Shown: in pieces, positions 1-41,253 of the stretch | Position numbering within the stretch: the stretch's first letter is position 1 | Layout of the letters: every line of letters begins with the position of its first letter | Assembly (NCBI GenBank): GCA_903887455.1 | Contig: CAISPT010000186.1 | Location: 1 to 41,253, forward strand | Length of the DNA stretch: 41,253 nucleotides | Direction of reading: 5' to 3' | Origin: an uncultured Opitutaceae bacterium | Lineage (GTDB): Bacteria; Verrucomicrobiota; Verrucomicrobiia; Opitutales; Opitutaceae | Notes under the pieces: model-generated | What the model was told of the DNA's origin: nothing | Databases searched by the model: none | The model's input: the letters and a program-made list of their open reading frames with translations, nothing else | Made by a program: the position numbers and the translations under genes

Positions 1-6
1 GTCCAT

Positions 7-38
7 GGTAACACTCCTATTATCATTGGAGTGTTACC
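7..38. other. Perfect 11-bp stem-loop
   Basis: Arms GGTAACACTCC (7-17) and GGAGTGTTACC (28-38) are perfectly complementary around a 10-base AT-rich loop. The structure starts 12 bases beyond the stop of the minus-strand ORF at 51-296, where a transcript end would be expected, but no U-tract follows on either strand. It may be a structural 3' end, a recognition palindrome, or part of an element cut by the window edge. The base pairing is seen directly; the role is not established. Confidence 0.5.
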
Positions 39-50
39 CCTTTATCGCCT

Positions 51-296
51 TCAGACCGTGTCTATGATCTGGTAGTTAGCACAGTTAATAAGTCGGCTGC
101 GAATTGTCGCTGTTAGAGTGTTGAACTCGTCGAATCTCATAGCGGGAAACCCACCAGCTAGGTCCCAAAGGCTATTCGTCGAAGAGTAATCATCTCTCAA
201 CATCACTTCGAAGATAATTCCGTTGAGAACGGCGAATGAAACTTCGCCGTGAACCCTGATAAGCAAATACCCATCTTTCCTTACTATGGAGTACAA
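51..296 (-). CDS. Short STAS/SpoIIAA-like hypothetical protein, possibly truncated
   Basis: An 81-residue product with an alternating hydrophobic start (IVRKDGYLLIRVHGEVSF) and a later 'NSLWDLAGG' segment. This resembles small bacterial proteins of about 120 residues with a STAS-like beta-alpha fold and a conserved N-S-x-W-D motif. That family normally continues with another strand and helix, so the stop here cuts the C-terminus short. The only usable start is TTG at 294-296; an in-frame stop lies two codons upstream and no Shine-Dalgarno sequence is visible. It sits in the AT-richer left edge. It could be a decaying gene fragment. The family assignment is tentative and by eye. Confidence 0.45.
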   Translation of the reverse strand: MYSIVRKDGYLLIRVHGEVSFAVLNGIIFEVMLRDDYSSTNSLWDLAGGFPAMRFDEFNTLTATIRSRLINCANYQIIDTV

Positions 297-618
297 CGAT
301 TATCAGAATTGTTGGATATGGGTGCCATTGTCCATTTAGAAAGCTGCAAGTAGATTGGGCATGAAGGAATGGATCAGATCGCCATTCGAGTCGCGGCGGA
401 AGCGTAAATAAGACGGCGAGTTCTGACTGATCCCTCGGGCACGAATCCAGATAGATCATGCAATCATTCTGCTATTCCCACCTGTAACCGAAATAGCTGT
501 TTGTCGCGACTAATTGGGTTTCAAGTGTGACTCTAAATCTGCCGACGAAAGCCGTGTGGATTTGATCCCCACGCTGGGAACCAACGAATCCAACCGTCCG
601 GACGGATTGCTGCTTCGT
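297..618. other. Gene-free AT-richer stretch
   Basis: No convincing coding sequence was found here. The reading frames that cross it have no recognisable domain and no start signal, and they overlap neighbouring genes. Base composition is visibly more AT-rich than the rest of the window, especially to about position 540. No tRNA, repeat family or terminator was recognised. Confidence 0.5.
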
Positions 619-927
619 TTAGGGTTGCGGAACGATCTCCGCAGACGACTGAAGAAGCCAGCCGGAGTCTGATTTCCTCCATGTATCCAGCCACCGTCTG
701 TGGGCGATCTTCGTCGCGCCGGCATCTGTGTCCTCCTCTGTGCCAAGGGCAATGGCGGTGTCGCCGTGAAACTGGACACTTATGGCCGTGATTTTCAAGG
801 AGGTCGGTCGGGGCTCGCCTCTGACTTCGGCAAGAATGCCTGCTTTGTCGGAGGTTTTGCCAACGGGTTCTAGGCCGAGAAAATCCTTAGCAACCAGCCT
901 CTCTGCCACAGTCGTGTTCCCTGTCAC
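619..927 (-). CDS. NTF2-like / DUF4440 (SnoaL-like) protein; true start probably upstream
   Basis: The 102 residues from GTG at 927 match the core of NTF2-like DUF4440 proteins: a 'VAERLVAKDFLGLEPVGK...DKAGILAEVR' type helix-strand start, then strands ending in 'WRKSDSGWLLQSSAEIVPQP'. The same frame stays open to a TAG at 1072-1074. It encodes a hydrophobic leader (LSKLATILVLLASGLY), an Ala-rich region and 'RLEEIYSQSF', which is the missing first helix of the domain. The full protein would be about 150 residues and exported, but the frame has no ATG, GTG or TTG there; the first codon after the stop is ATA. The gene therefore has an unusual start, a sequence error, or a lost start codon. Substrate unknown. 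Confidence 0.6.
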   Translation of the reverse strand: MTGNTTVAERLVAKDFLGLEPVGKTSDKAGILAEVRGEPRPTSLKITAISVQFHGDTAIALGTEEDTDAGATKIAHRRWLDTWRKSDSGWLLQSSAEIVPQP

Positions 928-1087
928 AAAGCTCTGCGAGTAGATTTCCTCCAGACGGCCGACTTCTTTCGACGCATCATCGCTCGATTCGGCGCGTAGT
1001 AAAGTGGGCGAATATAGCCCGCTTGCTAGGAGGACAAGGATAGTGGCCAGTTTGCTGAGGGTCTTGAGTATCTAGTGAAGGACTATG

Positions 1088-1492
1088 TTAGGGCGCACCA
1101 ATTGCGGGCTTGGGAGGCGCGGCCTCCCCGATGGCGTCCATCCTAATCCTGAGCGGGTTCGGGAAAAGATCCTTCGAGACGGTGAGCGTGGCGTCGAGAT
1201 ACCCCCTCCGGGTGGCTATGAAGTGGAAGCAGCCGTCGGTGGCCCAGTAGTAGTCGTCGAGGTACGGATGGATCACGCCCTGGGCGTCGGACGTCATTTT
1301 AATTCGATCGTCGGCTGCGATCACGGAAGGGCGGCTCGTGCTCGTGCTGTCGAGCTCGGGGGTAACCAAGGCCCCCGCGATCGGGGCACCCTTGGAGTCG
1401 ACGACCATGACGACGGGCGTGTCCTCCCGGTCCGCCTGCGAGGCGCATCCGGCCAGGAGCACGATGATCACGGAAAAGAGTATCGGGCGCAT
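1088..1492 (-). CDS. Putative lipoprotein with a carboxypeptidase-regulatory-like (Ig-type) domain
   Basis: A 134-residue protein from ATG at 1492. The first 16 residues form a lipoprotein signal ending in the lipobox LAGC (Cys16), so the mature protein should be lipid-anchored. The body begins 'TPVVMVVDSKGAPIAGALV', typical of carboxypeptidase regulatory-like beta-sandwich domains in which a 'D.kG.Pi.gA.V' strand pattern is common. A 'DYYWATDGCFHFIATRRGYLDATLTV' type strand set follows. No catalytic residues are recognisable. It is divergent from the outer-membrane barrel gene to the right. Function unknown; a structural or binding role is the most that can be inferred. Confidence 0.75.
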   Translation of the reverse strand: MRPILFSVIIVLLAGCASQADREDTPVVMVVDSKGAPIAGALVTPELDSTSTSRPSVIAADDRIKMTSDAQGVIHPYLDDYYWATDGCFHFIATRRGYLDATLTVSKDLFPNPLRIRMDAIGEAAPPKPAIGAP

Positions 1493-1684
1493 CGGCCGCC
1501 AGCGTTGGTGGCTTGGCCCGGCGTGACAAGAGCGAGCTGGCCTTGAGATTGGTCCGAAGTCTGCTGAACCCAGCGGATCCGACGCCCCCTAACAGCGCTC
1601 GTTCTCCTTTGCGCCGCGCTCCCCGCCGGCGTCCGGGCCCAGACCTCCGCGGATGCGCCGGCATCCGCTTGTGGCCCTGCGTGC

Positions 1685-2362
1685 GTGCTCACCACGACGT
1701 TTGTCTCCCAGGATCTCTTCCGCGGCTATTACCTGGGAGGGCGTTCGGTTGAGCCCTCGCTCGACGTGAGCTCTGGCGCATGGGACCTCGGCTATTGGAG
1801 CAACTCGACGGTGAGCAACCGCGTACAGGGGCCGTCCAGCACGGAGGTCGAGCTCTACGGGTCGTACGTCATGCAGGCCGTTAGGGACAGGATGAGCGTC
1901 GAACCCGGGTTCACGCTCTACGCGCTCCCGTGGGGCCCGGGATTCTACGGGATACACAGGGCGAGCGTGGAGCTGAGCCTTGGGCTCAACTTCTCGGTGG
2001 GCGGGGTCCAGTTCTCCCCGAAGGTCTACGATGACCTGGTCCTGAAGGTCCTGACCTGGGAGCTGAACGCCTCCTATGCCGTGCCGCTCGCTGCCGCGCA
2101 CACGGAGATCGATCTCACTGCAAGCTACGGCGCCGACGTTTCGACATTTGTAAGCATCGGGGCGCCGCCGGGACCAAAGACGTGGTCAACCTACTGGCTC
2201 GTCCAGGCGGCCGCCCCGTTCCGGCTGGGACCGAGGGAGACCTTCACCATCGGATGGTGCTACACTGGGAGCGCCTTCGGCGAACCGGGAGCCTTTGCCC
2301 TTGGCGGGCACCCCGTCTCAAGCCGGGGGCTTGTCACGATGAGCCTTGCCGTGAAGCTCTGA
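1685..2362 (+). CDS. Outer-membrane beta-barrel-like protein; signal peptide encoded upstream of first canonical start
   Basis: From GTG at 1685 the product has 225 residues with repeated amphipathic strands and the segment 'TTFVSQDLFRGYYLGG', similar to the first strand of TIGR02001/Gcw_chp-type outer-membrane barrels ('YVFRG' motif). It ends in 'LVTMSLAVKL', a plausible last barrel strand. The frame is open upstream to a TGA at 1565-1567 and encodes an ideal signal peptide (RRPLTALVLLCAALPAGVRAQ), yet with no ATG, GTG or TTG; an ATC at 1577 sits where the start is expected. Without that leader the barrel could not be exported. It is convergent with the acetyltransferase gene (8-base gap). 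Cargo or function unknown. Confidence 0.65.
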   Translation: MLTTTFVSQDLFRGYYLGGRSVEPSLDVSSGAWDLGYWSNSTVSNRVQGPSSTEVELYGSYVMQAVRDRMSVEPGFTLYALPWGPGFYGIHRASVELSLGLNFSVGGVQFSPKVYDDLVLKVLTWELNASYAVPLAAAHTEIDLTASYGADVSTFVSIGAPPGPKTWSTYWLVQAAAPFRLGPRETFTIGWCYTGSAFGEPGAFALGGHPVSSRGLVTMSLAVKL

Positions 2363-2370
2363 GCGGCCTC

Positions 2371-2826
2371 CTAGAGGCTGAGCGAAAGGAAGACGCTGTT
2401 GGGGTCCGGTCTATAGTCACCGAAGGGCTCGCAGGGCCTGAACCCGAACCTCGCGTATAGCCGCCTGGCGGGCTCAAAGAAGGGCATGGATCCGGTCTCG
2501 AGGCTCAGGCGCCGGTAACCCCTCGCTCGCGCGGTCCCTATCAGGTGGTTCATGAGGAGGGAGGCGACGCCCCGGCGCCGGTGCTCCCTGGACGTCCTCA
2601 TGGACTTCAATTCGCCGTGGTGGAGGTCGAGCTCCTTGATGGCGCCGCAGCCGGCGATCCTTTCCCCGTCCCATACGATCCAGAACGTGATCTCGGGCTT
2701 GCGGAGTCCGTCCAGGTCCAGGGCGTGCTTGCTCTCGGGCGGCGACACCGAGCGCATGTCCTCGAGGTGCTCCTCGAGGAAGGCCGCGATTCGCGGCCCC
2801 CGAAGGTCGTCGGGTTGGATGATCAC
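2371..2826 (-). CDS. GNAT-family N-acetyltransferase
   Basis: A 151-residue single-domain GNAT protein from a GTG start. The acetyl-CoA pyrophosphate-binding signature is visible as 'REHRRRGVASLLMNHLIGTAR' near residues 82-101 (R/Q-x-x-G-x-G/A type). It is preceded by the strand 'GELKSMRTS' and followed by 'YRRLSLETGSMPFFEPARRLYARFGFRPC', the usual C-terminal helix and 'Y.r.GF' strand. Such enzymes transfer an acetyl group from acetyl-CoA to an amine; the substrate cannot be predicted. It follows the NTF2-like gene after 34 bases on the same strand. Confidence 0.85.
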   Translation of the reverse strand: MIIQPDDLRGPRIAAFLEEHLEDMRSVSPPESKHALDLDGLRKPEITFWIVWDGERIAGCGAIKELDLHHGELKSMRTSREHRRRGVASLLMNHLIGTARARGYRRLSLETGSMPFFEPARRLYARFGFRPCEPFGDYRPDPNSVFLSLSL

Positions 2827-2860
2827 GCAGTGGGTCGTGGCCCTTGCCCCGCGGCCCCGG

Positions 2861-3334
2861 TCAGTGCTTGGCCCACGCCCATCCAGTCATGCGCCATCCA
2901 TCGGGCGACTTCTTGAGCGTGACGGTAAGGATCGAATCCTTCTCGCCGGTCGCCTTGCCGTTCACCTTGTAAGCGTAGTCGGCGGGGATGACGACATAGG
3001 CCCGATCCGCGGTCACGTCCAGGTGCGTGGGCGAGCCGAGCGCGACGGACCCGTCGGTGATTCCGTTCTTCTTGGCGTCCACGTCGTAATCGCTAAGCCA
3101 TTTGTCGAAGGCCCCGGCCCCGTGCCACTCGTGGGGAGGAAACTCGTCGATGATCGACATCTCTGGAGAGCCGGCCGCCAGCATGGTCTTCACATCCCCC
3201 TTGTTGAAGGCGTCCAGGAACTGGCTGACCGTCGCCATGACGGTGGTTTCGTCCGGGGAGGCCGCGCGCGCCGTGCAGGGGGCTTGGAAGGCGCAGAGGG
3301 CGGCGACGGCGAGCAACGATTGGATTCGGGTCAT
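2861..3334 (-). CDS. Secreted NTF2-like (SnoaL/DUF4440-type) protein
   Basis: A 157-residue protein from ATG. Residues 1-24 form a signal peptide ending near 'ARAA'. The mature part starts with the helix 'VMATVSQFLDAFNKGDVKTMLAAGS', a typical NTF2-fold first helix in which the 'F..g D' turn is conserved, and ends with 'TVTLKKSPDGWRMTGWAWAK', the usual last strand pair. NTF2-like proteins form a cone-shaped ligand pocket; many are of unknown function. It is the last gene of the long minus-strand run but is separated from the SGNH/TPR gene by 104 bases. A TTGACA hexamer lies in that gap, without a clear -10 box at standard spacing. Confidence 0.75.
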   Translation of the reverse strand: MTRIQSLLAVAALCAFQAPCTARAASPDETTVMATVSQFLDAFNKGDVKTMLAAGSPEMSIIDEFPPHEWHGAGAFDKWLSDYDVDAKKNGITDGSVALGSPTHLDVTADRAYVVIPADYAYKVNGKATGEKDSILTVTLKKSPDGWRMTGWAWAKH

Positions 3335-3410
3335 GTTATTTCTGGTTGGGATGGGGATAGTGCGGTGAAAGCTGCTTTTCCAGACCGGAGGATGTCAATT
3401 CCCGGGGCTC

Positions 3411-3436
3411 CCCGCCCTGCGAAATTGCAAGGCGGG
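3411..3436 (-). terminator. Strong hairpin just after the SGNH/TPR gene
   Basis: CCCGCCCTGC (3411-3420) and GCAAGGCGGG (3427-3436) pair over ten positions with a single mismatch around a GAAATT loop. The structure starts two bases after the stop codon of the minus-strand SGNH/TPR gene, as expected for a transcript end. No U-tract follows it on the minus strand, so classical intrinsic termination is uncertain. Confidence 0.4.
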
Positions 3437-3438
3437 CC

Positions 3439-5814
3439 TCAGGGCGGGCGCTGCTCGAGCACCGCGATGATCTGGCTGATCTGGTCGGTCACCGCCGGGT
3501 CCCCCTCGTGCGTCGAGATCCGCCGAGCCAGCGCGAGGTGCTCGAGGGCCTCGTCCGGCCGGCCAAGGGAGAGGAGCAGGCGGCTGAGCTTCCCCTCGAG
3601 CGCAGACGTCATGGGGCCGCTAGTTTCGGCCAGCGAAAGGCAGGCCGCCTCCTGCTCCGCCTCGCCGCGCTTCCCGTGGATTCGGGCGGCGCGCATGTTG
3701 TTGTCGAAGTTCTGGGGCTGGTCGGTCAGGGAGGACAGCGTCAGCGCGTCGGCCTCCTCGCCCCGTCCGGCCTTCTCGAGCAGCCCGACCAGGGCCTCAA
3801 GTGCCGCGCGGCTACCCGGGTTCGCGGCGAGGATGGAGCGGTACTGGCCCTCGGCCTCGGCTGCGTCGCCCGCAGCTTGCGCGAACTGGGCACGCGCGAT
3901 CCTCGGGGCCTCAAGGCCGGGCGATTCCGCGATCTCCCGGTCCAGGAAGGCGCGCCCGGCGGCGGTCTCCCCCGTCCGGGTGTAGAGGTCGGCGAAGGCG
4001 GGCGCCATGAGCGCCCGCTCGCCGGCAGTGCATGCGGAGGCGGTCTGCAGCAGGCGGCCCCTCGCCTCGTCGATCAGGCCGAGGCGCATGAGGAGCACCG
4101 CCTCGTCGGTCGCCAGAGTGAAGTCCCGTGGCTGGAGTGACTCGGCAAGCCTCAGGTCCGAGAGCGCCGAGGCCGGGTCGCCAAGGTCTGCGTCGACCCG
4201 CTGAGCGATCCTCGGGAGGTCGGGATTTCCGGGGTCGCGCGCCATCGCCGACTTGAGCACGGCCCTAGAGCGCACGAGCGCATTCGGATCCCGCGCAAGT
4301 GGAGCCGCGGCAGAAAACTCCGCGAGGAGGCGGGCCTGGTCCTCCGGGTAGGTGAGCTGGTGCGTGAACGGGGGGTGCTGGACGATGGCGCCGGCGGACT
4401 CCAGGAAGGCGTAGCGTTCATGGGGCGTGAAACCGACCGCCTCGGCGCAGGCCTGCGGATCGATCCACGCGTGCGCCTTGGCGCCTTCCGCGTCCAGCGT
4501 CTCGGCGATCGAGCCGGCCACGGCCCTGGCTAGCCTGTAGTTGCCCCCCAGGCTGAGGTGGACGTGCTCGACGAAGGAATCCCTTCCCGCGGGGGGAGCC
4601 GACGATGCGGGGTCCGAACCCAGAAGGCTTGCCACGTCGATCAGGGCGACCCCTCCTGCGGCCGACGTTGCCACGCGCCGGATGGCCTCGTTCACGGCCG
4701 GGTCCGGCCTGAAACGGAGGGCGTCCCAATGTTGCGCGGCAACGAGGTGTCTCCGCCCCTCCGCAAGGTCACCCTGGTCGAGGTAAAGGCGCCCCAGCAT
4801 GAATGCGGTGTCGGCGTAGTGGGGGTCGATGCGCTCCGCTTCAAGGAGGTCCCTCCTTGCGCGGTCCGACTCCCCCAGGAGCCATTCCCTACGCCCGCGG
4901 CTGTAGGCCGAGGTCCAGGCCGGAAGGTCTGCTGCGGGTAACCCCCTGCCATGAACGGAGACGAAGGGTGCGCTGTCCTTGATGTTCGAGGCAACGGTGC
5001 AGAGGATCGTCCGGGCCCCCGCGCCCTCGGCCTCGCCCACAATCGCCCGGAGATTGGCCTCGAAGTTCCTGTAGACGCCCGGGAGCCTGGGATCGTCCGC
5101 GTCCACGGTGCTGTTCACGAACATCTGCATCCCGCCCCATTCGGCCGAGGAGCGTTTTCCGCGCGCTAGGAACGCCGCGGCGCGGTTGGCGAGCTGGCCG
5201 ATCCGGGAGGCTTTCACGGCCATGCTAAGGCGGATGACCCACAGCGGCGGCATCTCCGAGAGGTACGCGCAGCCCGGGCCGTACGGCCCTACGACCTCGT
5301 TGTTGCCCATGTAGACGACCACGAAGTCCGGGGAGAGCTCCTTCAGCTGCCGGACGATCCGGTAGATCACGTGGGAGTTGATGGCGACGATCCCTGTGTT
5401 GAGAACCTCGAACTCGCGGCCGGGGTACCGGGCCCTAAGGAGGGCGCGAAGCTGAGGGGCGAAGCCGAATTGCGGTGCCGGCACGCCCTGGGCCGCGGAT
5501 TCCCCGAGGACGACGATGCGCACCGTGTTCGCCGGCTTGACCCTCGGGAAGCGGTAGTTGAGCGGCCTCAGATCGAAACCCGCCGGGAAATACAGGCTTG
5601 CGAACCGGGGGTTGCTCCGGAGGAAGCCGGGAGTCTCGTCCGGGATGGCAAATCCGGCGGGCTCTCCGAAGCCCGCCACGCGCAGGATGACCTCGGAGCA
5701 GGCTAGCAGCAGGGCTGGCGCGGCGACGAGCAAGAGGATCCGGTATACCAAGAGCCGCGTGTTCCCGATCGGCTTGTCCCGGGGTCCAGGGGAGGGGCTG
5801 GCGGTGCTTTTCAC
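3439..5814 (-). CDS. Membrane-anchored SGNH/GDSL hydrolase with C-terminal TPR repeats
   Basis: A 791-residue product from GTG. Residues about 21-41 form one hydrophobic anchor; 'LLLACSE' could alternatively be a lipobox. The SGNH hydrolase blocks follow: 'VVLGESAAQG' with the likely nucleophile Ser106, 'LNTGIVAINSH', 'VVYMGNNEVVGPYG' (an NNE variant of the usual GxND block), and 'EHVHLSLGGN' near residues 415-425 with the catalytic-type His. About eight tetratricopeptide-like units precede the last block and fill residues 500-790. SGNH enzymes cleave acyl or acetyl esters, often from sugars. Placement downstream of an esterase and glycosidases suggests de-esterification of a polysaccharide, which is inference. 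It is separated by 136 bases from the preceding esterase gene. Confidence 0.75.
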   Translation of the reverse strand: MKSTASPSPGPRDKPIGNTRLLVYRILLLVAAPALLLACSEVILRVAGFGEPAGFAIPDETPGFLRSNPRFASLYFPAGFDLRPLNYRFPRVKPANTVRIVVLGESAAQGVPAPQFGFAPQLRALLRARYPGREFEVLNTGIVAINSHVIYRIVRQLKELSPDFVVVYMGNNEVVGPYGPGCAYLSEMPPLWVIRLSMAVKASRIGQLANRAAAFLARGKRSSAEWGGMQMFVNSTVDADDPRLPGVYRNFEANLRAIVGEAEGAGARTILCTVASNIKDSAPFVSVHGRGLPAADLPAWTSAYSRGRREWLLGESDRARRDLLEAERIDPHYADTAFMLGRLYLDQGDLAEGRRHLVAAQHWDALRFRPDPAVNEAIRRVATSAAGGVALIDVASLLGSDPASSAPPAGRDSFVEHVHLSLGGNYRLARAVAGSIAETLDAEGAKAHAWIDPQACAEAVGFTPHERYAFLESAGAIVQHPPFTHQLTYPEDQARLLAEFSAAAPLARDPNALVRSRAVLKSAMARDPGNPDLPRIAQRVDADLGDPASALSDLRLAESLQPRDFTLATDEAVLLMRLGLIDEARGRLLQTASACTAGERALMAPAFADLYTRTGETAAGRAFLDREIAESPGLEAPRIARAQFAQAAGDAAEAEGQYRSILAANPGSRAALEALVGLLEKAGRGEEADALTLSSLTDQPQNFDNNMRAARIHGKRGEAEQEAACLSLAETSGPMTSALEGKLSRLLLSLGRPDEALEHLALARRISTHEGDPAVTDQISQIIAVLEQRPP

Positions 5815-5907
5815 GCTTGTGCCAAGGAGGTCGTGGGGGTCGGTGCGCCGCCGGCTGAGCCCGCGAACAGGCCCGGTGGACGAACGCGCCCGGATGCTGC
5901 CGGTCGC

Positions 5908-5936
5908 CGTCCGACCTGTCGATCCCTAGTCGGACG
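5908..5936 (-). other. Perfect 8-bp inverted repeat after the esterase gene
   Basis: CGTCCGAC (5908-5915) and GTCGGACG (5929-5936) are perfectly complementary around a 13-base loop. They lie 14 bases beyond the stop of the minus-strand esterase gene and upstream of the SGNH/TPR gene. There is no U-tract. It may act as a transcript-end or mRNA-processing hairpin. Confidence 0.35.
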
Positions 5937-5950
5937 CCCCGGCGTACGAT

Positions 5951-7120
5951 TCAGGGGCCCTTTGCCTGAGCCGTTGGCGCCGGGGTGGGTGGCACCGTCC
6001 TAGGTGGCGACCCCATGGCGCTCTTCTTCACCCGGTTCAGGTTCGCGGCGACGTCGATAGCGGCCTGGGTCTCGACCCCGGGCTTTCCAAGGAAGCCCAG
6101 GTCACGGAACCAGTCCATGAAGCGATCCTGCCATGTGCCGAAGGCGATGAAGCCGCGGTCCGTGATCCCCCCGGTGGAGGGGGGCTCGCCCGGCCGGACC
6201 TTGTCCCCCGGGTGGTGACCCCGGGCGTAAATGTGCATCTCCACGTTCGGCACGCCGTCATTGAGCATCGCCGTGAAGTACTCGTTCGCCCACACCGCGT
6301 GCATCCAGTCGCCCCAACCCGCGCAGGCGATGAATGCCGGCGGCATGTCGCGGGGGATCGTCGGGGTGCCACCGCGGGCGAAGGGCGAGGAGCCAGGATA
6401 GATGAGCCCCGAGAAATCCGGCCTCGAGGAGACCTTGGCGAGCGGGTTCGACGGGAGGTCGTTCCGTGCATCGAAGTCGGCCCACTGCAGGGTCGCCGCC
6501 GCCGCCAGCTCGGCACCCGCGGAGAAACCCATGATGCCGATCCGGGCGGGGTCCAGTTTCCACTCTTTTGCGTGGGCCCTCACGAGCTTGATTGCCTGGA
6601 GCGCGTCGTTCACGCCGTCGACCTTCGGGTCATACCCGTCGCTCTTGAGCCTGTTGCGCAGGATGACGGTGCTCACGCCGTAGTTGTAGAAGTAGTTGAC
6701 CTCGTCGGCGCCCTCGCCTCCGACATTGAGCGTCAGGTGGGCGCCGCCCGCGGCGAGGATGACCACGGCCCCCGTGTTGAGCTGATGGTTGCCAGGATGG
6801 AACTCGATCGACGGGTTATGGATGTGGATCACATAGCCGACCCGCTCCGGCTCGTAGTAATGGTACTCCTCGGGCTCGGACAACCTGTCCCGCCTGAGGT
6901 AGGAGGAGTCGGGGGAATAGAGTGGGATGATCACCCCCCCGGGGACGATCGGCTGGGGGACGTAGGGCCCGTCCGTCTTTGGGCCCGGTGCGGGAACGCC
7001 GACCGGGGCCGGGGCGGGCGGGAGGGCGGGGGGTTGGTCCGCAGCCGCCGATGACGCGTGCGCGAGCGCGAGGGCGAGCGCCGCCGCGATTAGGTCTCGG
7101 ATCCGGGGACGGGAATTCAT
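5951..7120 (-). CDS. Secreted alpha/beta-hydrolase esterase/lipase
   Basis: A 389-residue protein from ATG with a signal peptide of about 27 residues and a Pro/Ala-rich linker. The alpha/beta-hydrolase core shows 'VVILAAGGAHLTL' (oxyanion-hole region, in place of the HGGG of hormone-sensitive-lipase types) and the nucleophile elbow GFSAG with Ser200. It also shows 'SGLIYPGS' and a late 'MHIYARGHHPGD' that should hold the catalytic His. This order matches BD-FAE/acetyl-xylan-esterase-like enzymes that remove acetyl or feruloyl groups from plant polysaccharides. The C-terminus is Pro-rich. It lies 58 bases after the DUF1552 gene on the same strand, in a cluster with glycosidases. The exact ester substrate is not determined. 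Confidence 0.8.
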   Translation of the reverse strand: MNSRPRIRDLIAAALALALAHASSAAADQPPALPPAPAPVGVPAPGPKTDGPYVPQPIVPGGVIIPLYSPDSSYLRRDRLSEPEEYHYYEPERVGYVIHIHNPSIEFHPGNHQLNTGAVVILAAGGAHLTLNVGGEGADEVNYFYNYGVSTVILRNRLKSDGYDPKVDGVNDALQAIKLVRAHAKEWKLDPARIGIMGFSAGAELAAAATLQWADFDARNDLPSNPLAKVSSRPDFSGLIYPGSSPFARGGTPTIPRDMPPAFIACAGWGDWMHAVWANEYFTAMLNDGVPNVEMHIYARGHHPGDKVRPGEPPSTGGITDRGFIAFGTWQDRFMDWFRDLGFLGKPGVETQAAIDVAANLNRVKKSAMGSPPRTVPPTPAPTAQAKGP

Positions 7121-7178
7121 GGGTGCTGTTTTTCCGCGGCGCTATGGGGATTTCGGAGTCGTGAGCCGACGGGTGGTC

Positions 7179-8570
7179 CTAGACGTCTGCTAGGCGACCC
7201 GTGGAGTCGCCGAACCGCTCGAGTCCGGTGACCCCTGCTGTTTCGGCGAGGTTGAGGAAGAGGTTGGAGAGCGGCTTGCTGCCGTGCTGCACGAAGCGCC
7301 CGCCATGGAACGCGCCTCCTCCCGCCCCGGCGAGCAACACCGGCAAGTTCTCGTGGGTGTGGCGGTTGCCGTCGGCGTTGCCGCTGCCGTAGATGATGCG
7401 CGAGTTGTGGAGCAGGGAGTTGCCGTCGACATCCTGGATCGAGTCCATGCGCGCCAGGAAGCGCGAGAACTGCTCCACGTACCAGCGATCGATCTGGGCC
7501 ACCTTCTCGATCCGCTCCGGGTTGTTCTGGTGGTGGGACAGGTCGTGGTGGCCCTCGGTGATTCCAATCTCGCTGAATGAGCGGTTGTCGCCGTCGTGGC
7601 CAAGGACAAAGGTCGCGACCCGGGTCGAGTCGGTCTTGAACGCAAGGAGCATGATGTCGTACATGAGGTCGACGTACTCGACCTGCTTGGCCGGAATCCC
7701 GGCCGGGGTGGCCTCGTCCGGGTCGATATTTGGCCCGAACTTCTCCGCCTTCTGGATCCGCTTCTCGACCTCGCGGATCCCGGTGAGGTACTGGTCCAGC
7801 TTCTCCTGGTCTCGGACGGAGAGACGTTGCTGCATCGCCTTGGCGTCGCCCATCACGAAGTCCAGGACGCTCCTCCGGTCCCTCATCTGGCGCTGCGCGT
7901 TCTGCGCCCGTTCCCCGTGGGGCCCGGCGCCGAAGAGGCGCTCGAACGCGAGCCGAGGGTTGGATTCCGGGGTCATCGGTGTCGTGGGCGACTGCCAGGA
8001 TATGTTGTACTGGTAGGCGCACGAGTACCCCGAGTCGCAGTCGGACGCCCTCCGCGTCGCGTCGCAGCACAGCTCGATCGAGGGGAACCGAGTCAGGTGG
8101 CCGACATGGTTGGCAATCACCTGGTCAATGGAGACGCCCGCGCGGATGTCGGTGGCGCTCTTGTTGATCCTGACCCCGGTCAGGAATACGCTGTTCCCGC
8201 GCGCGTGGTCGCCTCCGCCGTCGTTGCCGGGGTTCGCGTTCGCGTGGGCCAGGCCCCCGAGGACCTGGACGTAGCGGCGCACCGGGTCGAGGGACTGCAG
8301 CGTGGGGCTCAGGTTCATGGCGGCGCCTGAGTCCGTGGGCCACCAGCGGCTCGGGATCGCGCCGTTCGGGAAGAACACGAAGGCCGTCCGGAGCGGGGCT
8401 CCGGTCGCCGTCGTCGCCAGGCGGGCGTCGGCCGCAGCGGCCAGCACCTTGGTCGGCAGGAGCGAGGTGAAGGCCGGGAGGGCCACGCAGGCCCCAATGC
8501 CCCGCAGGAAGTTTCGCCGGCTCATCTCGGCGCTGTGTCGCTCTCTTGCAAGTTCAGCGGGTGTCTTCAT
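7179..8570 (-). CDS. DUF1552 protein with Tat-type signal
   Basis: A 463-residue protein. The N-terminus carries a twin-arginine motif 'SRRNFLRGIG' followed by a hydrophobic stretch, so export through Tat is likely. The body matches DUF1552: 'AFVFFPNGAIPSRWWP', 'GGLAHANANPGNDGGGDHARGNSVFLTG', 'SIELCCDATRR', 'DLMYDIMLLAFKTDSTRVATFVLGHDG' and 'IIYGSGNADGNRHTHENLPVLLAG'. The His/Asp/Gly-rich patches recall the alkaline-phosphatase-like fold seen in the related DUF1501 family. Its start overlaps the end of the cytochrome gene by 17 bases, so the two are translationally coupled, as usual for this pair in Planctomycetes and Verrucomicrobia. Biochemical function of the family is unknown to me. Confidence 0.88.
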   Translation of the reverse strand: MKTPAELARERHSAEMSRRNFLRGIGACVALPAFTSLLPTKVLAAAADARLATTATGAPLRTAFVFFPNGAIPSRWWPTDSGAAMNLSPTLQSLDPVRRYVQVLGGLAHANANPGNDGGGDHARGNSVFLTGVRINKSATDIRAGVSIDQVIANHVGHLTRFPSIELCCDATRRASDCDSGYSCAYQYNISWQSPTTPMTPESNPRLAFERLFGAGPHGERAQNAQRQMRDRRSVLDFVMGDAKAMQQRLSVRDQEKLDQYLTGIREVEKRIQKAEKFGPNIDPDEATPAGIPAKQVEYVDLMYDIMLLAFKTDSTRVATFVLGHDGDNRSFSEIGITEGHHDLSHHQNNPERIEKVAQIDRWYVEQFSRFLARMDSIQDVDGNSLLHNSRIIYGSGNADGNRHTHENLPVLLAGAGGGAFHGGRFVQHGSKPLSNLFLNLAETAGVTGLERFGDSTGRLADV

Positions 8571-11202
8571 GGGGGTGCTCGTTGCTGGCGGTTAATGCCG
8601 GGGCGGCGTCGGGGGTCGTGTCGGCCAACTGCCGGTGCTGGGGGCCCCGGCGCTGCTGGAAAGGTGCGGAGTTAACTATCCCTTGCAAGAGCACGGAGGG
8701 TTTTCCTCCCGAGGACTCGAGCTCCTCGACCAGTCGGTCGACGGTCTCGACATCGTAATAGTCGAGTGTGCGCCCCAGGGCGTAGGTGAGCAGCTTCTCG
8801 GTCAGGCAGTAGTAGAAGTCGCGCAGGTGCTTGGTTGCCAGGATGTGCTTGAGCTCGCGCACGTTCGAGAAAGTCTCGCCCGTGATGAGCCTGCCGCTCG
8901 GGTCAATCGGCCGGTTGAGTTCCCCTTCGCGCCACATCCCCATCGCGTTGAAGTTCTCGAGTGCGAGGCCGAGAGGGTCCATGCGGCTGTGGCAGGAGGC
9001 GCAGGATTTGTTCGTCGCGTGGAGCGAGAGGTTCTCGCGCAGCGTCATCGTCCGGAGCTTCTCGGGGCTCGCGGCGTCCTCGAGGGCGGGGATGTTGGGC
9101 GGCGGCGGGGGCGGCCTCGTGCCGAGGATCGAGTCCAGGATGAAGACACCCCGCTTGACGGGGGACGTGCGCGTGGGGTTCGAGGTCACGGCGAGCACCG
9201 TTCCCTGGGTAATCACCCCGCCGCGGGGGCTGTCCGGGGGTAGAGTAACTTTTCTCATCTGGGGTCCGTTGACACCGGTGATCCCATAGTGCTTCGCGAG
9301 GCCCTCGTTAAGGAAGGTGTAGTCGCTCTCCACCAGCTCAGAGAGGCTCCTGTCCTCCCTGATGACGTAGGCGAACGTCATCTCGGTCTCCTTCCTCATC
9401 GCCTCGCGCAGGGCCGACGAGAGCTGGGGTTTGGGCATGCGGAACGTCTTAAAGAAGGTCTTCCGCGCCGAAGCGAACGAGGCTTGCTCGGCGGGCGTCC
9501 TCTTCTCCTCCGATATCCGGTTGATCCTCTTGAAGGTGTCGAACGCCTGCTCGACTGCCGGGTCCGGGTGCTCCCTCAGGAAGACGGAGAACGGGTTGAT
9601 CTGGACGTTCTGGATGTCCCGGGCCTGGAGCCATTGCCCGGTGAAGTTGCTCACGAACTCGGACGACCGCTTGTCTGCTAGCATCCTGCTGACGACCGAA
9701 GGGAGCTCGGCCCTAAGCCGGTCGGCCGAGGCGAGACGTATCAGCTCGTCGTCGGGCATCGATGACCAGAAGAAATACGAGAGGCGCGACGCCAGGGCGT
9801 ACTCGTCGATGTAGGGGTTCACCTGGCCGGGGCGAAGCGCCTCGACGTCCTCGTCCCTGAAGATGAATCGCGGCGACGCCATCACGGCGACCATCGCCTG
9901 GGCTATGCCCGCCTCGAATGTCGACCCGGGCTGCGCGGAGACCGCCTCCGACATCGAGACCAGGCGTGACACGGTCGGCTCGTCCACCGGCCGCCTGAAG
10001 GCCCGGGAGGCGAAAGCCCGGAGTATCTCGGCGGCGTATTTCCTCCGGCTCGCGGGCCAGAACGGCACCTTCTTGGGGAAGAACTTGGCGTAGCCGGCGG
10101 GCTGGACCCAGTAGGCCTTATCGAATGGGCCCCGGACCGTTACTTTGTCTAGGCGGAGCCTCAGGAGCCTCTTCTGCTCCTGGTCGGGTCCGATCGGCTG
10201 GACCTCGAGCGACAGTGTATGGGCTCCGGGAGCCCAAGTTTGGTCGAAGGAGAAGTCAAAGTCCTTGTCCGACTCGCGGACGAACTCCTGGCTGACGAGC
10301 GTCTGCCCGTCTATGCGTATCGTGAGCCTGCACCGGTTCAGGTCGAACTGGTCGTCGACGTAGCTCTCCACCGCCTTGAGGCTCACGCTCACCTGGTACC
10401 GTCCCGCGTGCTCGGCCTGGCAGCGGGCGGCCACCGTCGCAGCCGTATAATAGGAGAGGTCGAGCGCCTTTCCGGCCGCCTTGGGGCCGGGGTGCCTGAA
10501 GGCCGGCGCGGGCATGTCGGCCTGATCCGGGGCGTCGGTGGTCGCCGCGATGGTCTCGAACTGCCTTCCGTCGAGGACGCGCTCGGCCACCACCCGCGGC
10601 TGCGTCGGCACCGTCTCGCCGATTATCGTCTGGGCGGAGTCCAGGTAGCGCTCAAGGAGCATCGGCGAGATCGTTAACACGTCGCCGATGTTGTCGAAAC
10701 CCTGGCCCGTGTCGTCGGCGGGGAACTCCTTGAGGGTGTCGAATTCGGCGCCAACGAGGTCACGCACGGTGTTGCGGTACTCGACCCGGTTGAGCCGGCG
10801 GACCGTGACACGGCCGGGATCCGGGTTCGCGGGGTCCAGGGAGAAGGCCTGGAGCTTAATCCAGGACATGAGCCGTTTCACGTCCTCCGGGGGAACCCTG
10901 GGCTTATCGGCCGGCGGCATTATTCCGGTCCTGACGTTCTTCATCACTCTCCACCAGAGCGCGTGGTCCTGCACCTGCGCGTCCGTGCGGAAGTCGTCCA
11001 GGTCGATGCCCCCCTTGCTCGCCCCTCCGCCGTGGCAGTCGTAGCAATACTGGTCCAGCACCGGCTGGATCTCCCGGTTGAATGACTTAAGGGGCTCCGT
11101 GCCCGCCCATGCGCTGAGCGCCAGGCTAAGCGCGGTTGCGAGGGATCCGCATGCGGTCAACCCAGAGTAGGTTCTCCGAGGTTGGGGAGGATCGGATCGC
11201 AT
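8554..11202 (-). CDS. PSCyt-type diheme protein with DUF1587/1595/1592/1588/1585 domains
   Basis: An 882-residue exported protein. After a signal peptide (about residues 18-33) there is a cytochrome-c-like domain with the heme motif CYDCH (Cys53, Cys56, His57). The order of recognisable blocks is then DUF1587 ('VTVRRLNRVEYRNTVRDLVG'), a beta-rich insert, DUF1595, DUF1592 ('YALASRLSYFFWSSMPDDEL'), DUF1588 ('RGGVITQGTVLAVTSNPTRTSP') with a second heme motif CASCH near residue 730, and DUF1585 at the C-terminus ('LTYALGRTLDYYD'). These proteins are characteristic of Planctomycetes and Verrucomicrobia and are presumed periplasmic electron-transfer proteins. It starts 6 bases after the GH26 stop and overlaps DUF1552, suggesting that glycan hydrolysis and this redox protein are expressed together. 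Confidence 0.88.
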   Translation of the reverse strand: MRSDPPQPRRTYSGLTACGSLATALSLALSAWAGTEPLKSFNREIQPVLDQYCYDCHGGGASKGGIDLDDFRTDAQVQDHALWWRVMKNVRTGIMPPADKPRVPPEDVKRLMSWIKLQAFSLDPANPDPGRVTVRRLNRVEYRNTVRDLVGAEFDTLKEFPADDTGQGFDNIGDVLTISPMLLERYLDSAQTIIGETVPTQPRVVAERVLDGRQFETIAATTDAPDQADMPAPAFRHPGPKAAGKALDLSYYTAATVAARCQAEHAGRYQVSVSLKAVESYVDDQFDLNRCRLTIRIDGQTLVSQEFVRESDKDFDFSFDQTWAPGAHTLSLEVQPIGPDQEQKRLLRLRLDKVTVRGPFDKAYWVQPAGYAKFFPKKVPFWPASRRKYAAEILRAFASRAFRRPVDEPTVSRLVSMSEAVSAQPGSTFEAGIAQAMVAVMASPRFIFRDEDVEALRPGQVNPYIDEYALASRLSYFFWSSMPDDELIRLASADRLRAELPSVVSRMLADKRSSEFVSNFTGQWLQARDIQNVQINPFSVFLREHPDPAVEQAFDTFKRINRISEEKRTPAEQASFASARKTFFKTFRMPKPQLSSALREAMRKETEMTFAYVIREDRSLSELVESDYTFLNEGLAKHYGITGVNGPQMRKVTLPPDSPRGGVITQGTVLAVTSNPTRTSPVKRGVFILDSILGTRPPPPPPNIPALEDAASPEKLRTMTLRENLSLHATNKSCASCHSRMDPLGLALENFNAMGMWREGELNRPIDPSGRLITGETFSNVRELKHILATKHLRDFYYCLTEKLLTYALGRTLDYYDVETVDRLVEELESSGGKPSVLLQGIVNSAPFQQRRGPQHRQLADTTPDAAPALTASNEHPHEDTR

Positions 11203-11208
11203 GACGGG

Positions 11209-12348
11209 CTAACGCCTCTTGATCGTGTAAGACCCGTCGGCGGCGATCCGCACGTCATCCAGCGACAGGGTCCTCGGGTCCGCGTACAGGGCCTTGAGCT
11301 TCTCGGGATTGTCCCTCGAAATGGCGCCGAAGGGTGGCCAGGGCATGAACCACGCCCATTTCGGCTGACGCGAGAGGATCTCCGGGCTCGGGGGCTCGCC
11401 GACCTCGCCCATCGCCACGGGCTTTCCCGCGGCCAGGGCGACCAAGTCGTCGTAGTTCTTCTGCTCATCCGCCCCCTGGTCCGCCTTCTTGTGGTAGATG
11501 TCGGCTGCGAGCACGTCCACGTAGCTGGCCCCGGGCCAGAACTCCGAGTACGGGAAGGCCTCGTCGCCCGGGTTCGAGCGCGGGGCGTTCGTGTCCCAGA
11601 CCCAGATGAGGTTATTGAGGTGATGGTGGTTCACCATGTAGTCATACATCATCACCCAGAGCTTTTTGAAGCCATCGTCGCCCTTCTGGTCGCACCACCA
11701 AAACCAGACCCCATTCATCTCATGGTAGGGTCGCCAGAGGACCGGCACCTTGGCGTCCTGGAGCTGTCCGAGGTAGCCGGAAATCACGTCGACCTGCTCC
11801 TTCCACGCCTTGTTCGACGCCGAGCCGTCGGTCGTCAGCTCCTTCCATTCCTCCTTGGAGGGCCGGCGGTCCATCGCCCAGATCTGCTTCCCGTCGCACG
11901 TGTCCCCGAATCCCGGGGGAGGCGCGTGCCACATGAGCGTGATAATGTGTCCGGCCCTGTACGCCTTTATGGCGGCGTCGACCATGCGCTGGCGCGCCTC
12001 CGGCGGCTTCACGTCGACAAAATACAGGGGTTCCATCGAATGCGTGAGGTTGATCGGCCCGCAGTGCTGGAACTTCTCCGGCTCGGTTCCCGAGTAGGCG
12101 AAGCTGAAGTCCGAGCCCCAGATGATCGGGCTCTTGCCGGTGATCGCCCGGACGATGTCCGTGTACTTGGAGCCAGCGGTCGCGAAATTGTGCTGACCGG
12201 TGAGGATGTAGTGACCCTGCACCTCCGTGAGGAAGGACAGGAGCTTCCTCGCCTCCGGCGTGGCGTTCGCGTTCACCGGCTCCGCGTGGGAGCGGACGGG
12301 CAGCGCTAGCACGAGGGTGGCAAACAGGAGGGTGCGGAGGATGATCAT
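11209..12348 (-). CDS. Secreted GH26 beta-mannanase-like glycoside hydrolase
   Basis: A 379-residue protein from ATG at 12348, chosen because it begins directly with a signal peptide (MIILRTLLFATLVLALPVRS); an in-frame start 17 codons upstream gives no better leader. GH26 hallmarks are 'GHYILTGQHNF', 'HIITLMWHAPPPGFGDTC', the acid/base block 'WRPYHEMNGVWFWW' with Glu210, and 'PVAMGEVGEP' with the likely nucleophile Glu315. The fold is a retaining (beta/alpha)8 barrel; the usual activity is endo-beta-1,4-mannanase, releasing mannobiose or longer manno-oligosaccharides. The 2-epimerase and GH130 genes further right could process its product. It sits 133 bases after the large glycosidase gene and 6 bases before the cytochrome gene. 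Confidence 0.88.
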   Translation of the reverse strand: MIILRTLLFATLVLALPVRSHAEPVNANATPEARKLLSFLTEVQGHYILTGQHNFATAGSKYTDIVRAITGKSPIIWGSDFSFAYSGTEPEKFQHCGPINLTHSMEPLYFVDVKPPEARQRMVDAAIKAYRAGHIITLMWHAPPPGFGDTCDGKQIWAMDRRPSKEEWKELTTDGSASNKAWKEQVDVISGYLGQLQDAKVPVLWRPYHEMNGVWFWWCDQKGDDGFKKLWVMMYDYMVNHHHLNNLIWVWDTNAPRSNPGDEAFPYSEFWPGASYVDVLAADIYHKKADQGADEQKNYDDLVALAAGKPVAMGEVGEPPSPEILSRQPKWAWFMPWPPFGAISRDNPEKLKALYADPRTLSLDDVRIAADGSYTIKRR

Positions 12349-12459
12349 CGGGGTGGGGTGGGCGTCGCTGGCGAAAGACAGACGCACGGGGTGGAGCAAC
12401 GTTCCGAAATTTCCTACCTAGAATCGTTTCGGCGGATCCGACCGTTTTCAAATGGTTTT

Positions 12460-12478
12460 TCCGGGCGGCCGGCCCGGA
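12460..12478 (-). other. GC-rich 7-bp hairpin after the large glycosidase gene
   Basis: TCCGGGC (12460-12466) and GCCCGGA (12472-12478) pair perfectly around GGCCG, starting three bases after the glycosidase stop codon on the minus strand. The bases that follow on the minus strand are A-rich rather than U-rich, so it is not a standard terminator. It could stabilise the 3' end or reduce read-through into the GH26 gene. Confidence 0.35.
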
Positions 12479-12481
12479 TCC

Positions 12482-15193
12482 TCACCGCAGGTGGGCCACC
12501 ACGTTTGCGGCGCCTTCGAAGCCCTCTATCCTCACGCGGCCGGTGGTCGGATCATAGCTTCCGCCCTCGACCCCCGCGATCCTGGTTCCCGGCGGGCACG
12601 GCAGGCGGAGCTCGACCACCCGAGGCCCGTGGTCGGAGCGGCACTCGATCGTGGCTTTCACCAGACCCTTGCCAGCCACGGACTCGACCTTGAGGGAGAG
12701 CGTCCCGAAGTAGGAGGACACGTTCTCCAGCTCGATTGTCTTTCCAGAGGAAAGGTAGTCGCTCGGCACGCCGTCCAGGAGCTCGAGGGTGTCGCCTCGC
12801 TCCATGTAGAGCATCCAACGGGTCTCCATGAGGAACCATGCCTCCTCATGCGTCTTGTGAGGGCTCTGGTGGAACAGATGCTCCCAGAAGGTGTACGTCT
12901 CCCTGTCGGCCAGGCTCGCCACCGTGCCGTAGTAAGCCTTCAGGAAGGGCTTCACCTCGCCGCGCCTGAGGTGGAGCCAGTCGTGCCGGCTGTAGTAGGG
13001 CTGGCTGAAGGCGACATTGCGGCTCGTCATAAGCTCGCTGTGCGCCTCGAGGAGGAAAGTGGTCACCTGCTCGTCGGGGCCCAGCACTTCCTGGAACGCC
13101 AGGTAGAGGGGACCTAGCAGCGAGTCGCGGGCCGCCTCCGAACCGTGCGTGAACCACTCCCCGCCATCGGCGTGGAGCATGAGCGCGCCCCGCGCGGGCA
13201 CCCAGGGCGGCAGGGTGGGGACCCACGTGCCGTCACCGACGGGGACCACCGGCGAGCGTGCTAGGGCCTCGGCGACGGCAGTGCGGATATCCCTCCTCAT
13301 GCCTTCAGCCTCCTGCCGCCAGCGCGCGGACTCGGCGGGATCGACCTTCGCGAGCATCTCCGCGACCCGGCTCACTCCCAGGTAATGGTACCCGTTCAGC
13401 ATGAACGAGCGGAACGGATCCTCGGGGTCGGCGGTCTTGCCCTCCAGCATGCCGTAGCCCTTTCCCCGAAGGTCCTCCCGCAGGTTCGCCTTGCGCCACG
13501 CCTGGACGTATTCGCATGCCTTGACGACCTTGGGCTCGATCCGCCGGACCCAGGCGTCGTCGCGCGTATACCGGTAGTGTTCGCCCATGCTCCAAAGTGC
13601 CGAGCCCGTCTCGAGCATGTAACCGAAGAAATTCTGCATGAATCCGGACGGCTGCTGGCGGTCCAGGAAATAGTCGAGCGCCCGCTCGGCCTCTTTGTGC
13701 CACCCCATTGAGTCCATGAATTGGATGATGGGCGAGCTTTCGGATCCGATGGGGCCGTAGATCCCGATCGTCGGGGCGAGGGTTCCATGGGGCTCGAGGC
13801 CGTAGGTGATCAGGTCGAGGTGCAGGAGGCCCGCCTGGACCATTTCCTGGATGCGGGGCTCCGGAAGCCTTACCCGGGCGGCGGAGGCGAGCTTCGCCCT
13901 CCAGAAGTCCCTGACCTCGTCATGGCGCCGGTCGATGTCCTGGGCGGCGAGGCGGCGCGCCCGGTCCTCCGGCAGCGGGCGGTGCGGGAGCATGAACTCG
14001 AAAACCGCAGTCTCCCCGGGGCCGAGCAGGATCGCCATCTCCTGCTGCGCTATTGGCGCACCGTTCAGCCGAGATACGGCGAACACCCGACCCGAGGACG
14101 CGTACCGGGAGAACCCGGTCGAGGCCTCGAAGGACCAGGCCGAGGATTTCATGTCCAGGGGGACCGGGTTCTTGAAGAACGCATAGCGCGGGGCCTTTGA
14201 GGCGTTGCGGGCCTCGGCCCTGAAATAGAGTACGGTCTCCTCCGGCCTGCTCTCCCAAGCAGCTGCCATCGACTCGTACTGGCGCGTCTGCTCCTGGGTG
14301 AACATGAGCCCCAGGCTGAAGTGGTCCGCAATGGGAACGGGTGTCCCCTCAAGCGATCCCTCCTGGAGCGGCCCCACCTCGGGCGCTGCGAATGCGGTGA
14401 CCGCGTAGCAGATGTTGTCGTCTACAAGTGTTCCGTGGAGGATCGGGAGTACACCGTCCTCCAGGCGCCTCCTGATGTCGTCCCCGGGACCCCATCCCCT
14501 GCCCGCGAGCACCGAGTAGCGCACAGGTTTGCCCCCGTTCTCGGGGAGCGACGCCTCGACCCCGTGGTCGCGCGGCTGGATCCAGTCGAGCCTCTCGCCG
14601 ACGGCGAAGATCCGGATGTCGCGGCTGAGCCCGAGCCATGTCTCGCACGGGTTGTTGCGCTCGTGGGCGGCAGCGTCGTCGAACGTCTCCTCGGGCTCGG
14701 CCTCGATCTCGGCTAGCTTCGACCGGAGACCCTCAGCGGCTGCGTCCTTAAGAATCTCCCGGTAGGTCCGAGTGTCCCCGGGCTCCGTCACGGCCACGCC
14801 GTAGGAGGGAATAAGGATCGGGAACCGGCGATCGACGTCCTTCAGGAAGAAGGTGAACGGCGAGCGCGTCCCCCCGATGGAGACCAGGGACGACCGGCTT
14901 CCGTAGGCCGACGTGTCGCCGTCGACAAGGAGGGTGACCCTCGAGGGGACACTGGCGTCGAGGGTGAAGGAATCGGCTCCGGCCATCCCGTTGACCGATA
15001 CGAGCCTGCCTCTGTCGACCGCCACGCTCCCTTTCTGTCCTGCGTCCGCGAAGAGCACGGCGACCCCCCGCTCGGTTGCGGGCAGCGCCTGCGGGAGCAG
15101 GATGGCCAGGGCAAGAGTGGCGAGTCCCTTTAAGGGTGGCACGGGGCGGTGCCGGGGGGTCATTCCGAACGGGTACCGGGGGTTACTCGCCAT
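12482..15193 (-). CDS. Large secreted six-hairpin (alpha/alpha)6-type glycosidase, family uncertain
   Basis: A 903-residue protein; an alternative start at 15163 puts the signal peptide ('LKGLATLALAILLPQALPA') nearer the N-terminus. Residues 40-440 are beta-rich. Residues about 450-790 form helix pairs typical of a six-hairpin barrel: 'MVQAGLLHLDLITYGLEPHG', 'PIIQFMDSMGWHKEAERALDYFLDRQQ', 'GSALWSMGEHYRYTRDDAWVRRI', 'HDWLHLRRGEVKPFLKAYYGTVA'. A C-terminal beta domain ends in 'GRVRIEGFEGAANVVAHLR'. This architecture occurs in alpha-L-rhamnosidases, trehalases and GH63/GH15-type enzymes; I cannot fix the family. Next to rhamnose uptake genes and 24 bases behind the AraC-type regulator, an alpha-L-rhamnosidase-like role is attractive but is inference. 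Confidence 0.7.
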   Translation of the reverse strand: MASNPRYPFGMTPRHRPVPPLKGLATLALAILLPQALPATERGVAVLFADAGQKGSVAVDRGRLVSVNGMAGADSFTLDASVPSRVTLLVDGDTSAYGSRSSLVSIGGTRSPFTFFLKDVDRRFPILIPSYGVAVTEPGDTRTYREILKDAAAEGLRSKLAEIEAEPEETFDDAAAHERNNPCETWLGLSRDIRIFAVGERLDWIQPRDHGVEASLPENGGKPVRYSVLAGRGWGPGDDIRRRLEDGVLPILHGTLVDDNICYAVTAFAAPEVGPLQEGSLEGTPVPIADHFSLGLMFTQEQTRQYESMAAAWESRPEETVLYFRAEARNASKAPRYAFFKNPVPLDMKSSAWSFEASTGFSRYASSGRVFAVSRLNGAPIAQQEMAILLGPGETAVFEFMLPHRPLPEDRARRLAAQDIDRRHDEVRDFWRAKLASAARVRLPEPRIQEMVQAGLLHLDLITYGLEPHGTLAPTIGIYGPIGSESSPIIQFMDSMGWHKEAERALDYFLDRQQPSGFMQNFFGYMLETGSALWSMGEHYRYTRDDAWVRRIEPKVVKACEYVQAWRKANLREDLRGKGYGMLEGKTADPEDPFRSFMLNGYHYLGVSRVAEMLAKVDPAESARWRQEAEGMRRDIRTAVAEALARSPVVPVGDGTWVPTLPPWVPARGALMLHADGGEWFTHGSEAARDSLLGPLYLAFQEVLGPDEQVTTFLLEAHSELMTSRNVAFSQPYYSRHDWLHLRRGEVKPFLKAYYGTVASLADRETYTFWEHLFHQSPHKTHEEAWFLMETRWMLYMERGDTLELLDGVPSDYLSSGKTIELENVSSYFGTLSLKVESVAGKGLVKATIECRSDHGPRVVELRLPCPPGTRIAGVEGGSYDPTTGRVRIEGFEGAANVVAHLR

Positions 15194-15217
15194 GGCAACG
15201 ATTTCGGACGGCCGGTG

Positions 15218-16114
15218 CTACCTTTCGGGCCTACGACGACGCCACCGGCTCGGGGCGATCCCAAACTGAGACTTGAAGGCCGACGAGAGGTGGAACGCGG
15301 AGCTAAATCCCAGGCGCTCCGCGACCTGCTTTAGAGAATCGTCGCTTGAGCCCAGCAGACGCTGCGCCCGCTGCATCCGGATCCGAAGCAGGTACTGGCG
15401 CGGGGAGATCCCCGTGCGCAGCCTAAATTCCCTGCGGAAATACGAGTAGGCGACGCCTAGCGAACGGGCGAGCGCGGGCATGCGGACCGACCGCGTGTCT
15501 CCCTCCTCCATCATGCGCTTAGCCTGGTCGACCGCGGCGACAATTGATCGTGGCCGGCCCTTCTCGTTGCGCGAGGCATGGAGGAGCGAAAGGACGCCGA
15601 GCGCCCGCGCTGCGAGCTCGGAGGTGTCCCCCGGCGGCTCGGTCCACATGAGCCTGTGGAGTGCGTTAATCCTCGCCTCGAACTCGAGGCCACGGCCGAC
15701 GGCGATAACGGGGCGCTCCTCGGAGAAGATGCCTCCGCGGATCATTCCGTCGACCAGGGGGCCGCCGATCTCCACCCAGAGTTCGACCCAGCCCGTGGAC
15801 CTGAGCGGTCTGTAGCGGTGCCAAGCGCCGGGAAAAAGAAGGAGCGCCGTGCCGGCGCCCACCTCGACTCGTCCCATCGCCCTAGTCTCAAATTCCCCGC
15901 GCCCGTCCGCGATGTAGACGGCCTGGAACGCACCGAGCACGCGGCCCCGCTCCCAGGTGAAGCTGTGGTCGCCGGGGTGGCCCCTCGGCGGGTACGGCCT
16001 CCGAGGAAGGGCGGTAAAGCGGCCCCCTCCGGTGACAACAGCGCCCCACGCGTCTGCCCCGGGGGTCGCCACGCTGTACCGGAAAAAGTCGGGGGACGGC
16101 GACGGCTGTGACAT
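15218..16114 (-). CDS. AraC-family transcriptional regulator
   Basis: A 298-residue protein from ATG at 16114; the frame is open further upstream but only through the intergenic region and antisense to rhaA. The N-terminal ~150 residues form a cupin-like sugar-sensing domain ('HPGDHSFTWERGRVLGAFQAVYIADGRGEFET', 'AGTALLLFPGAWHRYRP'). The C-terminal ~100 residues hold two helix-turn-helix units: 'MPALARSLGVAYSYFRREFR' and 'VAERLGFSSAFHLSSAFKSQ', followed by 'GIAPSRWR'. It is divergent from rhaA and 24 bases upstream of the large glycosidase gene, so it probably controls rhamnose uptake and the glycosidase operon. L-rhamnose as inducer is inferred from position only. Confidence 0.88.
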   Translation of the reverse strand: MSQPSPSPDFFRYSVATPGADAWGAVVTGGGRFTALPRRPYPPRGHPGDHSFTWERGRVLGAFQAVYIADGRGEFETRAMGRVEVGAGTALLLFPGAWHRYRPLRSTGWVELWVEIGGPLVDGMIRGGIFSEERPVIAVGRGLEFEARINALHRLMWTEPPGDTSELAARALGVLSLLHASRNEKGRPRSIVAAVDQAKRMMEEGDTRSVRMPALARSLGVAYSYFRREFRLRTGISPRQYLLRIRMQRAQRLLGSSDDSLKQVAERLGFSSAFHLSSAFKSQFGIAPSRWRRRRPER

Positions 16115-16263
16115 GCTCAAAAAGTGTATGCCAAGGGTCAAATTGTCGATTCCCAAGGCCCTGGCTAAAGCGTATGCTGCGGCGCCCCCAGGAAAGGAAG
16201 CCCCAGTCAATTGTTGTATTACCGGAGCTTCCCTCCGACCCGTAACCCAGGACCCCGCCTGCC
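16115..16263. promoter_or_regulatory. Divergent control region between the AraC regulator and rhaA
   Basis: These 149 bases must hold promoters for both directions. CCAAGG occurs as a direct repeat at 16131-16136 and 16153-16158, exactly 22 bases (about two helical turns) apart, as is common for AraC-type half-sites. GTATGC is also repeated at 16126-16131 and 16172-16177. An inverted pair GGAAGC (16196-16201) / GCTTCC (16227-16232) flanks an AT-rich segment nearer rhaA. No clear sigma70 boxes were found. The operator role is inferred from spacing and context. Confidence 0.4.
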
Positions 16264-17538
16264 ATGCCGACCCGAAAGAACCTCCGCGCCGCCTACCGCC
16301 TCGCCCGTGCCTCCTACCGCGACGTCGGGGTCGACACTGAGACGGCCATAGAGAAGGCACTGTCAGTTCCACTCTCCCTGCATTGCTGGCAGGCCGACGA
16401 CGTCCGCGGATTGGAGAGCCGGACCGGGGCCGTAGACTCGGGCGGTATCATGGCCACGGGCGGCTATCCCGGCCGGGCGCGAAACGGCGATGAGATGCGC
16501 GCGGACCTCGACCTCGTGCTCTCGCTGCTTCCCGGACGTCAGCGCCTCAACCTCCATGCGTTCTACGCCGAGACGGGGGGGGCAGCCGTGGACCGCGACG
16601 CAATAGAGCCTGAGCACTTTGCCCGCTGGCTTTCGTGGGCAAAGTCCCGGCGGATCGGCTTGGACTTCAACCCCACGTATTTTGCGCACCCGCTGGCTGC
16701 TTCTGGCTTCACGCTCTCACACGCGGATCCTGCGGTCCGCAGGTTCTGGATCGCCCACGCCCGTGCCTGCCGCCGGATCGCACAGCATTTCGCGAGGGCC
16801 ACGGGCACGCCGAGCGTCATCAACCACTGGGTGCCGGACGGGTCAAAGGACAGCCCGGCCGACCGGTGGGCACCCCGTCGGCGCCTCGCGGAGTCCTACG
16901 ATGCCATCTTCCGCGACAGGGCGGTCGACCGGGAGCTTTGCGTCGACGCCGTGGAAGGGAAGCTCTTCGGCTTGGGAAGCGAGGACTACGTGGTGGGCTC
17001 GCAGGAGTTCTATTCTTCCTACGCGCTGAAGCACGGGCTGGTGCCTTGCCTGGACCTTGGCCACTACCATCCGACGGAGTCCGTCGCGGACAAGATTTCG
17101 GCCCTTATGCAGTTCCACAAGAGGGTACTTCTCCACACCAGCCGCCCCGTGCGTTGGGACAGCGATCACGTCGTCATCCTGGACGATGCTGTTCGCTCCC
17201 TCTTCCTTGAGATCGCCCGCGGTGACGCCTGGGACAGGGTCTTCGTGGCGCTCGACTTCTTCGACGCCTCGATCAACCGGATCGCGGCATACGTGATTGG
17301 GGCCCGGGCGACGCGCGAGGGGATTCTGCTTGGTCTCCTGGATCCTTCCGCCCGGCTCCGCGCGGCCGAGCTTGCAGGGCACGGCCACGAAAAACTTGCC
17401 CTCATGGAGCACGCAAAGGCGCTTCCCTGGGGCGCCGTCTGGGACGAGCTCTGCGACCGCGGGGGCGTCCCCGTCGGCGCCGATTGGCTTCGGGCCGTCG
17501 CCCGCCACGAGAGGGACGTCCTTTCCGCACGCGGATAG
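16264..17538 (+). CDS. rhaA: L-rhamnose isomerase
   Basis: A 424-residue protein from ATG, of usual length for RhaA. It converts L-rhamnose to L-rhamnulose in the cytoplasm. Family blocks are present in order: 'GGIMATGGYPGRARNGDEMR', 'LNLHAFYAE', 'GLDFNPTYFAHPLA', 'SVINHWVPDGSKD', 'GKLFGLGSEDYVVGSQEFY', 'LDLGHYHPTESVADKIS' and 'LHTSRPVRWDSDHVV', which supply the metal-binding Glu, Asp and His residues of the xylose-isomerase-like barrel. It is divergent from an AraC-type regulator and followed by rhaT after 118 bases. The next pathway enzymes, rhamnulokinase and rhamnulose-1-phosphate aldolase, are not in this window. Confidence 0.95.
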   Translation: MPTRKNLRAAYRLARASYRDVGVDTETAIEKALSVPLSLHCWQADDVRGLESRTGAVDSGGIMATGGYPGRARNGDEMRADLDLVLSLLPGRQRLNLHAFYAETGGAAVDRDAIEPEHFARWLSWAKSRRIGLDFNPTYFAHPLAASGFTLSHADPAVRRFWIAHARACRRIAQHFARATGTPSVINHWVPDGSKDSPADRWAPRRRLAESYDAIFRDRAVDRELCVDAVEGKLFGLGSEDYVVGSQEFYSSYALKHGLVPCLDLGHYHPTESVADKISALMQFHKRVLLHTSRPVRWDSDHVVILDDAVRSLFLEIARGDAWDRVFVALDFFDASINRIAAYVIGARATREGILLGLLDPSARLRAAELAGHGHEKLALMEHAKALPWGAVWDELCDRGGVPVGADWLRAVARHERDVLSARG

Positions 17539-17656
17539 TCCTCCGCGCACAGCGTTGCCACGCACCGGAGAATTCCTCATCACCCTTCCGCGCCCCGGCC
17601 AAGGCGCAGCGACTTCCCACGCCCGCTAGCAGTCAACAACCCCAGCGCCTCACCCC

Positions 17657-18793
17657 ATGATCCCCAATCCGTTTCTCGGCGTCGTCTTCCATTGGCTAGG
17701 GGGGCTCGCCTCGGGTTCCTTCTACGTACCCTACAAGGGCGTCCGCAAGTGGTCCTGGGAAACCTACTGGCTGGTCGGCGGATTCTTCTCTTGGATCATC
17801 TGCCCGTGGACGCTCGCCTTCGTCCTCACGAAGGACCTGCCGGGCGTTCTCCACCAGCAGTCCGCGAGCACGCTCTGGTGGACCTACTTCTTCGGTGCCC
17901 TCTGGGGGTTCGGTGGTCTGACCTTCGGCCTGACCATGCGCTACCTCGGCATGTCCCTCGGCATGGGCGTCGCGCTCGGATACTGCGCGGCCTTCGGGAC
18001 CCTGCTGCCCCCGGTATTCAAGTCCTTCATCGCCTCGATCCCGGTGCCGGAGACGCTCGGACAGATCGCGTCAAGCCTGCCGGGACAAATCACGCTGGCG
18101 GGAGTGGGGGTGTGCCTGCTGGGGATAGGGATCGCCGCCATCGCGGGGCTCACCAAGGAGCGCGAGATGCCGGTCGAGGAGAAGAAGAAGGCGATCGCCG
18201 AGTTCAACTTCAGGAAGGGCGTGCTGGTCGCGACCTTCTCCGGAATCATGAGCGCGTGCTTCGCCTTCGCACTCACGGCGGGCAACCCCATCGGGGCGGC
18301 CAGCCTGGCGGCCGGCACAACGACCATCTGGACGGGCCTGCCGAAGCTTGTCGTTGTTCTCCTTGGAGGATTCACGACCAACTTCGTGTGGTGCGCCATC
18401 CTCAACCTTAGGAACCGCACGGGCTACCAGTACCTTGCCGCACGGATCCGCCCGGAACACCAGCCTGAGGGCGCGCCTGCCGGAGCAGACCTCTCCGTGC
18501 CCGTCCTAAGGAACTACCTGTTCTCGGCCCTTGCGGGCACCACCTGGTACTTCCAGTTCTTCTTCTACACGATGGGCGAGACCCAGATGGGCAAGTTCGC
18601 CTTTGCCTCGTGGACCCTGCACATGGCGAGCATCATCATCTTCTCGACCATGTGGGGATGGATCTTCCACGAGTGGAAGGGTTCAAGCAGGAAGGCGCAC
18701 CTGTTGATCACCGGCGGGATCGCCACGCTCATCCTATCCACGGTGGTCATTGGCTTTGGCACCTACCTGAAGGCGGGCGCCGCGGGTCACTGA
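17657..18793 (+). CDS. rhaT: L-rhamnose/H+ symporter
   Basis: A 378-residue inner-membrane protein with about ten transmembrane segments, the usual RhaT size. Diagnostic stretches include 'GGLASGSFYVPYKGVRKWSWETYWLVGG', 'WGFGGLTFGLTMRYLGMSLGMGVALGYCAAFGTLLPP', 'FRKGVLVATFSGIMSACFAFAL' and 'ALAGTTWYFQFFFYTMGETQMG'. It imports L-rhamnose together with a proton. Together with rhaA it forms a rhamnose uptake-and-isomerisation pair, probably under the divergent AraC-type regulator. The 118-base gap from rhaA has no strong terminator, so co-transcription is likely. Confidence 0.93.
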   Translation: MIPNPFLGVVFHWLGGLASGSFYVPYKGVRKWSWETYWLVGGFFSWIICPWTLAFVLTKDLPGVLHQQSASTLWWTYFFGALWGFGGLTFGLTMRYLGMSLGMGVALGYCAAFGTLLPPVFKSFIASIPVPETLGQIASSLPGQITLAGVGVCLLGIGIAAIAGLTKEREMPVEEKKKAIAEFNFRKGVLVATFSGIMSACFAFALTAGNPIGAASLAAGTTTIWTGLPKLVVVLLGGFTTNFVWCAILNLRNRTGYQYLAARIRPEHQPEGAPAGADLSVPVLRNYLFSALAGTTWYFQFFFYTMGETQMGKFAFASWTLHMASIIIFSTMWGWIFHEWKGSSRKAHLLITGGIATLILSTVVIGFGTYLKAGAAGH

Positions 18794-18845
18794 CCCGGGT
18801 TTTTGAGTCGCCCGGCGGGACCGGCGGCTCTAGTTTTGGAGCGCG

Positions 18846-19262
18846 ATGCCGACCGGTGCCCAGAACGTTCCGAAGGCCCTTGTGCTCTACATCATCTGGT
18901 TTGCCCTCACCGCGGGCCTCTTCGTGTACCAGTTCGTTTTGGGCGGCGGCTTCCTGACTGGGGCGAACGCCTTGCCACAGGGATATGGGTTCCCTATCCC
19001 GCTGATCGGCGTCGAGGTCGCAGCCGCCGCGGTTGTCCGGTGGGCCGTCATCCCGCGCCTGAAGGGTCCCTCACGCATCCTGGTCGCCCTCGTGATCGGC
19101 ATGGCCCTTTCGGAATCCGCCGAGCTATTTGGGATCTTCCTCATCCCTCGGGGAATGCCCCAGACGAAGATGGCGGTCTTCTACCTGGCCGTCGTAAGTG
19201 CGTTCCAGTTCCTGCCCACTTACGTCCTGTCGGACGACCCGCCGAGACTCGACCCCGGATGA
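18846..19262 (+). CDS. Small four-TM hypothetical membrane protein
   Basis: A 138-residue protein from ATG with about four hydrophobic segments: 'LVLYIIWFALTAGLFVYQFVL', 'IPLIGVEVAAAAVVRWAVI', 'RILVALVIGMALSESAELFGIFLI' and 'MAVFYLAVVSAFQFLPTYV'. I do not recognise a functional family; the acidic 'SESAE' inside the third segment is notable. It lies 52 bases after rhaT, and its stop overlaps the start of the next membrane protein by four bases (ATGA), so these two genes are translationally coupled. Confidence 0.7.
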   Translation: MPTGAQNVPKALVLYIIWFALTAGLFVYQFVLGGGFLTGANALPQGYGFPIPLIGVEVAAAAVVRWAVIPRLKGPSRILVALVIGMALSESAELFGIFLIPRGMPQTKMAVFYLAVVSAFQFLPTYVLSDDPPRLDPG

Positions 19263-19528
19263 GTGCCGACGATACCAGCCAACGTCCGCCCGGTGAACGG
19301 GATATCCTCGAGGGAACCTGGTGGTTCCCCGCGCGCCGGTTCCTCCCGGGCTGGGGTCTGCCGGTGCGGTGGCAGGGATGGGTGCTCCTTGCCGCCTACT
19401 TCGCTTTGCTGCTGGGTCCGGGTGCGCTTCTTCACGGACGACACGCGGTCCCCTTCGTGGGCTATGCGCTCGCCCTGACCGTGATCTTTGGTCTGGTGGT
19501 CGCCAAGAAGGGCGAGCCCCTACACTAG
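19259..19528 (+). CDS. Small two-TM hypothetical membrane protein
   Basis: An 89-residue protein whose ATG forms part of the ATGA overlap with the preceding gene. After a polar N-terminus it has 'GTWWFPARRFLPGWGLPVRWQ', which resembles an amphipathic membrane-surface segment. Two transmembrane helices follow ('GWVLLAAYFALLLGPGALL' and 'VPFVGYALALTVIFGLVVA'), then a short basic tail. I recognise no enzymatic motif. Coupling to the upstream four-TM protein suggests that they work together. Confidence 0.65.
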   Translation: MSADDTSQRPPGERDILEGTWWFPARRFLPGWGLPVRWQGWVLLAAYFALLLGPGALLHGRHAVPFVGYALALTVIFGLVVAKKGEPLH

Positions 19529-19536
19529 GAGCCCCG

Positions 19537-20103
19537 ATGATGATGGGAAAGGACAACAAAGGGACCCCGAGGATCGTTTTCCTGCACGGACCCGGGGCGG
19601 CTGGCAAGTTAACGATTGCGCGCGAGCTCTCCGAACTCACCGGGCTTCCGCTCTTCCACAACCACCTTACCGTGGACCTGCTCCTTTCCCTCTTTCCCTT
19701 CGGCTCTCCGGAATTCGTCCGCCATCGCGAGCGGATCTGGCTCGACGTGATGACGGACGCCGTGGCCTCGGGAACCTCGTTCATCTTCACCTTCAACCCG
19801 GAGCGGACGGTGGGCCCGGAGTTCCCGGCGGAACTCGCCAGGCGCTGCGCCGCGCTCGGCGGCCGCGTGTCGTTCGTCGCCGTCGAATGCGCCGAGGAGG
19901 AGATCGAGCGCAGGATCGAATCCGAGTCCCGCAAGGCGTTCCGGAAGCTGGCGTCGCTCAAGGATTATAGGCGCCTGAAGGCGGAGGGTGCGTTCGACTA
20001 CCCCCCGATTCCGTCGGAGCACAGCGTGGATTCGTCGGTGCTCGGTGTGGCGGACGCCGCCCGGTCGATCGCGTTTGCGCTCGGCCTCCCGGCATCCGCC
20101 TGA
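19537..20103 (+). CDS. P-loop AAA-type small-molecule kinase-like protein
   Basis: A 188-residue protein; the start is the first of three consecutive ATG codons at 19537. A Walker A loop is seen as 'FLHGPGAAGKLTIAREL' near residues 15-31, the GKLT form common in uncharacterised shikimate/gluconate-kinase-like NTPases. Then come 'LPLFHNHLTVDLLLSLF' and a strand ending 'GTSFIFTFNPE' where a kinase would have its Walker B region, and an Arg-rich lid-like segment 'RRIESESRKAFRKL'. It likely phosphorylates or binds a small molecule or nucleotide; the substrate is unknown. It lies 8 bases from each neighbour, so it is part of the same transcript. Confidence 0.75.
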   Translation: MMMGKDNKGTPRIVFLHGPGAAGKLTIARELSELTGLPLFHNHLTVDLLLSLFPFGSPEFVRHRERIWLDVMTDAVASGTSFIFTFNPERTVGPEFPAELARRCAALGGRVSFVAVECAEEEIERRIESESRKAFRKLASLKDYRRLKAEGAFDYPPIPSEHSVDSSVLGVADAARSIAFALGLPASA

Positions 20104-20111
20104 GCTCCCTC

Positions 20112-21152
20112 GTGACGCCCCCGCTAATCGAGACCCCGAGGCTCCACCTCGGGCTGCTGACTCCCGGCGACTCCCTCTTCATCTGCGACCTCCTGAACGA
20201 CCCTGGCTTCCTAAGGAACCTTGGGGACCGCGGGGTCAGGACCCCGGACGCGGCGAGGGGCTACCTGGAGGAGAAGCTCGTCTCGAGCTACGACCGGTTC
20301 GGCTTCGGCCTCTATCGGGTGGCGCTCGGGGGCACAGGCGAGCCCGTGGGCATTTGCGGCTTTGTGAAGCGCGACTATCTTGGGCACGCGGACATCGGCT
20401 TCGCGTTCCTGGAGCGGTACACAGGGAAGGGGTACGGTCGGGAATCTGCGTTCGCCGCCCTTTCCTATGGACGATGGAACCTCGGTTTCGGCCGGGTGCT
20501 CGGCATCACATCCCGCGAGAACGCGGCGTCGATCGCACTCCTTAAGAGGCTGGGTCTATCCCAAGCGGGTACGGTCGACGTACCGGGAATGGACGAACCC
20601 CGGCTGCTCTTCTCCGTCGGCTTTGCCCCGGTCGACACCCCAGAGGGGGCAGCCCCCGGCTTGCCGCCCGCCCCGGTAGGATACGAGCTGAAGATGCCCC
20701 GCCAGTCCGAGGCTGTGCGCCTCGAAGAGGTAGGCGCCGACGCATCGGGCCGGCCGGTGAGCCTCGCCCCGCCGGCTGCCGCGGCCTGGCGAAGCCTCTG
20801 CGCCGCAGCCCAAGCGGAAAGGGTAAGCCCGGTCCTAGTTTCCGGTTTCCGGGGATTCGACCGGCAGCGCGCGATAGTCTGCGCGAAGCTCGGTAACGGG
20901 CGCAGCTTGGTCGACGTCCTTTTTTCGAGCGCCTACCCGGGATTCAGCGAGCACCACACGGGCCGCGCTGTCGACGTAGGTGCCCCCGGATGCACCGACC
21001 TGACGGAGCGCTTCGAGACGACCAGGGAGTTCGAGTGGCTGGCTGCTAACGCGGCACGTTTCGGTTTCGTCCTCTCGTACCCCAGGGGCAACCCGCACGG
21101 GATCGCCTACGAGCCGTGGCACTGGTGCCACGGACGGGGCGGGGCGGCGTGA
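20112..21152 (+). CDS. Fusion of a GNAT acetyltransferase and a VanY-type D-Ala-D-Ala carboxypeptidase
   Basis: A 346-residue protein from GTG. Residues 1-175 are a RimJ/RimL-type GNAT domain: 'IETPRLHLGLLTPGD', 'DIGFAFLERYTGKGYGRESAFA' (acetyl-CoA loop) and 'ITSRENAASIALLKRLGL'. After an Ala/Pro-rich linker (about 180-195), residues 200-346 match the VanY/DUF2172-type metallopeptidase fold: 'VLVSGFRGFDRQ', 'SEHHTGRAVDVG' with zinc ligands His281 and Asp288, and 'EPWHWCH' with Glu334 and His337. Such peptidases trim D-Ala-D-Ala stems of peptidoglycan. No signal peptide is present, so the peptidase half would be cytoplasmic unless it is exported otherwise. The two domains are in one uninterrupted frame. 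The stops of this gene and the convergent membrane-protein gene are 7 bases apart. Confidence 0.85.
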   Translation: MTPPLIETPRLHLGLLTPGDSLFICDLLNDPGFLRNLGDRGVRTPDAARGYLEEKLVSSYDRFGFGLYRVALGGTGEPVGICGFVKRDYLGHADIGFAFLERYTGKGYGRESAFAALSYGRWNLGFGRVLGITSRENAASIALLKRLGLSQAGTVDVPGMDEPRLLFSVGFAPVDTPEGAAPGLPPAPVGYELKMPRQSEAVRLEEVGADASGRPVSLAPPAAAAWRSLCAAAQAERVSPVLVSGFRGFDRQRAIVCAKLGNGRSLVDVLFSSAYPGFSEHHTGRAVDVGAPGCTDLTERFETTREFEWLAANAARFGFVLSYPRGNPHGIAYEPWHWCHGRGGAA

Positions 21153-21159
21153 GCCCGCC

Positions 21160-23190
21160 CTAGGGTCCCTCCAGTTCGAACTCAAGCGAGTGCAGGCAGA
21201 TGCCCAGCAGTCTCCTGTCGGTCTCCAGCGCGTTCGGCTGGGCCGCAAGCCTCGCGCAGTCGGGAAGTTCCATCGCCACCTCGACCACGCCGCGGGGCGT
21301 CCCCGCGTTCCACGAATCCTTCGGCACGGAGACGGAGTATTGCGACGGCTTCGTCACGCGAATCTCGGGAAGGGCGCTCCGGTTTACGAGGATGCGAACC
21401 CGCTGCGACTCGCCCCTTTCGAGCGGCAGGGCGCTTGCGCGAAACTTCAGCCTGACGCTGGAGCGTGCCGGCTCGGACCACAGGCGGAAGAAGACGACCC
21501 GTGACTCGGTCCATGTGAATCCGTTCTCGGGCTTGCTGAGCCCGAAGGACTCGACCGGGTGCTGAAGGTCGAAGGAGAACGGGAACCGGCTGGGGGCTCC
21601 TCGCGGAAACTCGTCCCTGAGGGTGTCGGCAAGCTGCGCGCGGACCCCCTGGCCCCGGGTCGGCCTCCACCAGTCGAAGGGCCCCAGCGAAAGCACCTGG
21701 TCGAGGGAATCGATCACGTGATCGCGGCCGAAGAGCACTCTCCAGTCCCCGAAGTCCGATTCGGGGACGAAGCTGCGTATACCCATCCGGTTGAGGGCGG
21801 CCGCGACGGTCGCTGCCTGGTCCCAGTCGTCGTGGGAGAAGACCAGGAGTTTCGCGTTTCGCGGGTGCGCCTCCTGTGACAGCGCCCGGGGGACCTTTTC
21901 GGCCGCTTCCCTTCCGACCTCGTCCCCTTCCATGTAGTCCGGCAATTTCCCGAACCGCAACGCCGTCGCTGCCATGGCGGCAGCGAGGACGGCCACGGCC
22001 GCCTTGAATGTGCGGCCCGACGACTCCTCCGCCACCGTCATTCCTGCGATCACCCAGATCGCCATCATCAGGCCGAAGATGAACAGGCTATTGAAGAAGG
22101 TGACACCCCCGTCCTGCCTGCGGGCCCACACGACGCAGAGGATGAGGGCCGCCACGCCGACGACGGCCAGGCACCTCTGAAACACCGCTGAACGGGAGTG
22201 GCTCGACCTTCTCCGCCACAGCGTGATCCCGCAGAACCCGGCTCCGGCGGCCGAGACGAGCCCGCCGAGTCCATAAACCCGCAGGAACTCCCAGCGTCCC
22301 GCAGCGGCGCCCGGTCCGAACCAGGCGTTCTGCGTCGTGCAGTAACAAAGGTAGGACGCCGTGTCGGCGACGGAGGTCGGCCAGTCCGGACGGAGCGGGT
22401 CTGACTTGCTCTGCTTCACATGCAGCCAGATGTCGAAGAGGTTGCTCTCCCGTCCCAGTCTGGCGTCCAGAATCCACGGCAGCACCGTCAGGCCTGCAAC
22501 TAGGCCCACGCCTAGGCACACGCGGGCCGATGGAATCGGGACGGCCTCCCCCGAAAGCCTGCGGACAGCCAGCATCAGGGCCACGAGGGGGAGCAAGGCC
22601 CCGACGAACAAGAGCTGGGCGACATGGCCGTGAAGCAGAAACGCCGCGCTGAGCGCCAGCCACAACGCGTTGCCGGTCCTTCCCGAGCCGACGCTGGCAG
22701 CCGCCACGGTAAAGAGGGCGAAAGGCATTATGAGCACGAGGGGAGGCCAAACCTGAACGAAGGCGCCCGGGACGAACGCAAAATGCACGAGCGCCGCGGC
22801 TGTGAGAAGCACGACAAGGCGCCGGGGCCGCTCCGAGTGCGAGGCGGCGATCCCGATCGCGAGGGCGAGAAATGCAGCCTGGAGAAGGATTCCGGTCAGC
22901 AGGTGGGCGTTGTGCCTGGGCTTCACCAGGCCGAGGCCGTCCTCCAGGACCGCCTCGCCGGCCGCGTAGACATAGACGAACGCGGGACCGGGGTGGCGGA
23001 AATCGAAACGCGAGTAGTTTCCGTAGATCTCCGCCCCGTGCTTGGCCCTGTCGATGGATAAGGCATTGGCCGCGTCGTCCGCCTGCTCGTAGCGCGGCGT
23101 CCGCAGCACGTCACGGTCCCCCCAGAGGACGACCGAAACAAGAACCAGCCACGATAGGACCGCGGTCTTTGGGAATGGGTTTGGAGACAT
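21160..23190 (-). CDS. Polytopic GT-C-like membrane protein
   Basis: A 676-residue protein taken from ATG at 23190; an upstream in-frame TTG at 23259 would add a polar 23-residue stretch. About ten to eleven transmembrane helices occupy residues 10-410, and a soluble domain of about 250 residues ends the protein. The first periplasmic loop has 'YGNYSRFDFRHPGPAFVYVYA', close to the 'SR...HPGP' loop I associate with GT-C-type polyprenyl-sugar glycosyltransferases. The C-terminal part is beta-rich, with a 'WTESRVVFFRLWSEPARSSVRLKFRAS' type sandwich. It probably transfers a sugar from a lipid carrier in the periplasm; donor and acceptor are unknown. It is convergent with the GNAT-VanY gene. Confidence 0.7.
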   Translation of the reverse strand: MSPNPFPKTAVLSWLVLVSVVLWGDRDVLRTPRYEQADDAANALSIDRAKHGAEIYGNYSRFDFRHPGPAFVYVYAAGEAVLEDGLGLVKPRHNAHLLTGILLQAAFLALAIGIAASHSERPRRLVVLLTAAALVHFAFVPGAFVQVWPPLVLIMPFALFTVAAASVGSGRTGNALWLALSAAFLLHGHVAQLLFVGALLPLVALMLAVRRLSGEAVPIPSARVCLGVGLVAGLTVLPWILDARLGRESNLFDIWLHVKQSKSDPLRPDWPTSVADTASYLCYCTTQNAWFGPGAAAGRWEFLRVYGLGGLVSAAGAGFCGITLWRRRSSHSRSAVFQRCLAVVGVAALILCVVWARRQDGGVTFFNSLFIFGLMMAIWVIAGMTVAEESSGRTFKAAVAVLAAAMAATALRFGKLPDYMEGDEVGREAAEKVPRALSQEAHPRNAKLLVFSHDDWDQAATVAAALNRMGIRSFVPESDFGDWRVLFGRDHVIDSLDQVLSLGPFDWWRPTRGQGVRAQLADTLRDEFPRGAPSRFPFSFDLQHPVESFGLSKPENGFTWTESRVVFFRLWSEPARSSVRLKFRASALPLERGESQRVRILVNRSALPEIRVTKPSQYSVSVPKDSWNAGTPRGVVEVAMELPDCARLAAQPNALETDRRLLGICLHSLEFELEGP

Positions 23191-23393
23191 CCTGGAGCGA
23201 GGGAAGGGCGCCCGGCGCCCCTGAGCTCCTGCTTCTACGGAGCTTTGCGCATAACTCAATTCCCTGTGCTCGGATTGTTACTTGCGACCGCCCGGGCGTG
23301 GTGGCGCCGGATGCCATGGTTTGAGCCCCGCACTATCGCTTTGCCGCGGTCCGGCGAACCTGCCACACACTCCCAGCGAGCTCCCCCGAACCC

Positions 23394-23741
23394 ATGTACG
23401 AAAAAGTCGGCGACAAACTCATCCCCTGGCCCCGGTTCGCAAGACGCATGGCGCTATCCCTTGCGCTCACCCTCGGCATCGTGCTACTCGCGCTCGCCGC
23501 AGGCACCGTCGGCTACCACGCGATCGCCGGCCTGGCGTGGGTCGACGCCCTCCTGAACGCGGCGATGATACTGACGGGAATGGGCCCGGTCGACCCCATG
23601 CGCAACGACGCCTCGAAGCTCTTCGCGACGGCGTACGCGCTCTTCAGCGGGGTCGTCTTCCTCTCGGCCGTGGGCATCGTTCTTGCCCCCGTGTTCCACA
23701 GGGTAGTCCATGCCTTCCACATCGACGACGAGGACCAGTAG
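23394..23741 (+). CDS. Small two-TM protein with pore-loop-like segment
   Basis: A 115-residue protein from ATG. Topology: a polar N-terminus, TM1 ('LALTLGIVLLALAAGTVGYHAIA'), a re-entrant-like segment 'WVDALLNAAMILTGMGPVDP', and TM2 ('ATAYALFSGVVFLSAVGIVLAPVF'), then a His/Asp-rich tail. The TM-pore-TM layout and 'LTGMGP' recall the selectivity-filter region of two-TM potassium channels (TxGYG), though the filter is not canonical. I have seen similar small proteins annotated as hypothetical in many bacteria. The ion-channel role is inference. The cupin gene starts 13 bases after its stop. Confidence 0.7.
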   Translation: MYEKVGDKLIPWPRFARRMALSLALTLGIVLLALAAGTVGYHAIAGLAWVDALLNAAMILTGMGPVDPMRNDASKLFATAYALFSGVVFLSAVGIVLAPVFHRVVHAFHIDDEDQ

Positions 23742-23754
23742 CCCTCCATCACCC

Positions 23755-24234
23755 ATGAAGAAGGTAAACACAAACACCATGCCTGAGGAGCAGTGGACGT
23801 CCCCCAAGGGGAAGTTCGCCTGCGCTGACAGGCTCATCTCGATCGCTCTCGGACGGGACGAGACGTCGACCGACCTGATGAAACGGCACCCCTTCGACGT
23901 CGAGATCTGCCGCGTTCCGGCGGGCAAGTCCATCTGCCCCTACCATTCGCACAGCGCACAGTGGGAGTTCTATCACGTGATCTCGGGCCGCGGCACCGTT
24001 CGCCACCGGGACGGCACCACCGTGGTCGAGGCCGGCGACGCCTTCATTTTCGAGCCGGGCAGCCCCCACCAGATGACGAGCGCCCCGGATTCAGACTTGG
24101 TCCTTTACGTTGTGGCGGACAATCCGATCGGTGAGTCCTGCCATTACCCGGACAGCAACAAGTGGCTCGTGCAGACCCCGGGCAAGGTGGTGCTTCGGCA
24201 CGCGCCCGCGGATTACATGGAGGGTGAGGAGTAG
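23755..24234 (+). CDS. Cupin-domain protein
   Basis: A 159-residue protein from ATG; a second ATG nine codons in is an alternative start. It has a single cupin beta-barrel: motif 1 'PYHSHSAQWEFYHVISGRGTV' (His, His and Glu ligands) and motif 2 'GDAFIFEPGSPHQM' (distal His). Such a metal site may bind a sugar, organic acid or amino-acid derivative. The C-terminal region 'CHYPDSNKWLVQTPG' is conserved in stand-alone cupins of unknown function. It closely follows the two-TM protein and precedes the histidine kinase by 132 bases. Confidence 0.85.
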   Translation: MKKVNTNTMPEEQWTSPKGKFACADRLISIALGRDETSTDLMKRHPFDVEICRVPAGKSICPYHSHSAQWEFYHVISGRGTVRHRDGTTVVEAGDAFIFEPGSPHQMTSAPDSDLVLYVVADNPIGESCHYPDSNKWLVQTPGKVVLRHAPADYMEGEE

Positions 24235-24366
24235 GCCGGGCGACCGGATTGACAGGGTGCGGCCTTGGGGATTCGCTCGGGGATCCGACGACTCTGGTGC
24301 GCGAGAACTGGCCAACCGGGCGGCCCCATAGGCGCACCGAGGCGACACCCCTCTCCCCATCCTCAC

Positions 24367-26823
<2,457 letters not shown>

Positions 26824-26839
26824 CGCCCGGCGAAATTGC

Positions 26840-26869
26840 TTGTCACCCCCTTTAACGGCTCCGTAATAG
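26840..26869 (+). promoter_or_regulatory. Candidate sigma70 promoter of tRNA-Phe
   Basis: TTGTCA (26840-26845, five of six matches to the -35 consensus) is followed after 18 bases by TAATAG (26864-26869, a weak -10 box). Transcription would begin about 10 bases upstream of the mature tRNA. The position supports it; the -10 match is poor. Confidence 0.35.
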
Positions 26870-26888
26870 CGCCCTTTCGTCTTTAGAC

Positions 26889-26964
<76 letters not shown>

Positions 26965-27184
26965 CTTTAATTCGTGCCGGCCAGGTCAACCCGGGTATTC
27001 GACGGGTGTAAAAGCAGAGGCTTGGAGGTCAACAGGTTATGATCGCATGCCGGTTTCCCGTACGGGGGATTTGGCAGCCCTTCTGCGCAAACTTTGGCAA
27101 TGTATGCGCAGGCTGGCGGCTAGACACGGGGCGTCCGTTTTGGGAGATTTTCGGGGAGCCTGCGCCTCCGCGGGCCCCCTTACC

Positions 27185-28399
27185 ATGAGCACCTCCCCCC
27201 GTCCCAAGAAGGTCGCGCTTCTCACAGCTGGCGGCCTTGCACCGTGTCTCAGCTCCGCCATAGGCGGCCTGATCGAGCGCTACACCGAGATAGCGCCCGA
27301 CATCGAGATCATCGCCTACCGGAGCGGCTACAAGGGATTGCTCCTGGGCGACAGCTACAAGGTGACGCCGGAAGTCCGGGAAAGCGCACATATCCTCCAC
27401 CGGTACGGCGGAAGCCCCATCGGCAACAGCCGGGTGAAGCTCACCAACGTGAAGGACTGCCTGAAGCGCGGCCTGGTGAAGGAGGGGCAGGATCCCCAGA
27501 AGGTGGCGGCCGACCAGCTGGTCAAGGACGGCGTAGACATCCTCCACACCATCGGGGGCGACGACACCAACACGGCCGCGGCCGACCTGGCCGCCTTCCT
27601 CGCAAAGAACAACTACGGCCTCACCGTGATCGGACTGCCAAAGACGATCGACAACGACGTGTTCCCCATCCGCCAGTCCCTCGGGGCGTGGACGGCCGCC
27701 GAGCAGGGGGCCAACTACTTTTCAAACGTCGTCGCCGAGCACGGCGCGAACCCGAGGATGCTGATCGTCCACGAGGTGATGGGGCGCAGCTGCGGCTGGC
27801 TCACCGCCGCGACGGCGCGGTTCTACCACGGGAAACTCGCCCGCCAGCAGTTCGTCCCTGGGCTCGGGCTCTCGAAGGAGCGCCTCGAGGTGCACGGGGT
27901 GTACATCCCGGAGCAGAGCTTTGACATCGCCAAGGAGGCGGCCCGACTGAAGGAGGTCATGGCCCGCGTCGACAACGTTAACCTCTTCGTCTCCGAGGGC
28001 GCCGGGGTCTCGAGCATCGTGGCCGAGATGCAGGCCAAGGGGCAGGAAGTCCCGCGGGACGCGTTCGGGCACGTGAAGCTCGACGCCGTCAATCCGGGCA
28101 AGTGGTTCGGGGACCAGTTCGGAAAGATGATCGGCGCCGAGAAGGTGCTGGTCCAGAAGAGCGGGTACTTCGCCCGCGCAGCCGCGGCAAACCCCGAGGA
28201 CCTGCGGCTCATCAAGGGCTGCTGCGACCTGGCGGTCGAGTGTGCGCTCCGCCGCGAGAGCGGCGTGATCGGGCACGACGAGGACCGCGGCGGCGTGCTG
28301 AGGGCCATCGAGTTCGACCGGATTAAAGGGGGCAAGCCCTTTGACGTGAAGACCCCTTGGTTCGTGAAGCTCCTGAGCGAGATCGGGCAGGGGGCCTAG
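27185..28399 (+). CDS. Pyrophosphate-dependent 6-phosphofructokinase
   Basis: A 404-residue protein. ATG at 27185 is chosen because family homology begins immediately ('KKVALLTAGGLAPCLSSAIGGLIERY'); the frame is open for 46 more codons but these are not family-like. It phosphorylates fructose-6-phosphate in glycolysis, or works in reverse. 'TIGGDDTNTAA' carries Asp126-Asp127, where ATP-dependent enzymes have GGDGS, and 'LPKTIDNDV' has the Lys153 typical of PPi-dependent enzymes and catalytic Asp156. 'HEVMGRSCGWLTAATA' contributes to substrate binding. The phosphoryl donor is therefore predicted to be pyrophosphate. The 2-epimerase and GH130 phosphorylase genes lie just downstream. Confidence 0.9.
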   Translation: MSTSPRPKKVALLTAGGLAPCLSSAIGGLIERYTEIAPDIEIIAYRSGYKGLLLGDSYKVTPEVRESAHILHRYGGSPIGNSRVKLTNVKDCLKRGLVKEGQDPQKVAADQLVKDGVDILHTIGGDDTNTAAADLAAFLAKNNYGLTVIGLPKTIDNDVFPIRQSLGAWTAAEQGANYFSNVVAEHGANPRMLIVHEVMGRSCGWLTAATARFYHGKLARQQFVPGLGLSKERLEVHGVYIPEQSFDIAKEAARLKEVMARVDNVNLFVSEGAGVSSIVAEMQAKGQEVPRDAFGHVKLDAVNPGKWFGDQFGKMIGAEKVLVQKSGYFARAAAANPEDLRLIKGCCDLAVECALRRESGVIGHDEDRGGVLRAIEFDRIKGGKPFDVKTPWFVKLLSEIGQGA

Positions 28400-28408
28400 C
28401 GGCCCCGC

Positions 28409-28430
28409 CTCTTCCAAAGAGCCCTTTTTT
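28409..28430 (+). terminator. Weak intrinsic-terminator-like hairpin
   Basis: CTCTT (28409-28413) and AAGAG (28417-28421) pair around CCA, and CCC plus six T residues follow. It starts ten bases after the phosphofructokinase stop, an appropriate place, but the stem has only five pairs with few G-C, so termination may be partial. Confidence 0.35.
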
Positions 28431-28523
28431 CCTGAGGACGCGGCGACAAGGAGTGACAACGGGCCGCGGAGGCGTCATCCAGTTCGTTCCCAGGGACAAG
28501 AATCCCCACACCCCTCGCCCGCG

Positions 28524-29744
28524 ATGAGCCCATCCGTCACGACCGACTACCTCCACCGAATCGAGGACGACCTGCGCCAGAACGTCCTTCCCTTCTGGAT
28601 CGAGCGGGTCGTCAACGCTACGGACGGCACCTTCTTCGGCTCCCTCTCCAACAGCCTCGAGGTGGACCCGTCCGCCGAGCGGGGGGCCCTGCTTTCCTCG
28701 CGCATCCTTTGGACGTATGCGGCGGCTTATGCGGCCTACGGTGACCCCGAGTACCTCGCGATGGCAGACCATGCCTACCGCGACCTCCTGGGGCACTACC
28801 ATGACAAGGAGAACGGGGGGTTCTACTGGTCGGTTGCGGCCGACGGATCCGTGCTCCGCGACCGCAAGCAGGTCTACGGCCAGGCGTTCGCCCTCTATGC
28901 GCTCTCCGAATACCACGGCGCCACGGGACGGCCCGAGCCGCTCGAGCAGGCAAAGGAGACCTACCGCCTGATCGAGAAGCACGCGAGGGCCCGCCACGGC
29001 GGTTACCTCGAGGCCTTCGGCCGCGGCTGGGAGCCGATCGCGGACATGCGCCTGAGCGAAGTGGACATGAACGAGCCCAAGTCGCAGAACACACATCTTC
29101 ACGTGATGGAGGCCTACACGCGGCTCCTTCCGGTCTGGCCGGACGCGGGCCTTAAGGCGGCCCTCCGCGAGATCGTGGACACGATGCTCCGTCACATTGT
29201 CAACCCGAAGACGGGGCATCTGGGCCTCTTCTTCGCCGAGGACTGGACGCCGAAATCCGACCGGATCTCCTACGGGCACGACATTGAGGCCGCCTGGCTC
29301 CTTGTCCGCGCAGCGGAGGCCCTGGGCGACGGGGAGCTCCTCGGGCGCATCCGGGCCCTCGCTATCCGTATCGCCGACGTGACGCTTGCCGAGGGCATCG
29401 ACCGTGACGGGGGCGTGTACAATCAGGGATCCCCGACGGGGCTCACCGACACGAACAAGGAGTGGTGGCCCCAGGCCGAGGCCGTTGTTGGGCTCCTGGA
29501 CGCGCACCGGATCTCCGGGGAGGACCGTTACCTGGAGGCGGCCTTCAGGACGTGGGATTTCATCGAGCTCAGGCTCATCGACCGGCTTCGTGGCGAATGG
29601 TTCAGGGGCGTGACCCAAGACGGCCGCGTCCTGGACGGCGAGCTCAAGGTGAGCTTCTGGAAATGCCCCTACCACAACGGCCGGGCCGGCCTGGAGGCCG
29701 TCCGCCGGCTCGGAGAACTCCTCAACACCACCCCCTCCCATTGA
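28524..29744 (+). CDS. Cellobiose/mannobiose 2-epimerase (AGE superfamily)
   Basis: A 406-residue cytoplasmic enzyme, of usual length, with an (alpha/alpha)6 barrel. It epimerises the reducing-end sugar at C2, for example mannobiose to mannosyl-glucose or cellobiose to glucosyl-mannose. Diagnostic blocks: 'GGFYWSVAADG', 'KQVYGQAFALYALSEY', 'EPKSQNTHLHVMEAYT', 'ISYGHDIEAAWLL' with catalytic-type His252, 'NKEWWPQAEAVVGLL' and 'VSFWKCPYHNGRAGLE' with His384. It is followed after 8 bases by a GH130 phosphorylase, the known partner in bacterial mannan breakdown; this favours mannobiose as substrate, although sequence alone does not separate it from cellobiose. Confidence 0.9.
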   Translation: MSPSVTTDYLHRIEDDLRQNVLPFWIERVVNATDGTFFGSLSNSLEVDPSAERGALLSSRILWTYAAAYAAYGDPEYLAMADHAYRDLLGHYHDKENGGFYWSVAADGSVLRDRKQVYGQAFALYALSEYHGATGRPEPLEQAKETYRLIEKHARARHGGYLEAFGRGWEPIADMRLSEVDMNEPKSQNTHLHVMEAYTRLLPVWPDAGLKAALREIVDTMLRHIVNPKTGHLGLFFAEDWTPKSDRISYGHDIEAAWLLVRAAEALGDGELLGRIRALAIRIADVTLAEGIDRDGGVYNQGSPTGLTDTNKEWWPQAEAVVGLLDAHRISGEDRYLEAAFRTWDFIELRLIDRLRGEWFRGVTQDGRVLDGELKVSFWKCPYHNGRAGLEAVRRLGELLNTTPSH

Positions 29745-29752
29745 GAACACCC

Positions 29753-31024
29753 ATGAAAAAGAAGTCCAAGACGCCTGCGAAGGCCAAGACCGCACCCGCA
29801 ACCGCCAGGAAGACGGCCGGCATCCCGGCCGGCGCGCCCCGCGAATGGGCCAAGCGCCTCTCGAAGCTCCGCAAGAAGCACGAGAAGTTCCTCTCCAAGA
29901 AGAACCCCGTGGACCGCAAGTGGGACAACGGTGTCTTCGAGCGCTTCGAGAACCCGGCCATCACCTACCGGCACGCACCGATCGAGTGGCGCTTCGACCT
30001 CAACCCAAAGACGAACCCCTACCTGATGGAGCGCCTCGGCGTGAACGCGACGCTCAACCCGGGCGCGTTTTACTGGAAGGGCAAGGTGCACATGGTGGTC
30101 CGCTTCGAGGGCTATGACCGCAAGAGCCTCTTCGCCATCGCCGAGAGCCCGAACGGCGTCGACAACTGGCGCTTCTGGGACGAGCCGGTCGACCTTCCCG
30201 AGATCAAGCCCGAGACGAACGTGTACGACATGCGCGTCACCTTCCACCAGGACGGATGGATCTACGGCGTGTTCTGCTCGGAGGCCAAGGACCCCGACGC
30301 GAAGCCGGGCGACCTCTCCAGCGCCGTGGCGGTCGCTGGCGTGGTGCGGACCAAGGACTTCAGGAAGTGGGAGCGCCTCCCCAACCTGAAGACGCCCGCC
30401 TCGCAGCAGCGCAACGTCGTCCTTCACCCCGAGTTCGTCGACGGCAAGTACGCCTTCTACACGCGCCCCATGGACGGCTTCATCGACGTCGGCTCAGGCG
30501 GCGGCATCGGCTGGACGCTCTGCGACGACATCACCACCGGGGTCACCGGCCCCGAGCAGATCATCGACGGGCGCGCCTACCACACAATCAAGGAGGTAAA
30601 GAACGGCCAGGGCCCGGTGCCCATCAAGACCGACAAGGGCTGGCTGCACCTGGCGCACGGCGTGCGCAACTGCGCCGCCGGCCTCCGCTACGTCCTCTAC
30701 ATGTTCATGACGTCCCTCGAGGACCCGACCCGGGTGATCGCCCGCCCCGGCGGCCACTTCCTGGCGCCCTACGGCGGCGAGGGCTTCGGCGACGTCTCCA
30801 ACGTGACCTTCTCAAACGGCTGGGTGCAATTGCCCGACAAGCAGAAGACGGTCATGATCTACTACGGGGGGTCGGACACCCGCTGCTACGTCGCCCGCTC
30901 GACGGTCGGCCGGCTGGTCGACTGGTGCCTGAACACCCCGGAGGATGCCCTCACGACCCGGCGGGCCGTCGAGCAGCGGCTCGCGCTGATCCGCGCGAAC
31001 CGGGCGATCCTGGGCCGCGGCTAG
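29753..31024 (+). CDS. GH130 phosphorylase, probably 4-O-beta-D-mannosyl-D-glucose phosphorylase
   Basis: A 423-residue five-bladed beta-propeller enzyme. Its expected reaction is mannosyl-glucose plus phosphate to mannose-1-phosphate plus glucose. Family segments: 'NPAITYRHAPIEWRFDLNPKTNPYLMERLGVNATLNPGAFYW', 'VYDMRVTFHQDGWIYGVFC' (the catalytic Asp region), 'QQRNVVLHPEFVDGKYAFYTRPMDGFIDVGSGGGIGW', 'GWLHLAHGVRNCAAGLRYVLYMFM' and 'MIYYGGSDTRCYVARSTVGRLVDW'. This resembles GH130 subfamily 1. The first ~28 residues are a Lys/Ala/Pro/Thr-rich extension with no signal peptide character. It sits 8 bases after the 2-epimerase gene. Its stop codon overlaps that of the convergent VCBS gene (shared CTAG). 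Confidence 0.9.
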   Translation: MKKKSKTPAKAKTAPATARKTAGIPAGAPREWAKRLSKLRKKHEKFLSKKNPVDRKWDNGVFERFENPAITYRHAPIEWRFDLNPKTNPYLMERLGVNATLNPGAFYWKGKVHMVVRFEGYDRKSLFAIAESPNGVDNWRFWDEPVDLPEIKPETNVYDMRVTFHQDGWIYGVFCSEAKDPDAKPGDLSSAVAVAGVVRTKDFRKWERLPNLKTPASQQRNVVLHPEFVDGKYAFYTRPMDGFIDVGSGGGIGWTLCDDITTGVTGPEQIIDGRAYHTIKEVKNGQGPVPIKTDKGWLHLAHGVRNCAAGLRYVLYMFMTSLEDPTRVIARPGGHFLAPYGGEGFGDVSNVTFSNGWVQLPDKQKTVMIYYGGSDTRCYVARSTVGRLVDWCLNTPEDALTTRRAVEQRLALIRANRAILGRG

Positions 31025-34000
31025 GGGGCGGCCTGCGAGAGGGTGAGCGACCGCGCGTGCTCCGGCACCGCGTGCTCGGTCTCGGACCCGGACGGCCAGC
31101 GCACCCGCACGCGCCTCGCCGGGTTCGAGTCCGGGTATCCGAACGCGCAGGCTGGGCCCGACTGGCTGTAGTAGCCGGAGCCCGCGTAGACCTCCTCGGT
31201 CTCCGTGGTCCCGTCCGCCAATATCACGGTGATCCGCGCGCCGACGGCCGTGGGATTTCCCGGCGGGCCCTTCAGGGTGATCCTTAGGGGCTCGCGCCCC
31301 GGCGTCCCGCGGTTCCTGAAGACAAGGGAGGTGTCGTTGGCCCGCGTGACAATGAAGCCGGGCCAGCCGTCGCGGCCCACGTCGGCCATGACGAGGGCCT
31401 TGGCGTCGCCCGGCACAACAAGGCCCGACTCGAGCGGGGTGACCGCGGTGAAATGCCCCGTGCCGTCGCCCGCCAGAAGCTGGCTGAGGCCGCCGTCGAA
31501 CCTCCCGACCGCCGGGATAGGGGCGAACGAATTCTGGACCGCGTAGACCCCGGTGTGCCCCGAGCCGTCAAAGTCCCCGGCGACCATCCCCTGCAGGGGT
31601 GAGATCTGCGCGATCCGGGGCAGCGGCTCAAACCGGTAGGTGCCGTCGGGCTGGCTGAGGAAGACGCCGCTCCTTAGCTCCGTTGCCGCGTAACGCCTAG
31701 CCCGTGCAAGCCGGTCCGCCCCCAGGATCTCCTGGAGCGTCGCGCGGCTGTAGCCGTCGTAGGTGGGGAAGCGTTTCAGCACGGCCGGGACCGAGGCCCC
31801 GATGTCGCGGCGGGTGCGCCACGGGAAGAGCTTGTCGCCCTCGTAGTAGGCCTCGATCAGCTGGCCCGGGCCTCCTGCGCCCTTGAAGTCGCCCGCAAAG
31901 AGGAGCGCGGGGTGCACGGGGTCCGCCCGGTACTGGGTGTTCAGGCCCACGTTGCCGACCACATAGTCGATGCGGCCGTCGCCATTGAAGTCGGCGGCGG
32001 CTATCGAGGTCCACCATCCCGTGCCGGCCGAGGCGAACCCGGCCCTCTCGGTCCAGTCCTCGAAGCCCTTGCCCTGGGAGTTGTGGAAGTACTTCACGTT
32101 GCCCCACTCGAGCGCCAGGAGGAGGTCCGGCCACCCGTCGCCGTCGACGTCGGTCCACAGGGCGCTGGTCACCATCCCGACCGACCGAAGGCCGGGCGCC
32201 AGGAGGTCGGTCACGTCCTCGAACTTCCCGCCTCGGTTGGCGAGGAGCGCGCTCTGCGGCGCCGACGGGTAGTCGCCCGTCTGCACGCGCCCTCCCACGA
32301 AGAGGCCCAGGCGGCCGGAGTGGTCGAAGTCGGCGGCCGCGACGGCGCCGGTGTTGATCGGAAGAGGGGGGAGGGCGTCGTCCGGCGCCGGGCGGAACCC
32401 GCCGCGGCCGTCGTTCAGGTAGAGCCTTGGCTGGTAGTCCGGAGCCCCAGCGGGGACCGCGTTTCCGCCCTTCGTCACCAGGAGGTCCGAGGCACCTGTT
32501 CCCGCGGCGTCGAAGAGGAGGATGGGCCCGTCGTCGAGCGCGGGCGTCGCGGCGACGACCCCCGGGTCGGAGGCCGCGAATCCGCCTGTCCTGGACGCGC
32601 GCAGGATACGCAGGGGGTCGAGGGTCGTGCCGCCGACCACGACGTCCTCGAGGCCTGCACCGAAGATGTCGCCGACCGCCAGCGCCGGCCCCCGCGCGTT
32701 CAGGCGGTGCGGGAGAAGCTTCTGCACATAGAGCTCGTCGACCGCATCCTCGCGGGACTTGAGGGCGGCCCCGACCGAGGCGCCAACCTCCTCGAAACGC
32801 CCCTTCGGGGCCGGCGGGTCGGGTGGAATGGGTATGGGCCTTGAGGGCTCGGTCACCGTGTAGCGCCTGTCCGCGGGAAGGTTCTCAAACACCTGGACGT
32901 GGCCGCTCGGCCAGGTGACCGTCATCCGGGTGACCGCAGTGGCCGCTCCAAGGCCGAAGTGGAGCATCGGCTCGCTAGTCGACATGTAGCCCCGGGCGAG
33001 GACCAGCTGCTGGGTGAGGACCCCGGCGGGGCTCTCGAGCCTCACGACGGCTCCGACACCGTAGCGGTTCGAGACCACGCCCCTCAGGTAAACGTTCACC
33101 TTGTGCCCGCTGTCGCAGTCGTTTCGGAGCAGGGTCGCGCCGCTGCGGAAGTTGGTGTAGACGATGTCCAGGTTGCCGTCGCCGGAGAGGTCGCCGACCG
33201 CCGTGCCGAAGCTTATGCCCCTCTTGTCGACGCCCCACGCCTCGCTCGCGTCCTCGAACCGGAGGTCGCCGAGGTTGCGCAGCCCGAGGTGCCTCTCAAC
33301 CCTCGGCGGGCTTGCGTACATGATCTTCACGCGCTCGACGGGGCTCTCGGCGCTCATCAGCCTGTGCTGGACGTCGATGCCGGGGTCCCTCGGGAATCCG
33401 TTCGTGATGAAGAGGTCCAGCTTCCCGTCGTTGTCGAAGTCCTCGAACAAGGGCGACCATGTCCAGTCGGTCGCCGACAGTCCCGAAAGGTAGGCGGCCT
33501 CGGCCGCCCGTTGCGTGCCCGTGTTGAGCAGCAGGGCATTGTGGTTGTACTTGGGCGCGGTCCCCGGGGTCTTCGGATCCTCTTGCCTGGCCCGGGCGGT
33601 CGCTAGGTCATGCTGGTCCTTCTCGTGGCTTAAGACCGCCATGTCCGCCGAGAAGAAATCGATCCTGCCGTCGTTGTTCACGTCGCCCAGGTCTGCGCCC
33701 ATCGAGGAGAACGACGTGTGGGGAAGCGCGCGGTCGACCGCGTCCGTGAAGGTCCCGTCCCGGTTGTTGTGGTAGAGCTTGTCTGGGAAGCCGTAATCGT
33801 TGGCGACATAGAGGTCGGGCCACCCATCGTTGTCGTAGTCCCACCAGGTGGCCGAGTGGCTCTGCGACGGGCCGCCGATGCCGGCCTGGTCCGTCACGTT
33901 CGTGAAGGTCCCGTTGCGGTTGTTGTGGAAGAGGTATCCCCGCTGGCCGTCGGGGTGCTGGGCGGCGTTCAGGACATTGGTTGCAATGTATACGTCGAGG

Positions 34001-34632
34001 TACCCGTCCCTGTCGTAGTCCGCGAACGCCGCCATGACGCTCGAGTCGACGACGTCCAGCCCGTACTGGTGGGCCATCTCCTTGAAGGTGCCGTCGCCCT
34101 GGTTCACGTAGAGGAGATTCGGGGCACGGGCGCGGCAGACGTAGATGTCGAGGAGCCCGTCGTTGTTGATGTCGACGAAGGCGGCGCCCTGGTTCCACAC
34201 CCCGGGCTCGGCTCCGACGCCGGCCTTCGCCGTCACGTCCTCAAACTTGTAGCCGCCGAGGTTCCTGAAGAGCCGGCAGCCCTCCGTCTTGCTGACGACG
34301 AAGATGTCGGGGCGCCCGTCGCCGTCGTAGTCGCCTATGGCGACCCCGGTGCCGATCGACGAGGTCTCGAACTCCTGGTAGAGCTCGTTCTTCATCCTCG
34401 GGTCCTCGTAGCGGTTCTCGGTCACGAGCCCCGTCTCCGAGGGCGGAAGCTCCACGAACATCGCCTTGCCCCTTGGGTGGGGGTTAGGCGCGAAGGGCTC
34501 GGAGGCGATCGATCCGCTGTCGTCGGCTCGGGCGGCCAGACCAATGGCGAGGAGCCCGGCCCGGGCCCAGCAGCGGAACGCGCGGGACCCCCATCGGCCC
34601 CCCTGGCGACGCACGGCGGCTACCATAGTCAT
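31021..34632 (-). CDS. Giant secreted VCBS/FG-GAP protein with two ASPIC-UnbV domains (paralogue 1)
   Basis: A 1203-residue protein from ATG at 34632 (34626 also possible), with a signal peptide ending near 'GLAARADD'. It is built as two similar halves. Residues ~75-500 contain FG-GAP/VCBS repeats with calcium-binding loops such as 'DYDGDGRPDIFVV', 'DINNDGLLDIYVC' and 'DYDNDGWPDLYVAND'. An ASPIC-UnbV domain follows at ~509-590 ('NRYGVGAVVRLESPAG', 'GYMSTSEPMLHFGLG', 'VTWPSGHVQVFENLPA'). Residues ~640-1110 contain more VCBS units and a second ASPIC-UnbV domain ends the protein (~1115-1200). Such propeller proteins bind calcium and act at the cell surface or periplasm; ligand unknown. It lies 58 bases behind a paralogue. 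Confidence 0.88.
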   Translation of the reverse strand: MTMVAAVRRQGGRWGSRAFRCWARAGLLAIGLAARADDSGSIASEPFAPNPHPRGKAMFVELPPSETGLVTENRYEDPRMKNELYQEFETSSIGTGVAIGDYDGDGRPDIFVVSKTEGCRLFRNLGGYKFEDVTAKAGVGAEPGVWNQGAAFVDINNDGLLDIYVCRARAPNLLYVNQGDGTFKEMAHQYGLDVVDSSVMAAFADYDRDGYLDVYIATNVLNAAQHPDGQRGYLFHNNRNGTFTNVTDQAGIGGPSQSHSATWWDYDNDGWPDLYVANDYGFPDKLYHNNRDGTFTDAVDRALPHTSFSSMGADLGDVNNDGRIDFFSADMAVLSHEKDQHDLATARARQEDPKTPGTAPKYNHNALLLNTGTQRAAEAAYLSGLSATDWTWSPLFEDFDNDGKLDLFITNGFPRDPGIDVQHRLMSAESPVERVKIMYASPPRVERHLGLRNLGDLRFEDASEAWGVDKRGISFGTAVGDLSGDGNLDIVYTNFRSGATLLRNDCDSGHKVNVYLRGVVSNRYGVGAVVRLESPAGVLTQQLVLARGYMSTSEPMLHFGLGAATAVTRMTVTWPSGHVQVFENLPADRRYTVTEPSRPIPIPPDPPAPKGRFEEVGASVGAALKSREDAVDELYVQKLLPHRLNARGPALAVGDIFGAGLEDVVVGGTTLDPLRILRASRTGGFAASDPGVVAATPALDDGPILLFDAAGTGASDLLVTKGGNAVPAGAPDYQPRLYLNDGRGGFRPAPDDALPPLPINTGAVAAADFDHSGRLGLFVGGRVQTGDYPSAPQSALLANRGGKFEDVTDLLAPGLRSVGMVTSALWTDVDGDGWPDLLLALEWGNVKYFHNSQGKGFEDWTERAGFASAGTGWWTSIAAADFNGDGRIDYVVGNVGLNTQYRADPVHPALLFAGDFKGAGGPGQLIEAYYEGDKLFPWRTRRDIGASVPAVLKRFPTYDGYSRATLQEILGADRLARARRYAATELRSGVFLSQPDGTYRFEPLPRIAQISPLQGMVAGDFDGSGHTGVYAVQNSFAPIPAVGRFDGGLSQLLAGDGTGHFTAVTPLESGLVVPGDAKALVMADVGRDGWPGFIVTRANDTSLVFRNRGTPGREPLRITLKGPPGNPTAVGARITVILADGTTETEEVYAGSGYYSQSGPACAFGYPDSNPARRVRVRWPSGSETEHAVPEHARSLTLSQAAP

Positions 34633-34690
34633 TCGGCGATGGGACAAACCGCACCTTGTTTAGTCAAGGGAGGTTTTGGAGCAGGGAGGC

Positions 34691-37600
34691 TCACCGCGCG
34701 CCCTCGGATAGCATGAGGGTGCCCGTGCCTGGGGCAACGGCCTCTTCGGTGCTGGCGCCGGAGGGCCAGCGGACGCGGACGCGGACGGGCGGGGCGCCGG
34801 CGGCGTATCCAAAAAAGCATGTCGGCGTCGACTCGCTGTAGTAGCCCGACCCTGCGTGGACCTCCGCCGTCTCGCTCGTCCCGTCGGCCATCTCGGCGGT
34901 GACGCGGGCCCCGACGCCAGAGGGGTTTCCCGCCTTTCCCCGCAGCGAGACGGCAAGCGAGAGCCGGCCTGGCGCCCCCAGGTTCCGGAATGCGAGCATG
35001 GACGCATTGTTGCGCGTGACGACCAGGCAGGGGCGACCGTCCTGGTAGAGGTCGGCGACCGCGAGCGCCTTCGCGTCCCCCGGGACCACGAATCCGCTTT
35101 CCGCGGACCCAATCTCCGAGAAGCCGCCCCGGCCGTCGCCCCTTAGGACGAGCCCGAGGCCCCCGTCGAACCGGCCCACGGTGGGGATGGGGGCGTAGCT
35201 GTTCTCGACCGCGAAGATCCCGGCGTGGCCATCGCCGAGGAAGTCCCCCGCGACGAGGCCTTGGAGCGGCGATATCTGCGCGATCCGGGGGAGCGGCTGG
35301 AAGCGGTACGTCCCATCGGGCTGGCTCAGGAAGACCCCGCTCCTCAACTCCGTTGCGGCGTAGCGCCGGGCCTGGGCGAGGCGGTCCTCACCCAGAATCT
35401 CGCCCAGCGTCGCCTTAGCATAGGAGTCATTGCTCGGATAGCGCCTGAGCACCGACGGCACCGAAGCGCCGAGCACCTTGCGGCTCCTCCAGGGATAGAT
35501 CCTGTCGCCCTCGTAGTAGGCCTCGATCAATTGCTGCTGCCCGCCGCCCCTAAAGTCGCCCGAGTAGAGGAGGGCGGGGTGGACGGGATCGGCGTGGTAC
35601 TGGGTGTTTAATCCGACGTTTCCGACCACGAAGTCGGGCCGGCCGTCGCCGTTGAAGTCCGCGGCGGCGATCGACGTCCACCAGCCCGTCCCGCCGGCGG
35701 CGAAGCCTGCCCGCTCGGTCCAGTCGTCGAAGCCTCGGCCCTCCCGGTTGTGGAAGTACTTCACGGTTCCCCACTCGAGCGTGAGCAGGAGGTCGGGCCA
35801 ACCGTCGCCGTCCACGTCGCTCCACACGGCGCCGGTCACCATGCCGACCTCGCGCAGGCCGGGCGCGAGGGCGTCGGTCACGTCCTCGAAGCGACCGCCG
35901 CGATTGGCCAGAAGCGCGCTTCGCGGCGCCCTCGGGTAGGCCCCGGGCAGGAGCCTGCCGCCGATGTAGAGCCCGAGGCGCCCCGACCGGTCGAAGTCCG
36001 CGGCGGCGACGGCGCCGGCATTGATCGCAAGCGGGGGAAGCACGCCGTCCGGAGCCGGAGAAAACGCCCCGTGGCCGTCGTTGAGGTAAAGCCTCGGCTG
36101 GTATTCCTGTGCGCCTGCCGGCAGCGAGTTTCCCCCCCGGGTGACGAGGAGGTCCTGGCGGCCGCGGCCCGCGGCGTCGAAGAGGAGGATGGGGCCGTCG
36201 TCGGCCGCCGCCTTGTCCTGCGGGCCGAGGGCCTGCCGCTCCTCGAAACGGCCCGGCCCGGCCGAGCCGAGGACCTTCAGGGGGTCGAGCGTCGTGCCGC
36301 CGACCACGACGTCGTCCCTGCCGTTGCCGGCCACGTCCCCGACGGCCAGGGCGGGCCCGCGGCGGTTGAGCCGCCACGGGATCAGCTTCTGGAGGTAGGT
36401 CTCGAAGACCTCCTCCTCGCGGGAGGTGGCGGAAAGCCCGCTCGCCTGGCCGACCTCGGAGAAAAGGGTGGGGGGCCGCGCCTTGTCGGGGGGAAGGGCG
36501 AAGGCCCCTTCCGGCTCCTTCACCGTGTAGCGCATGTCGGCCGGCAGGTTCTCGAACGCCTGCTCCCTGCCATTGGGCCAGGTGACCACCATCCTGCGGA
36601 TCACCGCGTCGGACCCTAGCCCGAAGTGGAGCATGGGCTCGCTGCTCGACATGTACCCGCGGGCGAGCACGAGCGGCCTGACCTGGACGCCGAGCGCGCT
36701 CTCGACTCTCACGGTGGCCCCCACGCCGAAGCGGTTAGACGCTGTACCCCTGAGGTAGACGTTAACCCGGTGCGCCGAGCCCTCGTCGTTCCTCATGATC
36801 GTGACCCCGCCCTCGTAGTTGATGTAGACGATGTCCAGGTTGCCGTCGCCGCCGAGGTCCCCGAAGGCGCTGCCGAAGGACACCCCGCGCTGGTCGAGGC
36901 CCCATGCGGCGCCCACGTTCTCGAATTCGAGGTCCGCCTTGTTCCTGAACGCGAAATGGCTCTCCACGCGCATGGGGGTGTTGCGCAGGATCCGGATCCG
37001 CTCGGCCTCCGAGCCTGCCCTGCTTGCCCGCTCGATGACATCGGAGTCCGGGCTGCGGTTGAACCCGTTGGTCACGAAGAGGTCGAGGCGGCCGTCATTG
37101 TCCAGGTCCTCGAACCGGGGCGACCACGTCCAGTCGGTGGCCGAGACGCCGGCCAGTATCGCGGCCTCCTCCATGCGGCCGGTGCCCGTGTTGATCAGGA
37201 GCGCGCTGCGGTTGTACTTCGGTGTAGGCGCCGAGGTCTCCCGGTTGCCCTCGCGCTCGCCCGCCATAAACTTCTGGTCCTTCTCGTGCGTGCTCGCGGC
37301 CATGTCCGCGACCAGGAGTCCGATCCGGCCGTCGTTCCTCACGTCGCCGAGGTCGGCGCCCATGGAGAACGAGGAGGTGTGGGGCGCCACCTGGTCGATC
37401 ACGTTCGTGAAGGTGCCGTCGCGGTTGTTGTGGTAGAGCTTGTCCGGGACGCCGTAGTCGTTGGCGACGTAAAGGTCGGGCCAGCCGTCGTTGTCGTAGT
37501 CCCACCACGTCGCCGAGTGGCTCTGCGTCTCGCCGGTTATGCCCGCCTGGTCGGTCACGTTCGTGAAGGTGCCGTCACGGTTGTTGTGGAAGAGGTAGCC

Positions 37601-38293
37601 GCGCTGGCCGCCCGGATGGGCCCCGCTGTCGAGCAGGTTCACCGTCAAGTACAGGTCGAGCCAGCCGTCGCGGTCATAGTCGCAGAAGGCGGCCATGACG
37701 CTCGCATCCCGCACATCCAGGCCGTACTGGTGGGCCATCTCCTTGAAGGTGCCGTCTCCCTGATTCACGAAGAGGAGGTTAGGCGCGTTGAACCGGCACA
37801 CATAGAGGTCGAGCCGTCCGTCGTTGTTAATGTCGACGAAGGTCGCGCCTAGGTTCCAGACGCCGGGCTCCGCGCCCACTCCGGCCTTCGCCGTCACGTC
37901 CTCGAACCGGTACCCCCCAAGGTTCCGGAAGAGGCGGCACCCCTTGGTCTTCGTGACCACGAAGATGTCGGGGCGCCCGTCGCCGTCGTAGTCGCCGATC
38001 GCTACCCCGGTCCCGATAGACCCGTCCTCGAACTCGTGGTAGAGGTCGCCCCACATCCTCGGGTCGTCGTAGGGGTTCTCCACCCGGACGCCGGTCGCCT
38101 CCGCGGGCAGGCTCGTGAACAGCGTGCGGCCCCTGGGTTCCGGTTTCCGCTCGAATGGCTGCCCCACGATGCCTGGCGCGGGATTCGCTGCGCGGACGGC
38201 GACGCAGGCGCAGAGCGCGAGCGGCAGCCACAGCCGGGACAGTCGTGCCGCAGCGCTCACCCCCATCGGTTTGCGATTCCGGTCGGCAGGCAT
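34691..38293 (-). CDS. Giant secreted VCBS/FG-GAP protein with two ASPIC-UnbV domains (paralogue 2)
   Basis: A 1200-residue protein. ATG at 38293 is preferred (38266 would put the signal peptide first; an upstream TTG at 38335 is unlikely). The hydrophobic leader is 'LSRLWLPLALCACVAVRAAN'. Domain order and positions match its downstream neighbour: propeller repeats with 'DYDGDGRPDIFVV', 'DINNDGRLDLYVC' and 'DYDNDGWPDLYVANDYG', ASPIC-UnbV at ~509-590, further repeats ('DFNGDGRPDFVVGNVGLN', 'RPRLYLNDGHGAF'-type), and a terminal ASPIC-UnbV with 'NPSGVGARVTAEMADG' and 'VRVRWPSG'. The pair looks like a tandem gene duplication on top of an internal duplication. Role unknown; calcium-dependent binding at the cell surface is the family expectation. 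Confidence 0.88.
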   Translation of the reverse strand: MPADRNRKPMGVSAAARLSRLWLPLALCACVAVRAANPAPGIVGQPFERKPEPRGRTLFTSLPAEATGVRVENPYDDPRMWGDLYHEFEDGSIGTGVAIGDYDGDGRPDIFVVTKTKGCRLFRNLGGYRFEDVTAKAGVGAEPGVWNLGATFVDINNDGRLDLYVCRFNAPNLLFVNQGDGTFKEMAHQYGLDVRDASVMAAFCDYDRDGWLDLYLTVNLLDSGAHPGGQRGYLFHNNRDGTFTNVTDQAGITGETQSHSATWWDYDNDGWPDLYVANDYGVPDKLYHNNRDGTFTNVIDQVAPHTSSFSMGADLGDVRNDGRIGLLVADMAASTHEKDQKFMAGEREGNRETSAPTPKYNRSALLINTGTGRMEEAAILAGVSATDWTWSPRFEDLDNDGRLDLFVTNGFNRSPDSDVIERASRAGSEAERIRILRNTPMRVESHFAFRNKADLEFENVGAAWGLDQRGVSFGSAFGDLGGDGNLDIVYINYEGGVTIMRNDEGSAHRVNVYLRGTASNRFGVGATVRVESALGVQVRPLVLARGYMSSSEPMLHFGLGSDAVIRRMVVTWPNGREQAFENLPADMRYTVKEPEGAFALPPDKARPPTLFSEVGQASGLSATSREEEVFETYLQKLIPWRLNRRGPALAVGDVAGNGRDDVVVGGTTLDPLKVLGSAGPGRFEERQALGPQDKAAADDGPILLFDAAGRGRQDLLVTRGGNSLPAGAQEYQPRLYLNDGHGAFSPAPDGVLPPLAINAGAVAAADFDRSGRLGLYIGGRLLPGAYPRAPRSALLANRGGRFEDVTDALAPGLREVGMVTGAVWSDVDGDGWPDLLLTLEWGTVKYFHNREGRGFDDWTERAGFAAGGTGWWTSIAAADFNGDGRPDFVVGNVGLNTQYHADPVHPALLYSGDFRGGGQQQLIEAYYEGDRIYPWRSRKVLGASVPSVLRRYPSNDSYAKATLGEILGEDRLAQARRYAATELRSGVFLSQPDGTYRFQPLPRIAQISPLQGLVAGDFLGDGHAGIFAVENSYAPIPTVGRFDGGLGLVLRGDGRGGFSEIGSAESGFVVPGDAKALAVADLYQDGRPCLVVTRNNASMLAFRNLGAPGRLSLAVSLRGKAGNPSGVGARVTAEMADGTSETAEVHAGSGYYSESTPTCFFGYAAGAPPVRVRVRWPSGASTEEAVAPGTGTLMLSEGAR

Positions 38294-38439
38294 CTTGGGT
38301 CGGCAAGTAGGACTGTCGCCCGTCCGGGGAGTCAAGGAACGTTTGCCGAGCGCCTGCGCCCGAGGACTTTACTTGCCCGTCTGATCCGTGTCCTCTTGCA
38401 TCCGCGCCTCGCCCAAAGGATGCGAAAACGAAGACCCCG

Positions 38440-40851
38440 TTGAAGAACCCCCTCAAGTTCACCGCGCGCGCCTGGATGCTCGCCCCGCTGCTCGCCCTCG
38501 GGTTCTTCTGCCTTTTGACAGCGGTGCGCGCTCACCGCGTCCTGCATGTGACTGCCGTGGGCCAACCCGCGGGGCCCGTCGCCTGGAGGCCTGCCCTGAT
38601 CGTCCCGGGCCACCTGAGCGACACCTACAAGTGGCTCGACCAGACCAACCAGATGTTCGCGCTTGGCGAATGGCGGGTCCGCCACGTCGACTATGACAAC
38701 GCCCCGGGAGGCCACGACGTGCTCACCCCCTCGCCTTACCGCTGGTGGTTGGGCCTGATCGCGCTCGGGTGGAACGCCGTGACCGGGGCCACGATCGGGC
38801 GGTGCGTCGAGGGTGCCGCCCTCGTGGGGGACCCGCTTCTTCTCATCCTGATCGGAGCCCTTACGGTCGTGTTCGTGGCGCGAAAGTTCGGGGGGCTCGC
38901 GGCCGCGCTCCTCTCCGTGGGGCTGGTGGCGGTTTATCCCTTTGCCGGGGAGTTTCTCCCGGGAGCCTGCGACGACCGGGGGCTCCTCCACCTCCTGGCG
39001 CTTTGGAGCGTGCTTCCGCTCCTGGCGGTGGCGCTTTTGACTGGCGAAGGCGTCGAACGGCGGGCCCGGCGCGCGTTCGTTCTCGCCGGAGTCACTGGGG
39101 GCCTTGGCCTCTGGATGAGCCCTGCCGGGGAGGTCCCGGTCCTGGTCGGCGTGGGGCTCGGCGGGTTGCTATCGGCCTGGCTCGGGAAATCCATGTCCAA
39201 GGAGGGCACCGCTCCCACCGCCGGTCCAGTATACTGGCGTGCGTGGGCGCTCAGCGGCGCCGTCACTTGCCTGGCGGCCTATATTATAGAGTTCTTTCCT
39301 GGCTACATGGGCTCCTGGGAGCTTCGAGCGGTCCATCCCGTCTATGGTATCGCGTGGATGGGCGGCGCCGAACTCGTCGCGAGGGCCTCGAGCAGGATCC
39401 GGGGCGACCGCGCGCCATTGGGGGTTAAGGGATGGGGAGTCGTCGCCCTGTCAGTGGCCGCCCTGGCGTCGATACCCGTTACCTTCCTGCTCACCCACAG
39501 CACGGACTATCTGATGGAGGACCTTTCGACGCTCAGGCTCTCTATCCTGCCGGATGGCCCCTCGGCGTCCTCGCTCTGGTCCTGGCTCCTCCAAAACGGG
39601 TTCACGCCCGGTGTGGTGGCCACATTACTCCCTCTCCTTGTGCTGGTTGCAGCAGTTTTTGTCCTCTCGCTACGGCGCTTTGACCCCGCTCGCCGCGGGG
39701 CGATCGCCCTGGCCCTCGGGCCCGTTCTTGTTGCACTCGGCTTCGCGTTTCGCGAGCTGAGCTGGTGGAATGGCGTCGATGCGGCGCTCCTCCTCGTGGC
39801 CGTTGTGCTCGTGGGCGGGCTCCAGGGAGACTCGCGGCGCGCGGTTGTCTGGGGTGTGGTGCTCGCGGCCGCAGCCGTCGTTCTCCCGGGTACCTTCCGC
39901 CTGCTTCCCTCGTTTGGTTCCAGCGATGATCTCACACACGAAGAGGTGGTGGGCTTGGTGGAGAGGGACCTGTCCTACTGGATGGAGAGGCACGTGGGCG
40001 ACGCGAACGCGATTGTCCTGGCACCGCCGAACACGACGGCCTCGCTCTACTATTATGGAGGGATCAGAGGGCTCGGCACCTTCGACTGGGAAAGCCGCGA
40101 CGGCACCAAAGCGGCCGTCCGCATCGTGAGCGCCCTGACGCCCGAGGAGTCCCAGGAGTTGATCAATCGGCGCGGGATCACCCACATTATTATACCAGGC
40201 TGGGATCCGTACCTGGACGCCTACGCCCGGATCGGCCAGGGTCAGGTCGGAAGTACATTCCTTGAGAGGCTCCACCTGTGGCTGCTTCCTGCATGGCTAA
40301 AGCCCATCTCATATCCCATCCCGACGATTTCTGGATTTGAGGGGCAATCGGTTGCCGTGCTGGAGGTTGTGGAAGAACAGGACGATTCGCTCGCCGCCAG
40401 CCGCCTCGCCGAGTACTTCCTCGACATGGGCCAGATGGACCTGGTGGCCAACGCCAGCAAGGTCCTCCGGAGGTTTCCCGCCGATCTCGGTGCTCTCGTG
40501 GCCAAGGCTGAGATCGCCATCGCGGAGGGGGAGACCGACGAATTCTCTCAGGATGTGGACGTCATTGTCCGGCGAATCACGGGAGGTGCCGACCAGTCCC
40601 TTGCGTGGGACCAGAGGGTGAACCTGGCGGTCGTGCTCGCGCAGGGGCACCACGTCGAGTTGGCACGCTCCCGCCTGAAACAATGCCTCGACGAGGCCGA
40701 TGAGGAGAAGTTCAGGTCCCTCAGCACGAATTCCCTGTATCGCCTCCAAGTGCTTAGAAAGGCGCTTGGACTGACGATAAAGGACCCCAGCCGCCTTGAA
40801 TTGTCGCTCGAGCTTCTGCCTCCGGACCTTCGCGAGAGGCTCAAGGAATAG
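38440..40851 (+). CDS. STT3-like polytopic GT-C protein with soluble C-terminal domain
   Basis: An 803-residue protein from TTG at 38440; ATG at 38476 is possible. The N-terminal signal anchor is followed by a loop 'YKWLDQTNQMFALGEWRVRHVDYDNAPGG' and 'SPYRWWLGLIALGWNAVTG', then about 11-12 transmembrane helices to residue ~490. A second loop 'AGEFLPGACDDRGLLHLLALWSVLP' carries an acidic pair. The domain after the membrane part begins 'YWMERHVGDANAIVLAPPNTTASLYYYGGIRGLGTFDWE' and ends with TPR-like helices. Loop layout resembles oligosaccharyltransferase STT3, but the WWDYG motif is absent ('SLYYYGG' is at that place). A lipid-linked glycan transferase is the best inference; the acceptor is unknown. 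It is divergent from the VCBS genes. Confidence 0.65.
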   Translation: MKNPLKFTARAWMLAPLLALGFFCLLTAVRAHRVLHVTAVGQPAGPVAWRPALIVPGHLSDTYKWLDQTNQMFALGEWRVRHVDYDNAPGGHDVLTPSPYRWWLGLIALGWNAVTGATIGRCVEGAALVGDPLLLILIGALTVVFVARKFGGLAAALLSVGLVAVYPFAGEFLPGACDDRGLLHLLALWSVLPLLAVALLTGEGVERRARRAFVLAGVTGGLGLWMSPAGEVPVLVGVGLGGLLSAWLGKSMSKEGTAPTAGPVYWRAWALSGAVTCLAAYIIEFFPGYMGSWELRAVHPVYGIAWMGGAELVARASSRIRGDRAPLGVKGWGVVALSVAALASIPVTFLLTHSTDYLMEDLSTLRLSILPDGPSASSLWSWLLQNGFTPGVVATLLPLLVLVAAVFVLSLRRFDPARRGAIALALGPVLVALGFAFRELSWWNGVDAALLLVAVVLVGGLQGDSRRAVVWGVVLAAAAVVLPGTFRLLPSFGSSDDLTHEEVVGLVERDLSYWMERHVGDANAIVLAPPNTTASLYYYGGIRGLGTFDWESRDGTKAAVRIVSALTPEESQELINRRGITHIIIPGWDPYLDAYARIGQGQVGSTFLERLHLWLLPAWLKPISYPIPTISGFEGQSVAVLEVVEEQDDSLAASRLAEYFLDMGQMDLVANASKVLRRFPADLGALVAKAEIAIAEGETDEFSQDVDVIVRRITGGADQSLAWDQRVNLAVVLAQGHHVELARSRLKQCLDEADEEKFRSLSTNSLYRLQVLRKALGLTIKDPSRLELSLELLPPDLRERLKE

Positions 40852-40870
40852 GTTCAAAAATAGTTGGCGT

Positions 40871-40899
40871 TTGGTAAAGAATCTTAACTTCCGTATAAA
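40871..40899 (+). promoter_or_regulatory. Candidate sigma70 promoter upstream of the TonB-dependent receptor gene
   Basis: TTGGTA (40871-40876) and TATAAA (40894-40899, five of six matches to consensus) are separated by exactly 17 bases in a locally AT-rich stretch. This is the best promoter match in the window. Predicted transcripts would start near 40906 and carry about 160 bases of leader before the receptor ATG, containing a short ORF and a hairpin. Confidence 0.5.
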
Positions 40900-40924
40900 G
40901 ATTCTCATTCACAGGAGGTCTGGG

Positions 40925-40984
40925 ATGGGGTATAACCACCTAGTCTACACGTCAGCTCCCCTTGGTTTTACCCCCAACAGCTGA
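40925..40984 (+). CDS. Putative 19-residue leader peptide
   Basis: AGGAGG (40913-40918) lies six bases before an ATG, the clearest Shine-Dalgarno arrangement I found in the window. The frame encodes 19 residues (starting MGYNHLVYTS) and ends in TGA. It lies between a good promoter and the TonB-dependent receptor gene, whose own ATG lacks a Shine-Dalgarno sequence. No run of one amino acid typical of attenuator peptides is present. Translation is inferred from the signal strength alone. Confidence 0.4.
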   Translation: MGYNHLVYTSAPLGFTPNS

Positions 40985-40985
40985 C
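40951..40985 (+). other. 7-bp stem-loop overlapping the end of the leader ORF
   Basis: GTCAGCT (40951-40957) and AGCTGAC (40979-40985) pair perfectly around a 21-base loop that holds a small GGT/ACC inner pair. The right arm covers the stop codon of the 19-residue ORF, so ribosomes translating it would open the stem. No U-tract follows. It may be a cis-regulatory element for the downstream receptor gene. Confidence 0.35.
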
Positions 40986-41065
40986 AGTTCGCCCCAGAAA
41001 ACGGACGTCTCTCCCCTGAGATACTATCCGTAAGTGTCTAAACCCTAAGTCCAAAACACCAAACC

Positions 41066-41253
41066 ATGCCTGCTAATCGTACACTAGCGCTGTTGCGTGC
41101 CCTCACGGTCACGTCGGCGCTTGGTTTCGCAGTAGTGCCTCGAATCGCGGTCGCTCAGGCCGCTCCTGCCCAGCCCTCAGTCGCTGCGGCGCCTTCCGAT
41201 CAGGAAGAGCCCACAGTGCTTTCCCCCTTCGTCGTTGATGCGGCTGAAGACAA
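41066..41253 (+). CDS. TonB-dependent receptor, N-terminal fragment (cut by window edge)
   Basis: ATG at 41066 opens a frame that runs off the window after 62 codons. The first ~31 residues are a signal peptide ('LLRALTVTSALGFAVV', cleavage near 'AVAQA'), followed by an Ala/Pro-rich spacer and 'EEPTVLSPFVVDAAED'. The 'LSPF.V' motif after the signal peptide is typical of the very numerous TonB-dependent receptors of Opitutaceae, just before the plug domain. The protein would import a substrate, perhaps an oligosaccharide or siderophore, across the outer membrane. The identification rests only on this short N-terminus. Confidence 0.7.
   Translation, partial: MPANRTLALLRALTVTSALGFAVVPRIAVAQAAPAQPSVAAAPSDQEEPTVLSPFVVDAAED

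Follow-up and report, generated by a model that had tools for sequence, protein, structure and literature searches.

The PSCyt and PSD domains, whose first description in Rhodopirellula baltica is cited by He et al., 2017 (PMC5615132), are found with DUF1501 or DUF1552 partner proteins in many copies in some genomes of Planctomycetota and Verrucomicrobiota. They are without known function according to that study and to the literature that we searched, which agrees with an earlier note on this DNA stating that the DUF1592/DUF1552 pair has no known biochemical role. The pairing of the cytochrome with DUF1552 and its carbohydrate-gene neighbourhood have already been described in the same work, where sulfatase and GH genes were noted close to PSCyt/PSD genes, and where the density of cytochrome genes drops as the density of GH genes climbs (r = -0.62), which is the opposite of a simple co-occurrence of the two. 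Our study concerns a pair of this kind in a window of 41,253 nucleotides from an uncultured Opitutaceae bacterium, whose genome contains one DUF1552 gene, as part of one DUF1552/PSCyt3 pair, and four DUF1501 matches.

The pair is part of a row of six genes on the minus strand, which encode an AraC-family regulator, a 903-residue glycosidase-like protein, a GH26 enzyme, a diheme PSCyt3-type protein, a Tat-type DUF1552 protein and a BD-FAE-type esterase, all residing at the positions and with the spacings that had been claimed for them before. The measured junctions are gaps of 24 bp between the AraC and the 903-residue gene, of 82 bp between the latter and GH26 and of 6 bp between GH26 and PSCyt, an overlap of 17 bp between PSCyt and DUF1552, and a gap of 58 bp preceding the esterase. 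As judged from these spacings, the run likely constitutes a single co-transcribed operon. A scan of positions 5700-16500 returned no promoter-like match and terminator-like matches at chance level. The same order, including the 6-bp gap and the 17-bp overlap, recurs in a second species of the genus with proteins that are 74-91% identical, and the arrangement is thus not a product of chance. All five genes that were tested between the window and this sister species are under purifying selection, with dN/dS values of 0.13-0.16 for the esterase, PSCyt, GH26 and 903-residue genes, and of 0.065 for DUF1552, which at 91% identity is the most constrained among them.

The properties of the surrounding genes are reflected in their sequences. 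The regulator (15218..16114, minus strand), whose start at 16114 aligns with a TTG start in locus L001, matches HTH_18 (E 1.5e-22) and AraC_binding (E 4.3e-11), and the genes rhaA (16264-17538) and rhaT (17657-18793) are divergent from it. Both adjoin the run in the window and in the sister species only, and a rhamnose link was dropped since they are absent beside other copies of the 903-residue gene. The 903-residue protein (12482..15193, minus strand) is a putative secreted glycosidase, termed distantly GH95-like from its homologues, which are found in Opitutaceae and relatives at 48-74% identity and six out of ten of which show weak matches to the GH95 catalytic domain (best E 0.0032). The window protein has no Pfam match of its own, a PDB profile search provided no family assignment, and no hint of a substrate was found among 49 neighbour genes at eight homologous loci. 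The GH26 product (11209..12399, minus strand; Pfam E 7.5e-53) is a probable secreted endo-beta-mannanase, in which His 225-Glu 226 and Glu 332 fit the acid/base and nucleophile motifs of the family, with the catalytic glutamate pair being present; among solved chains, GH26A 6q75 is the nearest match (E 2.4e-91), followed by further GH26 mannanases. At the other end of the run, the BD-FAE/alpha-beta hydrolase esterase (5951..7120, minus strand; BD-FAE E 1.2e-10, Abhydrolase_3 E 2e-9) carries the motif GFSAG at 198 and partly resembles the pectin acetylesterase PaeX and the acetylxylan esterase AxeA1, under their cut-offs, and it is probably a secreted carbohydrate esterase. Secretion of the enzymes of the run is read from their N-terminal sequences alone, and no TonB receptor gene was seen in the run.

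In the cytochrome (8554..11202, minus strand), all six PSCyt and PSD Pfam domains are found above their cut-offs in one protein, with the order PSCyt1-PSD3-(CBM-like)-PSD5-PSD4-PSCyt3-PSD2. It contains exactly two CXXCH motifs, as do 50 out of 50 homologues, which form the heme c sites CYDCH at residues 53-57 (11032..11046, minus strand; Cys 53, Cys 56 and His 57 invariant) and CASCH at residues 734-738 (8989..9003, minus strand; Cys 734, Cys 737 and His 738 invariant). In the structure model of the protein (pLDDT 88.6), residues 203-361 (10120..10596, minus strand) are predicted to fold into a CBM35/CBM6/CBM36-like beta-sandwich, with VIA-align Z values of 10-11 to these modules and to the mannan-binding module of Man5C, which suggests that the cytochrome holds a built-in sugar-binding module that Pfam does not detect. 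This insert is present in 50 out of 50 homologues at lengths of 132-239 residues, and it is the most variable segment of the cytochrome (29% identity compared to 39-64% elsewhere), as expected for a substrate-specific binder. Folds of this type are also able to bind ligands other than carbohydrate. The fold search with the cytochrome listed only the CBM-like fold and barely tested the remaining domains, and a sequence search of solved structures with both members of the pair revealed nothing significant for function.

The DUF1552 (HXXSHH) protein (7179..8570, minus strand; Pfam E 1e-107) carries a Tat-type signal with the twin-arginine motif RRNFL. An RR-x-F-L-type motif is present in 75 of 77 DUF1552 sequences, which fits the insertion of a cofactor in the cytoplasm. 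The structure model (pLDDT 88.5) suggests an alkaline-phosphatase-superfamily fold, with VIA Z values of 15-17 (top 16.9) over 240-270 residues to nucleotide pyrophosphatases, sulfatases and PafA, and of at least 8 for 423 of the 534 chains compared; Foldseek against viral models gave no useful match. Four histidines (His 122, His 342, His 346 and His 404) are invariant in all 77 sequences, the first of which is located nine residues ahead of a Thr-Gly motif, a spacing equal to that of the catalytic Cys of sulfatases and of an invariant His of DUF1501. His 122 takes the place of the Ser, Thr or Cys nucleophile with which the active-site helix of the superfamily begins and which is absent throughout (77/77), and, in the sequence register, neither the strand-1 Asp nor the SDH/SDN motif (Asp-His/Asn after the penultimate strand) is conserved. 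The protein could still be a superfamily member with a metal-dependent hydrolase or transferase activity that removes a sulfate, phosphate or other ester from a glycan, in which case the cytochrome would serve a structural, docking or sensing role instead of supplying catalysis with electrons. Such an activity would be consistent with the predicted fold, which resembles phosphodiesterases and sulfatases most closely, with a histidine at the nucleophile position that could form a covalent intermediate, and with the esterases and deacetylases that often adjoin the pair in related loci. We nevertheless consider it doubtful, since the canonical nucleophile is missing, since the strand-1 Asp and the Asp-His/Asn are not conserved in the sequence register and since a hydrolase would have no need of the diheme protein that is its near-constant partner.

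The distribution of the pair bears on its relation to carbohydrates. Cytochrome and DUF1552 genes are adjacent in 76 of 84 relatives from Verrucomicrobiota, Planctomycetota, Acidobacteriota and Armatimonadota, and the two frequently overlap by 4 bp. In most loci from Acidobacteriota, the next gene after the pair belongs to a 21-member cluster with weak similarity to inosine-uridine nucleoside hydrolases. The earlier note had stated that co-expression with GH26 and an esterase would link the pair to extracytoplasmic polysaccharide processing and had proposed a survey of gene neighbourhoods. In this survey, GH26 was found near the pair at 1 of 80 related loci and at none of the 40 loci examined phylum-wide, and the leading downstream families (from 80 related and 72 phylum-wide downstream genes) include no recurrent GH family. 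A general association with GH26 or glycosidases is thus rejected, and the placement of GH26 and another glycosidase beside the pair is specific to two species. The association with esterases holds for window-like loci, where the 80 downstream genes include 10 of PF00756, five BD-FAE, three polysaccharide deacetylases and two GDSL proteins, with the recurrent esterase/deacetylase loci including members of Acidobacteriota and Armatimonadota, but it is not supported phylum-wide (3/72 downstream genes). Since the phylum-wide neighbours resemble background, it is there the CBM-like module alone that points to carbohydrates. What stands of the proposed link to polysaccharides is the preservation of the run in one sister species and the module modelled in the cytochrome, but not a general GH26 association. 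It could be argued that the pair serves a general respiratory or stress function with no tie to carbohydrates and that it owes its place among the glycan genes here to a chance arrangement of the genome, as would be in line with the random-looking neighbours, the restriction of the full run to two species, the absence of the pair from 342 of 388 Verrucomicrobiota genomes and the listing of a Rhodopirellula baltica DUF1552 gene in the overview-section table of a transcriptome study on stress (PMC2754498). However, the 6-bp and 17-bp junctions and the purifying selection that the two species have in common, the predicted CBM-like module in every cytochrome homologue and the downstream recurrence of esterases and deacetylases in window-like loci, including those of Acidobacteriota and Armatimonadota, argue against it, which leaves this explanation similarly questionable.

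The known genes of mannan utilisation, GH26, an AGE-type 2-epimerase (28524-29744) and a GH130 phosphorylase (29741-31024), are all present in the window and their block order is likewise kept in the sister species, with the difference that GH26 is here located more than 15 kb off, inside the AraC run that also contains the DUF1552/PSCyt3 pair. A congener contains the GH26 gene (70%) and lacks the DUF1552 gene, illustrating that mannan use does not need the pair. That the pair is an accessory passenger, of no consequence for the pathway, in an ordinary operon for mannan/rhamnose utilisation, as might be concluded from the match of the three genes to the known mannan-disaccharide pathway and from the congener, whose GH26 adjoins the same phosphofructokinase gene without the pair, is highly improbable, since a passenger would not be the most tightly constrained of the five genes.

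We favour a reading, with a probability of roughly 40%, in which DUF1552 and PSCyt3 form a self-contained periplasmic redox module acting on carbohydrates that was recruited here into a mannan/rhamnose operon. The diheme PSCyt3 protein would dock on a glycan or oligosaccharide via its embedded CBM35/6-like module, and the Tat-exported DUF1552 protein, which has the invariant His in place of the nucleophile and three further invariant histidines, would be the catalytic partner and probably work with a transition metal. Electrons would travel by way of the two hemes between the catalytic site and the respiratory chain, by which the pair would oxidise sugar units, with a reductive modification being less likely; an oxidative step is thus what we hypothesise. 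In the window and the sister species, the pair would have been placed in an AraC-controlled operon with a GH26 mannanase, a GH95-like glycosidase and a deacylating esterase, which adjoins genes for rhamnose uptake and isomerisation and lies 15 kb from the mannan-disaccharide pathway. If the oxidative reading is true, the pair would attack or prepare polysaccharides in an undescribed manner that uses respiratory electron transfer. With the modelled CBM-like module and histidine-substituted phosphatase fold, its function is now open to specific experiments and an oxidative role directly testable, for which the window offers a compact case since the genome contains one DUF1552/PSCyt3 pair, which likely shares an operon with a gene for a probable mannanase.

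Compared to the PSCyt3-PSD/DUF1552 pairs previously described in Verrucomicrobia and Planctomycetes (PMC5615132), the window pair shows the same set of PSCyt and PSD Pfam domains and the conserved adjacent gene, but it resides in a run that also includes GH26, a GH95-like protein and an esterase. New in this study are the CBM-like module modelled in the cytochrome, the predicted fold of DUF1552 with a histidine at the nucleophile position and the esterase or deacetylase that often follows the pair in window-like loci. The module shares with CBM35, CBM6 and CBM36 the predicted beta-sandwich fold and the conserved GxY ... DG ... GxH residues, whereas it is embedded between PSD3 and PSD5 and its identity to them is low (about 8-19%). 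Similarly, DUF1552 resembles type I sulfatases and NPP-type phosphodiesterases in its modelled fold, in the position of the nucleophile helix and in the Thr-Gly motif, but it has an invariant His for their catalytic Cys, Ser or Thr, the usual metal ligands are not conserved in its sequence and its cytochrome partner is near-constant. A close parallel is provided by PSCyt2-PSD1 (DUF1549/DUF1553) and DUF1501, where a PSCyt1-bearing cytochrome likewise resides beside a Tat-type protein from the same fold family. DUF1501 is a homologue of DUF1552 (hhalign probability 97, E 8e-11) with a histidine at the position of His 122, and the cytochromes have an N-terminal region in common (E 1.4e-12), whereas their other domains differ and an acidic residue retained in DUF1501 is not kept in DUF1552. 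By sequence, both thus appear as two parallel pairs of one design. It is unlikely, yet conceivable, that DUF1552 and DUF1501 together define a new class of redox metalloenzymes, with an alkaline phosphatase fold and a His for the nucleophile, which would oxidise carbohydrates with a dedicated multidomain, sugar-binding cytochrome c as the electron acceptor, in which case they would provide a route of electron transfer apart from those of LPMOs, cellobiose dehydrogenase and PQQ enzymes.

All six genes of the minus-strand run described in the earlier note, encoding an AraC regulator, a 903-residue protein, GH26, a PSCyt3-type cytochrome that is diheme by motif, DUF1552 and a BD-FAE-type esterase, were confirmed in place, as were the 6 bp between the end of the GH26 gene and the cytochrome gene and the 17-bp overlap of the latter with the DUF1552 gene, and we infer that the run constitutes an operon. 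The assembly holding the window (Opitutaceae, judged by its closest named relatives; 3.3 Mb, 94% complete) contains single copies of DUF1552 and PSD4, both within the run, and a second GH26 copy outside of it. A single further species of the genus (L001, a stretch also labelled G006) shares the entire run, flanked by divergent rhaA and rhaT and with junctions of the same 6 and 17 bp. Purifying selection is reflected in the dN/dS values between both species: DUF1552 has 0.065, and the esterase, the cytochrome, GH26 and the 903-residue protein have 0.13-0.16. A third congener (G004) retains the cytochrome, DUF1552 and esterase genes with the glycosidases absent, and no DUF1552 gene was found in a fourth (G003), whose GH26 (70%) sits near a phosphofructokinase gene that is located at 27 kb in the window. 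The operon arrangement thus looks recent and lineage-specific. The gene at 3439-5814, 136 bp past the esterase gene, encodes a protein that begins with a weak GDSL-lipase-like domain and has TPR repeats in its C-terminal part; the sister species retains it (72%), likewise downstream of the run. Elsewhere in the window, a single frame (20112-21152) fuses a GNAT acetyltransferase to a VanY-type D-Ala-D-Ala carboxypeptidase, with a similar one in the sister species (L232, 61%), and two adjacent proteins of about 1210 residues with FG-GAP-like repeats (31021-38335; the second with a Pfam-confirmed ASPIC/UnbV match), which have homologues in congeners, are perhaps a tandem duplication.

Among 80 loci collected by similarity to the window's DUF1552, with members in Verrucomicrobiota, Acidobacteriota and Armatimonadota, 76 of the 84 DUF1552 copies have a cytochrome gene immediately before them; in several of the remaining eight, the locus is at a contig end or the cytochrome gene is truncated. 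Gene calls in relatives relied on length and GC3, which misplaced some short genes. Esterases and deacetylases contribute 20 family matches among the 80 downstream genes (PF00756, 10; BD-FAE, 5; polysaccharide deacetylase, 3; GDSL, 2), and none of these belongs to the leading families upstream or at greater distance. Since no recurring partner exceeded background in 40 loci drawn from across Verrucomicrobiota, compared with 20 control stretches of the same genomes, the esterase link is a property of the window's subfamily. The suggested association of the pair with esterases and GH26 thus persists for esterases in window-like loci but not for GH26, found near the pair in 1 of 80 loci. Glycosidases were rejected as its general partner on family tallies that cover the leading families and may miss rare glycosidases near the pair. 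In most Acidobacteriota loci (L055-L080), the gene after DUF1552, usually no more than about 10 bp away, belongs to a 21-member cluster with weak similarity to inosine-uridine nucleoside hydrolases and is a conserved, unexplained partner.

The glycan is likely a mannan, because GH26 is accompanied, 15-17 kb away, by an AGE-type 2-epimerase and a GH130 phosphorylase, a known pathway combination. The consecutive phosphofructokinase, epimerase and phosphorylase genes (27047-31024), probably a mannan-disaccharide pathway, are syntenic in the sister species, and most congeners contain a close GH130 relative. The divergent rhaA and rhaT and the C-terminal half of the AraC regulator, which resembles RhaS among other regulators, hint at rhamnose; no rhamnose genes were found beside other copies of the 903-residue gene. 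Close to the AraC start, the araC-rhaA intergenic region (16100-16264) contains a conserved block, possibly an AraC-type operator, in which two CCAAGG elements are spaced by about 22 bp in the window and are imperfect in L001. The 903-residue protein (12482-15193) matches no Pfam family; weak GH95 catalytic-domain matches in 6 of 10 homologues are compatible with its earlier designation as glycosidase but do not prove it. Its family, strongly conserved in Opitutaceae and relatives (about 54% identity across genera) without a Pfam entry, is possibly a new glycoside hydrolase family.

PSCyt3 genes are conservedly paired with a family reported as unknown in function, PSCyt genes lie close to sulfatase and glycoside hydrolase genes, and some PSCyt proteins contain carbohydrate-binding domains (He et al. 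2017, PMC5615132). In the cytochrome model (pLDDT 88.6), residues 203-361 are predicted to adopt a CBM35/6/36-like fold (Z 10-11), which was missed by the Pfam search; the segment is the least conserved part of the protein and present in 50 of 50 homologues. The DUF1552 model (pLDDT 88.5) matches alkaline-phosphatase-superfamily structures (Z up to 16.9), a predicted fold. H122, D149, D237, D254, H342, H346 and H404 are invariant in 77 sequences at identities down to 26%, and the putative cluster of the histidines among them is read from sequence. An RR-x-F-L-type motif in 75 of these 77 sequences supports Tat export across phyla. In our best-supported proposal, with a probability of about 0.4, DUF1552 would be a Tat-exported metalloprotein whose partner is a diheme cytochrome that docks on sugar, the simplest joint role being that of a carbohydrate oxidoreductase, for which we infer the metal, the electron flow and the substrate. 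We found no paper on the DUF1552 fold, its histidine substitution or the universal embedded CBM-like module in a search outside most subscription journals, which is not proof of novelty.

H122 is located nine residues ahead of a Thr-Gly motif (eight in 12 of 77 sequences by alignment), the position that in sulfatases is occupied by the catalytic cysteine, and DUF1501, a homologue of DUF1552, contains an invariant histidine at the same spacing. In light of this homology and of the N-terminal region common to the cytochromes of both systems, there are thus two parallel pairs, in each of which a heme protein is joined by a protein of the same fold family that carries the histidine substitution.
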